From Rubritalea squalenifaciens DSM 18772 (GTDB lineage Bacteria > Verrucomicrobiota > Verrucomicrobiia > Verrucomicrobiales > Akkermansiaceae), in assembly GCF_900141815.1 (NCBI RefSeq), contig NZ_FQYR01000005.1, positions 310,001 to 374,000 of the forward strand: a stretch of 64,000 nucleotides of DNA, written 5' to 3'. The notes below the pieces were generated by a model. It saw only the letters and a list, made by a program, of their open reading frames with translations, ran no database searches and had not been told where the DNA came from. Shown piece by piece: positions 1-64,000 of this stretch (the stretch's first letter is position 1; every line of letters begins with the position of its first letter). The position numbers and the translations under genes were made by a program.

Positions 1-1355
1 CCTAACACAGAAAATTCAAGCCAGGCTTCGCCGGGAAGTTTCATTTCGGCGTACAGGATCAGCCTGCCGGCAAGCGGGTCGGCTAGAATAACGCGCCAGA
101 AGTCGAGAGCGTCACCGGGTTTAAGTTGGGTTGGCGAGCGTCTGCCTCTACGGACACCGATTCCTCCCACGAGCTTGTCTAGGAAACCTCTGAGACTCCA
201 AGCCCAGTTCATGGATGGCCAGCCCCGTTTGCCGCCCAGTGACCACAGTGCATGGACCACGTCATCCTTGCTAGCTGTTAGTTTGCAGCTCTGCTGGTCC
301 GTGATCACACCATACTCCGGAACTTGGATGTTTTTGATCTGGCGAAGGGAGAGCCTGCCTGAGGACAGAGCGCCATACCAGGTAGAGGGGACTCGGTTTT
401 GAGCAATCAGTGAGAAAGCTCGATTGATGGCTTCATCGTAGTCGATCAGGTCGATAGGAAGGATAGATCGGATATTTTCTTCCTGACAGACTGTTTCCAT
501 GTGCAATGACCCCACCAAGGCTTTGGCCAGCTGGTAGTTGGTGGCCGTCATGATAGAGAGCCAGTAGGATGATAGCTTTGATGACAGGACGGGCACAGGG
601 ATGATGAGCCTTGTTAGGTGTCTATCACGCGCATACCGGCGGAGCATGTCCTCATAGGTGAGTACTTCCGGGCCGCCGATGTCGAAGGATTTGCCAATGC
701 AATTCTCGTTGTCCATGACTCCTGTCAGGTACTCGATAACATTGCGAATCGCGATCGGCTGACAGCGAGTACGTACCCACTTGGGAGTGATCATCACCGG
801 AAGCTTTTCTGCCAGGTCTCGAATGATCTCGAATGAGGCTGAACCCGAGCCGACAATGATGGACGCCCTCAGGGTAGTGAGGGGAGCATAGGCTGTACTC
901 AGGATGTCATGCACGCGTTTGCGGGACTCAAGGTGCTGGGAGAGCTTGCCCTCTTGCGGTAGCAACCCTGATAGATAGATGATCTGTTCACAATCCGTCT
1001 CGTCAATCCAGCGTGTGAAATGATCGGCACAGGTGCTTTCACGTTTATCAAAGCCTGGTCCCGTACCCATGGAGTGGATGAGGTAGTAGGCCGCATGAAT
1101 GTCCTTTGGACACTGGGGCTGCTCTTCGATTGGGCGTTGGAAATCGACTTCAATGATGGTGAGCCGATTTTCGAGCATTTCGGTGATCTCGTTAGGAAGC
1201 CGTTCCTTATTACGCACGGCAGCAACGATGTGATGGCCGGATGTGGCCAGGGCTGATATGAGGCGCATGCCTATATAGCCATTGGCACCTGTAATGAGAA
1301 TTTTTAAGGGTCTTTTCAGGTGCCGAATATGAGGGATAACATCAAATTCAGGCAT
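1..1355 (-). CDS. SDR-family NAD-dependent epimerase with C-terminal DUF2867 (partial)
   Basis: This minus-strand reading frame stays open to the left edge, so the C-terminus is missing; about 451 codons are visible. It encodes a Rossmann-fold oxidoreductase of the extended/atypical SDR type. Near the N-terminus is the dinucleotide-binding motif GANGYIG, followed by AAVRNKER, then YLIHSMG and YLSGLLP typical of NmrA/YbjT-like proteins. From about residue 330 the sequence (WSLGGKRGWPSMNWAW, then RRGRRSPTQLKPGDALDFWRV) matches the DUF2867 tail of this family. I chose the ATG at 1355 because it is the first in-frame ATG before the Rossmann motif; no clear Shine-Dalgarno sequence precedes it. The substrate is unknown. 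Family assignment is firm, function is not. Confidence 0.85.
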   Translation of the reverse strand, partial: MPEFDVIPHIRHLKRPLKILITGANGYIGMRLISALATSGHHIVAAVRNKERLPNEITEMLENRLTIIEVDFQRPIEEQPQCPKDIHAAYYLIHSMGTGPGFDKRESTCADHFTRWIDETDCEQIIYLSGLLPQEGKLSQHLESRKRVHDILSTAYAPLTTLRASIIVGSGSASFEIIRDLAEKLPVMITPKWVRTRCQPIAIRNVIEYLTGVMDNENCIGKSFDIGGPEVLTYEDMLRRYARDRHLTRLIIPVPVLSSKLSSYWLSIMTATNYQLAKALVGSLHMETVCQEENIRSILPIDLIDYDEAINRAFSLIAQNRVPSTWYGALSSGRLSLRQIKNIQVPEYGVITDQQSCKLTASKDDVVHALWSLGGKRGWPSMNWAWSLRGFLDKLVGGIGVRRGRRSPTQLKPGDALDFWRVILADPLAGRLILYAEMKLPGEAWLEFSVL

Positions 1356-1464
1356 TCTTCATTGAAACACATTAACGCACTGATAGACAAGAATATTTGT
1401 GCTACAGGAGGAAAAGAAATTTGGTCGGTTTTTGATAAAAATTTGAGCGAGCAAACGTATCTAT

Positions 1465-2277
1465 TTATTCGAGTATTTTTCTCGCGAGGGCTGTGGCTTT
1501 TTGGTTGAGCTCTGCATCGTTTTGAGTCGCTCGATTCCTTAATAAATCTAGCTTTTGATGACCAGACAGAGACAGGCCAGTAGGGGATGCCATGGTCAGC
1601 AAATTGTGCAGGTCATGGCGTTTGCCGAGGACTCTGCCGAGTTCACGTAGGCGTTCGATAGACTTGCCAGGCTGTTTGCTTTCCATTTCAGCGAGAATTT
1701 CTTTTTGATAGTAAAAATATTTTAGCCATTTGCGGCACTGGTGCCATTGTTTCATGGAGCCGCTTTTCAGCGCTTGAGTGAGTTTGTGGCGTAGCTTCTT
1801 ACGGGTCTGTTTGAGGCCTGGTCTGAGCAGCTGGATATCGTTCAGCAAATCACGGCATGATTGCCAGTGAGAGAGATTGCTCTGGATGAGTTCACGCGGG
1901 GATTCATCCAAGTTTGTCTGATGGGTGCAGGACTGTGTGAAAAACTGCTCTCTCAGTTCGTTCTCCCATTCTGCGGTGTTGTCTTGGCTGGTAGAATTCA
2001 AAAGTGAGCTGACGAGTTGGGATTGAACTGTGCTATCACGATTGGCCGCGAAATGATCGGCTAGTTGTTTCATCTCTTGGCAGGCCAGATGACAACGAGT
2101 CTCGCCAATGAGTGGCAGGGTGAGTAGCCAGGCGGCTCTGAGTTTTTTGGCGGTCAAGCGGATGGAGTGAGTCTCTTCCTCATCAAGTGGCAGTTTTGAG
2201 TGGAGTCGTTCCAGCCAGAAGTTCAATTCAGTCATGGCCCAGTCAGCCAAGTTCTCATGATGAAGGGGCAGAGCCAT
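1465..2277 (-). CDS. CHAD domain protein
   Basis: The protein of about 270 residues is rich in helix, histidine and basic residues. It shows the CHAD-type signature HSIRLTAKKLRAAW near residue 40, and a second cationic half with LRPGLKQTRKKLRHKL and WHQCRKWLKYFYYQ. CHAD domains are helical bundles that bind polyphosphate through conserved His/Arg/Lys, and some proteins carrying them localise to polyphosphate granules. The triphosphatase (CYTH) domain often fused to CHAD is absent. The frame extends upstream to a TTG at 2310, but the ATG at 2277 gives the more natural start. The gene is divergent from uvrA, with about 110 bp between them. A polyphosphate-related role is inferred from the family. 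Confidence 0.75.
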   Translation of the reverse strand: MALPLHHENLADWAMTELNFWLERLHSKLPLDEEETHSIRLTAKKLRAAWLLTLPLIGETRCHLACQEMKQLADHFAANRDSTVQSQLVSSLLNSTSQDNTAEWENELREQFFTQSCTHQTNLDESPRELIQSNLSHWQSCRDLLNDIQLLRPGLKQTRKKLRHKLTQALKSGSMKQWHQCRKWLKYFYYQKEILAEMESKQPGKSIERLRELGRVLGKRHDLHNLLTMASPTGLSLSGHQKLDLLRNRATQNDAELNQKATALARKILE

Positions 2278-2388
2278 AGAGCATATTAGTACAAATCTTG
2301 CCTGGAGCAAAAGATTCTGTCGTCTTGCTACGCCACTTTTTGTGTGGCGATTTTTGATTGGCTGTTAGGGGGGCTGAGATGCTAGTAG

Positions 2389-5238
2389 ATGGGAGTGGAC
2401 GCAATCAGGATAAGGGGTGCGAGGCAGCACAATCTGAAGAATGTGGATGTAGACATCCCCAGAAGGAAGCTTGTGGTCATCACAGGGCCCAGTGGTTGTG
2501 GTAAAAGTAGCCTCGCCTTTCACACCCTGTATGCGGAGGGGCAGCGTCGCTATGTCGAGAGCTTGAGCGCCTATGCGCGACAGTTTTTGGAGCAGCTGGA
2601 GAAACCCGATGTCGACCGTATTGAGGGATTGAGTCCGGCAATCGCTATCGAGCAGAAAGCCGGAGGGGTGAACCCGCGCTCTACGATTTCCACGGTGACG
2701 GAAATCTACGATTTTTTGCGGATCCTCTATGCCGCGGCAGGGGTGCCTCATGATCCTGAGACAGGTGAGAAACTGCAGAAGATGACTTCCTCAGATATTG
2801 TGGGGAGCCTGATGAAGCAGGCAGAGGGAACCAAGGTGATTTTGCTGGCACCAGTACCCATCGAGGAGGTTGGAGATGTTTCAAGATTGCTGGGTGATAT
2901 GCAGCGCCAGGGATTTGTCAGGATACGTGTGAATGGGGAGATCCTGGATGCGGAAGATGCTTTGTCCCAGTGGCCGGAATATGCCGAGAGTGTGGAAATC
3001 GTAATCGACCGTCTGGTGATTCGTGAGGGAGTTGAGAGCCGGATGGCGGATAGTGTGGAGACGGCTCTGCGCATCTGTGGCCAGGAGGCACGGGCTCTGG
3101 TGATGGGCAGGGAGGATGAGGATTGGCGGGATCTGCATTTCCTGACGAGTTACAGGAATCCGAGGACCGGTTTTGAAATCGGTGCGCTGACGCCGAAACA
3201 CTTTTCATTCAATTCTCATACCGGGGCGTGTGCCGTCTGTCATGGCTTGGGGACTGAGCTTTTCTGTGACAAGAATCTCTTGGTGCCGGACTGGAGCAAA
3301 AGTCTCAATCAAGGATGCCTGAAGATTTGGGGCGGTAGCAAAAAAAAGAAAGGATGGGTTGAGAGGCAGGTGGATGCTCTTGCGGAGTATTTCAAAGTCG
3401 ATAGAGATGCACCTTTCTCTGAACTGTCCCAAGAGTTTCACAAGGCCTTGTTTTACGGATTAGGAGAAGAGAAGGTGACTGTGCTCTGGGAGAGGGATGG
3501 TCAGGAAATTCCTTGGCAGAAAGAGTTTGAGGGGCTGTGTCGCAATGTGGAGCGTCTCTACCGCGAGACGACTAGCGATGGTGTAAAGAAAAGCATGGGT
3601 AAGTACATGACCTCTCGTGAGTGCAAAGTCTGCGGAGGAAGGCGCCTGAAGCCAGAAGTGCTGGCCGTGAAGCTCGATTCCCAAAGCGGGAGTCTGGGGA
3701 TTCAGGAGTTTTGTGCGCTGGCGGTAGAAGAGGCTGTGGAATGGATGGCTGGTGTTCTTTTGCCGGAAGATAAGCGCGAGGTCTGTGATGGTCTGGCCAA
3801 AGAAGTCCTGAAGCGTCTGAGTTTCCTGCAGGAGGTTGGATTGGGTTATCTGACACTGGACAGGCGAAGTGGCACTTTAAGCGGAGGAGAGGCTCAGCGC
3901 ATTCGTCTCGCCACGCAGATTGGTGCTGGTCTGGCAGGTGTCATCTATGTGCTGGATGAGCCGAGTATTGGACTTCACCAGGAAGACAATGCGAGGCTGA
4001 TCAAGGCCCTGAAGCATTTGAGGGATGTGGGGAACACTGTCGTAGTCGTGGAGCATGATGAGGAAACCATCCGGGAGGCGGACTGGTTGATCGATATGGG
4101 CCCTCATGCCGGTGAGCGTGGCGGGAGAATTCTCGCAGAGGGCACCCCTGAAGAGGTGATGCAGGTCTCTGAGAGTGCCACTGGTCGCTGGTTGAGTGGC
4201 GTGCATCACCCTGAGCAGAATAGCATGCAGCCCAATCCCAGAGATGGGGAGCTTGTCGTCAGAGGGGCCAGTGAGAATAATTTGCAGGGCATTGATGTGA
4301 TTTTCCCTCTGAAGCGCATGGTTTGTGTCACTGGTCCGAGTGGCAGCGGGAAATCGACCTTGGTTGATAGTATACTTCGGAGAGCATTGGCCCGGCATTT
4401 TACACATGCCAAAGCTGTGCCGGGTAAGCATGTGGCGATCGAGGGAATGGACCTCACTGAGAAAATGGTCGTCGTGGATCAGAGTCCACTGGGCAAAAGC
4501 CCCCGGAGCAACGCTGCCACTTACACCGGTGCTCTGGATATTATCAGAAACTTATTTGCGCAGCTGCCGCTTTCACGTCAACGAGGCTACAAGGCCGGTC
4601 GCTTCAGTTTCAATGTGCGTGGAGGCCGTTGTGAAAAGTGTCTCGGTGACGGCTCGATCAAAATCGACATGCATTTTCTCACGGACGCCTATGTGCGCTG
4701 CGATGCCTGCCACGGCAAGCGCTATAATCGTGAAACCCTGGAAGTAACTTATAAAGGGCGAAACATGGCAGATGTCTTGGAGATGACTGCTGAAGAGGCT
4801 CAGGAGTTTTTCTCAGCTGTCCCCAAGCTGGATGCCATACTAGTCGCTATGTGTGATGTCGGGCTGGGATATTTGCAACTCGGGCAGGCTGCCAATACCT
4901 TGAGTGGGGGAGAAGCGCAGAGAGTCAAACTCGCAGCCGAACTGGCCAAGCCGAGCCTGGGGAACACACTGTATCTTTTGGATGAGCCTACCACTGGTCT
5001 GCATTTCGAGGATGTTCTGGTCTTGCTCAGGGCACTCAGAAAATTGAGAGATGTGGGTAACTCCCTAGTCATTGTTGAGCATAACTTGGATGTGATTCGC
5101 GCTGCCGACTGGGTCATCGACCTGGGGCCAGGTGGAGGTAGGCACGGTGGTCAGCTAGTCGCCGAGGGGAGTCCTGAGCAGCTGGCAGGCATTGAGAAAT
5201 CAGCAACTGGACGCTGGCTCAGAGATATGTTGAAATGA
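2389..5238 (+). CDS. uvrA: Excinuclease ABC subunit A
   Basis: UvrA is the damage-recognition ATPase of nucleotide excision repair and acts with UvrB and UvrC. The 949-residue length is normal. Both ABC modules are complete: Walker A GPSGCGKS near residue 34, signature LSGGEAQRIRLATQIG near 497, Walker B YVLDEPSIGLH; then Walker A GPSGSGKS near 649, signature LSGGEAQRVKLAAEL near 838 and YLLDEPTTGLH. The second-half zinc finger is intact (CEKCLGDG ... CDACHGKRYNRETLEV). CxxC pairs also occur at GACAVCHGLG and CKVCGGRRL. Where many UvrA proteins have Cys/His after the first domain's FLRILYAAAGVPH, this one reads DPETGEKL, so that extra zinc site is probably absent. It appears to be transcribed alone. 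Confidence 0.97.
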   Translation: MGVDAIRIRGARQHNLKNVDVDIPRRKLVVITGPSGCGKSSLAFHTLYAEGQRRYVESLSAYARQFLEQLEKPDVDRIEGLSPAIAIEQKAGGVNPRSTISTVTEIYDFLRILYAAAGVPHDPETGEKLQKMTSSDIVGSLMKQAEGTKVILLAPVPIEEVGDVSRLLGDMQRQGFVRIRVNGEILDAEDALSQWPEYAESVEIVIDRLVIREGVESRMADSVETALRICGQEARALVMGREDEDWRDLHFLTSYRNPRTGFEIGALTPKHFSFNSHTGACAVCHGLGTELFCDKNLLVPDWSKSLNQGCLKIWGGSKKKKGWVERQVDALAEYFKVDRDAPFSELSQEFHKALFYGLGEEKVTVLWERDGQEIPWQKEFEGLCRNVERLYRETTSDGVKKSMGKYMTSRECKVCGGRRLKPEVLAVKLDSQSGSLGIQEFCALAVEEAVEWMAGVLLPEDKREVCDGLAKEVLKRLSFLQEVGLGYLTLDRRSGTLSGGEAQRIRLATQIGAGLAGVIYVLDEPSIGLHQEDNARLIKALKHLRDVGNTVVVVEHDEETIREADWLIDMGPHAGERGGRILAEGTPEEVMQVSESATGRWLSGVHHPEQNSMQPNPRDGELVVRGASENNLQGIDVIFPLKRMVCVTGPSGSGKSTLVDSILRRALARHFTHAKAVPGKHVAIEGMDLTEKMVVVDQSPLGKSPRSNAATYTGALDIIRNLFAQLPLSRQRGYKAGRFSFNVRGGRCEKCLGDGSIKIDMHFLTDAYVRCDACHGKRYNRETLEVTYKGRNMADVLEMTAEEAQEFFSAVPKLDAILVAMCDVGLGYLQLGQAANTLSGGEAQRVKLAAELAKPSLGNTLYLLDEPTTGLHFEDVLVLLRALRKLRDVGNSLVIVEHNLDVIRAADWVIDLGPGGGRHGGQLVAEGSPEQLAGIEKSATGRWLRDMLK

Positions 5239-5272
5239 GTAGGTTGCATTTTCCCGAGATGCATCCATGATG

Positions 5273-5340
5273 TTTTCATGAGTATTTTTTCATGGTTATC
5301 CCATTCTGGTGGAAGACTTCATGGAAAATTTTTCATGAGT
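5273..5340. repeat. TTTTCATG repeat cluster upstream of the sigma-factor gene
   Basis: The 130-bp gap between uvrA and the sigma gene holds two exact copies of TTTTCATGAGT (5273-5283 and 5330-5340), a third related copy (TTTTTTCATGGT, about 5286-5297), and an inverted copy (CTTCATGGAAAA). The inverted copy and the last direct copy form a near-perfect 20-bp palindrome at 5319-5338 with one mismatched pair. An AT-rich repeat array about 30-100 bp before an ECF sigma start could be an operator or a sigma-specific promoter. That role is inferred. Confidence 0.5.
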
Positions 5341-5370
5341 TAAACAAAAACTCCCCAACATGCCGCTCAT

Positions 5371-5970
5371 ATGAGTGAGAACGAACCGTTTATGACTAGC
5401 GCGACAGCGACAGCCCAGAATACAGCAAATGAGCTGTCCTGGGGAGCCTGGCTTACTGAGCATGGCTCCAAGTTGCTGCTGTTTGCTCGTCAGCAGACGC
5501 GTTCGCTCGCAGATGCGGAGGACGTGCTCCAAGACTCGCTTGTGAAACTGGCCGGTAAAGTAGCTGATGGCACTTTCGACGGCGGGCAGGCAGCCTGGCT
5601 TCCTTATCTCTATACCACCATCCGCCGTTGTGCGATTGACCTAGGACGGAAAGACGACAGGCGATCCAAACGTGAGGAAAAGGTGGAGATCGAAAAGCAC
5701 CGGGAAACCGGTGGAAAAACAGACCCCTGGTTCGAGAGTGACGCAGCAGATGATGAAATGCGCGGTTACCTTGAGATGGGTCTCAAAGAATTACCTCAGA
5801 AATTTGCAGAAGTGATCGTGATGAAAGTTTGGGGCGACAGGACATTCGCTGAAATCGGCGAAGCCCTTGACATTTCTCAGAACACAGCAGCATCAAGATA
5901 CAGATATGGTCTGGAGGCATTGCGTAAGCATTTGGCCGGTGCCCGCAGATCAGGAGACATTTCCATATAA
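5371..5970 (+). CDS. ECF-type RNA polymerase sigma factor
   Basis: The 199-residue protein has the two-domain layout of group 4 (ECF) sigma-70 factors. Sigma region 2 lies around residues 45-95 (LADAEDVLQDSLVKLA, then YLYTTIRRCAIDLGRK). Region 4 is near the C-terminus (ELPQKFAEVIVMKVWGDRTFAEIGEALDISQNTAASRYRYGLEALRKHL), with a recognisable helix-turn-helix. It would direct RNA polymerase to a dedicated promoter set in response to an envelope or other extracytoplasmic signal. It is followed after 13 bp by a membrane protein that is probably its anti-sigma factor, and then by a periplasmic PDZ protein. The repeat cluster upstream may be its autoregulatory region. Confidence 0.9.
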   Translation: MSENEPFMTSATATAQNTANELSWGAWLTEHGSKLLLFARQQTRSLADAEDVLQDSLVKLAGKVADGTFDGGQAAWLPYLYTTIRRCAIDLGRKDDRRSKREEKVEIEKHRETGGKTDPWFESDAADDEMRGYLEMGLKELPQKFAEVIVMKVWGDRTFAEIGEALDISQNTAASRYRYGLEALRKHLAGARRSGDISI

Positions 5971-5983
5971 GAAAGGCAATACC

Positions 5984-6544
5984 GTGAATAACGACACAAT
6001 GGACAACGAACTACGTGATCTGGAGAACCAGCTAGGCAGGTTATCCCCGATGGCAATGCCAGAGGACATGTTGGCTCGCATGGAGCAAGCTATGGATCGC
6101 TGGCGTGAGCATACTCCTGTGGAGGAAAAAATCGTGCAGTTCCAGAGTCAGAGCGCAGATCAGAAATCCAGTAAGTTTTACATCTGGGCGTCTGCAGCAG
6201 CTATCGCTCTGATTGGTGCCGTAAGTACTGTGCTAATGGCTCCTGATAATGCGAACCCTGGGGCTTCTGCCGTGGCGCAGAATACCGCTGGTGAGGTAGA
6301 GCAAAGTGTTACTCCGCTTAGCCAACAAGCAAACATTGTACCGGTAGCGAATACGCCTCAGTTTGACACCAAGATTACGGATGAGCCGAGCTATTCGATC
6401 ACCTATGATGCGGAAGGTAGGCCTCACAGACTCGTTAAAGTACGCTTCGAAGATGAAATTACTCTCTATGATGACAAGGGTCGTCCTGTGAAGGTGAAGA
6501 AGCCTCGTATAGAGTACTATCTTGTTCCGGTTCAGGTTCGATAA
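5984..6544 (+). CDS. Putative membrane anti-sigma factor
   Basis: The 186-residue protein has a soluble N-terminal part with a short helical region (NELRDLENQLGRLSPM, MPEDMLARMEQAMDRWREH), one transmembrane helix around residues 64-85 (FYIWASAAAIALIGAVSTVLM), and an extracytoplasmic tail ending in a charged beta-rich stretch. That topology, directly after an ECF sigma gene, is typical of single-pass anti-sigma factors. I see no HxxxCxxC zinc anti-sigma motif, so assignment rests on context. The frame is open further upstream, overlapping the sigma gene. I chose the GTG at 5984 because GAAAGG lies 7 bases before it; the ATG at 5999 is the alternative. Confidence 0.7.
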   Translation: MNNDTMDNELRDLENQLGRLSPMAMPEDMLARMEQAMDRWREHTPVEEKIVQFQSQSADQKSSKFYIWASAAAIALIGAVSTVLMAPDNANPGASAVAQNTAGEVEQSVTPLSQQANIVPVANTPQFDTKITDEPSYSITYDAEGRPHRLVKVRFEDEITLYDDKGRPVKVKKPRIEYYLVPVQVR

Positions 6545-6675
6545 GCTTTTCTACTTATTAGAGTTGCGATTTTATTTTCTGTGAAAAAATAGACAAAGTA
6601 AATACTCTAACACGCTATGTGTATGAAGTCTGAAAGATATGTAAATGGCTTCGCTAAGTTTAAGTTAATAGTTGT

Positions 6676-7656
6676 ATGAAACAAATACTCACACTTACAG
6701 GAATGACAGGACTGGCGCTGTCTTCATCGCTGTTTGCGATTGAAAGGCCTACTCCTGTGGAAGCCCCCAAAGAGAGTGGGGTTCAAGTTGAAGCGCCTGG
6801 TCAGAAAGAGGCTATTGAAATGCCTAAGGCCAAGGAGCAGCAGGCTGCTGCCTGGCTAGGTATCGCCGGTAGTCCGGTTTCTGAGACACTTGCGTCCCAT
6901 ATTGGCACCAAACTCGGTGTTGGCATTACGCTGGATATCGTATCCCCTGAGAGTCCTGCGGCTAAAGCGGGTCTGAAAGCACATGATGTGATTACCAAGT
7001 TGGGTGGTGATGAGATCAAGGGCATGGATGATCTTCGCGCTGCTATCGCCAAGCATAAAGCTGGCGAAGAGGTGGATGTGGATATTATCAGTGGCGGCAA
7101 GGTGAATCAGGTCAAGGTGACTCTTGGCGAAAGGCCAGCCAATCTACCGATGATACAGCCAAGAGCTGGTTTCGGAGCGCCTAGGGGCCGTTTTATTGAT
7201 CCTAATAATTTGCCTCAAGGAATGTTCCAAGGTCTGGAGGATGCTGAGGCCAAGAGGCTGCAAGATTTGATGCGTAATCAAATGCAGCAGATGCGCCAGC
7301 AAATGCAGATGCTAGAGCTCGATGTGCAGCCCGGTCAACAAGGGGCTGACGTGAAGCGCTTCCATCTGAACCTGCAAGATCTCATGAAGAATGGTAATGC
7401 CAAGTTTGGAGGGTCTATCACCATGGCTGATGAGCAAGGTAGTGTATCTCTCAAAATGACTGATGACGGCAAGGAAGTCGAAGTGAAGGACAAAAATGGC
7501 AAGCTACTCTATGCCGGCCCTTACGAGACTGATATCGATAAAGAAGCCGTGCCTGATGAGATTCGCGAACGCATCGACCGTCTTGGCGTGGAGAATAACT
7601 TCAAGGGAGGTCTTCGTATGCGTCTGAATGGCAAAGAGCTTTTCGAAGACGAGTAA
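6676..7656 (+). CDS. Secreted PDZ-domain protein
   Basis: The 326-residue protein starts with a clear Sec signal peptide (MKQILTLTGMTGLALSSSLFA). After a low-complexity linker comes one PDZ domain at about residues 55-155: WLGIAGSPVSETLASHIG, then LDIVSPESPAAKAGLKAHDVI, then GMDDLRAAIAKHKAGEEVDVDI. This resembles the PDZ modules of HtrA-type proteases, but no protease domain is present. A glutamine/methionine-rich helix follows (RLQDLMRNQMQQMRQQMQ), then a beta-rich C-terminal part. It may bind C-termini of envelope proteins. Its position after the sigma/anti-sigma pair suggests a role in, or regulation by, that envelope response. The exact function is unknown. Confidence 0.75.
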   Translation: MKQILTLTGMTGLALSSSLFAIERPTPVEAPKESGVQVEAPGQKEAIEMPKAKEQQAAAWLGIAGSPVSETLASHIGTKLGVGITLDIVSPESPAAKAGLKAHDVITKLGGDEIKGMDDLRAAIAKHKAGEEVDVDIISGGKVNQVKVTLGERPANLPMIQPRAGFGAPRGRFIDPNNLPQGMFQGLEDAEAKRLQDLMRNQMQQMRQQMQMLELDVQPGQQGADVKRFHLNLQDLMKNGNAKFGGSITMADEQGSVSLKMTDDGKEVEVKDKNGKLLYAGPYETDIDKEAVPDEIRERIDRLGVENNFKGGLRMRLNGKELFEDE

Positions 7657-7685
7657 TTTCTCTTCCTTTGGTTTGTGTATAAAAA

Positions 7686-7717
7686 ATCCTCGATCTGGTA
7701 GATCGAGGATTTTTTTT
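7686..7717. terminator. Bidirectional rho-independent terminator
   Basis: A perfect 11-bp stem (ATCCTCGATCT / AGATCGAGGAT) closes a GGT loop, with an A-run before it and a T-run after it. It can end transcription of both convergent neighbours, the PDZ gene and the DUF4261 gene. Confidence 0.9.
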
Positions 7718-7721
7718 GATC

Positions 7722-8624
7722 TTATTGAGCGGAGATAACGATGACTTTCTGCTTACGCCCGATGTTGGAGTCACCCAGTTTGGTCGGATAGCTGCCGTCC
7801 TCAGGAGTGGTTACTTCCTCATTCTCCTGAATGGTTTGGTTGTTGCGCACCACCTGGAGGCTGAGTGCGCTGAGAATGCTGTATGCCTTGGTGCGGTCAA
7901 GTTGGGAGTTTTGGATCTCCATCTCACGGAAACCAAGGACCCTGAGACCATCGGTATAGGCACTGACAGTACCGTCTTTGTGCTTTTCCAAGAGAATGCC
8001 GACCCAGAGATCCGCAGGAATGTTCTTATTGTCGGCACGGAGCTCCTGTTTTGATAATTTGATAAAGGTTTCCGGGCTATGGACAATGGAGGCATCCCCC
8101 CAATAGATGCCCAGTGGATGATGCGTTTCCGCCAGCGCTGAGATGGCTTTACTCAGAGCGAGTGAAGTCATCCATTTTTTGGGATAAATGCTGGTGCAAG
8201 TCACCGTGTAGTGGGCCTGCTGCTGGAGAAGCTCTTTTTCTGCATCAGGCCAGTGTAGGGAATTGTTGCTGGCGTACTGAAGGTCTGGCGCTGGGATGGA
8301 GTACTCGGCGAGAGCGGCTACGAAGCGCGCCTTACCAATCGTGAAGCTTAAGGTGCCCTTCTGGGGATCTTGCTTGTATCGGACGATCTCGGACTCGTCC
8401 TTGAGCTGAAACCAGCGCATCAGAGCGGCCTTGATATTGGCGTCCTTCGCCATCTCTTTGTCTTTGAGGCAGAGAAAGGCGAAGTGGGTGGTTTGCTTAG
8501 GTGCCAGAGGAACAAGTCCTTCAGGGATGTCGCTCTTGGTAGGAGGAGCGGCAGCTTTTTCCTCTGCTGAGAGGAATGCGACCGAGCTTAGGAGTAGAGT
8601 AGCGGTAAGATGGGATAATTTCAT
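7722..8624 (-). CDS. Secreted DUF4261 protein
   Basis: The protein of about 300 residues begins with a signal peptide (MKLSHLTATLLLSSVAFLSAEE). The rest follows the pattern of DUF4261: YSIPAPDLQYASNNSLHWPDAEKEL, AHYTVTCT, then a central HHPLGIYWGDASIVHSPETF and LWVGILLEKHKDGTVSAYTDGLRVLGFREMEI. This family is widespread in bacteria but has no known activity and usually lacks a signal peptide. The frame is open to an ATG at 8651 that directly abuts the stop codon of the upstream gene; I prefer 8624 because it gives a canonical signal sequence. It is co-oriented with, and touches, the VC0807-family gene, so the two are almost certainly co-transcribed. Confidence 0.75.
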   Translation of the reverse strand: MKLSHLTATLLLSSVAFLSAEEKAAAPPTKSDIPEGLVPLAPKQTTHFAFLCLKDKEMAKDANIKAALMRWFQLKDESEIVRYKQDPQKGTLSFTIGKARFVAALAEYSIPAPDLQYASNNSLHWPDAEKELLQQQAHYTVTCTSIYPKKWMTSLALSKAISALAETHHPLGIYWGDASIVHSPETFIKLSKQELRADNKNIPADLWVGILLEKHKDGTVSAYTDGLRVLGFREMEIQNSQLDRTKAYSILSALSLQVVRNNQTIQENEEVTTPEDGSYPTKLGDSNIGRKQKVIVISAQ

Positions 8625-8651
8625 AGGAATCCAAGTGTGTCTGCTGACCAT

Positions 8652-9398
8652 TTACCGGGGGACCATGAGGCGGTCTGTATCCAGCCCTGTGAGCTTTTTC
8701 AGCCCGCCAATCATGGTAAAGAGAATGTAGCCGCCCACGAGCATGAGAGGAGCACCGATGACGAGGAAGCCCCAGCCCGTGATTTGGGCGACTTTGGAAT
8801 TGTAGACTTCCTTCCAATCAGGGGTACTTGGAGTCAGGTCACCGAGGAAATAATAGGCGAGCCCCATGTTAAGGATGGCTGATATACAGAAGGAACCAAA
8901 GAAAAGCAGTGTGGACTTCCAAATCAGGGCTTCGTAGTCAGGGTGAGATTCCTTCTCAGCAATGACTTTCTCGATGTTACGAATGTCAAAAATCGACTCA
9001 TTGTAGATGAAGGTTCGGAACAGAGGCGATGGAGTGCGGTGGGTAATGAGGAAGAGCGAGCCAAGCAAGAGGGGCTGGATGGCTTCTTTGAGACCGAAGA
9101 TGAGTGCTACATGGGGTTTCGCAGCTTCGCTACTCCAGAGATAAATGGTGATGAGCCCGGTTAAAAGGATGGCACCCAGGCCGACACAGGAGAAAATGTT
9201 CAGTTTCTTGTGATTGATGAAGTGCCAGATGCCGTAGCCCAAGGGTAAGGCCAGAGCTGCAGTCATCGCCCAGACGGGGCCGATGTGGTAAAACTTGCCT
9301 ACTTCCTTGCTGCAGTGACTGAGGATCAGAACTGGAGCGAGAACGTTAATCAGGATGTTCAGCAGTGGGTTTTCTTGGTCTTTTTGAGCTTGGGCCAT
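8652..9398 (-). CDS. VC0807-family integral membrane protein
   Basis: The 248-residue protein has about six transmembrane helices. It carries the features of the VC0807 family: N-terminal NPLLNILINVLAPVLILSHCS, then GPVWAMTAALALPLGYGIW with KLNIFSCVGLGAILLTG, and a mid-protein IYLWSSEAAKPHVALIFGLKEAIQPLLLGSLFL. Function of the family is not established. It is the first gene of a two-gene minus-strand unit with the DUF4261 protein. It sits downstream of a long gene-free region that presumably holds its promoter. Confidence 0.75.
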   Translation of the reverse strand: MAQAQKDQENPLLNILINVLAPVLILSHCSKEVGKFYHIGPVWAMTAALALPLGYGIWHFINHKKLNIFSCVGLGAILLTGLITIYLWSSEAAKPHVALIFGLKEAIQPLLLGSLFLITHRTPSPLFRTFIYNESIFDIRNIEKVIAEKESHPDYEALIWKSTLLFFGSFCISAILNMGLAYYFLGDLTPSTPDWKEVYNSKVAQITGWGFLVIGAPLMLVGGYILFTMIGGLKKLTGLDTDRLMVPR

Positions 9399-9673
9399 GA
9401 TGTTATGGGTATTAACTAGGGGTTTCGCACGGGAGAGTGAAGTTTCAAGTTCTAAAATCTGCCTCAGAGATGATTACTGAAGGCGCTAATGTGCAGAGTG
9501 CGTGGAGATTATGGATTTTTATCGACACGGCGCACTCTAGATGACAGCTATGTATGTCACTGTCTTGATTAAGTGTACGTTTGAATTTATCCACTATTTA
9601 GACGGGTTGTCTGTTTCTGTTTTTTTGGGCACTATACACATGCCTGCAGGAAAATATCGTTTCGCTCAGGCCA

Positions 9674-9728
9674 TGTGCGGTGGTTGCTTTTAGGAGTTGA
9701 GGTCTCCAGGGTTGGTGATCACCGCACA
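9674..9728. repeat. Inverted repeat, perfect 9-bp arms
   Basis: TGTGCGGTG (9674-9682) pairs with CACCGCACA (9720-9728) across 37 bases. Inside the loop, GGAG and CTCC form a second small stem. The shape could be an RNA stem-loop in a long leader of the downstream LuxR gene or a two-half operator. It has no T-run and is not a terminator. Confidence 0.55.
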
Positions 9729-9759
9729 CCTAAAATTTTCAGTGTGTGTCGTGTTCATT

Positions 9760-9822
9760 CTTTCGGATAGTCAAGCTGACCTCAAAGTTGACTCCGGTGG
9801 ATTCAGGTTGGCTATCCGAAAG
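9760..9822. repeat. Long inverted repeat upstream of the LuxR gene
   Basis: CTTTCGGATAGTCAA (9760-9774) pairs with TTGGCTATCCGAAAG (9808-9822), 14 of 15 positions matching and the last pairable as G-U. It ends 32 bases before the regulator start. A dyad with arms this long close to a regulator gene may be an autoregulatory operator or a leader hairpin. Confidence 0.55.
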
Positions 9823-9854
9823 GTGAGCGCTTAAAGGCAGCTGTTTAGATTTAC

Positions 9855-10721
9855 TTGAAAAATGTTAGATATCTGCCATTGATTGGTGTGATGAACCCGA
9901 AACCTCACCATTCAGGTCCGTGTATTTGTGCAAATGATGTCGAGCAAATCGTGCAGTTGTGGCATGATCTACACAAGTTTACAGCGTTACAGGCGGATGA
10001 GGCGATGGAGATGTTTTTGGGGAGGATGGGGGAGATTCTTCACTCATGCTGCGGCTATTGGGTGGCCGCGGCTAGTGGGAAGGAGTTGGCAAGTTCCATG
10101 AAGACGGATCTCTATGATGGCTATGAAGCCGTGGATTTCATAGCCATGCCTGGAGGGCTTAGTCATCAAGAAGTTGATGATCGCCAGGCTATGTATTCTC
10201 AGTTGTCCATTAAGCATGGGGTTTGCCCGATAGCTGTTGCTTCCGTAGCAAGTAGAGGGGAGACTCGCGCTATCCTCAGGCATGACCTCATGAATGATGA
10301 AGAGTGGGAGCGAGAGTGGGTCTACCAAAAGTTCTACCAAGTGAATGATATCGGTGATCGTCTGGTGGCACTCTATCCCGTGGATAGCCAGAGTGAATCC
10401 TGTGTGGTGTTTGATAGGAAAGTCGATCAAGACTACTATGAAGCCCGTGACCGGGAGTTGCTCAAGCTAGCGATGGCGGGTGTAGGCCAACTACACCGTG
10501 AGTTGATGCTGCTTCGTGGTGGTGTGGATAATACGAGTAGACTCCTGACTCCGAGGGAGAGGGATGTGCTCAAACTCATACTGACAGGCGATACGGAGAA
10601 AGAGATAGCTGAGCACTTGGGAATGGGGCGTAGTACTCTGCACCATCATGTGATAGCTATCTACCGTAAATACAATGTCCGTAACCGGGCAGGCCTTCAG
10701 GCTCTCTGGGGGCGCTATTAG
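9855..10721 (+). CDS. LuxR-type transcriptional regulator
   Basis: The protein of up to 288 residues ends in a LuxR/GerE helix-turn-helix (LTPRERDVLKLILTGDTEKEIAEHLGMGRSTLHHHVIAIYRKY), so it is a DNA-binding regulator. The N-terminal 220 residues contain no receiver Asp pattern and look like a ligand- or partner-sensing domain, perhaps GAF-like; I do not recognise its signal. The start is uncertain. The open frame begins at a TTG at 9855 without a good ribosome site, while the first ATG is at 9891 (MNPKPHHSG). It has its own upstream region with two inverted repeats and ends convergent with the aldolase gene. Confidence 0.82.
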   Translation: MKNVRYLPLIGVMNPKPHHSGPCICANDVEQIVQLWHDLHKFTALQADEAMEMFLGRMGEILHSCCGYWVAAASGKELASSMKTDLYDGYEAVDFIAMPGGLSHQEVDDRQAMYSQLSIKHGVCPIAVASVASRGETRAILRHDLMNDEEWEREWVYQKFYQVNDIGDRLVALYPVDSQSESCVVFDRKVDQDYYEARDRELLKLAMAGVGQLHRELMLLRGGVDNTSRLLTPRERDVLKLILTGDTEKEIAEHLGMGRSTLHHHVIAIYRKYNVRNRAGLQALWGRY

Positions 10722-10726
10722 AAGCT

Positions 10727-10762
10727 AAAAAAATGCCCGCGAGAGCAAGTGCTCAAGCGGGC
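10727..10762 (-). terminator. Rho-independent terminator of the aldolase gene
   Basis: On the minus strand a GCCCGC/GCGGGC stem with an inner GAGC/GCTC pairing is followed by seven T residues. It lies just past the aldolase stop codon and could also stop the convergent LuxR transcript. Confidence 0.85.
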
Positions 10763-10791
10763 AAGTCTGTGATAGAGCCAGGGGTATTTGC

Positions 10792-11820
10792 TTACTTCTT
10801 GTAAATGGTCTTCCCTGTGGAGAGGAGGTCGTCGCAAGCGACTTTGAGACGGTCGCAAACGCCTTGCTCACCCTTCTTGATGTAGGAACGTGGATCGTAC
10901 TGGCCTTTTACGCCAACTTCACCGTCGATCTTAAGAACACCTTCGATGTTCTGGCAGATGTGAGTCACCACTGGGCGAGTGAATGCGTACTGGGTGTCGG
11001 TATCGATGTTCATCTTGACCACACCGTATTCGAGTGTTTCGCGGATTTCCTCGAGAGTAGAACCGGAACCACCGTGGAACACGAGATCCATTTCTGCTTC
11101 TGCACCGTACTTGTCGGTAACAGCCTTCTGGCCGTCACGTAGGATGGTAGGCTTGAGCTTAACAGCACCTGGCTTGTACGCACCGTGTACGTTACCGAAG
11201 GTTGCTGCGAAGAGGAAACGACCGAGGCCATTGAGGCTCTCGTATACAGTGATCATGTCCTCAGTGGTGGTGTAGAGTTTGTCGTCAGGAAGACCGGAGT
11301 TGTCTACGCCGTCTTCTTCACCGCCAACAACACCAGCTTCAACTTCGAGGATGATGTCGAGCTCAGCACACTCCTTGAGGAGTTCCTGGGAAAGCTTCAT
11401 GTTCTCTTCAAGTGGAAGAGTGGAAGCGTCGAGCATGTGGGATTGGAAAAGAACGTTCTTACCTTCGGCCTTACGCTTGCGGGAAGCTTCGAGGAGAGGC
11501 TTGAGGAAGGAATCAACCTTCTCAGGGTGGCAGTGGTCAGTGTGGAGAGCTACGAGGATGTCGTATTTCTCGGCAAGTAGGTGTGTAGCCTCGGCAAGGA
11601 CGATTGCGCCGTAGGCTTCGTCACCGACATGGAGACCGGAAGCGAACTTACCGCCGCCGGTAGAAACTTGGATGATACCATCGGAACCTGCTTCAGCAAA
11701 GGCTTTGAGAGCTCCGTTGATAGTGGCGAGAGAGGTGATATTAACAGCTGGGTATGCGTAGCCGCCCTTCTGGGCAGCGTCGAGCATTGCAGCGTATTGT
11801 TCAGGTGTTGCAACTGGCAT
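10792..11820 (-). CDS. fba: Class II fructose-bisphosphate aldolase
   Basis: This zinc-dependent enzyme interconverts fructose 1,6-bisphosphate with dihydroxyacetone phosphate and glyceraldehyde 3-phosphate in glycolysis and gluconeogenesis. The 342-residue protein has the class II hallmarks: ALHTDHCHPEKV with the catalytic Asp and a zinc His, EVEAGVVGGEEDG, the zinc-binding FGNVHGAY, and the phosphate-binding VFHGGSGS and MNIDTDTQYAFTRPV. Length and motifs match the longer FbaA-like subgroup. Codon use is strongly biased toward GTC, ACC, AAG and CGT compared with its neighbours, as expected of a highly expressed gene. It is the last gene of a minus-strand run, 39 bp after the BaiN-like gene, and may also have its own promoter. 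Confidence 0.95.
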   Translation of the reverse strand: MPVATPEQYAAMLDAAQKGGYAYPAVNITSLATINGALKAFAEAGSDGIIQVSTGGGKFASGLHVGDEAYGAIVLAEATHLLAEKYDILVALHTDHCHPEKVDSFLKPLLEASRKRKAEGKNVLFQSHMLDASTLPLEENMKLSQELLKECAELDIILEVEAGVVGGEEDGVDNSGLPDDKLYTTTEDMITVYESLNGLGRFLFAATFGNVHGAYKPGAVKLKPTILRDGQKAVTDKYGAEAEMDLVFHGGSGSTLEEIRETLEYGVVKMNIDTDTQYAFTRPVVTHICQNIEGVLKIDGEVGVKGQYDPRSYIKKGEQGVCDRLKVACDDLLSTGKTIYKK

Positions 11821-11859
11821 GGCCGGGGTGTAATCAAAGGATTTCTGATATGCAAGGAC

Positions 11860-13056
11860 TTAGACTGTCTGTATTGCGGCATTTCCGGCACAAGTACCTG
11901 TGGCAAAGCTTGCTTGGAGCAGATATCCACCAGTGGGTGCCTCCCAGTCGAGCATTTCACCGCAGAGATAGATTCCGGGGTAGTCCTTTAGCATGAGTTC
12001 CTTGGTGAGGGTGCTCCATTGCACCCCGCCGGCTGAGGAAATAGCCTCATCGACTGGACGTGGCTGGGTGAGGGGGATTTTGCAGTGCTTTACAGCCATC
12101 GCCAGTGACTGGGCATCTGGAAAAGAGGTGTAGAGGTGCTCCACAATTGCCGAGGCCGCAGGGCTGAGTTTCCAGCGGATTATTGCTTCTTCGAGGAAAT
12201 TGCGTTTGGCCGATTCCATTTTTGCCACCAGTTGCTCGACTGAGAAGGTGGGTTTGAAATCGACCGTAATGTGCGGCTCCGCTAAACGGCGAATGGCTGG
12301 ACCCAGGCGGTAGATGGGGCCGCCTTCTAGACCGTAACGGGTGATCACGAGTTCACCATGGCGTGATACTTCGCCGGCAGAGACAACGATATTTTTCAAA
12401 GGAAAACCCTCAGCTTGTTCCAGTAGAGCTGCTGACCAATTGGTTTCCCATCCGGAATTTGCTGAACTTAGGGGAGTGACGGGTATTCCAAGCTTTTCAA
12501 GCATGCTGACCCACTTGCCGTCTGAGCCCGTGCTTGGCCATGAGGCACCACCAAGTGCTAGAATTACAGAGTCATGCTCTGCCTTGACGGTTTTGCCTTC
12601 ATGATCAAATACGAGCTTAGGCGAATCGGTCGGGATGATCTCGGTCAGCCTGTGCCTGACTTTGAATTCTACGCCCAGTCCACGGAGCTTCTCGATCCAG
12701 CGGCGTAGTAAAGGTGCTGCCTTCATGCCAATGGGGAAGACTTTACCGCTGCTAGCTGCATAGGTTTCTATGCCAAGGCTTCCAGCCCATGCTCTGAGCT
12801 GAGTGTTGTCAAAATGGCTGATGATTGCCCCGAACCAATCAGGAAGGTCCTTGCCTTGGTAATTCTCAAGGAAATCAGGGAATGTTTGGTCATTGGTTAG
12901 ATTGAGCCCGCTTTTACCCGCGACGAGAAATTTCCTGCCAGTCGATGGCTTGGCGTCGTACAAAGTTACTCTCGCACCTGACTCTGCTGCTACTTCAGCA
13001 GCGCGCAGTCCTGCTGGTCCTCCGCCGACAACGGCTATGGATTTTCTATGAGGCAC
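11860..13056 (-). CDS. BaiN/HI0933-family FAD-dependent oxidoreductase
   Basis: The 398-residue flavoprotein opens with the FAD-binding motif SIAVVGGGPAGLRAAEVAAE. It then shows the family-specific TGRKFLVAGKSGLNLTN and a C-terminal GIYLCGEMLDWEAPTGGYLLQASFATG that closes the FAD site. This pattern belongs to the HI0933/BaiN-like flavoproteins, in particular the TIGR03862 type. Most members have no defined substrate, so no specific reaction can be given. It starts at a GTG two bases after the stop codon of the AAA ATPase gene, so translation is probably coupled. Confidence 0.88.
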   Translation of the reverse strand: MPHRKSIAVVGGGPAGLRAAEVAAESGARVTLYDAKPSTGRKFLVAGKSGLNLTNDQTFPDFLENYQGKDLPDWFGAIISHFDNTQLRAWAGSLGIETYAASSGKVFPIGMKAAPLLRRWIEKLRGLGVEFKVRHRLTEIIPTDSPKLVFDHEGKTVKAEHDSVILALGGASWPSTGSDGKWVSMLEKLGIPVTPLSSANSGWETNWSAALLEQAEGFPLKNIVVSAGEVSRHGELVITRYGLEGGPIYRLGPAIRRLAEPHITVDFKPTFSVEQLVAKMESAKRNFLEEAIIRWKLSPAASAIVEHLYTSFPDAQSLAMAVKHCKIPLTQPRPVDEAISSAGGVQWSTLTKELMLKDYPGIYLCGEMLDWEAPTGGYLLQASFATGTCAGNAAIQTV

Positions 13057-13058
13057 GT

Positions 13059-14471
13059 TTAAATGGAGCGGATATATTCTGCCAAATCGTCATAAAGGCC
13101 TGACTGATTGGCGTAGCTGGCATAGTTTGAAGCCTGCTCGATCCACTCCAGAGTCGTAGGACGCGTTGTTTTAGCCGCCTGGAGTAAGTGTTTCTGGTTG
13201 AGTTTGATTTCTTTGCCAGACTTCATGATTTCTTGAATCACCGATTCGGTGGCGCGGTCTACAACGGCACTGAGATCTGCTCCAGAGAATTTATCTGTAA
13301 TCTTGGCTAGTTTACGGATATCGATTTTGTCCTGAGGAATATCGCTGAGGAGTATTTTAAGAATCGCCTCCCTGGCCTCTAGGTCAGGTGGCGGAACAAA
13401 GAGTACATGGTCGAACCGACCGGGACGGCGGAATGCGCTATCCACGCGCCAAGGAGTGTTTGTGGCACCAATTATAAGGAGCTCCTCATTGTCTGACTGG
13501 CTGCCATCCATTTCTGTGAGGAGGGTATTCACCAGACTTGCTGTGTAGCCGGCATCGCTACGCTTCACTCCGAGAGCATCTACTTCATCAATAAAGATGA
13601 TGGTTGGTGCCTTTCGGCGGGCTACCTCGAATAATGAGTGCATGCGTTGCTCGCTTTCGCCAAGCCACTTGGACAAGATGTCATGCACCGAGATGTTGAT
13701 GAAATGAGCTCCGCATTCACCCGCAGTGGCTCGGGAAATCAAGGTTTTGCCACATCCGGGAGGGCCGTAGAATAAAAGGCCGCCGCCAGAGCGTTTTTTG
13801 AACTTCTTGAATAAATCTTTGTTTTTGAATGGGTAGATGATGCTCATGCGGATGCGCTCCTTGAGCTGCTCCATGCCGCCGATATCGCTGAAATCGATAA
13901 GTTGCCGAGTCGAGTTGAGCAGCGCATCAAGCGAGCTGTCAGTCTCGATGAATTCATCTTCTTCAAGATTACTCTCATCGCTAGAGGTGTAGTATGGCAA
14001 ATGGCTGTTTGTGTTTGCCATTGGTATGGGGGGAGGAGTTTCTAGTTTCGGCGAAGTTGGAGATTGGGGAGGAGTAGAGTCTGTATCTAACCAAGCTTCA
14101 AATTCTGGATCCTCCATTGATTCGTCGATGACAGCAGCCACGTTGTATTGTTTTCTGGCCTCATCTTTCATTCCGCGTTCGCGGTAAATGTCTGCCTTTT
14201 GCCTGTAGGCTTTGGAGCAGGCTTTATTGCTGGAAATGATTGAGTCCAAGATCTGTAAGGCCTCTTGCCAGTCATGATTCGCCAGGAGCTCTGCGATTAC
14301 TAATAGTTTGTCCTCAGTCTCTGGTAGGGATTGAGGAGCTTTGAGTATGTCCGCAGCACGACTGTGGTCGCCCTCAGCAGTCAGTAGTTCAGCAACATGG
14401 AGACGGATATCCCAGTTAGAGGGGTCTTGTGAGAGTGAGTTTAAAAGTAGCTCGATTGTTCTGCTATTCAT
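13059..14471 (-). CDS. AAA-family ATPase with N-terminal TPR region
   Basis: The 470-residue protein has an N-terminal helical TPR-like region (about residues 1-130), a Pro/Ser-rich linker, and a classical AAA module of the Cdc48/Vps4/spastin type. The module shows DIGGMEQLKERI, Walker A GPPGCGKT, the pore-loop region LSKWLGESEQRMHSLF, Walker B IIFIDEVDAL, sensor GATN, and the second region of homology FRRPGRFD with its arginine finger. Such proteins use ATP to unfold, extract or disassemble protein targets. The start at 14471 overlaps the end of the upstream TPR membrane-protein gene by 8 bases, a coupled arrangement; a longer frame to 14528 is less likely. The membrane TPR protein is the probable adaptor or target. 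Confidence 0.85.
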   Translation of the reverse strand: MNSRTIELLLNSLSQDPSNWDIRLHVAELLTAEGDHSRAADILKAPQSLPETEDKLLVIAELLANHDWQEALQILDSIISSNKACSKAYRQKADIYRERGMKDEARKQYNVAAVIDESMEDPEFEAWLDTDSTPPQSPTSPKLETPPPIPMANTNSHLPYYTSSDESNLEEDEFIETDSSLDALLNSTRQLIDFSDIGGMEQLKERIRMSIIYPFKNKDLFKKFKKRSGGGLLFYGPPGCGKTLISRATAGECGAHFINISVHDILSKWLGESEQRMHSLFEVARRKAPTIIFIDEVDALGVKRSDAGYTASLVNTLLTEMDGSQSDNEELLIIGATNTPWRVDSAFRRPGRFDHVLFVPPPDLEAREAILKILLSDIPQDKIDIRKLAKITDKFSGADLSAVVDRATESVIQEIMKSGKEIKLNQKHLLQAAKTTRPTTLEWIEQASNYASYANQSGLYDDLAEYIRSI

Positions 14472-15717
14472 TGTCGATGACGGGTTGTTTTTTGTTTCTG
14501 CGTTCTCTCGTTTTCTTGGAATTAGCATCTATGAGGATTCCAACACAGCTAGCTAGAACTGTAAGGATGACGGCTCCTATGCACACTGTGAGAAATGCTG
14601 CGATCGTGCCGCCACGATACTGGTCACTAGTAAAAAGGAAGTAAACAACGGACCAGAAACACACCAAGAAGACCAGAAATAGGAAAAATCGGGTGTAGAA
14701 GCTCCATTTGTGTAGCTTTCGGAAGGGGCCTTTATAGATGGCAATTTTTCCCATTTTCTTGTGAATGTCTACGATGGTGAGGTATTCGTAAACTTTAGTC
14801 AGTGGCCAGAAGAAGGTGAAGAAGGCCACTGCACTGACGATGCCAAAGAGGATGATGTATTTGCCAATCAATAGTAATGGTAGTGCTAACAGGAATCCAA
14901 ATAGATGTTTCCATTTCAGGTTCCCATCTGGAATCAACTCTATCAGTTTAATTACAAGCTTTGTGGGTAAGAAGGGGAGCCACAGCAATCGGAGGATTGG
15001 ATCTCTTTTTCTCAGGCAACGAATGAGGTCGCTCTGGTGGCTTTTGCTCTCAGGATCAATGAAGAGGGCTTTTCGGTAGTATTCTTCAGCTACTTTGTAC
15101 TTCTTGAGTTTTTCGCAATAGACGTCTCCAATACGGGAGTAGGCTAAGGCATTATCTGGCTCGAGCGAGAGTATTTCCTCATATTGGTTGATGAGGTCCT
15201 GAGGAGCAACCTTATGATCGGGTAGCTCATCGAGTGCCCTGGCTTTCAGATCTAGAGCGCTGACATCATCTGGACATAGGTTTAATGCCTTCTCTGCGCA
15301 CTGAAGAGCCTGTTGCGGATTGTCAAAATGCAGTGATAGGTTTCCGAGGAGGCACCAGGAAGTCTCATCATTTGGCTCCAAACTCAATGCTTTGCGGACG
15401 TTGTCCTCAGCAGTGCCGGCACGATTCATGGACAGGTAGAGGAACCCAAGCAACCTGTAGCCATTCGCATAGTCTGGTTGCAGCCTGACGCTTTCTTTCA
15501 AATGGTTCTCTGCATGCTTAAAGTCGTTTAGCTGATAGAGAATAAACCCCATTTGACAGTGCAGCCAAGATGACTCGGGGCTGGTGGAAAGTAGCTGGCC
15601 AGCTACCTCCCTGGCTCGGAACCACTGGCCAGAACTCGTATAATTCTTCAATTGAGTATGTAGGGACTCTTCTGGATCACTCTCGTAATTGCTAATATTG
15701 TCAGTAAACGAACTCAT
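14464..15717 (-). CDS. TPR protein with C-terminal membrane domain
   Basis: The 417-residue protein contains at least five tetratricopeptide repeats (for example WLHCQMGFILYQLNDFKHAE, GYRLLGFLYLSMNRAGTAED, SWCLLGNLSLHFDNPQQALQ, AYSRIGDVYCEKLKKYKVAEE). About four transmembrane helices follow in the C-terminal third (FGFLLALPLLLIGKYIIL, FFLFLVFLVCFWSVVYFLF and others) and a basic tail (KKTRERRNKKQP). TPRs mediate protein contacts, here presumably on the cytoplasmic side of the membrane. The frame stays open to 15900, but the ATG at 15717 leaves room for the divergent gene and a shared promoter. Tight overlap with the AAA ATPase gene argues that the two act together. The process is unknown. Confidence 0.8.
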   Translation of the reverse strand: MSSFTDNISNYESDPEESLHTQLKNYTSSGQWFRAREVAGQLLSTSPESSWLHCQMGFILYQLNDFKHAENHLKESVRLQPDYANGYRLLGFLYLSMNRAGTAEDNVRKALSLEPNDETSWCLLGNLSLHFDNPQQALQCAEKALNLCPDDVSALDLKARALDELPDHKVAPQDLINQYEEILSLEPDNALAYSRIGDVYCEKLKKYKVAEEYYRKALFIDPESKSHQSDLIRCLRKRDPILRLLWLPFLPTKLVIKLIELIPDGNLKWKHLFGFLLALPLLLIGKYIILFGIVSAVAFFTFFWPLTKVYEYLTIVDIHKKMGKIAIYKGPFRKLHKWSFYTRFFLFLVFLVCFWSVVYFLFTSDQYRGGTIAAFLTVCIGAVILTVLASCVGILIDANSKKTRERRNKKQPVIDNE

Positions 15718-15841
15718 ACACAGATTGGACTGGGTCTGAGGACAGCGCATTTTTTTCGAACAATCCAGTTTATTTGAGTTATTCATGCGTACGTCGTTTC
15801 GTCTTGGTTTATTGAGAAAAAAAGAGCAGGCTGACTGCATT

Positions 15842-17146
15842 ATGGCATTCAGTGGAATATTCGTAGTGTTCTTTATGTTGTTTGGTGGTCTCGGAGGCAA
15901 CGAGGCTTTGGATTACGTGGACACGAAAAGTTATTGGAAAGAGCAAGGTGAGCAACCTGCTGAGGAAGCTTTGATTCAGGAGGTAAGTAAGCCTCAGGTC
16001 AAAGAAGGTGCATCGGCAAAGGCCAGTGAGATCCGTAAACTTATGGTGATCAGGACACTCGGTGAGATGAAGTCAAAGGGTGCTGTCAAAGCTCTTGAGC
16101 AAGCGACGAAATCTGAAGAGCGTTTTGTGGCTGGCTATGCCAAGGAGGCACTCGCGGCAATCAATGGCGAGAAAGCCGACTACCCGAAAGTGGACGGGGG
16201 AGATAAGAAAGATATGCTGATTATGCCCAAGGATACAGGGGTCTTTGTCCATGCGACTATGAAAAGTGGGCCAGCCCAGGATATCGCTAAAGAGCTCAAG
16301 AAAGCTCTCCCTGAACAGCAACAGGCAGGGGCTGAAATGATGTTGAGCGGTATGCAGAAGGGCTTGATCACTTTTCTGGAAAAGAGTGGAAACATTCGCA
16401 TTGATACGGCGAGTGTAGGAGTGGCTCAGAATGTAGGAGACGAGGCAGGCTGGGCTGTATTGAGTTTACGTGGTGAGTACGATCACGCCGCTCTCCGGGC
16501 AACGATTCTAGAGATGGCAGGAGGTGATTTTAATCAGGTGAAGATCGGTGGTGTGGACTATTTGTCTCCAGAGGATGAAGTGTTTTTTGCTCCCCTGAGT
16601 GATGAGCATTTTATTCTCATGACTGGGCCGGGCAAAGAGCAGCTGCCGCTGGAGTCGATGGGTAAAGCGTTAGCCGGAGAGGTCAAGGAGGTTGCTATGC
16701 CCAAAGATCTCCAAGATCTCATTGCGAAAACTGAGAAGAAAGGAAATCTCTGGGCGGCCGCACTTGTATCAGGAGAGATGAAGAAGGTGCCCCATTTGAA
16801 AGAGTTTAAGAATCTTCGAATGGAGACTGCAAAAGGTGGTGAGTTTACTGAAGTTCTTGTCATTGGCGAGGGAGAGCAGGCTAACAAGGTTCAGCAGGCG
16901 CTGACTGCTATTGAAGAATTACATGCAGAGTTTGTTGATAAAGAGGTAGCCCAAATGAAAGAGCATATGCCTCCGGGGATGAAACCTATGGCTGATTTTA
17001 TCGAGGGTATCGAATTCAGAGGAAGAGGCGATTTGGCCATTGTGTCGGGGAAGCTAAAAGATATCAACCCTCTGAACATGTTAACTGGCATGTTCTTGTT
17101 TCAGGCGCCGATGCATCATGAACATGGTGATTTAGAAGTAGAGTAG
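15842..17146 (+). CDS. Secreted protein of unknown function with HEAT-like N-terminus
   Basis: The 434-residue protein starts with a hydrophobic signal sequence (MAFSGIFVVFFMLFGGLGG). A helical stretch resembling a HEAT-type repeat follows (EIRKLMVIRTLGEMKSKGAVKALEQA, GYAKEALAAING), and then a long alpha/beta region with no motif I recognise. The frame is open up to 15785, but the ATG at 15842 gives the best signal peptide. It is divergent from the TPR/AAA run, with roughly 125 bp between them, and ends at a clear terminator, so it is a single-gene unit. Confidence 0.7.
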   Translation: MAFSGIFVVFFMLFGGLGGNEALDYVDTKSYWKEQGEQPAEEALIQEVSKPQVKEGASAKASEIRKLMVIRTLGEMKSKGAVKALEQATKSEERFVAGYAKEALAAINGEKADYPKVDGGDKKDMLIMPKDTGVFVHATMKSGPAQDIAKELKKALPEQQQAGAEMMLSGMQKGLITFLEKSGNIRIDTASVGVAQNVGDEAGWAVLSLRGEYDHAALRATILEMAGGDFNQVKIGGVDYLSPEDEVFFAPLSDEHFILMTGPGKEQLPLESMGKALAGEVKEVAMPKDLQDLIAKTEKKGNLWAAALVSGEMKKVPHLKEFKNLRMETAKGGEFTEVLVIGEGEQANKVQQALTAIEELHAEFVDKEVAQMKEHMPPGMKPMADFIEGIEFRGRGDLAIVSGKLKDINPLNMLTGMFLFQAPMHHEHGDLEVE

Positions 17147-17183
17147 GAGTTGCGAGTTTAGAGGCCTTTCAGGGCCATTTGTG

Positions 17184-17210
17184 CAGGAGAGCTTAGGCTC
17201 TCCTGTTTTT
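17184..17210 (+). terminator. Rho-independent terminator
   Basis: A perfect 9-bp stem (CAGGAGAGC / GCTCTCCTG) with a TTAG loop is followed by five T residues, 37 bases after the preceding stop codon. Confidence 0.88.
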
Positions 17211-17274
17211 GTATAGGCGGGAATTATTCGGTAAATGATTTGCGTGGGTAGGAGGTAGGGCACATTGTGGCGGC

Positions 17275-18291
17275 ATGGAAAAAAGACGTTTAGGTAAGAG
17301 TGGAATGGTGGTGAGCGTGATTGGTCTGGGCACCATGACTTTCGGTACCCAGGCAGATAAGGAAGAGAGTTTTAAAATCATGGATGCGGCGGTCGATGCA
17401 GGCATTGATTTTTTTGACACTGCTGAGGTCTATCCTGTGCCGCCGACCAAGGAGTTGGCTGGTTTGACGGAAGAGTGGGTGGGTGATTGGATGAAGGATA
17501 AACCCAGAGAGTCAGTGATTATTGCTACCAAGGTGGCCGGGCCGGCTCATGGCTGGTTTAATCCGCCAGTTAGGCACGATAAGGCGGCCATTGACGGTTT
17601 CATGATCAGACGTGCGGTGGAAGGAAGTCTAAGAAGATTGAAAACCGATTACATTGATCTCTACCAAGTGCACTGGCCGGATGCTGGAATGCGCCCACTG
17701 GATGCGATCGAGGTGCTCGATGATCTAGTACGTGAAGGAAAGATCCGTGCTTATGGAGTTTCTAACGAAACATGCTATGGCATGATGAAGTGGCTGAGCG
17801 AGGCGGATGCCGCTGGAATGCGCAGGTTGGATACGATCCAGAACAATTTCTCGGTGAATAACCGACGGTTTGAGGATGAGCTTGGGCAGTGCTGCTTGGG
17901 TGAGGGTGTGAGCTGTCTTCCCTATTCGCCACTCGCTGGTGGAGTGCTGGCAGGTAAATACCAGAAGGGTGCCAAGCCTGCAGGAGCTCGTTTTTCAGCC
18001 TATCTTGATGGGGCTGAGAGGCAAAGAAAGATGGCCGAGCGATTCGTAAATGAGAAGTCTCTGGCGAATACTGCGGCCATTCATGAGATTGCCAAGCGGG
18101 AGGGGATTGATCCTGTGACTTTTGCCATTGCTTGGAGTAAACAGCATGACTTTGTGGCCTCCACTTTGATGGGGGTGAGCTCTCTAGATCAGTTGCAGCC
18201 ACATATTGACGCCGCCGAGGTGACTATTAGGCCTGAGGTCATGGTGGAAATTGATGCGCTGACATCCGCCAATCTTTATCCAATGGGTTAG
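17275..18291 (+). CDS. Aldo/keto reductase (Tas-like)
   Basis: The 338-residue NADPH-dependent oxidoreductase belongs to the aldo/keto reductase superfamily. The catalytic tetrad is visible: Asp and Tyr in FFDTAEVYPV, Lys in IIATKVAG, His in YQVHWPD. The cofactor phosphate-binding end is present (YSPLAGGVLAGKY, VASTLMGVSSLDQL). The spacing and the VYPVPP element resemble the Tas protein of enterobacteria. The physiological carbonyl substrate is unknown. The next plus-strand gene follows after about 40 bp and may be co-transcribed. Confidence 0.92.
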   Translation: MEKRRLGKSGMVVSVIGLGTMTFGTQADKEESFKIMDAAVDAGIDFFDTAEVYPVPPTKELAGLTEEWVGDWMKDKPRESVIIATKVAGPAHGWFNPPVRHDKAAIDGFMIRRAVEGSLRRLKTDYIDLYQVHWPDAGMRPLDAIEVLDDLVREGKIRAYGVSNETCYGMMKWLSEADAAGMRRLDTIQNNFSVNNRRFEDELGQCCLGEGVSCLPYSPLAGGVLAGKYQKGAKPAGARFSAYLDGAERQRKMAERFVNEKSLANTAAIHEIAKREGIDPVTFAIAWSKQHDFVASTLMGVSSLDQLQPHIDAAEVTIRPEVMVEIDALTSANLYPMG

Positions 18292-18333
18292 CGTGAATGT
18301 CTGCATGACATTTCGCCTGAGTTGTGTAGGATA

Positions 18334-19938
18334 ATGACACCTATGGATGAATCGTTGTTCGAAACCCCTGCCGGAACACTTAAAGTTAGAAATGCACGCG
18401 AGGATGATATCCCGCGCTTGATCGAGGTTTATGCGAGGGCTTTTCCGGGCTTGATAGAGACGGATGAGCTCTGGCAACCGGATCAACTCCAAAGTCACAT
18501 CGAGATCTTTCCTGAGGGCCAGTTCGTAGCCGAACTGGATGGGAACATTGTAGGGGCTGCCTCCAGCTTGATTGTCAACCTGGGGAAGGATCCTCTGAGA
18601 CCACATACCTACTACGGTATCACGGATGATGGCTACTTCTATAATCACGACTATCAGGGAGATACCCTGTATGGGGCGGACGTGTATGTTGATCCAAAGG
18701 TTCAGCGCGCAGGTATAGGAAATGCTCTGTATTCCAGAAGGCGAGATCTTTGCAGAAAGCTGAATCTTCGGCGTATTCTCTCCGGAGGAAGATTGTGGAA
18801 TTACGAGAAATATGCAGCAGAGTTTTCCCCGCAAGAGTACGTTGCGAGGGTGCAGGCAGGGGAGATACACGACCAAGTTCTCACTTTTCAGTTAAATCAA
18901 GGCTTTGTGGTTAGAGCCGTCATGCCGAATTACATTCGAGATAAGAGGAGTCAGGATCACGCCTCCTTGATCGAGTGGTTGAACCCGGATTATCAGTCTA
19001 ACAGAGACGAGGATTCCAAGGTCAGGGTTTCCTGCGTGCAGTACCAGATGCGACGCTTGACTTCGTTTGAGGACTTCGAGGCACAAGTAAAATACTTTGT
19101 TTCCACGGCTGCCGATTATAAGAGTGAGTTTGTCTTATTCCCAGAGTTCTTCTCCGTGCAATTGCTTTCTCAGATGGATCCCGCGACTTCTCAGGAAGGG
19201 ATTCGCAAATTAGCTGAGTGCACAGACCGTTTCATCAATTTGATCAGTGGCTTGGCCAGGGAGTTTGGTCTCTACGTGATCGCAGGATCTCACCCGGTGA
19301 TGGAGGGAGACAAATTGTACAATAAGGCGATGTTATTCCGCCCTGATGGCAGTTACGTGGCCCAACCCAAGCTACATATTACGCCATCAGAGAGAATTGC
19401 ATGGGGTATTACTGGTGGTAACGAGTTGATGCTCATTCAGACTCCTAAAGCAAAGGTGGGAATTCTGATCTGCTATGACATCGAGTTCCCTGAAGCTGCC
19501 AGGTATTTGGCGGAAAAGGGGGCGGAGATCATTTTCGTTCCTTACTGCACGGATAACCGACAAGGTTTCCTGAGGGTGAGTCTATGCGCTCACGCACGTG
19601 CGATTGAAAATCAAATCTATGTGGTGACTGCTGGTGTGGTAGGAAACCTGCCCGATGTTCCGGTGATGGATATTCACTATGGTCGGGCGACGGTGTACAC
19701 GCCCTCTGATTTCGAATTTGCGCGAGATGGAATCCAGGCCCAGTCGGATGCTAATGTGGAAACGATGTTGGTAACGGATCTGGATATTTCGGATCTCTAT
19801 CGTTCACGCGAATCGGGAAGTGTGACCCCTGTTAGTGATCGCCGGAGGGACTTGTTTGAGTTCAAGAGCTACTTGCGCAATTCTTTTGAAAAGCGTGGCG
19901 TGGAGCGCAGTGTCGTCACAGACTCAGAAGAGAGTTAA
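18334..19938 (+). CDS. Fused GNAT acetyltransferase and nitrilase-family amidohydrolase
   Basis: Two domains are fused. Residues about 10-215 form a GNAT acetyltransferase (KVRNAREDDIPRLIEVYARAF; acetyl-CoA loop VDPKVQRAGIGNALYSRRR). Residues about 230-500 form a carbon-nitrogen hydrolase with the Glu-Lys-Cys triad: Glu in VLFPEFFSVQLL, Lys in QPKLHITPSE, Cys in ILICYDIEFPE. This fusion is a known bacterial architecture; its substrate is not established, though an amine or amide compound that is both acetylated and hydrolysed is plausible. The start is one of TTG 18322, ATG 18334 or ATG 18343. The 3' end overlaps the convergent MerR-type gene by 4 bases. Confidence 0.9.
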   Translation: MTPMDESLFETPAGTLKVRNAREDDIPRLIEVYARAFPGLIETDELWQPDQLQSHIEIFPEGQFVAELDGNIVGAASSLIVNLGKDPLRPHTYYGITDDGYFYNHDYQGDTLYGADVYVDPKVQRAGIGNALYSRRRDLCRKLNLRRILSGGRLWNYEKYAAEFSPQEYVARVQAGEIHDQVLTFQLNQGFVVRAVMPNYIRDKRSQDHASLIEWLNPDYQSNRDEDSKVRVSCVQYQMRRLTSFEDFEAQVKYFVSTAADYKSEFVLFPEFFSVQLLSQMDPATSQEGIRKLAECTDRFINLISGLAREFGLYVIAGSHPVMEGDKLYNKAMLFRPDGSYVAQPKLHITPSERIAWGITGGNELMLIQTPKAKVGILICYDIEFPEAARYLAEKGAEIIFVPYCTDNRQGFLRVSLCAHARAIENQIYVVTAGVVGNLPDVPVMDIHYGRATVYTPSDFEFARDGIQAQSDANVETMLVTDLDISDLYRSRESGSVTPVSDRRRDLFEFKSYLRNSFEKRGVERSVVTDSEES

Positions 19939-20867
19939 AAAGAGCAGGAGCGAATTTTACAAAGGCAGGTATTGAACTCTCTGATGGAGCTTAGGTGCTT
20001 CATCTTGAACTCGCTCAGTTGTGGGGCTAAGGCGGCTGCGCCTTGGCCTCCCACAATAATCGGAGTATTTGGCAGGTGGCGTCGGAGTCGACCAAGCTCC
20101 CCCAAAAGGTGCGGGTCATCGACCGGGTAGACAATGCTCAAGGCGACCGCCTTGGCCTGTCTCTTGATGGCGGCACTGGCGATTTCTTCAGCAGGGAGCG
20201 AGGCCCCAAGATAGGTTACGTTCCATCCAGCTTTACGCGCCAGACTAGCGGCAATGACGGCTCCGATCTCATGCAGTTGACCTGAAGGGGTGGTGACGAT
20301 CAGTGAGGGAGACGAGGTGCTGCTGGTAAAGGGTCGTGTGGTGTGAGCGAGGTATTCCCTGATGGCACAGCTGGCAGCATGCTCATCTGAGCTGGAGATG
20401 TGACCTTCTTGCCAGAGTTGGCCTACCAGTTTGATGAAAGGCACCATGACTCTCTCAAGCAGTCCTGAGTAACCAAAGGCAATGCTGGCTTCATCAAAGA
20501 TTGTTTCCAACTTTGCCTGATCCATTTCTTTGGTGGCTTGAATAGCTCGGCTGATGAAACCTTTCTCTTGCTCATCGCCTAGATCTGTCGCCGGAGCTTC
20601 CGATCGATCATTGATCGAGTTGTCGTGTTTACGGAGAAGAACCTGAAGCTCGGAGCAGCTGAGTCTGGCAATTTGGCCGATCGCATATCCCAGGCCTGTC
20701 AAGATAGCCAGAGCCTTGAGTCTCTGAAGTTCGGAATCTGTATACAGACGTCTGTTGGTGTCTGTGCGCATTGGGGTGACGGCTTGATAGCGTTTTTCCC
20801 ACACCCTGAGGACATGGGGGCTCAGGCCAGTTTGCTGCGTTACTATTTTGATTCCATGCTTAGGCAT
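19935..20867 (-). CDS. CarH/LitR-like MerR regulator with B12-binding domain
   Basis: The 310-residue protein has an N-terminal MerR winged helix (GIKIVTQQTGLSPHVLRVWEKRY, TNRRLYTDSELQRLKAL). A helical cap follows, with the Wx9EH signature (W, then QEGHISSSD, then EH). It ends in a Rossmann-like cobalamin domain (QLHEIGAVIAASLARKAGWNVTYLGASLPAEEI, IIVGGQGA). In CarH/LitR photoreceptors this cap covers adenosylcobalamin, and light breaks a DNA-bound tetramer to derepress genes, often for carotenoids. The ligand motif reads QxHxxG here instead of the usual acidic residue followed by xHxxG; the His is kept. A light-sensing role is inferred from these motifs. No carotenoid or photolyase gene is next to it; the divergent neighbour is an entericidin-like peptide. 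Confidence 0.85.
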   Translation of the reverse strand: MPKHGIKIVTQQTGLSPHVLRVWEKRYQAVTPMRTDTNRRLYTDSELQRLKALAILTGLGYAIGQIARLSCSELQVLLRKHDNSINDRSEAPATDLGDEQEKGFISRAIQATKEMDQAKLETIFDEASIAFGYSGLLERVMVPFIKLVGQLWQEGHISSSDEHAASCAIREYLAHTTRPFTSSTSSPSLIVTTPSGQLHEIGAVIAASLARKAGWNVTYLGASLPAEEIASAAIKRQAKAVALSIVYPVDDPHLLGELGRLRRHLPNTPIIVGGQGAAALAPQLSEFKMKHLSSIREFNTCLCKIRSCSF

Positions 20868-21015
20868 ATCTCTTACGAAAAGTTAATCAGAATTGACCTC
20901 TGATCAAATTGAATTTCTTTATTCTCTTATGCTTGCTCGCGGCGAGAGGAGGTTGATTTCTGCCGTGTAGAAAATATTTGGCAAGGTTGAAGAATGTGCT
21001 TATTCTAACACGACT

Positions 21016-21153
21016 ATGAAAAACTGTACTAAAATGATTCTCGCAGTTGTCGGCCTCGCAGCATTGGCGCTGAGCTCTTGCAATACTTTCCGTGGTATGG
21101 GGCAAGACATTCGTGCCGGAGGTGACGCGATTTCCGATGCGGCTTCTCGCTAA
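21016..21153 (+). CDS. Entericidin A/B-family small lipoprotein
   Basis: This 45-residue gene encodes a lipoprotein signal peptide with a lipobox (LALSSC) and the short amphipathic mature part typical of entericidins (NTFRGMGQDIRAGGDAISDAA). In enterobacteria, entericidins are cell-envelope peptides forming a toxin/antidote pair; in most other bacteria a single copy occurs with unknown role. No Shine-Dalgarno sequence precedes the ATG. It lies about 150 bp from, and divergent to, the CarH-like regulator and is closed by a strong terminator. Confidence 0.85.
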   Translation: MKNCTKMILAVVGLAALALSSCNTFRGMGQDIRAGGDAISDAASR

Positions 21154-21175
21154 GCAGAACCAACTGAAAGATGAT

Positions 21176-21204
21176 AAAAAAGCCGCGCATTCGCGCGGCT
21201 TTTT
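21176..21204 (+). terminator. Rho-independent terminator
   Basis: An 8-bp stem (AGCCGCGC / GCGCGGCT) with an ATTC loop is flanked by an A-run and a T-run, 22 bases after the entericidin-like stop codon. Confidence 0.92.
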
Positions 21205-21416
21205 CATTGTTATGTATTCGGTTGATATGAATAAGAGACGTTCTGATAGCAGCTTGTGCGGAAAGAGGACTGGTGAATCGTGTCGGTTTTGACAACTTTG
21301 CTCATTGCCCCAAACTAGGGAATGTAGCGTGATGCCATGCAGGCGGGGACAGGCGAATCGCTGCAAATTTGGCTTAATAGGTTGAAGCGTCCCAGGAATG
21401 CGTTTATGAAGGCGAC

Positions 21417-21950
21417 ATGTCTGAACACTACGAACTGAAAGTTATTCTCTACGGAATCGAGCCGCTCATCTGGCGTGAGATCTCCGTCCCTGCTGAGACG
21501 ACCTTTGGGAAGCTTCACAAGCTGTTACAAGCTGCGATGGGGTGGGAAGACAAGCACTCTCACGAGTTTCGTCACGGCAAGGGCAGGAATCTGACCAGTG
21601 TGGTAGCTGATGGGAGTGATGTGGCGGTGATCAAGGGTGAGGATTTCAAGGATGAGAATGATCTTACCTTGAAGCAGTTGATCGGGAGGAAGCATTTCCC
21701 ATTCCGCATGCTATACCGTTACGACTTCAGCGATGATTGGATTCATGAGCTGAATTTTCAACGTAAGAGTGAAGGATCAGGTAAGTGTGTTCTCATTGAT
21801 GGAGAGAGGAATTGTCCACCTGAGGACTGCGGTGGATCTCACGGGTACCAGAATTGTGCGGATGGGGTTCTTGAGTGGATGGATGATGACTATGATCCGT
21901 CTAGCTTCGATAAGAAGGCTGCGGAAAAGCGCATCTCCAAGCTCAAATAA
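21417..21950 (+). CDS. Plasmid pRiA4b ORF-3-like protein
   Basis: The 177-residue protein matches the pRiA4b ORF-3-like family: YELKVILYGIEPLIWREISVPAETTFGKLHKLLQAAMGW near the start, then YRYDFSDDWIHELNF, and the conserved end NCPPEDCGGSHGY. Members occur in many bacteria as stand-alone proteins or near mobile elements, and the function is unknown. No transposase or other mobile sign is visible nearby, so here it looks like an ordinary chromosomal gene. It ends 6 bp from the convergent mutY. Confidence 0.88.
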   Translation: MSEHYELKVILYGIEPLIWREISVPAETTFGKLHKLLQAAMGWEDKHSHEFRHGKGRNLTSVVADGSDVAVIKGEDFKDENDLTLKQLIGRKHFPFRMLYRYDFSDDWIHELNFQRKSEGSGKCVLIDGERNCPPEDCGGSHGYQNCADGVLEWMDDDYDPSSFDKKAAEKRISKLK

Positions 21951-21956
21951 GGTAGA

Positions 21957-22973
21957 TTAAAATAAGTCGGCTAACAGCGTGTCCAGAACCTTTCTGAAAG
22001 GAGAGGGCATGGGGAGGTTAGGGAGCTCTTCCAGCTGGTGCCATTTCTCTTGCTCTGGATTTTCGGAATTCGGAATGCTTATATTTCTGGTATCATAGAT
22101 ACGCAGGGTCACGCGGTGGTGGGTGATCCCATACGTGGATTTAGAGAGTAGGGGGCAGGCTTCCAGTTGGTGGTGAGCGCGTTCGGGGAGTTTCCACATG
22201 CCAGACCTTCGGGCGCTTGCCTTCTCTTGGTGTAGTAGGATTTTTCCGTCTTGGATGGCGAGTATGCAGTGCTCATCAACAAGCACAGTCTTTTTGGCCG
22301 AGCCTTTTTTGGGGAGGCTTGTAGGGTCTTTTGTGCTGCAGAATTTATTAAGGATGCAAGTCTCGCATTTAGGAGCCTTGTTGGTACAGACCTGCTGCCC
22401 AAGTTCCATCAGGGCAGAGTTGTATGCCCGTGCGTTCTTCGCGGGCACGAGTTGCTCAGCCCATGACCAGAGTTGCTTCTGCCCCGCTGTGGTGTCGACT
22501 CGCTCTTGGTAATCGAAGACTCGAGAAAAGACTCGGGCGACATTGGCGTCGACGATGGGTTGAGACTGGTTATAGGCGAATGAGGCTACAGCGCCTGCTG
22601 TGTAGCGGCCGATTCCTGGAAGGGCTCTTATTTGCTCATACTGCTTGGGAAAAATTCCTTCGTGATAATCGCAGATGGCTTTAGCTGCTTTTTGGAGATT
22701 TCTTACACGTCTGTAATAGCCTAGGCCTTCCCAGGCTGAGAGGATGGTCTGTTCATCGGCGCGCGCCAGATCTGCCGGAGTGGGGAACTGTGAGATGAAG
22801 TGTACGAAAAAGCCTTTGTTGAGTACTGTGGCTACTTGTGTCTGTTGAAGCATAACCTCGGAAATGAGGATATGCCATGGATCCGTAGTTTGCCTCCATG
22901 GGTAATCCTCGCCTTCCTTGCTGAACCACTGGATGAGTGATTTTTGGAATGATGCTGGTTGTTGCAGCGGCAT
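21957..22973 (-). CDS. mutY: A/G-specific adenine glycosylase
   Basis: MutY removes adenine mispaired with 8-oxoguanine. The 338-residue protein begins with the catalytic domain (DYPWRQTTDPWHILISEVMLQQTQV), carries the helix-hairpin-helix LPGIGRYTAGAV with catalytic Asp in IVDANVARV, and the [4Fe-4S] ligand set CxxxxxxCxxCxxxxxC (CTNKAPKCETCILNKFC). A C-terminal NUDIX-like domain that reads 8-oxoG follows (MWKLPERAHH, HHRVTLRIYD). It starts 6 bp after the mutarotase gene on the same strand and is likely co-transcribed with it. Confidence 0.95.
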   Translation of the reverse strand: MPLQQPASFQKSLIQWFSKEGEDYPWRQTTDPWHILISEVMLQQTQVATVLNKGFFVHFISQFPTPADLARADEQTILSAWEGLGYYRRVRNLQKAAKAICDYHEGIFPKQYEQIRALPGIGRYTAGAVASFAYNQSQPIVDANVARVFSRVFDYQERVDTTAGQKQLWSWAEQLVPAKNARAYNSALMELGQQVCTNKAPKCETCILNKFCSTKDPTSLPKKGSAKKTVLVDEHCILAIQDGKILLHQEKASARRSGMWKLPERAHHQLEACPLLSKSTYGITHHRVTLRIYDTRNISIPNSENPEQEKWHQLEELPNLPMPSPFRKVLDTLLADLF

Positions 22974-22979
22974 GGTTGC

Positions 22980-23879
22980 TTAGGATAGGGAGGTGTTTAC
23001 GGTAATGGTTGTACCCAGGGTGTGAATGGCTCCAGGCTCAAGGGTGTAAACATCGTCAAAGGCATTCGCGGTCTCTACACAGACGAAACTGAGATAGTCC
23101 TCATTACCCAAGTCGCCCATGCCGGCGGATTTTTCGATCCATGGGTTCCAGACGACTGTTGAGCGGCTGCCATTTTTGGCGACGTGAATTTGACGTGAGT
23201 TGCCGCGGTCATCAATGGTGGTTGTCGCCATGGTCTTTTCAAAGACGAGGTCCGTCTCTTTGGTGAAGCTGAGTGCTCCTGACTGGGTACCGTGTTTATT
23301 CGTCACTTTGTCGGCGAAGGTGACTCCATCAAGGCCAATCACGGAGACATCTGAAATGTGCGCGATGTCGAAGTAGGTGTGAAGAGCACCGCCGATGGTG
23401 ATGCTGGAATCGCTTCGGTTGCAGCTAGTGAGCTGGACATCGAGGGCTTGACCTATTCTAAAAGTGATTTCAGCAGTTGTATGCTGGGGCCATAATTCGT
23501 TGGCTACTTGGCGGGTGTCAAACTCCAGAGTCACTTCGGTGTAGTCCTCGTGTTTGGTGGTGCTTTTGAGTTCCCAGAAACGGTCGCGTGCAAAGCCGTG
23601 ATTAGGTTTTGAGTTGTCACTCGGGTGTGGGCCAAACCATGGCCAGCAGACAGGGATGCCACCGCGGATGGCCTTGCCTTCTTGGAATATGGCTTTCGAG
23701 CTGGTGAAAATGATGGGTTGGCTGCCAGTGGGAGTATACTCAATCAGAGTGGCTCCAAGTAGGGCGATTGTGGCTTTTGCGTGACGGTTGTCTATTTTGA
23801 TCACCGGATAGCCCGGGCTGAGTTCTTCAAACCAAAGTTCTTGTGGTATGCTGAATGAGTCGCTTGGAACCGTTGCCAT
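22980..23879 (-). CDS. D-hexose-6-phosphate mutarotase (YeaD-like)
   Basis: The protein of about 300 residues is an aldose-1-epimerase superfamily member of the YeaD/Ymr099c type, which interconverts alpha and beta anomers of glucose 6-phosphate and related sugars. Visible motifs are GATLIEYTP, AIRGGIPVCWPWFGPH with the phosphate-binding Arg, HGFARDRFWEL with the catalytic-region His, GGALHTYFDI, and VVWNPW near the end. I chose the ATG at 23879 over an upstream GTG at 23894. It heads a two-gene unit with mutY and is divergent from the M14 peptidase gene. Confidence 0.88.
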   Translation of the reverse strand: MATVPSDSFSIPQELWFEELSPGYPVIKIDNRHAKATIALLGATLIEYTPTGSQPIIFTSSKAIFQEGKAIRGGIPVCWPWFGPHPSDNSKPNHGFARDRFWELKSTTKHEDYTEVTLEFDTRQVANELWPQHTTAEITFRIGQALDVQLTSCNRSDSSITIGGALHTYFDIAHISDVSVIGLDGVTFADKVTNKHGTQSGALSFTKETDLVFEKTMATTTIDDRGNSRQIHVAKNGSRSTVVWNPWIEKSAGMGDLGNEDYLSFVCVETANAFDDVYTLEPGAIHTLGTTITVNTSLS

Positions 23880-23993
23880 GCGGCTAGGTTGCACACGAAT
23901 CGGGCATGATCAATGCGAGAGAACGTCAAAACGTCTGGAATTTCTCATAAAAGGGCGTTGAAGGTAGTGGGGGGCACCGTTAGTTTTCCTCTG

Positions 23994-24728
23994 ATGGATG
24001 TACGAAAACTGATTGAGCAGATGGATAGTGAATTGCGCGCCCTTGGGGCGAGTGGTGAGCTGATCTGTGAGGTAGGAGGCTATCCTGTTTATGCGTACCG
24101 GATTGAGAAGGATGGAGGGAAGAAGGTTTATCTCTCGTCCGGAATCCACGGTGATGAGCCTGCTGGTCCACTAGCTTTGCTTGAGCTAATTCAGCGGGGA
24201 GGGCTTGATGAGAGCTGCAGTTGGTGCGTTTGCCCGATCTTGAATCCTACTGGCTTAGCTGCGGGCACCCGAGAAAATGCAGAGGGATATGACTTAAATC
24301 GTGATTATCTGAGATTCAAAACAGAGGAGGTAAGGGCGCATGCCAAGTGGTTGGAAGGGGTGCAGGCTGATCTAGCCGTATCATTGCATGAAGACTGGGA
24401 GAGTACGGGCTTTTACTACTATGAGATCAATCAGCTGGAAGATCGACCTGAGCGGTATGAACGCATTGTGGAGGCGGTGACTCCGCATCTGCCGATGGAG
24501 CCGATGAACTTGATTGATGATCACGATGTACGGAAGCCAGGATGGATCTATCACCATTGTGATGCTGACGAGCCCGAAAACTGGCCTGAGGCCATCTATT
24601 TGGCTAAGAGGGGCTGCCCTCTGTCCTTTACTTTTGAAACGCCTTCTAGTGAGGAACTTGGGAAGAGAGTCGAGTGCCATGTCGCTGCCGTGAACTCATT
24701 AATGCAGCTTTATCATAGCCAAAGATGA
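23994..24728 (+). CDS. M14-family metallocarboxypeptidase / deacylase-like
   Basis: The protein is a zinc carboxypeptidase-superfamily member related to the succinylglutamate desuccinylase/aspartoacylase branch. The zinc site is recognisable: HGDEP (HxxE), a distal His in LAVSLHED, and the substrate-binding GYDLNRDYLRF; the catalytic Glu is in LSFTFETPS. The length of about 244 residues fits a lone catalytic domain without a signal peptide, so it probably acts on small peptides or acyl-amino acids in the cytoplasm. The frame is open from an ATG at 23913, which would leave only about 34 bp to the divergent mutarotase; I prefer the ATG at 23994, where family similarity starts. Confidence 0.82.
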   Translation: MDVRKLIEQMDSELRALGASGELICEVGGYPVYAYRIEKDGGKKVYLSSGIHGDEPAGPLALLELIQRGGLDESCSWCVCPILNPTGLAAGTRENAEGYDLNRDYLRFKTEEVRAHAKWLEGVQADLAVSLHEDWESTGFYYYEINQLEDRPERYERIVEAVTPHLPMEPMNLIDDHDVRKPGWIYHHCDADEPENWPEAIYLAKRGCPLSFTFETPSSEELGKRVECHVAAVNSLMQLYHSQR

Positions 24729-24813
24729 ATTTTTTGTTATAAAGTTCTGCGAGGAACTATATAGACCCAAGTGTATGGTTCTGTTTCACGTAACGAAGCT
24801 ATTGACTAGGTAG

Positions 24814-25698
24814 ATGAATAACGGAAAGAAACAGTGGTTTTATCTTAATTTGGGTCAGCGAAGAGGCCCGGTAAGTAAGGAGAAACTTTGTGAGCTCATT
24901 GAGCGCAAGGAGATCTATTACTCCGATGTCCAGGTCTGGAAAGAGGGGATGAAAGAGTGGCTTCCTGTCTCAAAAGTGCGCAGCTTTGCTGGCAGTATCA
25001 AAAAGGTAAGTACTCCAAGTTCTAGTACAGTAGACACAAGAGAGGCTAAGGAAAGGGAGTTGCGAGAGCAAGATTCGCATTTGGGGGGATTGGGCCGATT
25101 TGGTTATAATCTATATTTCTATATTGGTTGGCCAATCGTCTACATGCTGGGTTTTATAGCGTGTAAAGAGTTACAGCTGTATGGGGTTTTAGATTCCAGT
25201 GACCCTGTCCAGTTAGCATGGGTACCCTATATCATTTGGGGATTTGTTGGTTTAGTCACTCTGATAGCCACCGCATCTCGCATGAGAAATGCAGGTTATG
25301 CTGGATCATGGTGTATGGGGCTGTTGGTTCCATTACTGAATCTGTGGATTCTGCTGATTAGTTTGTGTGGTCCTACAAACTACAGGAGGAGAAAGCGATT
25401 GGGAATGGGGGGGCTAGTGTTTTTTATGATCTTTGTTGGGGTTACTTTAGGAGCTACATTCGTGAATATGGGGGGTTATCACATCAATGTCGATGGGATG
25501 AAGCGTAGTGTATTTGCTCGTTATTCTAAGCTGACAAATATAGAGTCACGCCAAAGCAGTGCGCTTAATGAGCGCGCTAAGGATAATCATGAGAAAGAGG
25601 TCAGGGAGCGAGAGCTTGAGGAGACTGGGCGAGAAGGTCGAGAGATGACCGAGAGAGAGCGCGAAATCGATGCGGCAACTTCAGGGGGGAGCCAGTAA
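24814..25698 (+). CDS. GYF_2 and DUF805-like membrane protein
   Basis: The 294-residue protein starts with a GYF_2-type domain (QWFYLNLGQRRGPVSKEKLCELIERKEI, VQVWKEGMKEWLPV), a fold that in bacteria often precedes membrane domains. About four transmembrane helices follow, with a DUF805-like part (TASRMRNAGYAGSWCMGLL, then VPLLNLWILLISLCGP). The C-terminal 50 residues are a charged, Glu/Arg-rich helix (HEKEVRERELEETGREGREM) likely to form a coiled coil. Function is unknown. The GYF-like domain presumably binds proline-rich or other partners on the cytoplasmic face. Confidence 0.7.
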   Translation: MNNGKKQWFYLNLGQRRGPVSKEKLCELIERKEIYYSDVQVWKEGMKEWLPVSKVRSFAGSIKKVSTPSSSTVDTREAKERELREQDSHLGGLGRFGYNLYFYIGWPIVYMLGFIACKELQLYGVLDSSDPVQLAWVPYIIWGFVGLVTLIATASRMRNAGYAGSWCMGLLVPLLNLWILLISLCGPTNYRRRKRLGMGGLVFFMIFVGVTLGATFVNMGGYHINVDGMKRSVFARYSKLTNIESRQSSALNERAKDNHEKEVRERELEETGREGREMTEREREIDAATSGGSQ

Positions 25699-25734
25699 GT
25701 CTTATCTCCGGCTGGGAGTCATAGTCCGAGGGGG

Positions 25735-26028
25735 TTATTCCCTCGCAAATTGCCGGGCTAGATTCATCCATTCTTCATCCAGGCTGCATGTAGGCATGTC
25801 TTTTCCGGCGCGGTGATACCAGTAGCTGGCGTTTCCCAGATCACCTTCCACACGGTGGAGGTAGGCGTGTATCCAGGCTCCACTCGGGTCTGGAATCTCG
25901 TTGCAGAGGTCATGTGAGGCATGCCAGTCTCCGGATTTTTCTAGCCAAAGAGCTTTCAGGGTTGAACTGAGTCCTTCTGGCATGGATGAGCCAGAGGTGG
26001 CGGAGTTGAGAAGTTCTTGGGCTGTCAT
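25735..26028 (-). CDS. Small conserved protein of unknown function
   Basis: This 97-residue soluble protein has a conserved-looking core (LKALWLEKSGDWHASHDLCNE, GAWIHAYLHRVEGDLGNASY, WYHRAG) that I recognise as recurring in small hypothetical proteins across many bacterial phyla. It is rich in Trp, His and Tyr and predicted helical, reminiscent of a single TPR-like hairpin unit. No function is known to me. It stands alone between the GYF_2 protein and a divergent small membrane protein. Confidence 0.7.
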   Translation of the reverse strand: MTAQELLNSATSGSSMPEGLSSTLKALWLEKSGDWHASHDLCNEIPDPSGAWIHAYLHRVEGDLGNASYWYHRAGKDMPTCSLDEEWMNLARQFARE

Positions 26029-26137
26029 GATGCGATAGGCATAGCGCTGATGAGTAAGCTTGAGAAGTTGGAATTCATTCTATTCCAGCAAATCCTTGCG
26101 CCCAAGAAGTCAGAGCGCTACTGCTTTCCATGTAATT

Positions 26138-26482
26138 ATGGCCAGTATACCGGAGAGAAGAAGGGATCAGGATGAAATCGCTCAGCTGCGCATGCGTAAT
26201 GCGATGCAGATGCGGCCTCCGGTGCAGCATTATCAACGAAAGCTAGCGTCGCCTCTCATCTTGTGGCCTTGTTATCTCTTCTCTTTGTTAGGCCTAGGGG
26301 TTGTTATCGGGCCGTTGCTTTTTATCAGGAAGCCGCTTTCACGGCATCATGCAGCACTGATGATTATTGTATCAGTGATTGTCCTGCTGAGCGTGTCTTT
26401 GTGGTCACTGAATTACCTCAAAAAGGCAGACGGGGATCTGCCTTCCTGGGTGCCCGAGTGGGTGGTCGACCTAGATCTCTAG
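26138..26482 (+). CDS. Small membrane protein of unknown function
   Basis: The protein of about 114 residues has a basic N-terminus (SIPERRRDQDEIAQLRMRNAMQ) and two transmembrane helices (SPLILWPCYLFSLLGLGVVIG; HAALMIIVSVIVLLSVSLW). No family is recognised. The frame is open from 26060, but the ATG at 26138 is a likelier start. Its last 12 bases overlap the 3' end of the convergent pyrB gene. Confidence 0.55.
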   Translation: MASIPERRRDQDEIAQLRMRNAMQMRPPVQHYQRKLASPLILWPCYLFSLLGLGVVIGPLLFIRKPLSRHHAALMIIVSVIVLLSVSLWSLNYLKKADGDLPSWVPEWVVDLDL

Positions 26483-27370
26483 AGCCTCGGCAATGAGGGC
26501 CATACGAACGGGTACGCCGTTCAGTGCCTGCTCGAAATATTTAGCTTGAGGGAGCTTGTCCACCGCTTGCTGAATTTCATTCACGCGTGGCAGTGGGTGC
26601 ATCAGGATAGCATCGGCTTTCATCTTTCCGACCATTTCAGGCGTGAAGATAAAGGCGTTTCTGACGCGGTTGAATGTTTCTACATCCTCGAAACGCTCCT
26701 TTTGCATGCGGGTATCGTAAATGACATCGGCTTTTTGGAGGATCTCATCATTGAGTTCGGTGTGGATGCTGTCGCCATCTTTGAGGTATTCCTCGGGCAT
26801 CTGGATTTCCTCTGGAGCCACATACTGGATGTTTACACCGTCGTACTGGCGGAGAATTTTTGCCAGTGAGTGGACAGTGCGGCCGTATTTGAGATCGCCG
26901 ACGAATGTCACATTGAGGGGCTTCTCACCAATCTTATGATGTTTGAAGATAGTGTAGAGGTCTAACAGTGATTGGGTGGGGTGTTCGCCGGATCCGTCGC
27001 CCCCGTTGAGGACGGGAACAGGTGAATAGTGAGCGGCTAGTTTGGCTTCGCCTTTCTGTTTGGTACGGATGGCAATGATATCCGCATAGCCGCCGACGAT
27101 GCGGATCGTGTCCTCGATGACTTCACCTTTGGTTTGTGAGGAGAAGGTGACATCCGTTTCAGAGATAACCTTGCCGCCGAGTCGCATCATGGCCGTCTCA
27201 AAGGATAGCCGAGTACGGGTGGAAGGTTCGTAAAACAGAGCTCCAAGGATCTTCCCGTCGCAAAGTTTCGAGCCGCCGAGGGCCAAGATGTCTGCCATCT
27301 CAGCACTGCGTTTCATGATGTGGTCGAGATCGGAACGGCTAAATTGGTCGGCGGAGAGGACGTGTTTCAT
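26471..27370 (-). CDS. pyrB: Aspartate carbamoyltransferase catalytic subunit
   Basis: PyrB condenses carbamoyl phosphate and aspartate to carbamoyl aspartate, the committed step of pyrimidine synthesis. The 299-residue protein carries the carbamoyl phosphate motif STRTRLSFE, the mobile-loop SSQTKGEVIEDT, the HPTQ motif in GEHPTQSLLDLY, GDLKYGRTVHSLAK, the aspartate-binding YDTRMQKERF and LMHPLPRVNEI. I chose the ATG at 27370; a TTG two codons upstream is possible. No pyrI or other pyr gene is adjacent, so it appears to be a single gene. Confidence 0.96.
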   Translation of the reverse strand: MKHVLSADQFSRSDLDHIMKRSAEMADILALGGSKLCDGKILGALFYEPSTRTRLSFETAMMRLGGKVISETDVTFSSQTKGEVIEDTIRIVGGYADIIAIRTKQKGEAKLAAHYSPVPVLNGGDGSGEHPTQSLLDLYTIFKHHKIGEKPLNVTFVGDLKYGRTVHSLAKILRQYDGVNIQYVAPEEIQMPEEYLKDGDSIHTELNDEILQKADVIYDTRMQKERFEDVETFNRVRNAFIFTPEMVGKMKADAILMHPLPRVNEIQQAVDKLPQAKYFEQALNGVPVRMALIAEALEI

Positions 27371-27503
27371 GGACAAATGAGGTTCTAATCAATGCGGGCT
27401 TGGCTGGCAATGCTGATGTGTTGGGCGAGGTGCACAAATGCTTCATCAGTAGTCAAAACAGTTTTGTACTGGTCAATCCTTACAGGATCGCTAATTTCCG
27501 CCC

Positions 27504-28562
27504 ATGGCTATCGATGTTGATTTACTAGCAAAGATTTGTGAAGCGCCGGGTGCTCCGGGCTTTGAGATCAAGATCCGCGAGTTGGTTCTTAAAGAACTTA
27601 AGGGTCTTGCAGATGAAGTGAGAATTGACCGCATGGGCAATGTAGTTGCTCTCAAGAAGGGTAAGGATTCTTCAAAGAAGGCTATGGCCGCAGCTCACAT
27701 GGACGAGATTGGTTTCATTGTGACTCATATCGATGACAACGGTTTCGTTCGTTTCAATCCACTTGGAGGTTTCGATCCAAAGACGCTGACAGCCCAGCGT
27801 GTTTTGATTCATGGTAAGAAGGATGTTCTCGGTGTGATGGGCTGCAAGCCGATTCACATCATGACTCCTGAAGAGCGTGGAGCTAAACTGAACCTGGATG
27901 ACTACTTCATTGATACAGGTCTTACAAAGAAGCAGCTTGAGAAGATTATCGAAATAGGTAGCCCGATCACTCGTGAGCGTCACTTGGTTGAGCTTGGTGA
28001 TTGCGTGAATGTAAAATCACTCGATAACCGTGCATCTGTATTCCTGCTTCTCGAGACGCTTCGCACACTGAAGAAGTCTCGCCGTAAGCCGGCATATGAT
28101 TTCTATGCAGTCTTCACTGTTCAGGAGGAGATTGGTATCCGTGGCGCTAATGTGTCTGCGCTCGAAATTCAGCCTGACTTTGGTTTTGGTCTCGATACGA
28201 CGATTGCTTGTGATACCCCAGGTGTTCCTGCTCAGAAGAAGATTACATCTCTCGGTGAGGGTACTGCGATTAAGATCATGGATAGCTCCGTGGTCTGTGA
28301 CTACCGCATGGTAGAATTCATGAAGAAGACTGCCAAGGAGAAGAAGATCAAGTGGCAGCCTGAGATCCTGCATGCAGGTGGTACAGACACCGCTGGTCTC
28401 CAGCGCATGAGTCCTGGTGGATCTATCGCTGGTGCGATTTCTATCCCGACACGTTATGTTCACCAGGTGATTGAAACCTGTCACAAGGACGATATCGAAA
28501 ATGGTATCAAGCTTCTGGCCGCCTGTGTTTGCGATCTTGATAAGCACGATTGGAAGTTCTAA
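27504..28562 (+). CDS. M42-family metallopeptidase
   Basis: The 352-residue protein belongs to the M42 family of dinuclear-metal aminopeptidases (FrvX/CelM/PepA-like, TET type), which typically assemble into large hollow dodecamers. Metal and catalytic elements are visible: AAHMDEIGFIVTHI, SLDNRASVFLL, and VFTVQEEIGIRGANV with the catalytic Glu pair; GLDTTIACDTPG and AGGTDTAGLQ complete the site. It would trim short peptides in the cytoplasm. Codon choice (AAG, GGT, CGT, CTC) suggests good expression. It has its own terminator. Confidence 0.93.
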   Translation: MAIDVDLLAKICEAPGAPGFEIKIRELVLKELKGLADEVRIDRMGNVVALKKGKDSSKKAMAAAHMDEIGFIVTHIDDNGFVRFNPLGGFDPKTLTAQRVLIHGKKDVLGVMGCKPIHIMTPEERGAKLNLDDYFIDTGLTKKQLEKIIEIGSPITRERHLVELGDCVNVKSLDNRASVFLLLETLRTLKKSRRKPAYDFYAVFTVQEEIGIRGANVSALEIQPDFGFGLDTTIACDTPGVPAQKKITSLGEGTAIKIMDSSVVCDYRMVEFMKKTAKEKKIKWQPEILHAGGTDTAGLQRMSPGGSIAGAISIPTRYVHQVIETCHKDDIENGIKLLAACVCDLDKHDWKF

Positions 28563-28585
28563 TCGTTAATCTCTGATTTCTGTAG

Positions 28586-28624
28586 GAAGCCCTTGCTTTT
28601 TTTGAGCAAGGGCTTCTTCTTTTC
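28586..28624 (+). terminator. Rho-independent terminator
   Basis: A perfect 12-bp stem (GAAGCCCTTGCT / AGCAAGGGCTTC) encloses a T-rich 7-base loop and is followed by a T-rich tail, 23 bases after the M42 stop codon. Confidence 0.88.
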
Positions 28625-28644
28625 TGGTAGAATTAAGTACGACT

Positions 28645-29577
28645 ATGGGGAAGTTAGGTAAGATCGCGATTGTTGGTGCAGGAGCTGTTGGCAGCTACTA
28701 TGGGGCACGTCTGGCCCAAGCCGGTGAAGATGTGACCTTCCTTCTGAGGTCGGACTACGATCATGTTAAGGAGCATGGCTTGGAGGTCCAGAGTGTTGCC
28801 GGGGATTTCCATCTGGAAAATGTCCAGTGTGAGAGAGATTCAGCAGCCATAGGGCCGGTAGACTTGGTGATCGTGGCTTGGAAGACGACTGCGAACTCCT
28901 GTGCTGAAAAGGTGATCGCACCTTTAATAGGTGAAAATACAGCTATCCTTACACTGCAGAATGGTCTCGCAAATTGTGAGTTTCTGGCTGGCTTGTTCGG
29001 GGGAGAGCGTATCATGGCTGGACTTTGTTTTGTCTGTATCAATAGGCTTGAGTCCGGAGTGATTTCTCACACGGCTTCAGGTTTGATCAGGATTGGTGAA
29101 TATGGTCGTCCGGTGACTCCGCGGCTTGAGCTGATCAATGAGGTTTTCAATGGAGCTAACTTTCCTTGCGAAATGGTGGACGTGTTAGAGAAAGCCCAAT
29201 GGATGAAGCTGGTCTGGAATATCCCTTTCAATGGCTTGGCCATTGCGGAAGGGGGCGTCGATACTGATGTCCTGCTCAATGAGCTTAAGCTAGAGCATAA
29301 GGTTCGTGCTCTTATGGGAGAGGTTGTGCAGTGTGCTGCTGCCTTGGGTCATGAGATTCCAAACTCCTTCATAGATCGGCAGATTAAAATCACTTATCCG
29401 ATGGGGAAGTACAAACCATCGAGTATGATAGACTTCGTGGATGGAAAACCTATCGAGGTAGAATCAATTTGGGAGATTCCCGTGCATAAAGCAAAGGCAC
29501 TGGGAGTGCCAGTGCCTGAAATGGAGGAATTGTTGGGAAGAATTCAGCAGCGTATCGCTGAACGAGATGCCTGTTAG
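28645..29577 (+). CDS. Ketopantoate reductase (PanE/ApbA) family protein
   Basis: The 310-residue NADPH-dependent oxidoreductase has an N-terminal Rossmann fold ([19 protein letters not shown]), a central [15 protein letters not shown] with the conserved Asn, and the C-terminal helical domain bearing the catalytic Lys region ([18 protein letters not shown]) and [18 protein letters not shown]. Such enzymes reduce 2-dehydropantoate to pantoate for coenzyme A synthesis. However, the family has many paralogues acting on other 2-keto acids, so the precise role is uncertain. Its 3' end overlaps the convergent PiuC-like gene by 4 bases. Confidence 0.85.
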
Positions 29578-30266
29578 ACTTCTGCCCACTGGCGAATCAG
29601 ATTGTGATAGATGCCAGTGAGTTGGACGGCGGATTGCTCTGCGGCTGCATGCTCTCCCAGTTCTTGGCTGATCCGTTGGATCGAGCAGTCTAGGTCGAAA
29701 AGTAGGCCGCGCTGTGTATCATCTCTGACCATGCTTTGAATCCAGAAGAATGAGCTCACGCGTGCTCCGCTGGTCACCGGGGTGACGCGGTGGAGGCTTG
29801 TGGCGGGGTAAAGGATCATGTGGCCGGCTGGGAGTTTGACTTCTTGGGTTCCGTAAGTGTCCTCGATGGTGAGAACGCCGCCTTCATATTCATCAGGGTC
29901 AGAAAAGAAGAGGGTGGCGCTGAGATCGGTGCGCATTTTCTGGCCGGTTCCAGGAATGTAGCGAATAGCGTTGTCTACATGGGTGCCGAATGTTCCGCCG
30001 CCCGTGTATTTATTAAACATGGGGGGGAGCACTCGAAGGGGGAGTGCGGCGGATACAAACAGTGGATTGGTGGAGAGTGCTTGTGTAATCAGATTGCCTA
30101 GCTCTATGGCGGTGGGGTTGCTTGTATCGAGTTGTAGGTTGTCCTTGGTTTTGATTGCTTGGCCGCCAGCGGTTGCTTTGCCGTCGATCCATTCAGCGGT
30201 ATCCAGCCTTTTGCGGAAATCGGCGACTTGTTCAGGTGTGAGGACGTTCGGAATTTGAAGGATCAT
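29574..30266 (-). CDS. PiuC/YbiX-type Fe(II)/2-oxoglutarate hydroxylase
   Basis: The 230-residue protein is a PKHD-type dioxygenase. The iron ligands and the 2-oxoglutarate Arg are visible: [13 protein letters not shown] (HxD), [13 protein letters not shown] (His and Arg), with the family hallmarks [16 protein letters not shown] and [18 protein letters not shown]. PiuC/YbiX proteins sit next to catecholate siderophore receptors (Fiu/PiuA) in many Gram-negative bacteria, as here, and are thought to modify or help process imported siderophores. It follows the TonB receptor gene on the same strand after 100 bp that contain a strong hairpin. Confidence 0.92.
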
Positions 30267-30291
30267 GGCTGTTGTCTGTTAGTTGGTGGAG

Positions 30292-30330
30292 ATACCCCTG
30301 CGGCGCCATCAAATCGCGCCGCAGGGGTAT
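30292..30330. other. Strong intercistronic stem-loop
   Basis: A perfect 14-bp GC-rich stem (ATACCCCTGCGGCG with its exact complement) closes an 11-base loop between the receptor and hydroxylase genes. Neither side has a T-run, so it is better read as an mRNA-stabilising or processing hairpin, or a partial attenuator, than a simple terminator. It could make receptor levels exceed hydroxylase levels. Confidence 0.65.
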
Positions 30331-30366
30331 TTGTTATGAGGTCGGTGGTATGAAAAAACTGATCTG

Positions 30367-32523
30367 CTAGAACGAGTAGTTCAGTGAAATGGAGGCTGAT
30401 CTTCCTGGGCCGGGAATGAAGTGGCCGCCGCCTACCTGGTCGACGTAGCGTTCGTCGGCGATGTTGAGTAGGTTCAGTTGGGCGCTGAGTGAGTCGTTGA
30501 TCTGATAGGTCGCGGCTGCATCAAAGGTAATGTAGTCGTCAGCGATGCGGCCTCGGCCGTTGTCTCTCTCTCCGACGTAGCGAACGCCGCCTGCTAGGGC
30601 GAGTTTGTCAGTCACATCGAAGGTGTTCCAGATGGAGACACTATGTTCTGGTGTATTACCGAGGCCATTGCCTTCACCGCCAGCGAGGTCTTTCTTGATC
30701 TCGCTGTCCATGTAGGTATAGCCGGCAAAGATGGACCAGGTGTCTGTGATTTCCCCTGCTAGGCCGAACTCTACGCCTTGTACTTGAAGGTCGCCTTCGA
30801 GTTCATAGGGGTCAGAATTGCTTGCGCGGGTTCTGGCATTCGTCTTGTTCGTTCTGAAGAGTGCGGCAGAGAGGTGAAGACGCTCATTTAGTAGGTCCCA
30901 CTTGGTTCCTAGTTCAAATGTCTCGGTTTCCTCTGGGTCTACGCCGGCCAAGGCATCGCTCCTCCCGAAGGAGAGTGATTCGGCTGATGGGTTGGAAGAG
31001 GTGCCGTAGGCGAAATAGATGCTTCCGTTTTCTGTTGGCTTGTAGGTGATGCTGGCGCGCCAGTTGAAGAGGTTGTCGTCCTGGGTCAGATCTCCAACTT
31101 CGGCATCGAAGTTCTCAAAGCGTACTCCGCCGTTGAGGATCCACTGATCGTTCAGCTCAATGGTGTCATAGACGAAGATGCCTATGGTGTCTGCGCGGCC
31201 AACTGTGGTTCCGGTGTATGAGTAGATGGAGTTATCTGTGCCGTGTGGATTCGGATTGTAGAGGTCTGTATCTGGAGCTCCTGAGTCGTCAGATGTACGG
31301 TTTACATTCTTATCGCGCTCTCTGGAGTAATCGGCTCCCGTCACTAGCGTGTGTTTCCAGTCCCCGGTTTCAAAGCGGATGTTCGCGTCCACAGCAATGG
31401 AGGCGATGCTGTTAGTCTGTTTGCGGAATTTCTCGTCTGTGCGTCTGATCGTGTCGTCTGTCCCGCCGACTAGGCGAGGTGCTGTGATGATGGAGTCGCG
31501 GTAATTGCGTCCATAGCGGGCGATTCCGCGCAGGTCGAAGTTTTCATTCACGCGGTGCTTGATCTCGGCGGTGAAGATGTCTGTGTCGACGTGTTCGTAA
31601 TCGCGGCTGAGCAGGCCGTACCAGTTGTCAAAGTCTACGCCGGAGGGGACTTCGTCGTTTACCCATGGGATACCGTAGTCAGGGACATTGTCTTGTGACA
31701 TGTGCATGTAGGACAGCGTGGTCACTGTGTCAGTGCCTAGGCCAAAGGCCAATGAAGGAGCGAATCCCCAGCGCTGCTGCTTCACATAGTCGCGGCCTGG
31801 TACATAGGCTGTGTGCCCCATAAGGTTTAGGCGGAAAGCGGCTCCTTCGAGGCTCAGTGGTTGATTGTAGTCTAGTGTGGCGCGGGCGAAGCTATCTGTG
31901 CCCAGGCTAATGCTGGCATCGGTAGCGCCATCAAGTTTGGGTGTCTTGGTGGCAAGGTTGATAGATCCGCCTGTGCCGCCGCGTCCGCTATCGGTGGAGG
32001 ATGGGCCTTTGGAGACTTCGATCTGCTCGTAGTTGAATGGGTCACGTGTGTAACCGCCGATGTCTCTCACGCCGTCGACGAAGAAATCGGTACGTGCACT
32101 GAATCCGCGTATGCTAAGTTGGTCGCCAGCAGGGGTGCCGCCTTCTCCGGCTTGGAGTGAGATGCCGGGGACATTACGCAGGGCGTCCTGCACAGTAGTG
32201 GCGTTCTGCTGTTTGATCAGGGCTTCAGGGACAACGGTTACGGTGCGCGGGATGTCGCGCAGTGGGGCTGTATAGCGAGAAGATGAGAGCTGCCCAGGCT
32301 TGAGTTTGGCATTCTCGTCTGCCGTAAGAACCGACGGGTCGAGGGTCTCGGTCTTCTGTGGCTCGCTTTGGTTCTGTCCTTGTGGAGCAGCCTGAGTGGT
32401 TAGTTGCCCCGCGATGAGCATGGCGCCAGCCACGCTTGTAGCGGCTGTGCGGTTAGAAAGGAGTGCTGCGTGGCGCAGGTTGTTGGTCGGTGCTTGTTCA
32501 AGCATTTGCTTTTGTTGTTTCAC
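30367..32523 (-). CDS. TonB-dependent siderophore receptor (Fiu-like)
   Basis: The 718-residue outer-membrane transporter has an N-terminal export signal, a plug domain (LRDIPRTVTVVPEALIKQQ, then LRNVPGISLQAGEGGTPAGD, LSIRGFSARTDFFVDGVRD, EVSKGPSSTDSGRGGTGG) and a C-terminal beta-barrel ending in a terminal aromatic (SISLNYSF). The plug closely resembles Fiu/PiuA catecholate receptors, which import ferric siderophores using TonB energy. The neighbouring PiuC-like gene supports that. It starts at GTG 32523 or ATG 32505, only 14 bp after the FMN oxidase gene, so the three genes form one operon. The siderophore is not identifiable from sequence alone. Confidence 0.93.
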   Translation of the reverse strand: MKQQKQMLEQAPTNNLRHAALLSNRTAATSVAGAMLIAGQLTTQAAPQGQNQSEPQKTETLDPSVLTADENAKLKPGQLSSSRYTAPLRDIPRTVTVVPEALIKQQNATTVQDALRNVPGISLQAGEGGTPAGDQLSIRGFSARTDFFVDGVRDIGGYTRDPFNYEQIEVSKGPSSTDSGRGGTGGSINLATKTPKLDGATDASISLGTDSFARATLDYNQPLSLEGAAFRLNLMGHTAYVPGRDYVKQQRWGFAPSLAFGLGTDTVTTLSYMHMSQDNVPDYGIPWVNDEVPSGVDFDNWYGLLSRDYEHVDTDIFTAEIKHRVNENFDLRGIARYGRNYRDSIITAPRLVGGTDDTIRRTDEKFRKQTNSIASIAVDANIRFETGDWKHTLVTGADYSRERDKNVNRTSDDSGAPDTDLYNPNPHGTDNSIYSYTGTTVGRADTIGIFVYDTIELNDQWILNGGVRFENFDAEVGDLTQDDNLFNWRASITYKPTENGSIYFAYGTSSNPSAESLSFGRSDALAGVDPEETETFELGTKWDLLNERLHLSAALFRTNKTNARTRASNSDPYELEGDLQVQGVEFGLAGEITDTWSIFAGYTYMDSEIKKDLAGGEGNGLGNTPEHSVSIWNTFDVTDKLALAGGVRYVGERDNGRGRIADDYITFDAAATYQINDSLSAQLNLLNIADERYVDQVGGGHFIPGPGRSASISLNYSF

Positions 32524-32537
32524 AGATTTAATCAGTG

Positions 32538-33614
32538 TTAATTAGGTGTGTTGATCACGGAGGAGGCCTCCGTCAGGGATCTGCAGCCAGTGAGAAGCAT
32601 GGCTACTTCGAGTTCGTGCTGTAGCAGGCGTAAAACGTGGGCCACTCCTGTAGCTCCGGCTACGCTTAGTCCGTGAAGGATGGGGCGTCCCAGAAGAACG
32701 GCATCTGCCCCCAGCGCGATGGCCTGGAGTACATCCGTTCCTCTGCGAATCCCTCCATCCACGAGGATGGGGATTTGTTTGTCGATCGCTTGGGCGACCA
32801 GGGGTAAAGCTGTTTTGGTGGGCGGGAGGAGATCCAGTGTCCGGCCTCCGTGATTGGAGACGATAATGGCATCGCCTCCATGCTCCACGGCGAGACGGGC
32901 ATCTTGAGGGTGAAGAATCCCTTTGATGATGACAGGTAGTCCAGAAAGCTTCTTGAGCCATGCGATGTCTTTCCAGTTGGGGAGGCTGGATAAGAAACGG
33001 GGATCCAGCGCGTGGCTCATGTTTGGTGTCGGGCGCATGCCATGCAGGTTCACGGCGGAAATGCCAGGGGGTAATTGGAATCCGGCACGCTGTTCTTGGT
33101 TTCGGATTCCGTTGATCGGCGCGTCTACAGTTAGGACCAGAGCTTGGTAGCCTGCACGCTTGGCTCTCAGAACCAAGTCGGCTGTGAATTCCCGGTCGTG
33201 CTGGATATAGAGCTGGAACCAGAGGGGGGATCCCGCTGCTTGAGCGGCTATCTCCTCAAGGGGGGTGCTGGCTTGGGTGCTGACTATATATGGGGTATTC
33301 AGAGCGCTGGCAGCTGTGGCCGTAGCCAGCTCGCCCTGTTCGTGAAAGAGTCGATGATAAGCGGTGGGGGCGATCATTAAGGGGCTGTCAAGCTTCATCC
33401 CGAGTAGGGTGGTCTGCGTGGAGGCGCCCTGGGCTTGTGTCATAACACGTGGCCAGATAGTGGCGTTCGCCCAAGCCGTGATATTCGCCTCTAAACTGTG
33501 CTGATCCCCGGCACCACCTTCCAGATAGGCGAGGGTAGTGCGGTCTAGCTGTTCGTTAGCTAGTTGCTGGTAATCAATGAGCGATACCGCTGTTGGTGGA
33601 ATTTGATCAGCCAT
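32538..33614 (-). CDS. FMN-dependent alpha-hydroxy-acid oxidase
   Basis: The 358-residue TIM-barrel flavoenzyme belongs to the lactate/glycolate oxidase family, which oxidises L-2-hydroxy acids. FMN and active-site residues are visible: PLMIAPTAYHRLFHEQGE, WFQLYIQHDRE, LVLTVDAPINGIRNQEQR, VIIKGILHPQDA (Lys), IIVSNHGGRTLDLLPPT (catalytic His and Arg), ILVDGGIRRGTDVLQAIALGA. No membrane insertion like that of L-lactate dehydrogenases is present, so a soluble oxidase is likely. It is the first gene of the iron-uptake operon, which is an unusual place for it. A link to hydroxy-acid siderophores such as citrate-type compounds is speculation. Confidence 0.92.
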   Translation of the reverse strand: MADQIPPTAVSLIDYQQLANEQLDRTTLAYLEGGAGDQHSLEANITAWANATIWPRVMTQAQGASTQTTLLGMKLDSPLMIAPTAYHRLFHEQGELATATAASALNTPYIVSTQASTPLEEIAAQAAGSPLWFQLYIQHDREFTADLVLRAKRAGYQALVLTVDAPINGIRNQEQRAGFQLPPGISAVNLHGMRPTPNMSHALDPRFLSSLPNWKDIAWLKKLSGLPVIIKGILHPQDARLAVEHGGDAIIVSNHGGRTLDLLPPTKTALPLVAQAIDKQIPILVDGGIRRGTDVLQAIALGADAVLLGRPILHGLSVAGATGVAHVLRLLQHELEVAMLLTGCRSLTEASSVINTPN

Positions 33615-33861
33615 GGTTAGATATTTATCAGAGGCAGATGTGGTATAGCTCTGCTGCTCTGGTTCTGCTTGCGGCTGTTTGTCAAAGATTAGCGGTAGGA
33701 TGACATTCCCCTAGTCATAGGGCTTGCAGGAGTATGGCCAAGCGGGGTGATAAGATCTGGTCGAGAGATGGTTACAGAAAATGTCAAAAATTCCCATTTT
33801 TCGGATTGCCAGAGGGGGATTCATTCCCATACTCGCCCCGCCAAAATAGACCCTAAAAAAG

Positions 33862-33883
33862 GCTTGTGAAAATTTTCACAAGC
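33862..33883. promoter_or_regulatory. Perfect 22-bp palindrome with CRP/FNR-type core
   Basis: The dyad is exact over all 22 bases and has the core TGTGA-N6-TCACA, identical to the CRP consensus spacing. It ends 20 bases before the ATG of actA, the first gene of the respiratory operon. At that position a bound CRP/FNR-family protein could act as a roadblock or repressor if the promoter is upstream, or the site could overlap the promoter. The regulator is not in this window. Confidence 0.7.
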
Positions 33884-33903
33884 GATACAAGCACCGAAAC
33901 GTC

Positions 33904-34662
33904 ATGGCTAATTACTTTCCTCGCTGGACCAATCTCCTGCCACTCAAGATAGCGATCTGTGTAGGATCTGTTGTAGGTGGCCTCGTGTTGGCCTTTACCT
34001 ACTACGCGACTCCTAAGACTCAACGTGTTGGGTATCAGCCTTCGCAGCCGATCCCGTACGATCACGAATTGCACGTTAAGCAATTAGGTCTGGATTGTCG
34101 TCATTGTCACAGCTTCGTTGAAGAATCTGGTCACGCAAACGTGCCTTCCGCGAATACCTGCTGGAACTGTCACCGTCACGTGAAGACCGATAGCGAGCGT
34201 CTTGTTCCTCTGCGTCGTGCTATTGATCCTACATACGAGGGTTACACAGGTGAGCCAGTCAAGTGGGTGCGCGTTCATAGGTCTCCAGACTACGTTTTCT
34301 TTGATCACTCAGCACACCTTAGCCGCGGTATCTCCTGTGTGAGCTGTCACGGTCAGGTAAATGAAATGCCTGAGGTTTATCATGCCAAGTCCCTCTCAAT
34401 GGATATGTGTATCACCTGTCACCGTAGTCCAGAAGAGCACATTCGTCCGCTTGAGGAAGTCACTAATCTTGACTTCATTGCCAAGGACTATATCTCCGCC
34501 CGTCCAGAGCTGGCAGAAGAGATCGAGAAGTTCAGCGCTGAGCACGATCTGAAGCTCAAGCCGCACGGTTCTCAGAAGGAGGCACAAGTTGCCCTCGGTT
34601 CCTTGCTCAAGCACAAATGGTCAGTACAGCCTAAAGAGAGCTGCTTCACTTGCCACCGTTAA
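33904..34662 (+). CDS. actA: Alternative complex III subunit ActA (pentahaem cytochrome c)
   Basis: ActA is the multihaem cytochrome c of ACIII, the quinol:cytochrome c oxidoreductase that replaces the bc1 complex. The 252-residue protein has one N-terminal membrane anchor (IAICVGSVVGGLVLAFTYYA) and five CxxCH sites at residues 65-69, 86-90, 145-149, 169-173 and 247-251, the number seen in characterised ActA. It carries electrons from the iron-sulfur subunit toward the monohaem ActE and oxidase side. It is the first gene of the operon, behind the palindrome. No Shine-Dalgarno sequence precedes the ATG. Confidence 0.95.
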   Translation: MANYFPRWTNLLPLKIAICVGSVVGGLVLAFTYYATPKTQRVGYQPSQPIPYDHELHVKQLGLDCRHCHSFVEESGHANVPSANTCWNCHRHVKTDSERLVPLRRAIDPTYEGYTGEPVKWVRVHRSPDYVFFDHSAHLSRGISCVSCHGQVNEMPEVYHAKSLSMDMCITCHRSPEEHIRPLEEVTNLDFIAKDYISARPELAEEIEKFSAEHDLKLKPHGSQKEAQVALGSLLKHKWSVQPKESCFTCHR

Positions 34663-34704
34663 TATTTTTCCAACCTTTTCAAACACCGAACCAATTTCGC
34701 CAAA

Positions 34705-37700
34705 ATGAGCAAACGCAAATGGCATCATCCTGAAGTTCCTGCTGGGGAGCGCGTCACTAAAGTATGGCGCAGTGCTGGTGAACTCGAAGATACACCTGCT
34801 CTTCGTCAGTGGGTAGATCGTGAGTTCCCTCGTGCAGCAGAGTCCATGCGTGACGAAGACGACCGTGAGTCTACACGTCGTGACTTCCTTAAGGTAATGG
34901 GGGCATCCACCGCATTGGCCGGTTTCGGCTTGGCAGCTTGCCGCCGTCCGGTTGATCTGATTGTTCCTTTCGTAGATGCTCCAGAGTGGGTGATTCCAGG
35001 TAAGCCACTCTACTACGCATCTTCCATGCCAAGTGCTGGTGGTGCTACACCACTGATGGTGACTACCTACGAAGGTCGTCCTACCAAGCTTGAGCCAAAC
35101 CGCATCCACGCTGAGGGTGGTGGTACAGACTCATTTGTTCAGGCATCCGTGCTCGATCTTTATGATCCTGCTCGCTCTCGTGATTTCCTTTCCAAAGGTT
35201 CCAAGATCAGCCGCGATGAGGCGATCAAGAATCTCTCCGGTCTCGTGAAGAGCGGTAAAGTTGGTTTTGTCTTCGGTGAAGATGACTCCGCAACCCGCAC
35301 ACGTCTCCGCAAGGATCTGGCCGCTAAGTACACAGGTGCCAAGTTCTACAGCTACGAAGCACTCGCTGGTCAAGGCCGCAAAGCTTCCGTGGAAGCGACC
35401 TTCGGCTCCGGTGCTGAGGTTGTTACTGATTTCTCCAAGGCTAAGCGCATTCTCTCCGTAGACTGTGACTTCCTTGAGCTTGATCGTCAGGGTTCCGTGA
35501 AAGGGTTCTACGATCTCCGCCACGTCAACAAGCGTGACTACTCCGAGAAGGATGCCACCAAGAGTGTTGCTGGTATGAACCGTCTCTATATGGCGGAGCC
35601 TACCTACTCGCTCACTGGTGGTCTTGCTGATCACCGTGCGCCACTGGCTCCTAGCCAGGTTGGTCGCTTCCTCTCCCAAGTAGCACAAGAGCTTGGTGTT
35701 GCAGTCGATAACATCCCTGGTGGTAAGTTCGACGGTGACAAGGCCAAGTGGATCACTGAGTGTGTTAAGGATCTCAAGAGTTCAAGAGGTGAGGCGGTTG
35801 TCCTCCTCGGTAGCCGCTATGCGAAAGAGCTTCACGACCTTGCTTTCCTCATCAACCAGAAGCTTGGTGCTTATGGTAAGACTCTCAAGGCCGTCCAGAC
35901 TGAGAAGGCTGGTCTTGGCGATGTAGCTGGCCTTGTCCGCGACATCGATGCAGGTAATCTCGATACCGTCATTCTTCTCACCCCTGCCAACCCACTCCTC
36001 GAGAATCCAACTGTCGAACTTAGCGACAGCAAGAAGGTTTCTCTTGCGGATGCCCTTGGCAAGGTGAAGGTGGTCCAGTGGGGTACAAGCCTCAATGCGA
36101 CTGCTAATGCAGCTGATCTTCACATTCCAGCCGCTCACTATCTTGAGAGCTGGGGTGATACTTACTCATCCACTGGTGTCTACACCGTGGTTCAGCCAAT
36201 GATTCTTCCACTCTATGGTGGTATCACTGAGCTTGAGCTTCTCAGCGGACTTCTTGCTGATCAGGTTGAGCTTCACGACTCCATGGCTGACGCCAAGGCG
36301 GTATCACCAGGTTACTACGCAGTGCGTAAGACCTTCAAAGGGATCAGCAAGGTTAGTGGTGAGCGTGCCGAAGTAGCTTCCTTCAAGAAGCTTCTCCGTG
36401 AAGGTTTCCTCGCTGACGCCAGCTACAGCGACATCACTGGCGGTGCCAAGCAGGTTTCCGTGCCAGCGCTCAAAGAGGTTTCTGCTCCTACCGAGAAGGG
36501 TCTCGACATCATTTTCCAAACTGACGCATCCCTCAAGGATGGTCGTTACATCAACAACGCCTGGCTTCAGGAAGCTCCGGATCCAGTATCCAAAGTTTGC
36601 TGGGATAACGCGCTCTACATGTCTCCAGAGACTGCCAAGAACCTTGGTATCTACGAGGAGCTTGTTAAGCTCGAGAAAGCAAGCCAAGCATGGTGGGGCT
36701 TCGGTCCTGACATTAAGAAGACCGATGTCCCTGAAGAGGGTGAGGGTCCTAGCCTCTACGCTCCAATGGCTTCCGTTACCGTCAACGGTAAGGAACTCGA
36801 AGCACCAGTTATCGTTTCCTTCGGTATGGCAGACAACGTGGTCGCAGTAGCACTCGGTTACGGTCAGGCCTACGACCAGCACTTCGGTGATCAGTTCAAG
36901 GGTGGCAACCCTTCCTTCTACGACGGTTCCGCCATCACTCCACAGAACGTTTCTTCCGTTGGTGTAAACACAGGTTTCGATGCTTACCCACTTCGTGGAA
37001 CTAGCGATTACTTCACCACTGGTGCAGTAGTTTCCCGCAGTAAGTCCGGTAACACCTACAAGATGGCACGTACTCAGGAGCACCACTCCATGTACGGCCG
37101 TGCGATCGCTCGTGAAATCTCCACCATGGATGATGAATACGGCGGGCACAAAACTGATTTCGCAGGTCAACTTAAGAAGGTGCAGAAGCAGGGGATGGAT
37201 TCCCACGCTCCTGAGAATATCTCTCTCTACAAGCCAGAAGGTGCAAAAGATCCTAACGATCCAGACAAGCGCCTTCCACACCTTTCCGACAAGTCCCACC
37301 AGTGGGCGATGTCTATCGACCTCTCTGTCTGTAACGGCTGTAACGCCTGTCTCGTAGCCTGCCAGGCTGAGAACAACATCCCAGTTGTTGGTAAGACTCA
37401 GGTCGCCATGGGCCGTGAAATGCACTGGATCCGTATGGACCGCTACTTCGCAGCTCCAGACGAGAAGAAGGCAGAAGGCAAGGACGAGTGGTTGACCGCT
37501 CCTGAAATGATTCCTCAGCCAGTAGCTTGTGTGCAGTGTGAAAGCGCTCCATGTGAGACCGTTTGCCCGGTGAACGCCACCGTTCACACCGAGGACGGCC
37601 TTAACTCCATGGCATACAACCGCTGTATCGGTACTCGTTACTGCGCGAACAACTGCCCATACAAGGCACGTCGTTTCAATTTCTTCGATTACAACAAGCG

Positions 37701-38202
37701 CAACCCAGTTATTCACAAGAACCTTTACAAAGGTCCATTGGGTGAGAAGCAGGTTGGTGATTCCAAGCACCTTCAGCGTAACCCGAACGTTTCCGTTCGT
37801 ATGCGTGGTGTCATGGAGAAGTGCACCTACTGTGTACAGCGTCTTCAGACCGCTAAGATCGAGGCCAAGCAGAACACCAAGAAGAAAGCACTCGCGGGTG
37901 CTGGTTCAGTCAATACCGAGGTTTCTCCTCAGGACCTCATGTCCAAGACTGACGCAGTGCGCGTAGCCTGTCAGGACGCATGTGAAGCGGGTGCCATCGT
38001 CTTCGGTAACCTCCTTGATCCGAAATCTACGATCCGCCGCATCAAGGACGAGAACAACAAGATCATCAATGATCGTGCCTACGATCTCCTCAACTACATC
38101 GGTACACGTCCTCGTACGAGCTACCTTGCTCGTGTGAAGAACCCGAACCAAGACATGCCTGGAGCAAAACTTGTCGGTCGTGCAACTATCCACATGCACT
38201 AA
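34705..38202 (+). CDS. actB: Alternative complex III subunit ActB (molybdopterin-like/iron-sulfur)
   Basis: This 1165-residue protein joins a molybdopterin-oxidoreductase-like domain, which in ACIII carries no molybdenum cofactor, to a C-terminal ferredoxin-type iron-sulfur domain. A Tat signal is present near residue 55 (TRRDFLKVMGAS). From about residue 870 come the clusters: CNGCNACLVAC, CVQCESAPCETVCP, CIGTRYCANNCP and the CTYC ... CQDAC set. The Thr in CIGTRYC replaces a usual Cys, which fits the single [3Fe-4S] cluster known in ActB beside three [4Fe-4S]. The protein sits on the periplasmic face and passes electrons from the quinol site to ActA. Codon bias is strong. Confidence 0.95.
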   Translation: MSKRKWHHPEVPAGERVTKVWRSAGELEDTPALRQWVDREFPRAAESMRDEDDRESTRRDFLKVMGASTALAGFGLAACRRPVDLIVPFVDAPEWVIPGKPLYYASSMPSAGGATPLMVTTYEGRPTKLEPNRIHAEGGGTDSFVQASVLDLYDPARSRDFLSKGSKISRDEAIKNLSGLVKSGKVGFVFGEDDSATRTRLRKDLAAKYTGAKFYSYEALAGQGRKASVEATFGSGAEVVTDFSKAKRILSVDCDFLELDRQGSVKGFYDLRHVNKRDYSEKDATKSVAGMNRLYMAEPTYSLTGGLADHRAPLAPSQVGRFLSQVAQELGVAVDNIPGGKFDGDKAKWITECVKDLKSSRGEAVVLLGSRYAKELHDLAFLINQKLGAYGKTLKAVQTEKAGLGDVAGLVRDIDAGNLDTVILLTPANPLLENPTVELSDSKKVSLADALGKVKVVQWGTSLNATANAADLHIPAAHYLESWGDTYSSTGVYTVVQPMILPLYGGITELELLSGLLADQVELHDSMADAKAVSPGYYAVRKTFKGISKVSGERAEVASFKKLLREGFLADASYSDITGGAKQVSVPALKEVSAPTEKGLDIIFQTDASLKDGRYINNAWLQEAPDPVSKVCWDNALYMSPETAKNLGIYEELVKLEKASQAWWGFGPDIKKTDVPEEGEGPSLYAPMASVTVNGKELEAPVIVSFGMADNVVAVALGYGQAYDQHFGDQFKGGNPSFYDGSAITPQNVSSVGVNTGFDAYPLRGTSDYFTTGAVVSRSKSGNTYKMARTQEHHSMYGRAIAREISTMDDEYGGHKTDFAGQLKKVQKQGMDSHAPENISLYKPEGAKDPNDPDKRLPHLSDKSHQWAMSIDLSVCNGCNACLVACQAENNIPVVGKTQVAMGREMHWIRMDRYFAAPDEKKAEGKDEWLTAPEMIPQPVACVQCESAPCETVCPVNATVHTEDGLNSMAYNRCIGTRYCANNCPYKARRFNFFDYNKRNPVIHKNLYKGPLGEKQVGDSKHLQRNPNVSVRMRGVMEKCTYCVQRLQTAKIEAKQNTKKKALAGAGSVNTEVSPQDLMSKTDAVRVACQDACEAGAIVFGNLLDPKSTIRRIKDENNKIINDRAYDLLNYIGTRPRTSYLARVKNPNQDMPGAKLVGRATIHMH

Positions 38203-38250
38203 GAGGACCGTTTCTAACCATTCATCACTTAATTTCTAAATACTGAAATC

Positions 38251-39750
38251 ATGGCTGACTCAGCAACAGCAACCAAGGGCGCGGAAGGCTCCGAGGACAA
38301 GAATTTCAAGCTTCCAGTACTGGAGCGTGAAAAGCTTATCCTGAACAACCGTTCCTATCACTGGATCACTGAACGTATCGCAGGCATCGTCGAGAAGCCT
38401 CAGCCACTGCTTTGGTGGTTGCTCTTCATCCCATCTGCATTGATCGCCCTGATCGGTGTTGGTGGTGGTCTGTCCTACCTCGTATCAACAGGTGTTGGTG
38501 TGTGGGGGAACACAAACCGCACCATGTGGGGCTGGCCGATCGTTAACTTCGTTTTCTGGATCGGTATCGGACACGCCGGTACATTGATTTCGGCGATTCT
38601 CTTCCTGACGCGTCAGAACTGGCGTACCTCGATTAACCGAGCGGCGGAAGCGATGACAATCTTCGCGGTATGTTGTGCGGGTATCTTCCCAGCCTTCCAC
38701 GTGGGTCGTGTATGGATGGCTTGGTTCCTTGCCCCGATTCCTAACGCGAACGCCATCTGGCAGAACTTCAAGTCACCACTTCTTTGGGACGTATTCGCGG
38801 TATCGACTTACTTCACCATCTCTCTGATTTTCTGGTACCTCGGTATGGTTCCTGACCTTGCAACCATCCGTGACCGTGCCAAGCCAGGCATCCGCAAGCT
38901 TCTTTACGGAATCTTCTCTCTCGGATGGCGCGGCGGTAACCGTCAGTGGAGCCACTATGAAATGGCTTACCTGCTTCTCGCAGCACTCTCCACTCCACTC
39001 GTTCTTTCCGTTCACTCCATCGTTTCCTTCGACTTCGCGACATCTACAGTTCCAGGATGGCACACCACCATCTTCCCGCCATACTTCGTGGCAGGTGCGA
39101 TCTTCGGTGGTTTCGCAATGGTGATCACCATCATGGTGCCAGCCCGTTCTATCTACGGCCTGCACGATGTGATCACAATGAAGCACATCGAGAACATGTC
39201 CAAGATCATCCTCGCGACAGGTACGATCGTTGGTTACGCCTACCTCATGGAGCTCTTCGTGGCTTACTACTCCGGTGCTAAGTACGAAATGGAAGCCTTC
39301 AAGATTCGTATCACTGGTCCTTACTGGTGGGCCTACGTTTCCATGATGTTCTGTAACGTGATTGCTCCACAGGCATTCTGGTTCAAGAAATGCCGTGAGA
39401 ACCTCTGGGTCGTCATGACCATCTGTATGTTCGTGAACATCGGTATGTGGTTCGAACGTTTCGTGATTATCGTGACCACACTCCCACGTATGTGGCTGCC
39501 AGGTGACTGGAAGTACTACGAGGCATCCCCAGTGGACGTCATGACCTTCGTAGGAACCATCGGTATGTTCCTAACACTGTTCCTTCTCTTCCTGCGCTTC
39601 CTTCCATGTATCAACATCGCTGAGGTGAAATGGACACTCCTCGAGAGTGACGCTCACTTCGACGACAAGAAGGCACATCCAGACAAGGGTGTCGCTAGCG
39701 AGCCATCCTATCAGTACGAACTCAACGTGAATCCCAACGTCGAGTGCTAA
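38251..39750 (+). CDS. actC: Alternative complex III subunit ActC (NrfD-like)
   Basis: ActC is one of the two large NrfD/PsrC-type membrane subunits and provides the quinol-binding site. The 499-residue protein has about ten transmembrane helices. Typical elements are [17 protein letters not shown] at the start, [51 protein letters not shown] and [21 protein letters not shown]. It should lie between ActB and the membrane-embedded ActF in the complex. The spacer before it (48 bp) lacks a Shine-Dalgarno sequence. Confidence 0.95.
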
Positions 39751-39791
39751 GCCAAACCATCGGAATTTAACTTTAGACCAACTCCAATATC

Positions 39792-40346
39792 GTGAGCACA
39801 ACAGTCAAAAGAGTCTACGGCTACCTCGCCGAATTCGAAAGCGCATCTGCCCTCTACAAGGCAGCTGAGAAAGTGCGCGACGCCGGATTCAAGAAATGGG
39901 ATTGCTACTCATCTTACCCGATCCACGGAATGGATCAGGCCATGGGCATGCGTCGTTCCATCCTTCCATACTTCGTATTCTTCGGAGGTTCCACTGGTTT
40001 GCTGACCGGCTTCAGCTTGGCCTTCATTACTCAGGTTTTGATCTACCCAACCGTAGTTCAGTCCAAGCCTGCTAACATCTTCACCACAGCGGCGTTCTTC
40101 CCGATCATGTTTGAGCTTACGATCCTGTTCTCAGGTTTCACCGTGCTCTTCTGCTTGCTCGGCCTCATGGGGCTTCCTCGCCTCAACCACCCGCTGTTCG
40201 CCAGCCGCCAGTTCCACCGTGCTACTGATGATGGCTTCTTCATCGCCATCGAGGCTCGCGATCCGAATTTCTCCGCCGAAGAGACCAAGGCCCTCCTCGA
40301 AGAGGCAGGTGGCCGCAACATCGAACTCGTCGAAGAAGAGGACTAA
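39792..40346 (+). CDS. actD: Alternative complex III subunit ActD (DUF3341)
   Basis: ActD is a small accessory membrane subunit of ACIII with a DUF3341 domain. The 184-residue protein shows the family pattern VYGYLAEFESASALYKAAEKVRDAGFKKWDCYSSYPIHGMDQAMGM, two transmembrane helices, and a C-terminal soluble part (FFIAIEARDPNFSAEETKALLEEAG) resembling a small alpha/beta domain. It probably stabilises the membrane part of ACIII; it has no cofactor motif. It starts with GTG at 39792. Confidence 0.93.
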   Translation: MSTTVKRVYGYLAEFESASALYKAAEKVRDAGFKKWDCYSSYPIHGMDQAMGMRRSILPYFVFFGGSTGLLTGFSLAFITQVLIYPTVVQSKPANIFTTAAFFPIMFELTILFSGFTVLFCLLGLMGLPRLNHPLFASRQFHRATDDGFFIAIEARDPNFSAEETKALLEEAGGRNIELVEEED

Positions 40347-40383
40347 GCAACTCACCAACCAACACTTCTAAAGATTTAAGCAA

Positions 40384-41046
40384 ATGCGATACTTCTTTCT
40401 CATCTACGCCCTGGTAGTGGTGCTCGTAATCAGCATCTTCGGTTTCCGTGGCGAAAAGTTCAAGCAGTCTCCTATCCGTATTTTCCCAGATATGGATGAG
40501 CAAGACCGCGTGAACTACCAGGCCAAGTCCGACTTCTTCCACGACGGCATGGGTTCCCGCCAGCCAGTTGACAAGACTGTGCCACAGGGTCTCAAGCCAA
40601 TCTCTGAAGCAGGTGAAGTTCAAGCTGATGGTTTCACTAACGATGTCACTTACTTCCAGACTGGAATGATCGACGAACAGTTCTTCGGTCAGGGTCTTCC
40701 TGTCAAGGAGCTCGATCTCACTGAGGAGACTGCTGAGGCTTTCCTCAAGCATGGAGCCACAACCTACGACGTTCATTGCTCACGTTGCCACGGTGAATCC
40801 GGTAACGGTAAGGGTGTGCTCCACGAGTACGGTCTCCCGGGTATTGCAAACTTGGTGACTACCAAGCTCAGCGATGGAGCCATCTTCAACATCATTACAA
40901 ACGGCCGCGGTAACATGGGTCACTTCAAGCACAACTTGGATCTCCATGATCGCTGGGCAGCCGTTGCCTACATTCGTACGCTTCAGTACTCACGCAGTGT
41001 TCCTAAGGAACTCCTTGAGAACACAGACGCTACCGAAACCAAGTAA
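40384..41046 (+). CDS. actE: Alternative complex III subunit ActE (monohaem cytochrome c)
   Basis: ActE is the monohaem cytochrome c of ACIII that hands electrons to the soluble or oxidase-bound acceptor. The 220-residue protein has an N-terminal membrane anchor or uncleaved signal (FLIYALVVVLVISIFGF), a long linker typical of ActE (IRIFPDMDEQDRVNYQAKS), and one CSRCH haem site at residues 132-136. A Met in RGNMGHFKHNL is the probable sixth ligand. It lies between ActD and ActF as in canonical act operons. Confidence 0.94.
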   Translation: MRYFFLIYALVVVLVISIFGFRGEKFKQSPIRIFPDMDEQDRVNYQAKSDFFHDGMGSRQPVDKTVPQGLKPISEAGEVQADGFTNDVTYFQTGMIDEQFFGQGLPVKELDLTEETAEAFLKHGATTYDVHCSRCHGESGNGKGVLHEYGLPGIANLVTTKLSDGAIFNIITNGRGNMGHFKHNLDLHDRWAAVAYIRTLQYSRSVPKELLENTDATETK

Positions 41047-41086
41047 TTTCTAAATTTTCCCAACACACTCAACATTTTAAAGTCCC

Positions 41087-42535
41087 ATGGCACATCACGT
41101 CACATCCAAGGACATCCCGGCTAACGGTGAAAAAATCGCGAAGAGCAAGGTAGCTCTTCTCCAGATGATTTCACTGGGAGTATTCGTAGTCGGAGCCATT
41201 GCTAGTTACTGGTTTTTCACTAATGAAACATTTGGTAGCGGTTATGCATATTCCTGGCTCTTCGCTTTCATCTTCTTCATCACCTTGGCGCTGGGTGGTT
41301 GCTTTTGGACCACGCTTCACCATGTGACCAACTCCGGTTGGGGGGTGAGTGTCCGTCGTCTGATGGAAAACCTCGGTTTCGTTTTCCCATTCATGGCGAT
41401 CATCGCCGTTCCTCTTCTCATTCCATCCGTTCAGGACGACCTTTACGAGTGGATGAACCGTTTGCGCTTCGTTGAACAGACCGTTGAAGCCAAGGCTGTA
41501 GTGGTTGACGGTGTCAAAGATGGTTACAAGGCTGTACCAGTTGCTGGCTCTGAGAACATCGATCAAAACAACCCTGGTGGTGGTTACACTTCACCAGCTA
41601 AAGAGCAGCTTAAGGCGACACATGATGCCCATGATCACCTTCTAATCAATAAGCTCTGGTACATGAATCTCGAGTTCTGGCTCGGTCGTGTGATCTTCTT
41701 CTTCGTGGCCCTCGGAGCAGGTATCTACTTCTTGCGTAAGATCTCTATCGCGCAGGATACCGATCCTAACCCGACAACTCGCCGACTGATTCTCGCCCGT
41801 AAGCTTTCCTGCGCAGTCATGCCTGTCTTCGCAGTTGTGGCTACCTTCATCGCCTTCGACTTCATGATGGGTACTGACTACAAGTGGTTCTCCACCATGT
41901 ACGGTGTGTACTTCTTCGCAGGTTGCGCGCTGAACTCCATGGCAGTTCTGATTCTCGCTCTTACGTGGCTTCGCTCCAAGGGTTACCTTCAGACGGTTAC
42001 CAGCCCTGAGCACTACCACATCATGGGTAAACTCATGCACGCCTTCGTGATCTTCTGGGCCTACGTTTCTTTCTCCCAGTTCATGCTGATCTGGTACGCC
42101 AACATCACCGAGGAAACATCCTACTTCCTCCTTCGTAATAGCTCTGACGGAAGCACAAACTGGAACCTCTGGAGTACTCTCCTCGTCTTCCTTCACTTCG
42201 CACTTCCATTTGCGATTCTCCTTCCTCACTACATGAAGAAGAAAATCAAGTTCATCGTGCCGATCTGCATCTACTTGCTCATCATGCACATCATGGATCT
42301 CTACATCGCGATCATCCCTGAGCGTGGACCATCACTCTCAGTCATGGACAAGCTTGCTGAGACCAATGGCGACATTCTTCTTACAGCTAACTATCCTGCT
42401 TACTTGGGGGACATCGTAGCCTTCATCACAGTGGGTGCCTTCTTCCTCTTCATCTTCGTGCGTAACATCGCAAGTGCAAACCTCTATCCGAACCGCGATC
42501 CACGCATCCTTGAATCAGCTAACCTGCACAACTAA
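41087..42535 (+). CDS. actF: Alternative complex III subunit ActF
   Basis: ActF is the second large membrane subunit of ACIII, structurally related to ActC/NrfD. The 482-residue protein has about ten transmembrane helices with a soluble loop after the third or fourth helix (residues about 120-185). Family features include FWTTLHHVTNSGWGVSVRRLMENLGFVFPF, YWxFF-type helix starts, FDFMMGTDYKWFSTMYGVYFFAG, LMHAFVIFWAYVSFSQFMLIWYANITEE and HFALPFAILLPHYMK. It has no cofactor. It ends the ACIII block proper; the next genes belong to the oxidase modules. Confidence 0.95.
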   Translation: MAHHVTSKDIPANGEKIAKSKVALLQMISLGVFVVGAIASYWFFTNETFGSGYAYSWLFAFIFFITLALGGCFWTTLHHVTNSGWGVSVRRLMENLGFVFPFMAIIAVPLLIPSVQDDLYEWMNRLRFVEQTVEAKAVVVDGVKDGYKAVPVAGSENIDQNNPGGGYTSPAKEQLKATHDAHDHLLINKLWYMNLEFWLGRVIFFFVALGAGIYFLRKISIAQDTDPNPTTRRLILARKLSCAVMPVFAVVATFIAFDFMMGTDYKWFSTMYGVYFFAGCALNSMAVLILALTWLRSKGYLQTVTSPEHYHIMGKLMHAFVIFWAYVSFSQFMLIWYANITEETSYFLLRNSSDGSTNWNLWSTLLVFLHFALPFAILLPHYMKKKIKFIVPICIYLLIMHIMDLYIAIIPERGPSLSVMDKLAETNGDILLTANYPAYLGDIVAFITVGAFFLFIFVRNIASANLYPNRDPRILESANLHN

Positions 42536-42574
42536 TTAGCCGATCAATCGAAACCATTAACGCAATACAATTTC

Positions 42575-42907
42575 ATGGAGCCTAACTTAAGAGATACACC
42601 GCTTCGCCGTTTCAACACCTTCTGGTGGGGCTTGGCACTGTTCGTAGTTTTTGCCCTCGTTGCATTTATTCTTCGCGGAATCGACAGCGACGAAATGTCC
42701 ACAGCAGAGACGGAGCGTGGTAAAGAGCGTACAGCGATCCTTGAAAAGGTAACTGCTGAGCAGCTAGCTGAGCGCGACACCTATAAGGAACTTGGCGACG
42801 GCAAAGTGCAGGTCAAGCCGACCCAAGTATTCGGTCTTGCCAAGGAAATGGGCCTTCTCGAGGAGCCAAAGGCTTCCGAGGCAAAACACAACATGAAGTT
42901 TAAATAA
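42575..42907 (+). CDS. Small single-pass membrane protein between ACIII and cbb3-like genes
   Basis: The 110-residue protein has one transmembrane helix (TFWWGLALFVVFALVAFIL) after a short cytoplasmic N-terminus, then a charged helical segment (STAETERGKERTAILEKVTAEQLAERDTYKEL) and a tail (QVKPTQVFGLAKEMGLLEE). It shares the operon's codon bias, so it is a real expressed gene. I do not recognise a family. Position suggests a small subunit or assembly factor for the ACIII/cbb3-like interface. Confidence 0.7.
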   Translation: MEPNLRDTPLRRFNTFWWGLALFVVFALVAFILRGIDSDEMSTAETERGKERTAILEKVTAEQLAERDTYKELGDGKVQVKPTQVFGLAKEMGLLEEPKASEAKHNMKFK

Positions 42908-42973
42908 GTCTGGATTATTTCCAGGTTTTCTATCCTAGACATCTTTCTAACCGACCAACCAATCATCTGATTC

Positions 42974-44479
42974 ATGTCAACTGAGTTCACAAGTCAACAA
43001 GTGGAAGACACGAAGTTGAGAGCGGAAATCGACCGCTCCCTCCGTCACCCAGTGATGTTCTTCTTCACCAGTGGAGCGGCCTGGCTGGCAGTATCCCTGC
43101 TTCTCGGCATCATTGCTTCCGCAAAGTCCCATTCTCCTGGTTTCTTGGGTGATTGTGCGATTTTCAACTATGGTCGTGTTATGCCGGCACACATGAGCAC
43201 CTTCATCTACGGTTGGTGTGCTCAAGCAGCCTTCGGTACCATGATCTGGCTGATGGCCCGCCTTTCTCGTCAAGAGTCCCGCAAGGCAGGCTTCATCCTT
43301 GTTGCAGGTCACGTCTGGAACTTGGTCGTTGCTATTGGAACCATTGGTATCCTTCTCGGTGGAGGCACAGGTAAGCCTTGGATGGCTTTCCCAACTGGGG
43401 TCTGGCCAGTTCTTCTCGCTTGCTACGCAGCGATCGGTATCTGGTCTGTGATTGCATTCCGTGTTCGCCGCGGTGGTCACGTCTACATCTCTCAGTGGTA
43501 CATCCTGGCAGCTCTCTTCTGGTTCCCATGGGTGTTCATCTCCGGTAACCTCTTCGTCAATACCTTCGTTGAGAGTGGTAACCCAGTAATGGCTGCAGCG
43601 ATCAATGCCTGGTTCCGCTCCGGTCTTCTCTACCTCTTCTTCACCCCAATTGCTGTAGCAAGTGCTTACTACATCGCTCCTAAGGTAACTGGTCGTCCGG
43701 TATACTCCTATAAGCTCGCTCTTCTTGGGTTCTGGGCTCTCGCCATCATCGGCCCATGGGCTGGTATGCAGAGACTCATGGGTGCTCCAATCCCAGTCTT
43801 CCTCCAGTACGCAGGTGCTGGTGCAGCGATTCTTTTCATCATTCCTTCTCTTGCTGTGGGGGTTAACATCCTCAAGACAGCTGGTGGCAAGCAGAGTGCT
43901 ATCGCTCACTCCCCATCCCTTCGTTTCACCATCGCAGGTATCGTAGGTTTCGTGGCTACTACAGTGACAGGTGCACTCCTCTCACTACCATCAGCACTCA
44001 AGTACACCCAGTTCTCCATCGCGAACTACGGTTTCGAGATCCTAGCACTCTATGGATTCTTCTCCATGTGCATGTTCGGTGCGATTTACTTCATCGTACC
44101 ACGTGTGACCAACCGCGAGTGGCTTTCCAGCGGCCTGATCCGTCAGCACTTCTGGCTCTCCCTGTACGGTGTTGTCTTCATCGGCTTGTTCTGCTCCATC
44201 CTTGGTGGTTTCATGCACGGATATAGCTTGGAGCAAATAGGTGAGCCACTTAAGGCCGCTCACGACCGTCTCTTCCCATACGCAGTAGGTGTGACTACAG
44301 GCTGGGTGTTCGTCTGCATCGCCAGCGCATTCTTCTGCTGCCACCTTCTTCTCATGTGGCTCCGCCTTGGTCGCCGCAGCAACCATCCTACACTTCTTGT
44401 TCACGGTCCAGCTCACAGCCCACACGGTCCAGAGGGTGACATCGAGGAACTCGAAGCAGCAGGCAAAACCGTTTACTAA
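42974..44479 (+). CDS. CcoN-like haem-copper oxidase subunit I homologue lacking active-site histidines
   Basis: The 501-residue polytopic protein aligns with CcoN, the catalytic subunit of cbb3 oxidases, across its length: NYGRVMPAHMSTFIYGW, HVYISQWYILAAL, GRPVYSYKLALLGFWAL, FGAIYFIVPRVTNRE. Only the helix II His (H73) remains. The helix VI CuB His is Ser216 (WFRSGLL). The HisHis pair is Gln266-Arg267 (GMQRLMG). The helix X HxH segment has no His (SIANYGFE). It should therefore be unable to bind CuB or ligate haem b3, and low-spin haem b lacks one axial ligand. A structural or docking role is inferred. It keeps the operon's strong codon bias, arguing against decay. Confidence 0.85.
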   Translation: MSTEFTSQQVEDTKLRAEIDRSLRHPVMFFFTSGAAWLAVSLLLGIIASAKSHSPGFLGDCAIFNYGRVMPAHMSTFIYGWCAQAAFGTMIWLMARLSRQESRKAGFILVAGHVWNLVVAIGTIGILLGGGTGKPWMAFPTGVWPVLLACYAAIGIWSVIAFRVRRGGHVYISQWYILAALFWFPWVFISGNLFVNTFVESGNPVMAAAINAWFRSGLLYLFFTPIAVASAYYIAPKVTGRPVYSYKLALLGFWALAIIGPWAGMQRLMGAPIPVFLQYAGAGAAILFIIPSLAVGVNILKTAGGKQSAIAHSPSLRFTIAGIVGFVATTVTGALLSLPSALKYTQFSIANYGFEILALYGFFSMCMFGAIYFIVPRVTNREWLSSGLIRQHFWLSLYGVVFIGLFCSILGGFMHGYSLEQIGEPLKAAHDRLFPYAVGVTTGWVFVCIASAFFCCHLLLMWLRLGRRSNHPTLLVHGPAHSPHGPEGDIEELEAAGKTVY

Positions 44480-44522
44480 TCATTTTTAAACTTTCTCAAC
44501 ATCCAACGCTTTACTGAAATCC

Positions 44523-45299
44523 ATGACAGTTAAGACATTCTTCATCGGCCTCTTTGCTAGCTTTGGTATTCCATGGCTGGTTCTGGTTGCCATCCCATTC
44601 TCTAAAATGCGCTCCATCGAGCCTGTTGAGTATGATGAAATGGCGGACGGCAAGACCGGCTTCTACCAACACAAGACCAGTGGTCGTGCACAAAACGGAT
44701 CCATCATCTACGGACAAGAAGGTTGTGCTACATGCCACAGTCAGGTAGCTCGTCCAACTTATGCTGGTAACGACGTTCATCAGAATGACCTCGCTGGTAT
44801 CGCCAAAGATCCTGAGCGTGGTAACACACGCCGCGAGAGCAACCTCTGGGACTACTCCAATGAGCAGTACGCGTGGATCGGTGAGACTCGCATTGGTCCA
44901 GACCTTAGCAACTTCGGTCGCCGTGTGGAAATGCTCGCCCATGAGCATAACAAGGCTGCTGCAGAAGCTCTGGATGTCGAAGTGAATGCACTTCCTCAAT
45001 CCAAGCGTTTCGATGCTCAGAAGTACGTTCTGACACGTCTGTTCAATCCTAGACTTGTACCACATCGTGACTGGTCCAACTGTCCGTCTAACCGCCAATT
45101 CTTCACTGAGAAGAAAGTCTACGGCCAAGGTTCAGCAAATGCGATTCCTGTAGAAGGTGAAGAAGAGGGAGTTGAGATTATCGCTGATGATGAAGCGATT
45201 GCTCTCGCTGACTACCTCCTTAGCCTCAAGCGTGACGGCGAGGTGCCATACAGCATCAACTACCGCCGCGATAAAGTTAAAGCCTCTGAGAAGAAGTAA
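44523..45299 (+). CDS. CcoO-like membrane-anchored monohaem cytochrome c
   Basis: The 258-residue protein matches CcoO, the monohaem subunit of cbb3 oxidases: N-terminal membrane anchor (FFIGLFASFGIPWLVLVAI), haem site GCATCHSQ, then TRIGPDLSNFG. Where CcoO has the MPxYPW element that supplies the axial Met, this protein reads SNCPSNRQF, so Met is replaced by Cys or the ligand lies elsewhere (only one other Met, in VEMLAH, follows the haem site). Haem attachment is retained, so electron transfer is possible at an altered potential. It is paired with the CcoN-like gene, as ccoNO normally are. Confidence 0.85.
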   Translation: MTVKTFFIGLFASFGIPWLVLVAIPFSKMRSIEPVEYDEMADGKTGFYQHKTSGRAQNGSIIYGQEGCATCHSQVARPTYAGNDVHQNDLAGIAKDPERGNTRRESNLWDYSNEQYAWIGETRIGPDLSNFGRRVEMLAHEHNKAAAEALDVEVNALPQSKRFDAQKYVLTRLFNPRLVPHRDWSNCPSNRQFFTEKKVYGQGSANAIPVEGEEEGVEIIADDEAIALADYLLSLKRDGEVPYSINYRRDKVKASEKK

Positions 45300-45362
45300 T
45301 TTTCCTGGGTCTCTGTGCCAAAGGTATAGAGGCCCGATCACACCCAACTGATAAGAATTCCA

Positions 45363-46142
45363 ATGTCATCCGAACCATCACCAGTAGATCCTAAGAAGCC
45401 GGATCTTGAGGAAAGCACCAACGTACGCGAAGCACACGCTGACGTTCTCCGTACTGCTACTGCGGCAGCACGTGAGCAACACTTGCGTGAGAACGGCTTG
45501 GAGCCAGTTTCCGTTTGGATTATGATCGCCGGTTTCATCGTAGCACTCGTTGGCGGAAGCGTTTTGCTCTCCAGTGGCGAATTTTTCTCCTACGACTCAC
45601 TCGTGAGAGAGGGCTATGTGCAATCAATCAATGAAGGGGGAGATCCAGAAGATCCAACTGCTCCAGTCATCGATGCCTACATGAAGAAGGGTGGATCTAT
45701 CTACGCAACTCGCTGTGCATCCTGCCACACACCAGGTGGTACTGGTGACGGGGCTAACTTCCCACCACTTGCAGGTTCTGAGTGGGTCAATACTTCCGGC
45801 GCTGTTCCATCACTTGTTATTCTGCACGGTCTTGCTGGCCAAATTGAAGTTGCAGGGAAGACATACAACGGCAACATGCCTCCAATGGGGGACGGCCTCA
45901 CAGACTTCGAACTCGCGGCTCTCCTTTACTTCATCCAGAACAGCTGGGGTAACGAAGTTGGCAAGATCTACGGCCCTGAGCAGATCGCTGAAATTCGCAA
46001 GATCGCTGACAGCGTAACTGGCGGACAGACTACTGCCGAAGAACTTAAGAAGCATCTCGATCAGGAACTCCCAGGTGAATACCTCACCGAGGACAAACAA
46101 ATTAATCTCAAGACTGGAGAAGTCGTTGACGCAGCCCAGTAA
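45363..46142 (+). CDS. Membrane-anchored monohaem cytochrome c (CcoP position)
   Basis: The 259-residue protein has a cytoplasmic N-terminus of about 50 residues, one transmembrane helix (VWIMIAGFIVALVGGSVLL) and a periplasmic class I cytochrome c domain with CASCH and a likely Met ligand in NGNMPPMGDG. A charged helical extension of about 50 residues follows. It occupies the place of CcoP but has a single haem and one helix, whereas classical CcoP is dihaem. It could be the cytochrome that links ACIII to the CuA centre of the aa3 oxidase, whose subunit II lacks a fused haem. Confidence 0.85.
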   Translation: MSSEPSPVDPKKPDLEESTNVREAHADVLRTATAAAREQHLRENGLEPVSVWIMIAGFIVALVGGSVLLSSGEFFSYDSLVREGYVQSINEGGDPEDPTAPVIDAYMKKGGSIYATRCASCHTPGGTGDGANFPPLAGSEWVNTSGAVPSLVILHGLAGQIEVAGKTYNGNMPPMGDGLTDFELAALLYFIQNSWGNEVGKIYGPEQIAEIRKIADSVTGGQTTAEELKKHLDQELPGEYLTEDKQINLKTGEVVDAAQ

Positions 46143-46180
46143 TCCATTTATCCGACCGCAACATTTAACCACGTGATCCT

Positions 46181-48046
46181 ATGAGTGACCATCACGACGA
46201 CCACCACAATCCAAACTTTATCCAGAAGTACATCTTCTCGACCGACCACAAGATGATCGGTATCCAGTACGGTATTACCGCACTCTTGTTCCTTCTGTTC
46301 GGTTTCTTCCTTATGATGGTAATGCGCTGGAGCATTGCCTATCCAAACGAGCCGCTTCCAGAATGGCTTGGTTGGGTATTCACTGACGAGTGGAAGGGCC
46401 GCTGGCTCATCGACGGTAAGGTGACAGGGGAGACCTACAACATGTTCGGTGCAATGCACGGAACCATCATGGTTTTCCTTGGTGTAGTTCCTCTTGGGTT
46501 CGGTGCCTTCGGTAACTACGTGACACCACTTCAGATTGGTGCTCCGGATATGGCCTTCCCGAAACTCAACATGATGTCCTACTGGCTATACCTTATCGGT
46601 GGTCTCATGATGTGCGGATCTTTCTTCCTCGAGTCTGGTACTGCAAAGTCCGGTTGGACTAACTACCCACCACTCTCTGCACTTGCTGACTCTCAGCATC
46701 CGAACCAGTTCTTCACTGGTCAGACCCAGTGGTTGCTCGGTCTGGTCATGCTGATCAGTTCCTCTCTTCTCGGTTCCGTCAACTTCATCACTACCATCAT
46801 CAACCTTCGTGCGAAGGGGATGACCTGGATGCGTATGCCATTCTTCGTATGGGCGATGCTTGTGACTGGTTTCCTTCTTCTGCTTGCCTTCCCTCCACTT
46901 GAGGTAGCTGGCATCATGCAGGTGGTTGACCGTTTCTTCGGTTCCTCCTTCTTCCAGCCAACTGGTCTCTACACTTCTGCACAGGGTGTAGTCGAGCAAG
47001 CTGGTGGTGGTTCACCACTTCTCTTCCAGCACTTGTTCTGGTTCCTTGGTCACCCTGAGGTATACGTTCTCCTTCTTCCAGCGATTGCCTGTGTAGCGGA
47101 AATCATTCCTTGTAACACACGTAAGCCACTCTGGGGCTACAAGTCCATGGTGTACGCTGTGCTGGTACTTGGTTTCCTCTCCTTCATCGTGTGGGCTCAC
47201 CACATGTACCTGACAGGCATGGGACCATCTGTTTCCACCTTCTTCCAGACCACGACGGTTCTGATCTCCGTCCCATCTGTGATTTTGATCACCTCCATGA
47301 TCATTTCCCTATGGGGTGGTTCCATCCGCTTCACCATGCCAATGATCTGGGCCTGTGCCTTCTTGCCGATGTTCGGTATCGGTGGTCTGACCGGTCTTCC
47401 ACTGGCATTCAACCTGGTGGACCTTCACCTTCACGATACCTACTACGTGATCGGTCACTTCCACTACGTGGTTGCTCCAGGTATTCTCTTCGGTCTCTTC
47501 GCAGGTATCTATCACTGGTACCCTAAGATGTTCGGTCGTCACATGAACAACTTCCTTGGCCATCTTCACTTCTGGCCATCACTGATCCTCATCAACTTCG
47601 TGTTCTTCCCGATGTTGATCCAAGGTATGGCTGGTTTCCACCGCCGCTGGTACAATGGTGGTGATGCCTATGTGCAGGACAAAGGTGGTGAGAACGTATA
47701 CGGCCAGACAGTGGCTGAGTACATCGACCTCAACCAAGTCATGTCCGTAGCGGTATTCCTTCTCGCCCTCGCTCAGCTTCCGTTCATCATCAACCTCTTC
47801 ACTGCTTGGTTCTCAGGCAAGAAAGTTACTAGTGATAACCCATGGGATGCGACAACTCTCGAGTGGGCGACACCAACGCCTCCAGGCCACGGTAACTTCA
47901 CTTTCGACATCGCAACTTACCGCGGTCCTTACGAGTACAGCCGTCCAGACCGTGAGGAAGACTTCACACCACAGTGGGAGGCTCCTAAAAAGCCAAGTAC
48001 TGAGCCATCAACTGAAGAACCAGTAGAGGCGAAAGACGCTCACTAA
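46181..48046 (+). CDS. ctaD: aa3-type cytochrome c oxidase subunit I
   Basis: This 621-residue protein is the catalytic subunit of a proton-pumping haem-copper oxidase that reduces oxygen to water. All metal ligands are present: H93 and H428 for low-spin haem a, H426 for haem a3, H291, H340 and H341 for CuB, and Tyr295 in GHPEVY for the His-Tyr crosslink. A K-channel Lys is seen in WGYKSMVY. The protein has at least 12 transmembrane helices. It is therefore the true terminal oxidase of the operon, in contrast to the CcoN-like protein two genes upstream. No Shine-Dalgarno sequence precedes it. Confidence 0.96.
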   Translation: MSDHHDDHHNPNFIQKYIFSTDHKMIGIQYGITALLFLLFGFFLMMVMRWSIAYPNEPLPEWLGWVFTDEWKGRWLIDGKVTGETYNMFGAMHGTIMVFLGVVPLGFGAFGNYVTPLQIGAPDMAFPKLNMMSYWLYLIGGLMMCGSFFLESGTAKSGWTNYPPLSALADSQHPNQFFTGQTQWLLGLVMLISSSLLGSVNFITTIINLRAKGMTWMRMPFFVWAMLVTGFLLLLAFPPLEVAGIMQVVDRFFGSSFFQPTGLYTSAQGVVEQAGGGSPLLFQHLFWFLGHPEVYVLLLPAIACVAEIIPCNTRKPLWGYKSMVYAVLVLGFLSFIVWAHHMYLTGMGPSVSTFFQTTTVLISVPSVILITSMIISLWGGSIRFTMPMIWACAFLPMFGIGGLTGLPLAFNLVDLHLHDTYYVIGHFHYVVAPGILFGLFAGIYHWYPKMFGRHMNNFLGHLHFWPSLILINFVFFPMLIQGMAGFHRRWYNGGDAYVQDKGGENVYGQTVAEYIDLNQVMSVAVFLLALAQLPFIINLFTAWFSGKKVTSDNPWDATTLEWATPTPPGHGNFTFDIATYRGPYEYSRPDREEDFTPQWEAPKKPSTEPSTEEPVEAKDAH

Positions 48047-48098
48047 TCATCCCTTCTAGCGAATTAGATCATTTAAACACTGACCATAGTTCTTTCCC

Positions 48099-49820
48099 AT
48101 GGAAATTCCATACATCGTCAATGCCCGTAAAGATACAGGGTTGAATAACTCCAAGATCGCGATCTGGCTCTTCCTCGCTTCCGAGGTGATGCTCTTCGGT
48201 GGTCTGTTCTCCTCCTATATCTTCCTCCGTATCTTTGCGGATTATCCATGGCCTGAGCGTGCACTTCCGGTGCTTCCAGGTCTCCTGAACACCTTCATCC
48301 TGATTGCGTCTTCCGTTACGGTTGTTTTCGCATGGGCGGCTCTCAAGCTGCGTAAGTGGGGTATGTTCGTGGGTAACATGAGCTTCACTATTATCTGTGC
48401 GGCAGTGTTCATGGTGTTCAAGGCTTACGAGTACAGCGCTAAGTTCCACCACCACGCCATCCAGACTCAGGACTACGGCATCATTGAAGGTCACCTTCAT
48501 GGCGAGAACAACTACGTGGTCAAGTCTCATGAGGAAGACGGCAAGGTCATTCCTTTTGAGGTAAATATTAGCCTTAGTAGCTACTATGACAAATACATCA
48601 CTTCCATCACTGAGCAAGCTGGTGAAGGTGCTCTCAAACTCAACGCTCCGTTCAAGGTTAGCGTAGTTGAAAACGGTCAATACAGTGAGCAGGTTCTCAA
48701 GTTCAAGACACAGGACGGTAATGAAGTTGAAGCTGTAGCTGGGACGACTCTGAGCTTCGATCTCCTCCAGTCCGCCAAGGCTGAATATATCAAGGCTCGT
48801 ACCCATAATCAGGAACTTCGTGCGAAACTTCTTCGTGATGCTTGGGCAAAGCTTCGTGAAGATGAAGCTTTCAAGAAGAGAAAAGCTTGGGAGTCTGAGG
48901 TGAAAGCAGAAGTAGCCCGCATCTTTGAGAAGGAACTCGTTGCTGACGCTAAGGAGCAGAACATGTTCCTTCTTGAAAACGGCAATATGACCTTCTCTGC
49001 TGAAGGTGAAATCAAGCTTGATTCCGGCTGGGGCCGCATGGAAGGCAAGAAAGAGGGTGGCGATACCAAGATCGCTCTTCTCGACAGTACTGTTCTCTCT
49101 GGTAAGGCAGGTGATGCCGGATTCCACATTGGAGTTGATGCCCTCGACTTCCGCCACCTCGTCATGAAGGCCGAGGAAAAAGGTCTCGATGCTGACGCTC
49201 TCATTGAAAAGTCTATCTATCTCAAGAACGACCAACTCAAACAAGCTTGGGAAGCTCACAAAAAGTACCGCGCGTTCTTTGCCGAGTACCTTGCTGAGGA
49301 AAGAGGTCGCGACGAAAACGGCAATGCCAAATACGTGCCTACCGCTGTTGATAATTACCGTGTGACTTGGAAGCAGCTCGTAGCTTACCACAAACTCGAC
49401 TACGACATCAACGAAGACAACTGGCAGATGGCCAAAGGCGGTCCTGGTACTGGTGAGTACGCTAACAAAGAGCGTGTCTACCCGACCATGATCCAGGGCT
49501 TCACTGGCGCGAACCACAAACAAGATGATTTCGTGGCAGCCTTCCCTGAAATGCACATCCACCGTGAAGATGTTCGCTTTGATTCTGTCTTCTCACCGAA
49601 GATGAACAACTACTACGCGATCTACTTCACTATCACAGGTCTTCACGGTCTTCACGTGATCGGTGGTGCCATCGTACTCGGTTACTATCTCTTCTTTGGT
49701 CGCAAGATGTACCTCTCCAATCCAGAGTGGCTTGCTAACCGCGTTGAAGTAGGTGGTCTCTTCTGGCACTTCGTTGACTTGGTCTGGATCTTCGTATTCC
49801 CGATCTTCTACCTGATGTAA
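48099..49820 (+). CDS. ctaE: Cytochrome c oxidase subunit III with large internal insertion
   Basis: Subunit III normally has about 200-260 residues; this one has 573. The N-terminal three helices (SKIAIWLFLASEVMLFGGLFSSYIFL through VFMVFKAYEYSAKF) and the C-terminal part (NNYYAIYFTITGLHGLHVIGG, GGLFWHFVDLVWIFVFPIFY) are canonical. Between about residues 118 and 490 lies a hydrophilic insertion. It contains a long charged helix (LREDEAFKKRKAWESEVKAE, VARIFEKEL), beta-rich segments and further helices (LIEKSIYLKNDQLKQAWEAHKKYRAFF). The frame is uninterrupted and the codon bias matches the operon, so it is not an assembly artefact. The insertion would form a large soluble domain on one face of the oxidase, of unknown role. 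Confidence 0.92.
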   Translation: MEIPYIVNARKDTGLNNSKIAIWLFLASEVMLFGGLFSSYIFLRIFADYPWPERALPVLPGLLNTFILIASSVTVVFAWAALKLRKWGMFVGNMSFTIICAAVFMVFKAYEYSAKFHHHAIQTQDYGIIEGHLHGENNYVVKSHEEDGKVIPFEVNISLSSYYDKYITSITEQAGEGALKLNAPFKVSVVENGQYSEQVLKFKTQDGNEVEAVAGTTLSFDLLQSAKAEYIKARTHNQELRAKLLRDAWAKLREDEAFKKRKAWESEVKAEVARIFEKELVADAKEQNMFLLENGNMTFSAEGEIKLDSGWGRMEGKKEGGDTKIALLDSTVLSGKAGDAGFHIGVDALDFRHLVMKAEEKGLDADALIEKSIYLKNDQLKQAWEAHKKYRAFFAEYLAEERGRDENGNAKYVPTAVDNYRVTWKQLVAYHKLDYDINEDNWQMAKGGPGTGEYANKERVYPTMIQGFTGANHKQDDFVAAFPEMHIHREDVRFDSVFSPKMNNYYAIYFTITGLHGLHVIGGAIVLGYYLFFGRKMYLSNPEWLANRVEVGGLFWHFVDLVWIFVFPIFYLM

Positions 49821-49871
49821 GCGCTGACGATCGATTCTCGAACATTCTCAAATTTAACTGAAACAACTCTT

Positions 49872-50228
49872 ATGGCAGATACACCTGAAGAAATTAAGAA
49901 GCACTTCAAGATCTACAGTATTGTCGGTGGGCTTTTGTTTATCGGTACCGTCATCACCGTACTGGTAGCTTATGTTCCTGCGCTTGACTTTGGAGAGCAC
50001 GGCTTCGACCACATCGATGCGATCATTGGTCTGGCCATTGCCGCGACCAAGGCGTCACTCGTGGCACTGATCTTCATGCACCTCAATCACGAGAAGAAAG
50101 CAGTCTACTGGATCTTCCTAGGATCCTTGTTCTTCGGAGCAGTGCTCATTCTCCTCTTTGCCTTCGGTTTCCTCGATCCAATCACTTTCGACGGTCTCCT
50201 TCCAACCAAGGTTGGTAACGTAAACTAA
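49872..50228 (+). CDS. ctaF: Cytochrome c oxidase subunit IV family protein
   Basis: The 118-residue protein has three transmembrane helices in the pattern of bacterial oxidase subunit IV (IYSIVGGLLFIGTVITVLVAYVP; IIGLAIAATKASLVALIFMHLNHEKKAVYWIF; LFFGAVLILLFAFGF). The conserved FMHL element is visible. It is a small accessory subunit that stabilises the core. Placement directly after subunit III is common in Bacteroidetes- and Verrucomicrobia-type aa3 operons. Confidence 0.88.
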   Translation: MADTPEEIKKHFKIYSIVGGLLFIGTVITVLVAYVPALDFGEHGFDHIDAIIGLAIAATKASLVALIFMHLNHEKKAVYWIFLGSLFFGAVLILLFAFGFLDPITFDGLLPTKVGNVN

Positions 50229-50250
50229 ATCATCGACTGGCCTATCCAGA

Positions 50251-50457
50251 ATGTCACTTCGCGGTTTCCATATCCTGTTCATTAGCCTGGCGACGCTCTT
50301 CTGTGCGTTCTTTGCCTACTGGGCTTTCTTCATGAATGGGGATCAGCGTGAAGTGATGATCGACGTGATCGGCTGGGTTTGTGCCATTGGCGTGATTGCA
50401 TTCCCTGTCTATGGGGTGTATTTCTACAAAAAGGCAAAGAACATCCTAACCAAGTAA
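50251..50457 (+). CDS. Small two-helix membrane protein in oxidase operon
   Basis: The 68-residue protein has two transmembrane helices (GFHILFISLATLFCAFFAYWAFF; VIGWVCAIGVIAFPVYGVYFY) joined by a short acidic loop and ends in a basic tail. It lies 22 bp after the subunit IV gene and 6 bp before the next small gene. Operon placement suggests a small oxidase subunit or assembly peptide. No family is recognised. Confidence 0.7.
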   Translation: MSLRGFHILFISLATLFCAFFAYWAFFMNGDQREVMIDVIGWVCAIGVIAFPVYGVYFYKKAKNILTK

Positions 50458-50463
50458 ATAGCT

Positions 50464-50679
50464 ATGAATCTGACCATTCTTAATCAACTTGCATGTTCTA
50501 CATGTGCGACTGCTTTCGAGCACGCCAGTGGCGACCAAGATGCTGCGGGCTGGGCAATTCTTTTCATGCTGGTGGTCATCGTCCCGATGCTTACCGTCAT
50601 TGGTTTCTTCATTTTCCGCATCGCTCGCCGCGAAAAAGCAGCGTTCGATCCACAGTATCAAGACAACTTCGAATCTTAA
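50464..50679 (+). CDS. Small membrane protein with CxxC motif in oxidase operon
   Basis: The 71-residue protein has an N-terminal NQLACSTCATAFEHASGDQD segment and one transmembrane helix (AGWAILFMLVVIVPMLTVIGFFIF) with a basic cytoplasmic end. The CxxC could be a metal site (copper delivery to the oxidase is a possibility), or the segment could be processed as a signal. It is not followed by His, so it is not a haem c site. It lies 15 bp before the subunit II gene. Function is inferred from position only. Confidence 0.7.
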   Translation: MNLTILNQLACSTCATAFEHASGDQDAAGWAILFMLVVIVPMLTVIGFFIFRIARREKAAFDPQYQDNFES

Positions 50680-50694
50680 TATTCCTCGGATATC

Positions 50695-51564
50695 ATGTTT
50701 ATTAATAACATACTCGCAGCTTCTCCGTTTTCTCCTGCAGAATGGTTCGGCCTTCCAGAGAACTACTCCGCTCACGGTGACCAAGTTGGTCACATGATCG
50801 ACGTAATTACCTGGTTCATGCTCGCGCTCTTCGTAGGTTGGACGATTTTCTTCATCATCTGCTTGTTTAAGTTCTGGCACCGCCGTAATGCCAAGGCATC
50901 CTACCACGGTGTAAAGAACCATGCTTCTACTCACCTCGAGATTGGTGTAGTGATCATCGAGGCAGTTCTTCTTCTCGGTTTCGCTTTCCCACTCTGGGCT
51001 GAGCGTACTGATACCTACGACAAAGTTCTCAAGGACAACCCAGTGCGTGTTCGCGCTATCGGATTCCAGTTCGGTTGGAAGTACCACTATGCTGGTAACG
51101 ACGGTAAGTTCGGTTTCATTGATCGTGCGCTCGTATCTGGTCAAGGTGATGCTTGCATCGACCCTAACGATCCAAACGGTTTTGATGATTTCATCAACGG
51201 TGACCTTAAGCTCCCAGTAAACCGTCCAGCGATCGTTCAGGTAACTTCTACCGACGTGATCCACAACTTCTCCATCATCCCGATGCGCATCCAGCAGGAC
51301 GCGATTCCTGGTAAGGACATTCCAATGTGGTTCACTCCTACCAAGGAGCTCGAGACCTACGTTGTTTGTGGTCAGCTTTGTGGTTCCGGACACGGTGACA
51401 TGAAAGGTACTCTCATTGTTCAGGATGAAAAATCCTTCAATGGCTGGGCTCAGGATATGAGCAAGAAGGCCTACGAAAAGAACAAGGCTGCTTACGATGA
51501 GCGCCAGGCTGCAGCCAAGGCCGCAGAAGCTGCTGGTGACAGCCACGACGATCACGGCCACTAA
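50695..51564 (+). CDS. ctaC: Cytochrome c oxidase subunit II (CuA)
   Basis: Subunit II accepts electrons from cytochrome c at the binuclear CuA centre. The 289-residue protein has two transmembrane helices and a periplasmic cupredoxin domain. The CuA ligands are all visible: H190 in VIHNFSIIP, and C225, C229, H233 and M236 in CGQLCGSGHGDM. The bridging Glu, which binds by its backbone, is Gln here, a tolerated change. No haem c domain is fused, so this is aa3 rather than caa3. The tail is Ala/Lys- and His/Asp-rich (SHDDHGH). It is the last gene of the operon, far from subunit I. Confidence 0.96.
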   Translation: MFINNILAASPFSPAEWFGLPENYSAHGDQVGHMIDVITWFMLALFVGWTIFFIICLFKFWHRRNAKASYHGVKNHASTHLEIGVVIIEAVLLLGFAFPLWAERTDTYDKVLKDNPVRVRAIGFQFGWKYHYAGNDGKFGFIDRALVSGQGDACIDPNDPNGFDDFINGDLKLPVNRPAIVQVTSTDVIHNFSIIPMRIQQDAIPGKDIPMWFTPTKELETYVVCGQLCGSGHGDMKGTLIVQDEKSFNGWAQDMSKKAYEKNKAAYDERQAAAKAAEAAGDSHDDHGH

Positions 51565-51593
51565 TATCCAGATAGGATAAACGATTTCAAATT

Positions 51594-51627
51594 AAAGCCC
51601 GGTGGTTAATCCATCGGGCTTTTTTTG
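51594..51627 (+). terminator. Rho-independent terminator of the respiratory operon
   Basis: A 12-bp stem with one G-U pair (AAAGCCCGGTGG / CCATCGGGCTTT), a TTAAT loop and a T-run follow the subunit II stop codon by about 30 bases. No comparable terminator was seen between actA and this point, supporting a single operon of about 17.6 kb. Confidence 0.92.
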
Positions 51628-51674
51628 TGGCTGCTATCTTGAGCTTGAGAACGCGTTGGTGAGTAGAGAAGAGA

Positions 51675-52775
51675 CTACTTTCGGCGTTTTGCGGAGCTGA
51701 TTAGCTCAACAACCAGACGATGCAGGATCATGCGGTGGTCCAATCCTGTAGTCACCAGGGAGCGGTCTGCATCCAGGCAGGATTCCATGGCCTTCTTCAA
51801 AGCGGCGAGAGGGAAAGCTTTGGCATCACGAGCGGAGAGAAAGAGTGGGTAGACATTCACTCCACCGGCTTTTTTCTGCGGAAGCCAAGCCTTCTCAAGT
51901 TCGGGCAGGTTATTCAGGGCGGACTCGAACGAACGGTAGTTGTGTACGGGAGCATTGACGTTCTCCATCACGGCACGCGCCATAAAAAGGTTGCGCACGG
52001 TAGGAATGATGGAAGCCCGGAGAATACCGATTGCTGACTCGTTACGGGAAAGCTGCTGGTCGATGAGTTCGAGCGCGCGTACGCCGTCACGTTTCTGCAG
52101 AGCACGTCCGATTTCGAAGACGACCCCAGCTCTGGAGAGAGGGACCATGGCTCGGATATCTTCCAGCTCAACCTTGCGGCGATCCTTGCCGAGGTAGAGA
52201 TCGAGCTTCTCGATTTCGACTTTAATCTGGCGGGTGTCCTCGCCGGCGAGCATGACAAAGAGTTCAAGAGCCTCCGGATCAAATTCGAGATTCAGTTCAC
52301 TGGCTCGTTTCGTCACCATATGGGCAACTTGCTCTTCCCAGCCGTCTTGTGAGGTGTCGAGCTTGTTATGCTCGATGATTTTGGCGTTGTCCTTGAGCCA
52401 TTTGTAGAACGCGCGGCGTTTGTCGATTCCTGTGGTAGAAAGGACGAAGTCGATATCATCAGTCAGACCTTGCTTGAGAGTTTCAAGCAGGGCTTCTACA
52501 CCTGCCTTGGCGCGTTCAGCCTCTCCTGTGCGGTCAGAGCCCATGAAAGTGGCACGCTTGAGCCAGACGACTTTCTTGCCTCCGAAGAAAGGAAGGGTCT
52601 GAAGTGCCTGGATGGTAGAGGAGGATATTTCGTAGGCATGCTCCGCATTGTCAGCATTGCCGTCGATAATATCGTTGGCGAAGTCATCACCGTCTTCAGG
52701 TTTGATCTTGTTGAAGTGCTTGAGGGCGGCCTCGGCTACGGCGCCGTCGTCAGTACCAGTGAAAACGTGAAGCAT
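51675..52775 (-). CDS. holA: DNA polymerase III subunit delta
   Basis: HolA is the clamp-loader delta subunit that opens the beta sliding clamp. The 366-residue protein fits the family: LHVFTGTDDGAVAEAALKHF at the start, LPFFGGKKVVWLKRATFM (the clamp-binding loop region), FVLSTTGIDKRRAFYKWLKD, LAGEDTRQIKVEIEKLDLYLG, and a helical C-terminal collar domain with SAIGILRASIIPTVRNLFMARA. It is the last gene of a clpS - DUF2017 - holA minus-strand group. Confidence 0.92.
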   Translation of the reverse strand: MLHVFTGTDDGAVAEAALKHFNKIKPEDGDDFANDIIDGNADNAEHAYEISSSTIQALQTLPFFGGKKVVWLKRATFMGSDRTGEAERAKAGVEALLETLKQGLTDDIDFVLSTTGIDKRRAFYKWLKDNAKIIEHNKLDTSQDGWEEQVAHMVTKRASELNLEFDPEALELFVMLAGEDTRQIKVEIEKLDLYLGKDRRKVELEDIRAMVPLSRAGVVFEIGRALQKRDGVRALELIDQQLSRNESAIGILRASIIPTVRNLFMARAVMENVNAPVHNYRSFESALNNLPELEKAWLPQKKAGGVNVYPLFLSARDAKAFPLAALKKAMESCLDADRSLVTTGLDHRMILHRLVVELISSAKRRK

Positions 52776-52826
52776 GTTGGTGAGATTCTTAAGGCTAAAG
52801 TCTGATGATGCAAGGCTGCTACCTCA

Positions 52827-53294
52827 TCATTTGATGAGATACTCCAGCAGGATGCTCTGCATGGAGCTGTAGAACTGGTTGCGCACGTAGGCTGCCAGAA
52901 TGTGAGTGTCTTCCTCGTCGATTTCTTCCTCGTCGGTGTAGTTGCTGAGTCGGAATTGTGCTTCCAGTGAGAGGCGGGCCTGATTGATGGCTCCATACCA
53001 GGTCTCTGCGTCTGCCGCTTGGATGAAGAGAGAGCCTGTCAAATCATTCTCTTTTTCCGCAGAGCTGATGGCCTTGGAAACATGGACAATTTGGCTGGCA
53101 AACTGGTCGCGAAGCTCTGGGGTGACAAACTCATCCCAATCATCGTCTGTCTCCATGAACGCGGAGAGTCTGTCCGGGAGGCATTTTCCGGGCATGTTGG
53201 CAGCATCCGTACAGATCATTTCTAGAATGAGCCAGTCATGGGGATTGTCTGCATCGATTCTAAGACCGCCTTCGAGTGTAGGTGCTACGCGCAT
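52827..53294 (-). CDS. DUF2017 family protein
   Basis: The 155-residue protein starts MRVAPTLEGGLRIDADNPHDW and is acidic and helical (FVTPELRDQFASQIVHVSKAIS, WYGAINQARLSLEAQF, ILAAYVRNQFYSSMQSILLEYL). Composition and position directly after clpS match DUF2017 proteins, which neighbour clpS in several phyla. Its function is unknown; a role in N-degron proteolysis is suggested only by context. The longer open frame to 53423 would overlap clpS and is rejected. Confidence 0.7.
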   Translation of the reverse strand: MRVAPTLEGGLRIDADNPHDWLILEMICTDAANMPGKCLPDRLSAFMETDDDWDEFVTPELRDQFASQIVHVSKAISSAEKENDLTGSLFIQAADAETWYGAINQARLSLEAQFRLSNYTDEEEIDEEDTHILAAYVRNQFYSSMQSILLEYLIK

Positions 53295-53316
53295 AATGAA
53301 TAGGGGAGAGTAGGGC

Positions 53317-53598
53317 TTAATCGGCTTTCTCGAGTGAGGCCTGAAGCTGGTAGGAATGCAATTGCTGGACGTAGAGTTCGGCTTTTTCCTTTTCACCAGC
53401 CCAGACGATGGATTTACCCGCATTATGGATTTCCAGCATGAGTGTCTCGGCTTTGGATTTGTTGTAGCCGAAGATTTTGATCAGCACCATGGTCACGTAG
53501 GCCATGAGGTTGACTGGATCATCATAGACAATCACTGACCATGGAGTGGCTGTCCGGACTTTTTGTTTCTCTTGAGACTGGGTGGATGAAGACGTCAT
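53317..53598 (-). CDS. clpS: ATP-dependent Clp protease adaptor ClpS
   Basis: ClpS binds destabilising N-terminal residues (N-degrons) and delivers the proteins to ClpA/ClpC-ClpP. The 93-residue protein has the core WSVIVYDDPVNLMAYVTMVLIKIFGYNKSKAETLMLEIHNAGK with the Asp-Asp and Asn that contact the N-degron, and the conserved end ELYVQQLHSYQLQASLEKA. The N-terminal 18 residues form the usual flexible tail. It heads the small clpS - DUF2017 - holA operon, with a 22-bp gap to DUF2017. Confidence 0.95.
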   Translation of the reverse strand: MTSSSTQSQEKQKVRTATPWSVIVYDDPVNLMAYVTMVLIKIFGYNKSKAETLMLEIHNAGKSIVWAGEKEKAELYVQQLHSYQLQASLEKAD

Positions 53599-53707
53599 CT
53601 GGCGGCTATAGTGGTGTTGGGCTGATGAAGTTTCAAGTTTATAGCCTGAGATCAGGAAATCTCAGTTCATTGGAAAGAAAATATGCGCTGTGGCAGTACA
53701 GAGTTCC

Positions 53708-55318
53708 ATGCGTCTAAGTTCTCTATACCGAATGAGTTTGATCGCTTCTGCGTGCCTGCTGACTTCCAGTGGGCTCAATGCGGGAGTGGCTGAGGATGTT
53801 ACGAATTTCAAAAAACTTGATGCCAAGCAGAAGGAAGACTTGGTTGAGGGATTGTCTAGGAAGAGTCTGAAGAAGTTGAAGCCTGAGGAATTGCTCAAGG
53901 TTCAGAAGGCCTGCTTTGAACTCTCCAAGCAATTGATTGGCAGCAATGGTAAAGGTGGGCTGAAGACGGTGAAAGATCCTTCCGCCGCCGCGGTGCTCAA
54001 AGTGGCTGGCGATTATCTAGACAATATGCCTGTGGAGCAGACACCCGCTCATCCTGCAGCAGGCGCTATCTTCGGTGAAGTACCAGCCAAGGCTCCCAGA
54101 GTGACGCAATCTGTGGAAATCAATCCTTGGGTAGTTCGCTGGCATGCTACTGGTTTGTATGCGGCGCCGGGAGAAGTGGTCACACTGAAGTTTCCCAAGG
54201 AATGGGTGGGGAAAGGTCTCAAGGTTCAGCTCTCTGGTCATACCGACAAGATCAGTACCAAGAAAAAACTGCAGCGGCTTCCAGCAAGCCCGGCAAGAGC
54301 ATTTGAAGTCAATGCCACTGAGGTCAAGATCAGCGGTGCCTTTGGAGGCGCAATCTACATCAATACGGGTAATGAGCGCCGCAAAGACGGTAAATTCCAG
54401 GTGGCAATTTCCAATGCGGTGAAAGCTCCTTACTATGTACTGGGCAGCACATCACTAGAGAAATGGAAGAACGAACTCAAAAACGCTCCTGCGCCTTATG
54501 CGGAGTTCGTGACTCCAAGGATTGCTCTCTCGTTTCCTTCTGCCTGGATTAGAGATCTGGAGGACCCCAAGGCTCTTTTGGAATATTGGGATGAAGTCGT
54601 GAAGTTGCATGATGAGCTGGGCGGGCTCGGCGGCGTTCGTTACGGCCCGGAGCGAGTCAATGTGGATGTCCAGATTTCAGTCGGCTTGTTCCATGCAGGT
54701 TATCCAACGCAGGGACCCCAAGCTCAATGTCGCGGCGTGGTGGATCTGGCCAAACTCAAAACCAAGGGAAATTGGGGCTGGTTCCATGAAATGGGTCATG
54801 AGTCCCAGCGCAGACCTGATAAGGCTTGGGGCTGGAATAATCCCTACACTTTTGATGGTTCGATTGAAGTGACCGTGAACCTTTTCAGCTCCCATGCAAT
54901 GGATCGTCTGAAAATGAAGGATCGCGGTGGCTGGAGCTGGACTGCTTCAGCCTATGAGGTGGCCAAACGAGCAGACAAAGTGCTCAAAGAGGGCAAGAGC
55001 TACCCAGAGATGGGGGCGGGTGACAAACTAGCTATGTATCTGCAGCTGCGTGACGCCTTCGGCTGGGACCCGATTGGCAAGGTTCTGGCTTCATACTCTC
55101 AGGATCAAGACAAGCGTCCTGGTATTCTGCCTAAGCTGAATCAAGAGAAGCGTGATGTTTTCATGGTCAGAATGTCCAGACAAGTTGAGCGCAACCTAGC
55201 TCCTTTCATGGAGGAAGTCTGGGGCATCAAGCTAGGCAAGGACGCCAAGAATATGGTCAAAGACCTGCCAGTTTGGATTCCTGAAGGCTTTGAGAAATTC
55301 ACGTCCACGGAGAACTAA
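53708..55318 (+). CDS. Secreted M60-family (enhancin-like) metallopeptidase
   Basis: The 536-residue protein has a signal peptide (MRLSSLYRMSLIASACLLTSSGLNAG), a helical N-terminal domain, and a C-terminal M60/PF13402-type peptidase. The zinc motif is HEMGH in WGWFHEMGHESQRRPDK, followed by the ligand Glu in DGSIEVTVNLF. The preceding WVVRWHATGLYAAPGEVVTLKFP is a family hallmark. Such enzymes cut mucins and other O-glycosylated proteins; Akkermansia and other Verrucomicrobia carry several. Here it probably acts outside the cell on glycoproteins. The ATG at 53708 is preferred over a GTG at 53690. Confidence 0.88.
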   Translation: MRLSSLYRMSLIASACLLTSSGLNAGVAEDVTNFKKLDAKQKEDLVEGLSRKSLKKLKPEELLKVQKACFELSKQLIGSNGKGGLKTVKDPSAAAVLKVAGDYLDNMPVEQTPAHPAAGAIFGEVPAKAPRVTQSVEINPWVVRWHATGLYAAPGEVVTLKFPKEWVGKGLKVQLSGHTDKISTKKKLQRLPASPARAFEVNATEVKISGAFGGAIYINTGNERRKDGKFQVAISNAVKAPYYVLGSTSLEKWKNELKNAPAPYAEFVTPRIALSFPSAWIRDLEDPKALLEYWDEVVKLHDELGGLGGVRYGPERVNVDVQISVGLFHAGYPTQGPQAQCRGVVDLAKLKTKGNWGWFHEMGHESQRRPDKAWGWNNPYTFDGSIEVTVNLFSSHAMDRLKMKDRGGWSWTASAYEVAKRADKVLKEGKSYPEMGAGDKLAMYLQLRDAFGWDPIGKVLASYSQDQDKRPGILPKLNQEKRDVFMVRMSRQVERNLAPFMEEVWGIKLGKDAKNMVKDLPVWIPEGFEKFTSTEN

Positions 55319-55392
55319 TCGGGAAGTATTTTTGCTGATTAGGAGGTGCTGGCTTGGGTTGTTCACTATACCCAGAGAGGTATGATTATGAC

Positions 55393-56640
55393 GTGAGCGA
55401 TTCTAAAACAGCTATCATTGTAGGCGGCGGTATCGTCGGCCTTTGTTCAGCCTATTATGCAGCGAAGCGCGGCATTGATGTCGTCGTGCTGGACAGAGAT
55501 AAAGCTGATGAGGAAGGCTGCTCCTTTGGCAATGCCGGGATGGTGGTGCCTAGTCACTTCATCCCGCTGGCTGCTCCCGGAATGATTGCCAAGGGCATGC
55601 GATGGATGATGAATCCAGAGAGCCCGTTTTACGTAAAGCCTCGCCTCAATCTGGACCTCATGCGATGGGGCCTGCTTTTCTGGCAGCATGCTAATGAGGA
55701 GCACACCCAGCGCTGTAAGGATCTATTGGCCAAGATGAGCCTGGAGAGTCGTCAGCTTTTCGAGGATTTGAGTCAGGATATTGGTGATTTCGGGCTCGTG
55801 AAGAAAGGGCTGCTGATGCTTTGTAACACCCAGAAGGGGCTGGATGGTGAGGCTGAGGTGGCAAGGATGGCCAATGAGCTGGGTATCCGTGCCGAGGTAT
55901 GCGATTCCAAGCGTATTGCAGAGTTGGATCCAGCAATCGACATGAATGTCGTTGGTGGTGTCTGGTTTGAGCAGGACTGCCATCTGGAGCCAGTCAAACT
56001 GATCAGCTTGCTCCGCAAAAAGCTTGCTGAAATGGGAGTCGAGATCCGCTATGAGACTGAGGTGACCGAATTGCTGCGTAAGGGCAAGAAAGTAGAAGCG
56101 GTGCAACTCAAGGGGGGAGAGCAACTCACTGCAGATAGTATTCTATTGGCCGGGGGAGCCTGGACTCCAGAGCTTTCCAAGCAGATCGGTGCCAAGATCC
56201 CGATGCAAGCAGGTAAAGGCTACTCGCTTACTTTGCCAAATCCTGTCCAGCTTCCGGAGCTATGCTCCATCTTTGTAGAGGGCAAGGTGGCGATTACCCC
56301 AATGGCGGATTCATTGCGGTTTGCTGGCACGATGGAAGTGGGAGGTAATGACCTAAGTGTTAATTCACGACGAGTCCAAGGCATCATCAAGACGGTGAAA
56401 GATTATTTCCCGAAATTCAAAGATGCAGACTTCGAGGGAGTTGAACCATGGGCTGGATTGCGTCCATGCTCTCCTGATGGTCTGCCTTATATTGGCACCG
56501 TTGAGGGTGCCGAGAATGTCGTTGTGGCAACTGGCCATGCGATGATGGGGCTGAGCCTCGGTCCAATTACTGGCTCTATGGTCGCCGACCTGATGGAAGG
56601 TAAGCAGGTGGACCAGCGCCTCAGTCTCTCCAGATTCTAA
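55393..56640 (+). CDS. FAD-dependent D-amino-acid dehydrogenase-like oxidoreductase
   Basis: The protein of about 415 residues belongs to the DAO/DadA family. The FAD-binding motif AIIVGGGIVGLCSAYYAAKRG is at the N-terminus. It is followed by SFGNAGMVVPSHFIPLAAPGM, typical of DadA, and a C-terminal GLRPCSPDGLPYIGTVEGAENVVVATGHAMMGLSLGPITG closing the cofactor site. It would oxidise a D-amino acid or related imino acid and pass electrons to the membrane. The exact substrate is uncertain. The GTG at 55393 is preferred, with GAGAGG upstream; a TTG at 55354 also opens the frame. Confidence 0.85.
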   Translation: MSDSKTAIIVGGGIVGLCSAYYAAKRGIDVVVLDRDKADEEGCSFGNAGMVVPSHFIPLAAPGMIAKGMRWMMNPESPFYVKPRLNLDLMRWGLLFWQHANEEHTQRCKDLLAKMSLESRQLFEDLSQDIGDFGLVKKGLLMLCNTQKGLDGEAEVARMANELGIRAEVCDSKRIAELDPAIDMNVVGGVWFEQDCHLEPVKLISLLRKKLAEMGVEIRYETEVTELLRKGKKVEAVQLKGGEQLTADSILLAGGAWTPELSKQIGAKIPMQAGKGYSLTLPNPVQLPELCSIFVEGKVAITPMADSLRFAGTMEVGGNDLSVNSRRVQGIIKTVKDYFPKFKDADFEGVEPWAGLRPCSPDGLPYIGTVEGAENVVVATGHAMMGLSLGPITGSMVADLMEGKQVDQRLSLSRF

Positions 56641-56711
56641 ATGATTCATCGCTAACAAATGGCGTAGACTTTTCGGGACAATATCCGGATTGTTTGCTAT
56701 GGGTTAAGCGA

Positions 56712-59399
56712 ATGAAAGAGACAGGTACTATCAGCGCTGAGCGCAAACGATTGGTCGAGGACGGCAAACGATCCAAAAACTGGAAGCGTTGGGGGCCTTA
56801 CCTAGCCGAGCGCCAGTGGGGTACGGTACGCGAGGACTACTCCGATTCCGGTGATGTCTGGCATCATTTCACTCATGACCATGCGAGGTCTCGTACTTAT
56901 CGCTGGGGAGAAGATGGCTTGTTAGGGTGGTCTGACCGAAAGCAACGCATCAACTTTGCTCCGATCGTCTGGAATGGTAAGGACCCGATTCTCAAAGAGC
57001 GCCTCTTTGGCTTGAGCGGTCCTCAGGGGAACCACGGTGAGGATGTCAAAGAGTGTTATTACTATCTGAATAATACGCCGACGCACTCATACAGTCGGGC
57101 TCTCTACAAGTACCCGATGGAGCGCTTCCCCTACAGTAAGATCGTAGAGGAGAACGCTTCACGTTCAGCCAAAGAACCTGAGTACGGTTTGATTGATACA
57201 GGGGTGTTTGACGAAGGTGAATACTGGGATGTTGAAACGATAGTGGCCAAGGCGGGGCCACAAGACATGTGCTGGACGATGCGCGTGACGAACCGCAGTG
57301 ACCATGATGAAGAAATTCATATTCTGCCGAGTGTCTGGTTCCGTAATTCCTGGGGATGGAGTGGTGATCATTTTGAAGGAGAGTGGGGCAAGCCGGAGAT
57401 GTATCTCGATGGAGACAAGGTCATTGTGGATCATCCGGAGATTGGTAAATTCCATTTCTACCTGAACTCAAAGGTTGAGGGATTTCAGGATTGGCTTTTC
57501 ACTGAGAATGAAACGAACATGAGCCGCCTCTATGGCGGAGCCAGCAAGACACCTTACACGAAAGATGGGTTTCACGAATACTTGATCCGCGGTAAAGAGG
57601 ATGCAGTAAACCCCGAGAAAAAGGGAACCAAAGTAGCTGCCTGGGTGACTCTGAAAGTGCCTGCAGGTGAAACCAAAGAGGTTCAGTGTCGACTAATCGG
57701 TGTTGAAGAGGATAAGGGGCAGGGCTTCAAAGATTTTGATAAGGTACTCAAACTTCGTGCTAAGGAGGAAGTGGAGTTTTATGATGAAATTCTTCCTGAA
57801 AATCTAACTAAAGAGGAAAGAAGAGTTGCGATACAGGGCTATGCTGGCCTGCTCTGGTCCAAACAGTTCTACTACTACATCGTAGATGAGTGGAGAACTG
57901 GTGATAATGGCGCTGAGAATGCCTCACCCTACCGGATGAATGGTAGAAACAAGGATTGGGAGCATCTCTTCGCACGCGATGTGCTCTCTATGCCTGACAA
58001 GTGGGAATATCCCTGGTTTGCTTCTTGGGACAGTGCTTTCCACATGGTGGCGTTTGCGAGAGTCGATCCTCACTTTGCCAAGAAGCAATTGTTGCTCTTC
58101 ATGCGTGAGTGGTATCTTCACCCGAACGGACAGATCCCTGCTTATGAGTGGAACTTTTCTGATGTGAATCCACCTGTGCATGCTTGGGCTGTTTGGCAGA
58201 CCTATCAGATTCTCCAAGACATGGGGCAGCCGGATTTGGAATTTCTGGAGAAGGCAGTACAGAAGCTGTTCTTGAATTTCACCTGGTGGGTGAACCAGAA
58301 AGATGTTGATGGGGTTCATTTGTTCTCCGGAGGATTCTTGGGGCTTGATAACATTGGTGTCTTTGACCGTTCTCAGGAGCTGGGTGATGGGGCACGATTA
58401 ATTCAGGCGGATGGTACAGCCTGGATGGGGGCCTTCTGTGCCAAGATGCTGGTCATGACACTGGAACTGGCCAAGACCAGACCGGTGTACGAAGATATGG
58501 CTTCCAAGTTTTTCGAGCATTTTGTGCGCATCGCCAGGGCTGCCAATGAGGAAGGTGGTGATGGTCTCTGGGATGATGAAGATTGCTTCTACTACGACCA
58601 TCTGATGCTGAAGTCTGGTGACAAGGAGCCTCTCAAAGTGCGCTCCATGGTCGGTCTTCTTCCTCTAACTGGTGTGGCGGTTCTTGATCTCGAAGAGGTG
58701 AAGAAACTGCCTGGTTTCGAGAAGCGATTGAATTGGTTTATGGAGAACCAGAGTGATCTGGCTGAGTATGCTAGCTACTGTGATAAGGAACGTAGTCATG
58801 CTGCTGAGAGATTGCTGGCGCTGCCAACACGCGAGAGATTTGAGGCGATGTTAGATCGTATGCTAGATCCTGAGGAGTTCCTCAGCGATCATGGTTTGAG
58901 GTCACTTTCCAAGTATCATGGAAAGCACCCTTACAGCATCTTCTGGGGGGGGGAGAAACATTCTGTTAGTTATGTTCCCGGTGAAAGTGATGGCTACATG
59001 TTTGGAGGAAACTCAAACTGGCGAGGGCCGGTATGGTTCCCTGTGAACTACATGGTGATCAGTGCTCTGAGGCAGTACCAATGTTACTATGGAGATGCAT
59101 TTAAAGTGGAGTTTCCGAAAGGATCGGGAGATCTCCTTACTCTCAATCAGGTGGCGGATGCATTGACTGACCGCTTGGTTGGTCTATTCCTGCCTGATGA
59201 GGATGGCAAGAGACCGTGTTTCGGCGGTCTTGATCTCTACAAGCAAGGCGGGGAATGGCAGGATCTTGTTTATTTCTATGAGTATTTCCATGGAGAGAGT
59301 GGAATAGGTCTAGGGGCCTCACATCAGACTGGTTGGACGTCTCTGGTTGTGCCGCTGATGTGTGATCGTGCTAAACGGCTTCATCAGACACCTCTCTAA
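56712..59399 (+). CDS. GH63-like (MGH1-type) glucosidase
   Basis: The 895-residue protein is a cytoplasmic, signal-less glycoside hydrolase of the MGH1/GH63 type, with an (alpha/alpha)6 barrel. Hallmarks are ERQWGTVREDYSDSGDVWHHFTHDHARSRTYRWGEDGL at the N-terminus, FASWDSAFHMVAFARVDPHFAKKQLLLFMREWYLHPNGQIPAYEWNF with the presumed catalytic acid Asp, and NSNWRGPVWFPVNYM plus GASHQTGWTSLV near the end. Related enzymes act on glucosylglycerate, mannosylglycerate or alpha-glucosides, and others are processing glucosidases. The substrate cannot be fixed here; compatible-solute turnover is plausible. ATG 56712 is preferred over a TTG at 56694. Confidence 0.88.
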   Translation: MKETGTISAERKRLVEDGKRSKNWKRWGPYLAERQWGTVREDYSDSGDVWHHFTHDHARSRTYRWGEDGLLGWSDRKQRINFAPIVWNGKDPILKERLFGLSGPQGNHGEDVKECYYYLNNTPTHSYSRALYKYPMERFPYSKIVEENASRSAKEPEYGLIDTGVFDEGEYWDVETIVAKAGPQDMCWTMRVTNRSDHDEEIHILPSVWFRNSWGWSGDHFEGEWGKPEMYLDGDKVIVDHPEIGKFHFYLNSKVEGFQDWLFTENETNMSRLYGGASKTPYTKDGFHEYLIRGKEDAVNPEKKGTKVAAWVTLKVPAGETKEVQCRLIGVEEDKGQGFKDFDKVLKLRAKEEVEFYDEILPENLTKEERRVAIQGYAGLLWSKQFYYYIVDEWRTGDNGAENASPYRMNGRNKDWEHLFARDVLSMPDKWEYPWFASWDSAFHMVAFARVDPHFAKKQLLLFMREWYLHPNGQIPAYEWNFSDVNPPVHAWAVWQTYQILQDMGQPDLEFLEKAVQKLFLNFTWWVNQKDVDGVHLFSGGFLGLDNIGVFDRSQELGDGARLIQADGTAWMGAFCAKMLVMTLELAKTRPVYEDMASKFFEHFVRIARAANEEGGDGLWDDEDCFYYDHLMLKSGDKEPLKVRSMVGLLPLTGVAVLDLEEVKKLPGFEKRLNWFMENQSDLAEYASYCDKERSHAAERLLALPTRERFEAMLDRMLDPEEFLSDHGLRSLSKYHGKHPYSIFWGGEKHSVSYVPGESDGYMFGGNSNWRGPVWFPVNYMVISALRQYQCYYGDAFKVEFPKGSGDLLTLNQVADALTDRLVGLFLPDEDGKRPCFGGLDLYKQGGEWQDLVYFYEYFHGESGIGLGASHQTGWTSLVVPLMCDRAKRLHQTPL

Positions 59400-59420
59400 A
59401 GTGGAGCTAGGAGCAAGAAT

Positions 59421-60014
59421 GTGGTATGTTTTCACATGCCCACGTATCATCCAGGCTTGCAGCAGTTTCTGATTCCCTTGTCGGCTGGAGAGATGACTCT
59501 CCAGTCGGCCTTGGATACCTTGCTGGAGATTGGAAACACCTCAGATGAGGTTCCTTGGATCGTTAAAATCATGGAGAATCCCTCTTTTGATTTTCCCCCA
59601 TTCAGCATGTTCAAGGGCCGTGTGAGTCTCTTCCAACATGACTGTATTCATCTGGTGCTTGGTAGGGGCACGACGCTCATTGATGAAGCCTTTACGATCG
59701 GATTTACCATGGGGTCTTCCCATGAGATGAGCACGATGGCCGCGAAGCTTTTCGGCTACGTGGCCGGCCATTGGTATCCCAAAGCCTATCGATTCCCGTC
59801 AGCGGCTCAGCGTGTCTATAAAGATGCCATGCATCTGGGTATGGTGAGTAATAGTGTTCCGTTGGAAGAAGTGGATTATCGCCCGCTGCTCCATCTGACG
59901 CTGGCAGAAGTGAGATCCCATCTAGGTATCGAAACTGAATTGCTCAGGTCCTACTACCGCGTAGAAGCTGAGAGAAATCCGAGTGTCGAGGCGTGTCAGC
60001 GTCTGTTAAGCTAG
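59421..60014 (+). CDS. Coq4-like protein
   Basis: The 197-residue protein contains the zinc-binding signature of Coq4, HDxxH-x11-E, exactly spaced (HDCIH, 11 residues, E), within RVSLFQHDCIHLVLGRGTTL. Coq4 proteins take part in ubiquinone biosynthesis (ring decarboxylation and hydroxylation). The rest is helical and ends in LTLAEVRSHLGIETELLRSYYRVEAERN. The start is a GTG at 59421 with AGGAG 7 bases upstream, one of the few genes here with a strong ribosome site. No other quinone gene is nearby, so a ubiquinone role is uncertain; a distinct metal-dependent function is possible. Its end overlaps the AraC gene by 9 bp. Confidence 0.7.
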   Translation: MVCFHMPTYHPGLQQFLIPLSAGEMTLQSALDTLLEIGNTSDEVPWIVKIMENPSFDFPPFSMFKGRVSLFQHDCIHLVLGRGTTLIDEAFTIGFTMGSSHEMSTMAAKLFGYVAGHWYPKAYRFPSAAQRVYKDAMHLGMVSNSVPLEEVDYRPLLHLTLAEVRSHLGIETELLRSYYRVEAERNPSVEACQRLLS

Positions 60015-60905
60015 ATTTTGGCGATGTTCAGCGATAATGTCTGAGGGCTTTTGTCCCTTTTCCTCAATGAAAGCCTTTGTGAAGTGGGAGAGCGAATTGT
60101 AGCCTACTTCCATGGCAGCTTCAGTCACGTTATAGTCACCATCCCTGAGTAAGTTAGTGGCCTTGTCTATGCGCAGTTGCCTGAGCTTTTGTTTCAAGGT
60201 CATGCCTGTACTGCTGGAGAATTGCCTGCTGAGATAATGAGTCGCGCAGCCTATGCTCTGGGCGAGCGATTTGAGGTCAAGTGGTTCGTCTAGGTGGTCC
60301 TTGAGCCAGGCGATGCATTTCTCGATACGTTCTTTCTGGGTCTTTTTGATGCTGCTACAGAAAGGCAGGCTATCACTAGCCAGTGTTTGAGGCGTGAACA
60401 GATGAAGCGTAAAGATCTCAATGACTTTTGCCATGTACCAAAAGGGTGCCGCAGCGGTCTGAACAGGGGGGGAGACCAGCTCCTCAGCAAGTTCTCGCTC
60501 CGCCAGTGACATCGATCTTACCTGACTCAGGCTAGTCGTAGAGGCTTTGCCGCTATTGAGTATCTGAACTAAATTCGGGTGCAGTGCCTCCCGTTTAGAG
60601 CCGAAAGTTTGCTGAATCCATGATGTTTTAGCACTCAGTATCAGGTAATGGTGATTCTCATCGGGCTGGAGACGTGACGCAGAGAACATTCCGTCTGTAG
60701 AACGGTGAAAAACCGTCATCGTGCCTGCTGTCAGACTCAAGCGCAGTGACTGGCCAAAAATGATGGCCTGACCTTCTAGATTCAGGACAATATGGAGCGC
60801 ATCTGTGCTGATATAGTCGACGAGGCGTCTGCCAGTTGTATGCTGGACAAGCGTCACACCATCGCGCTCTAGTTCACCATAGAGACGTCTGGAAGTTCCT
60901 GACAT
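60006..60905 (-). CDS. AraC-family transcriptional regulator (PchR-like)
   Basis: The 299-residue protein ends in a double helix-turn-helix of the AraC/XylS type (ERIEKCIAWLKDHLDEPLDLKSLAQSIG ... LRQLRIDKATNLLRDGDYNVTEAAMEVGYNSLSHFTKAFIEEKGQKPSDI). The NVTEAAMEVGYNSLSHFTKAF segment resembles PchR/YbtA regulators, which control siderophore uptake genes. The N-terminal half (LHIVLNLEGQAIIFGQSLRLSLTAG) is a cupin-like effector domain. The gene starts 15 bp after a small upstream gene that carries a Fur-box-like palindrome, so it is probably iron-regulated and perhaps acts on iron genes. This is inference. Confidence 0.88.
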   Translation of the reverse strand: MSGTSRRLYGELERDGVTLVQHTTGRRLVDYISTDALHIVLNLEGQAIIFGQSLRLSLTAGTMTVFHRSTDGMFSASRLQPDENHHYLILSAKTSWIQQTFGSKREALHPNLVQILNSGKASTTSLSQVRSMSLAERELAEELVSPPVQTAAAPFWYMAKVIEIFTLHLFTPQTLASDSLPFCSSIKKTQKERIEKCIAWLKDHLDEPLDLKSLAQSIGCATHYLSRQFSSSTGMTLKQKLRQLRIDKATNLLRDGDYNVTEAAMEVGYNSLSHFTKAFIEEKGQKPSDIIAEHRQNLA

Positions 60906-60920
60906 GAATGCAAGGGGCCG

Positions 60921-61310
60921 TTAAACTCTCTCGGCCCAGCAAAAGCCCATGAAGATGCGATTGGACTGCTTGTTCTGTAGGGCTGCCATCTTCATCTTTT
61001 CCTCGCAATAGAGTGACAGGTCGTGGTTGTTGCCCAGTGACAGACATGACCTGCTGCGGTGATTTGATTCTTCGACGACAATTTCAATCTGGATCCGATT
61101 TTCCAGCAAGGAACGTAATTCCTCCAGATCTTGGCGGTGCCAGCCTGAGAGCGTCTTGGTGAGCTTGAAGTACGCAGCGACACATTGCCCGGGCTCGCCG
61201 TGGCCCGTCATCGCCAAACGGATATCTAAAAGGGCATCCGCTTGAGCTGGAACCTTGGCGATCAGTCGGTCGATACAGGTGCATGCTTTGGTCTGTTGAG
61301 TAGTGCTCAC
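60921..61310 (-). CDS. Small protein of unknown function upstream of the AraC gene
   Basis: The protein of about 129 residues has a Cys-containing N-terminus (KACTCIDRL) and helical body (VPAQADALLDIRLAMTGHGE, LTKTLSGWHRQDLEELRSLLENRIQIEI). No family is recognised. The frame opens at TTG 61319 or GTG 61310. It lies 15 bp ahead of the AraC gene and directly behind a palindrome resembling a Fur box. It is probably co-transcribed with the regulator. Confidence 0.6.
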   Translation of the reverse strand: MSTTQQTKACTCIDRLIAKVPAQADALLDIRLAMTGHGEPGQCVAAYFKLTKTLSGWHRQDLEELRSLLENRIQIEIVVEESNHRSRSCLSLGNNHDLSLYCEEKMKMAALQNKQSNRIFMGFCWAERV

Positions 61311-61323
61311 AGGACTCAATTAA

Positions 61324-61338
61324 TGAGAACGGGTCTCA
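61324..61338. promoter_or_regulatory. Fur-box-like palindrome
   Basis: The 7-1-7 dyad TGAGAAC-G-GGTCTCA, extended to AATGAGAACGGGTCTCAAT (14 of 19 matches to a common Fur-box variant), lies just upstream of the 60921-61310 gene. Both the architecture and the TGAGA half-sites are typical of Fur-family operators. The assignment is tentative. Confidence 0.5.
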
Positions 61339-61378
61339 ATAGCAAGTGATTTTTTTGAGATTCCTGTGTCTAGGCGTG

Positions 61379-61414
61379 AAAAAACCTTGCGGAAGCAAGT
61401 GACCGCAAGGTTTT
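61379..61414 (-). terminator. Rho-independent terminator
   Basis: A perfect 12-bp stem (AAAACCTTGCGG with its complement CCGCAAGGTTTT) and 10-base loop end in a T-run on the minus strand, shortly past the stop codon of the small cysteine protein gene at 61433-61627. Confidence 0.85.
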
Positions 61415-61432
61415 GAGTAGAAATGGGTAAGA

Positions 61433-61627
61433 TTACTTTTCCTGGTGTTCACCGCACCAATCTTGAGAAGAGGTCACTGGGAACACCGTCGTGATTTTCT
61501 TTTCAGAGCTGATTTCAAAGACAACTGTCTGCGGGGAATTGCGTCTACAGCTGCCCTCGGAACCATTTGCGGAATCCCAAAAGGCGCAAGATGCGCAGGT
61601 CTTATTATCTGTTTTAGTAGCCGACAT
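61433..61627 (-). CDS. Small four-cysteine protein
   Basis: The 64-residue protein has Cys at positions 11, 14, 27 and 58 (CASCAFWD, SCRRNSP, DWCGEH), a CxxC-x12-C-x30-C spacing that could hold zinc or an iron-sulfur centre. Small proteins with a similar C-x2-C ... CRxxP ... DWCG layout recur in bacteria without known function. It is a single-gene unit with its own terminator. It lies next to the Fur-box-like sites, so an iron link is possible. Confidence 0.65.
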   Translation of the reverse strand: MSATKTDNKTCASCAFWDSANGSEGSCRRNSPQTVVFEISSEKKITTVFPVTSSQDWCGEHQEK

Positions 61628-61709
61628 AGTAAGAGACTAACACTTGTATATGGGGGTCTCAATAAGAAAACGTATAAAACATTATGATACAATGTATGTG
61701 ATTTATTAA

Positions 61710-61724
61710 TGAGACTCAGTATCA
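61710..61724. promoter_or_regulatory. Fur-box-like palindrome
   Basis: The 7-1-7 dyad TGAGACT-C-AGTATCA, extended to AATGAGACTCAGTATCACT (15 of 19 matches to the Fur consensus), lies in the divergent region between the four-cysteine protein and the beta-helix protein. It could control either gene or both. The assignment is tentative. Confidence 0.5.
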
Positions 61725-61795
61725 CTCTGATTGGTCGTGAGATAGACCATTGTAAACTTGACCAAGACCCCCCTTTTAAGCGATACTGCTACGCT

Positions 61796-64000
61796 ATGAA
61801 AAATCCCCCCCTTCGTCTTACGGCGGGTCTTGCTACCGCCGTAATAGCAGTGTTTTTCGCTGCCATTTCACCTCTTTATGGCATCACCGTAACGGTGAGT
61901 GCCGATGAGGACAACACCTCCGCTGTCGGCGGAGTGTCACTACGGGAAGCTATCCAGGAGACAGCTGCAAGCGGTACCGTAGATTTTGATATCAGTCTGA
62001 ATGGAGCGACCATCTTTCTGGTCAATGGTGATATCACCATCAATAAGAACCTGACGATCGATGCCAGTAACCTGACGAATGGTTTGATTGTCGTGCAGGG
62101 GAATGACCAGTTTGCCATCAGTGGTGCGAACACCGTAAATATTGAGGGCCTGTCGTTCACTGGAGCTTCGAATACAGCCAGTGGTGGCGCATTCATCATT
62201 AGTGGTGGAGCGATTGTCACCTTCACTGATTGCCGTCTGAGCAATCACACGACTACCGTCAATGGAGGTGCTATCTACAATTCATCCTCAACTCTGGTCA
62301 TGAACAACTGCGAATTGAGCTGCAATGAAGCGCAGGGCGGCAGAGGCGGTGCTATCTATAGTGCTGATGGAGGAGCTGTCACTACATTGAATCAGACAGT
62401 TCTTAGGGGAAACTCTGCGAACAATGTGGGTGGAGCGATCCACTCAGGCGGAAACTCCACGATCACACTTACAGAATGCATGTTTTTGGATAACGAGTCC
62501 GGTTTTGGTGGGGCGATTAGTCAAAACGTCGGGAGCCTGACCATTGAGCAAAGTTGTTTTGCATACAATAAGGCCAACACCGCAGGGGGAGCCTTATATC
62601 TTTTTGGAAGCTTCACGTCCGCAGTGAAAAATACTTGTCTGGTTGGCAATCGTGCCGCTGGTGGAGGCGGGGCCATTGTCTTGGATGATGAGGCGTCGAT
62701 GAATATTGAAAGCTCAACAGTTGTTAGGAATAAGACTGGAGGGAATGGCGGTGGCATCTTCGTGAATATGAACTGTACACTCAATACTTCTAACAGTGTT
62801 TTTGCTGATAATGAAGCTGATGGGAGTACTGATCTTCATAAGAACAGCGGAACAATCAACCGCAGTGAAGTGAACTTTGTTGGTTCAAACCTCGGTGTAG
62901 AAACTGAATTTCCTGATGGAGCCCCCAATGGCAATGGTGACTTAGTTGGTACTGAGTTTTCTTCGCTAGATCCGGAGCTGTCGCCACTGGGCTATTATGG
63001 TGGGTCTACGATGAGTGTTCATCCACTAGCCGGAAGCCCGCTCCTACAAGCTGGAGGTTCCACGTCATTGGTTAATGATCAACGTGGATATGCACGAGTG
63101 ACGAATACTTTGTTAGATCTAGGGGCTGTGGAAGGTGGTCCTGTGCTGGTCGTGAGTACCAGTGATGATGAGAACGATGGTGGACTGGGAATTGGCGCCG
63201 GCAACTCTTTGCGGGAATGTATCAATGCGGTCAGTACGCCTGGAACGAGAATCGTTTTCAGTGCTGGCGTCAATGGAAGTACAATCCAGCTCACCAATGG
63301 GCTCATAAGTACGCAGGATCTTGAGATTGTGATTGATGCCTCTGCCATGTCCAATGGCATCACGATCGATGGAGATAACAACAGCCGGATCTTCACCGCC
63401 TCCCAAGTCAGTGCGGATACTACCCTGGCCTTAATCTCGCTGGAGCTGACTCAAGCGAATGCGGGAGCGGTTTCTTGCGGTGGTGGAGCGAAGTTTACAG
63501 CTGCTGACAGTACCTTTGGTAGCAATACTAACTTAACAGGTTCAGGTGGGGCGCTCAGCTTTACCTCGGGGAGTTCCGCGGTGATTGACTCATGTGTCTT
63601 TGACCAAAATACCTGTTCGCTTATAGGAGGTGGAGCTATTTACGCGAATTATGCGGACCTGCTGATCCTGGAATCCACCTTCAGTGGGAATACGGCTTCG
63701 ATCACGGGAGAGGCACGAGGAGGAGCCATTTATTCTCTGGTCGCTCCCTTTTATCTGGAGGGATGTCTCTTTTCTAACAATACAGCAACAGGGACCAGTG
63801 GGAGCTATGGCGGTGCGGTCTACTACTCCAATGTTCTGAGCTACATTCCGCAAAAGACGTCATTAGTGAGCAGTACCTTTACTGGGAATTCTGCCGCTGC
63901 CGGAAGTGGAGGTGCCATCGCAATCAGAGAGACAATCGGTGAACTTGTCTGCAGGCATTTGACGGTAGTTAGCAACAATGCTGATGCTGGTGCGGGTCTC
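61796..64000 (+). CDS. Large secreted beta-helix protein (partial, runs off right edge)
   Basis: The frame is open from the ATG at 61796 to the window edge (735 codons). A signal peptide (TAGLATAVIAVFFAAISPLYG) is followed by two tandem modules. Each starts with a CSLREA-type element (DEDNTSAVGGVSLREAIQE near 61890; DDENDGGLGIGAGNSLRECINAV near 63160) and continues with many short repeats of the form NxGGAIYxxxSxLxxxxCxFxxN, typical of right-handed parallel beta-helices. The first module ends in a DPELSPLGYYGGSTMSVHPLAGSPLLQAG element seen in choice-of-anchor Q proteins. It is probably an exported adhesin-like or surface protein; the C-terminus and any sorting signal lie outside the window. 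Confidence 0.85.
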   Translation, partial: MKNPPLRLTAGLATAVIAVFFAAISPLYGITVTVSADEDNTSAVGGVSLREAIQETAASGTVDFDISLNGATIFLVNGDITINKNLTIDASNLTNGLIVVQGNDQFAISGANTVNIEGLSFTGASNTASGGAFIISGGAIVTFTDCRLSNHTTTVNGGAIYNSSSTLVMNNCELSCNEAQGGRGGAIYSADGGAVTTLNQTVLRGNSANNVGGAIHSGGNSTITLTECMFLDNESGFGGAISQNVGSLTIEQSCFAYNKANTAGGALYLFGSFTSAVKNTCLVGNRAAGGGGAIVLDDEASMNIESSTVVRNKTGGNGGGIFVNMNCTLNTSNSVFADNEADGSTDLHKNSGTINRSEVNFVGSNLGVETEFPDGAPNGNGDLVGTEFSSLDPELSPLGYYGGSTMSVHPLAGSPLLQAGGSTSLVNDQRGYARVTNTLLDLGAVEGGPVLVVSTSDDENDGGLGIGAGNSLRECINAVSTPGTRIVFSAGVNGSTIQLTNGLISTQDLEIVIDASAMSNGITIDGDNNSRIFTASQVSADTTLALISLELTQANAGAVSCGGGAKFTAADSTFGSNTNLTGSGGALSFTSGSSAVIDSCVFDQNTCSLIGGGAIYANYADLLILESTFSGNTASITGEARGGAIYSLVAPFYLEGCLFSNNTATGTSGSYGGAVYYSNVLSYIPQKTSLVSSTFTGNSAAAGSGGAIAIRETIGELVCRHLTVVSNNADAGAGL

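Follow-up and report, generated by a model that had tools for sequence, protein, structure and literature searches.

Haem-copper superfamily proteins are usually interpreted as reductases of oxygen or NO. Here we describe a family of CcoN-like proteins, hereinafter N, whose cofactor ligands have been lost more than once and which is still maintained by selection within a respiratory operon, with relatives retaining all ligands in the same block providing a natural control. In the window, i.e., the 64,000-nucleotide stretch of the Rubritalea squalenifaciens DSM 18772 genome analyzed here, N is encoded at 42974–44479 on the plus strand and belongs to the block actABCDEF-X-N-O-c, with actABCDEF directly upstream. 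To judge from their sequences, N, O and c, along with X, probably constitute a module of ACIII that lacks catalysis and serves in docking and electron relay. The N family can tell of both a non-catalytic role for an oxidase core and the handover of electrons from ACIII.

As the earlier note had read it, N is a full-length, in-frame CcoN-like protein: its frame codes for 501 amino acids, has no internal stops and scores 161 bits against the Pfam COX1 profile (cut-off 34.8). Against the NCBIfam profile TIGR00780 (ccoN) it reaches 125 bits, below the cut-off of 583; this shortfall is not decisive because two proteins with all ligands present, L102 (250) and L156 (267), also fall below that value. 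The alignment of N to CcoN of 3mk7 spans most of the protein, and its ligand positions were assigned by aligning it to this CcoN together with 19 CcoN-type proteins and 16 intact relatives. The active-site residues, which in what we take to be Pseudomonas stutzeri CcoN numbering are H60, H207, Y251, H257, H258, H345 and H347, align with H73, S216, G260, Q266, R267, F354 and I356 of N, the same assignments that the earlier note had made for S216, the Q266-R267 pair, the His-less helix X and H73 as the sole remaining ligand. N from the window keeps one of the six cofactor histidines (H73), so that it is without the ligands of CuB and haem b3 and without a bis-His site for haem b, and the active-site tyrosine of helix VII is absent (G260). 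Position 332, presumably equivalent to the cbb3 Glu323, is a threonine in N; it is a glutamine in all six of the proteobacterial triads described below and mostly I, L, Q or A in the intact group, with Glu not among the commonest residues. The accessible text of PMC5492636 terms a Glu in cbb3 mandatory.

The earlier note had also allowed for a misjudged gap. Helix X of N from the window (350–379) contains no His at all and, therefore, an alternative gap placement there cannot restore the ligands; any His within 349–380 is seen in 2 of 72 aligned Verrucomicrobiales rows, the window not being one of them, which rules out this possibility. These 72 rows comprise the window, four other loci and 67 of 72 further N loci drawn from named genomes, five of which were left out (four because N is truncated, one because it lacks N). 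All six histidines are present in none of the rows, and in 58 the five beyond H73 are all missing. H73 is kept in 70 rows and the haem b pair in none, while a His occupies the H207, H257 and H258 positions in 6, 8 and 2 rows, respectively. At the two ligand positions of helix X, every row has F, Y, L or M at one and I, V, L or M at the other. The loss of the ligands is thus confirmed at the sequence level as real and not due to chance.

The AlphaFold2 model of N (pLDDT 86.8, pTM 0.88) has the CcoN fold. It matches 3mk7_A with Foldseek TM scores of 0.83 (by query) and 0.89 (by target), and VIA-align superimposes it on 3mk7_D with a Z-score of 47.3 and an rmsd of 2.3 over 443 residues; the matches listed by both programs are haem-copper oxidases and NO reductases. 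Beyond the ligands, the window clade also lacks R70, E135 (aligned with 3mk7 E122), Y260 and H346, all fixed in the catalytic relatives. At ten positions one nearly fixed residue of the intact group has been replaced by a different nearly fixed residue in the window clade, which additionally has a majority-consensus tail at its C terminus, lacking in the intact group. Together, the ten switched positions and the tail suggest a new interface. In this poorly predicted tail, H471 and H484 are fixed or nearly fixed in the window clade.

The genes of the block and its downstream neighbors all lie on the plus strand. Its first gene, actA (33904–34662), codes for a multihaem cytochrome c with five CxxCH motifs by eye (Pfam Cytochrome_C7; named by gene order), and is followed by actB (34705–38202), an FeS/molybdoenzyme-like ACIII subunit matching the ACIII chains 6f0k_B, 8k9e_B, 6lod_B and 6btm_B, and actC (38251–39750), an NrfD-like subunit (6f0k_C, E 6e-180; 6btm_C; PF03916). 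Next come actD (39792–40346; PF11821 ActD, 193 bits), actE (40384–41046), a monohaem cytochrome c (PF13442; again named by gene order), and actF (41087–42535), which returned zero matches in a Pfam search and was recognized by its matches to 6f0k_F, 6lod_F, 8k9e_F and 6btm_F. An ORF between actF and N (42575–42907), which we term X, codes for a 110 aa protein with one N-terminal hydrophobic helix. Downstream of N are O (44523–45299), a CcoO-like monohaem cytochrome c scoring 24.6 bits against FixO (cut-off 29.6), and c (45363–46142), a monohaem cytochrome c recognized by profile and alignment, with CxxCH and Met172 kept. These are followed by ctaD (46181–48046), identified from its sequence and profiles as an aa3 subunit I, which by eye retains its His motifs, as had been noted earlier, ctaE (COX3; 48099–49820), matched by PF00510 in two pieces and carrying a long inserted stretch, and ctaC (COX2; 50695–51564; PF00116), whose sequence has a CxxxCxxxHxxM motif that we take to be of the CuA type. 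The insertion in ctaE is of about 370 aa; complete relatives of the Akkermansiaceae type are approximately 530–640 aa long, and those of the Methylacidiphilum type 263 aa. A scan of 42400–46300 recovered one promoter-like site (2.7 in shuffles) and four terminator-like sites (3.0 in shuffles), neither being above chance. Beside the operon on the minus strand (29574–33614) lie genes for what, from sequence appearance only, are a dioxygenase-like protein, a TonB-type receptor and an FMN-type hydroxyacid dehydrogenase.

Across the phylum, N matches at a threshold of 1e-10 were found in 59 of 194 sampled genomes. The N type could be assigned in 42 of these (the window and 41 others) on the strength of frame length and identity, plus gene order wherever it was read; the remaining 17 have only CcoN-type or similar proteins (nine read). 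No N match was obtained in any of the 17 listed genomes of genus g2 from the window's own family, indicating that the module is dispensable at the family level. In addition to N, the window genome codes for a CcoN-type protein that retains every ligand (L146) and is probably fused to CcoO given its 850-codon frame. Where N is present, its immediate neighborhood is strongly conserved, with actF upstream in 95 of the 96 loci with room for it and O and c downstream in 95 of 98. The linkage to aa3 is more restricted: ctaD lies within 4 kb downstream in 54 of 62 Verrucomicrobiales and all four Methylacidiphilum-type loci, and in none of the 16 other ligand-less or the 16 intact loci. Thus, adjacent aa3 genes accompany only the ligand-less N (58/82 against 0/16), and at least one further COX1-family match occurs in all 25 searched genomes having this form. 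The strict rule that all His-less members sit between actF and ctaD, which the earlier note had offered as a check, does not hold, as aa3 follows in only those 58 loci. Its proposal of a docking subunit between ACIII and aa3 accordingly fits the window and the position of N after actF, but not the whole family, part of which lacks an adjacent aa3 and whose sister group in the same block keeps the catalytic residues. In the genome sample we also encountered very weak COX1-family proteins with frames of 460–499 aa (G075:C34:30056-31258, G091:C1:4498533-4499714 and G099:C1:690039-691103), the first two adjoining a stronger oxidase gene; possibly they represent another degenerate oxidase family.

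N is under purifying selection, as assessed from the sequences of 95 close pairs, four of them intact. The dN/dS of ligand-less pairs with finite dS ranges from 0.026 to 0.242, single values being rough because many dS are high or saturated. In the pair L024/L025 the values for N and ctaD are 0.061 and 0.059, respectively; ctaD is the slower-evolving of the two in most pairs, a point against the reading preferred here. The ligand loss, the dN/dS, the conserved operon and the predicted fold lend good support to the view of the earlier note that a cbb3 fold has been reused without catalysis.

The catalytic ancestry of N is apparent from two sets of relatives. The first is a sister group in the same block (L102–L118), in which 16 of 17 loci have all six histidines and the tyrosine; the exception, L113, has lost all six histidines, its nearest relatives being intact. 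Two genomes with an intact N (G001 and G146) have no other COX1-family match, suggesting that their N is probably a working oxidase. The second set comes from plasmid records outside Verrucomicrobiota, of which 380 (with true CcoN included) matched N. Of these, six were read as stand-alone proteobacterial N-O-c triads (two from Paraburkholderia), and all six retain the six histidines and the tyrosine. No act gene was matched within the stretches read around them. In the plasmid-borne triads L156 and L161, the three genes are followed by those for a P-type ATPase, a molybdopterin oxidoreductase and another cytochrome c. N groups with the triads apart from CcoN with support of 100/100, and the N-O-c order is common to both, which establishes their common descent at the sequence level. 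The intact ligands of the sister group and of the triads thus point to a C-type oxidase that lost catalysis. L100 and L101, two members of another group, keep the haem b pair and have lost the CuB/b3 ligands, possibly as an intermediate state. A further CcoN-like group (L137–L141, f22) has all six histidines, with a Gln at the Glu323 position in L137; no act genes were matched in the stretches read.

On a tree of N computed with the ligand columns removed, the ligand state changes three times (73 rows), or twice in a 53-row set without the longest branches. A single loss is rejected, as joining L113 to the other ligand-less rows lowers lnL by 50 (p 0.013). A grouping of A with C is compatible with the data (p 0.41), and in the best 53-row tree it has support of 52/16; these groups may have lost the ligands once or twice. 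An ActB+ActC tree, built by a quick method from 43 rows (two of 45 were dropped for gaps), mixes intact and ligand-less rows and needs six changes; on it, group A (including the f9 row L131, placed elsewhere on this tree) and five intact f5 rows do not form one clade (p 0.0008). The conflict between the two trees would have arisen by convergence or by exchange of the N module. As a safe lower bound, these sequences imply that catalysis was lost at least twice, such counts assuming that ligands were not regained.

We propose that N, O and c (with X) go back to a C-type oxygen reductase of three subunits, whose link to ACIII arose in Verrucomicrobia. With the loss of the CuB, haem b3 and haem b pair ligands in the window lineage, oxygen reduction would be gone and N would have been kept as the membrane platform of an ACIII–oxidase assembly, holding c (and X and O) and bringing the oxidase close. 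Electrons would then pass from menaquinol via ActB and ActA/ActE to the haem of c and on to the CuA of a separate aa3 oxidase, which in the window would be the product of the next genes. The physical assembly, the direction of electron flow and the scaffold role of N are what we infer. In the 8 of 62 Verrucomicrobiales loci and the 16 further non-Methylacidiphilum-type ligand-less loci with no adjacent aa3 the partner oxidase is only putative. The role of c as a relay to CuA is probable from its sequence: CxxCH is kept in all 104 rows read (including 14 of the 16 intact loci) and the Met in 103, the remaining one being a gap. An X-like ORF with a strongly hydrophobic stretch was recovered in 103 of 107 actF–N gaps by a simple hydrophobicity search with no shuffle control. 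According to automatic calls without a case-by-case check, 28 of these have one CxxCH and eight have two, and X of L082 ends in a cupredoxin, variants which suggest that X might be a slot for exchangeable electron carriers. In L168 and L136 (G072), a nos (N2O reductase)-like gene cluster lies between actF and N, a layout with which the nos placement described for Methylacidiphilum caldifontis IT6 in the accessible part of PMC11102522 agrees. Gene X, along with the catalytic sister group and the O Cys187 swap discussed next, is new here, all three having been missed by the earlier note.

In the alignment of O to CcoO, Cys187 shares a column with the CcoO haem-motif Met, which we take to be the axial ligand. 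This position is a Cys in all 62 Akkermansiaceae-type rows, 48 of which have just three Cys in O (the two of CxxCH and that at the Cys187 position), while the Met is kept in all intact (16/16), Verrucomicrobiaceae-type (7/7), f6 (2/2) and Methylacidiphilum-type (4/4) rows, as well as in L113, L119 and 10 of the 13 rows of group A. None of the 106 O rows lacks CxxCH, and a fold search with the O model returned only weak CcoO matches, the best being 3mk7_B (E 1.4e-3). The invariance of the Cys argues against O being a simple high-potential relay. Likewise, H73, H113 and H457 (62/62 each) and H25 (61/62) are fixed or nearly so in the Akkermansiaceae-type rows, which argues against a pure scaffold, as it would not need them. 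These observations favor an explanation that we nonetheless regard as unlikely, namely that N still binds a cofactor through a changed site, either a haem by H73 only or a metal by H25/H113/H457, and O a His/Cys low-potential haem, together making up a new redox, sensing or gating device. While H25 and H113 are found in none of 41 catalytic relatives, H457 occurs in four, all proteobacterial triads (4/6), and is, therefore, not special to dead cores. Moreover, H73 is lost in all four Methylacidiphilum-type rows and in 12 of the 13 of group A, although the module is retained there, and H346, R70 and E135 are gone as well in the window clade. From the helix list and the usual topology, H25, H113 and H457 appear to face the cytoplasmic side, away from the lost haem sites. 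A more specific form, in which the Akkermansiaceae-type module combines a CcoO-fold His/Cys low-potential haem with a haem- and copper-less core bearing these cytoplasmic-side histidines to jointly gate the passage of electrons or protons between ACIII and aa3, strikes us as quite unlikely.

We hold it to be very unlikely that N serves ACIII in proton, ion or quinone handling, with the former channel in use but no redox center. The oxidase fold is kept in the model and polar residues are conserved (K51, R96, K237, Q346 and H392), though most of them are conserved in the catalytic group too, and both the helix VII Tyr and the cbb3 Glu (Thr at position 332) are lost. A role in assembling or stabilizing O, c or the aa3 oxidase would account for the retention of N despite lost catalysis and for the near-constant presence of O and c; with the strong purifying selection on N speaking against it and, to our knowledge, no precedent for an oxidase core acting as a chaperone, we deem it highly improbable. 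That N is a decayed, meaningless copy, which the loss of active-site residues might suggest and the earlier note had entertained for an isolated case, can be dismissed, since its dN/dS is well below 1, ligand-less versions are spread across several families of the class and N matches in the genome sample have no in-frame stop save for one TGA in the intact-type G119.

The preferred reading of N as part of a docking and relay module also bears on the literature on verrucomicrobial methanotrophs. Four pmoA-bearing genomes (G042, G054, G072 and G152) code for a ligand-less N with S, E, S, S, H, F and V at the seven positions and, in all four, aa3 genes adjoin N-O-c; a fifth (G008) has no N match. 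The other COX1-family genes of G042 are the aa3 gene of the block, a second aa3 gene elsewhere, two distant CtaD-like genes and one NorB, which leaves N as the sole C-type candidate there. As far as their accessible text goes, PMC6688271, PMC8498564 and PMC11102522 report a cbb3-type oxidase beside ACIII in Methylacidiphilum-type organisms and PMC10205796 lists one, with PMC6688271 linking it to high oxygen affinity in such a methanotroph. By its position, the ligand-less N would be this cbb3-type gene, strain identity being assumed. Hence, what the available portions of PMC8498564 and PMC6688271 call an oxidase is without ligands in the four genomes here, and annotations reading 'cbb3-type oxidase' need a ligand-by-ligand check; the oxygen affinity of a methanotroph has been explained by one of them. 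As for expression of the Methylacidiphilum set, PMC3404531 makes no mention of cbb3 or ccoN. The statement of the earlier note that no such family had been described stands with respect to ligand loss, of which no description was found in the accessible open-licence literature, whereas the gene set as such has been published under the above name. Similarly, the part of PMC13274419 available to us lists Verruconatronum with seven genes as ActABCDEF and then three called a caa3 oxidase; seven plus three genes fits actA-F-X and N-O-c, and this block may be mislabeled.

The ACIII–oxidase supercomplexes, whose existence is documented in PMC5928083, are among the nearest known counterparts. As in the window, the ACIII genes precede the oxidase genes in the ACIII–aa3/caa3 supercomplexes of Flavobacterium and Rhodothermus; unlike in the window, an N-O-c module is not mentioned in the accessible portion of that paper. 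The same portion describes the ActB1 domain of ACIII as devoid of a prosthetic group, which offers a precedent for N, and an ActG in Rhodothermus that X recalls by position and single helix. The nearest reachable relatives outside the phylum are the proteobacterial triads from plasmids of Paraburkholderia, Azoarcus, Cupriavidus, Paracoccus and Indioceanicola, which at 32–36% identity share the three-gene order of the window and differ from its N in their complete set of ligands. With CcoN of the cbb3 oxidase (3mk7), N has in common the predicted fold, the neighboring O and cytochrome c and H73, while having lost the remaining five cofactor histidines, the tyrosine and the glutamate at the Glu323 position.
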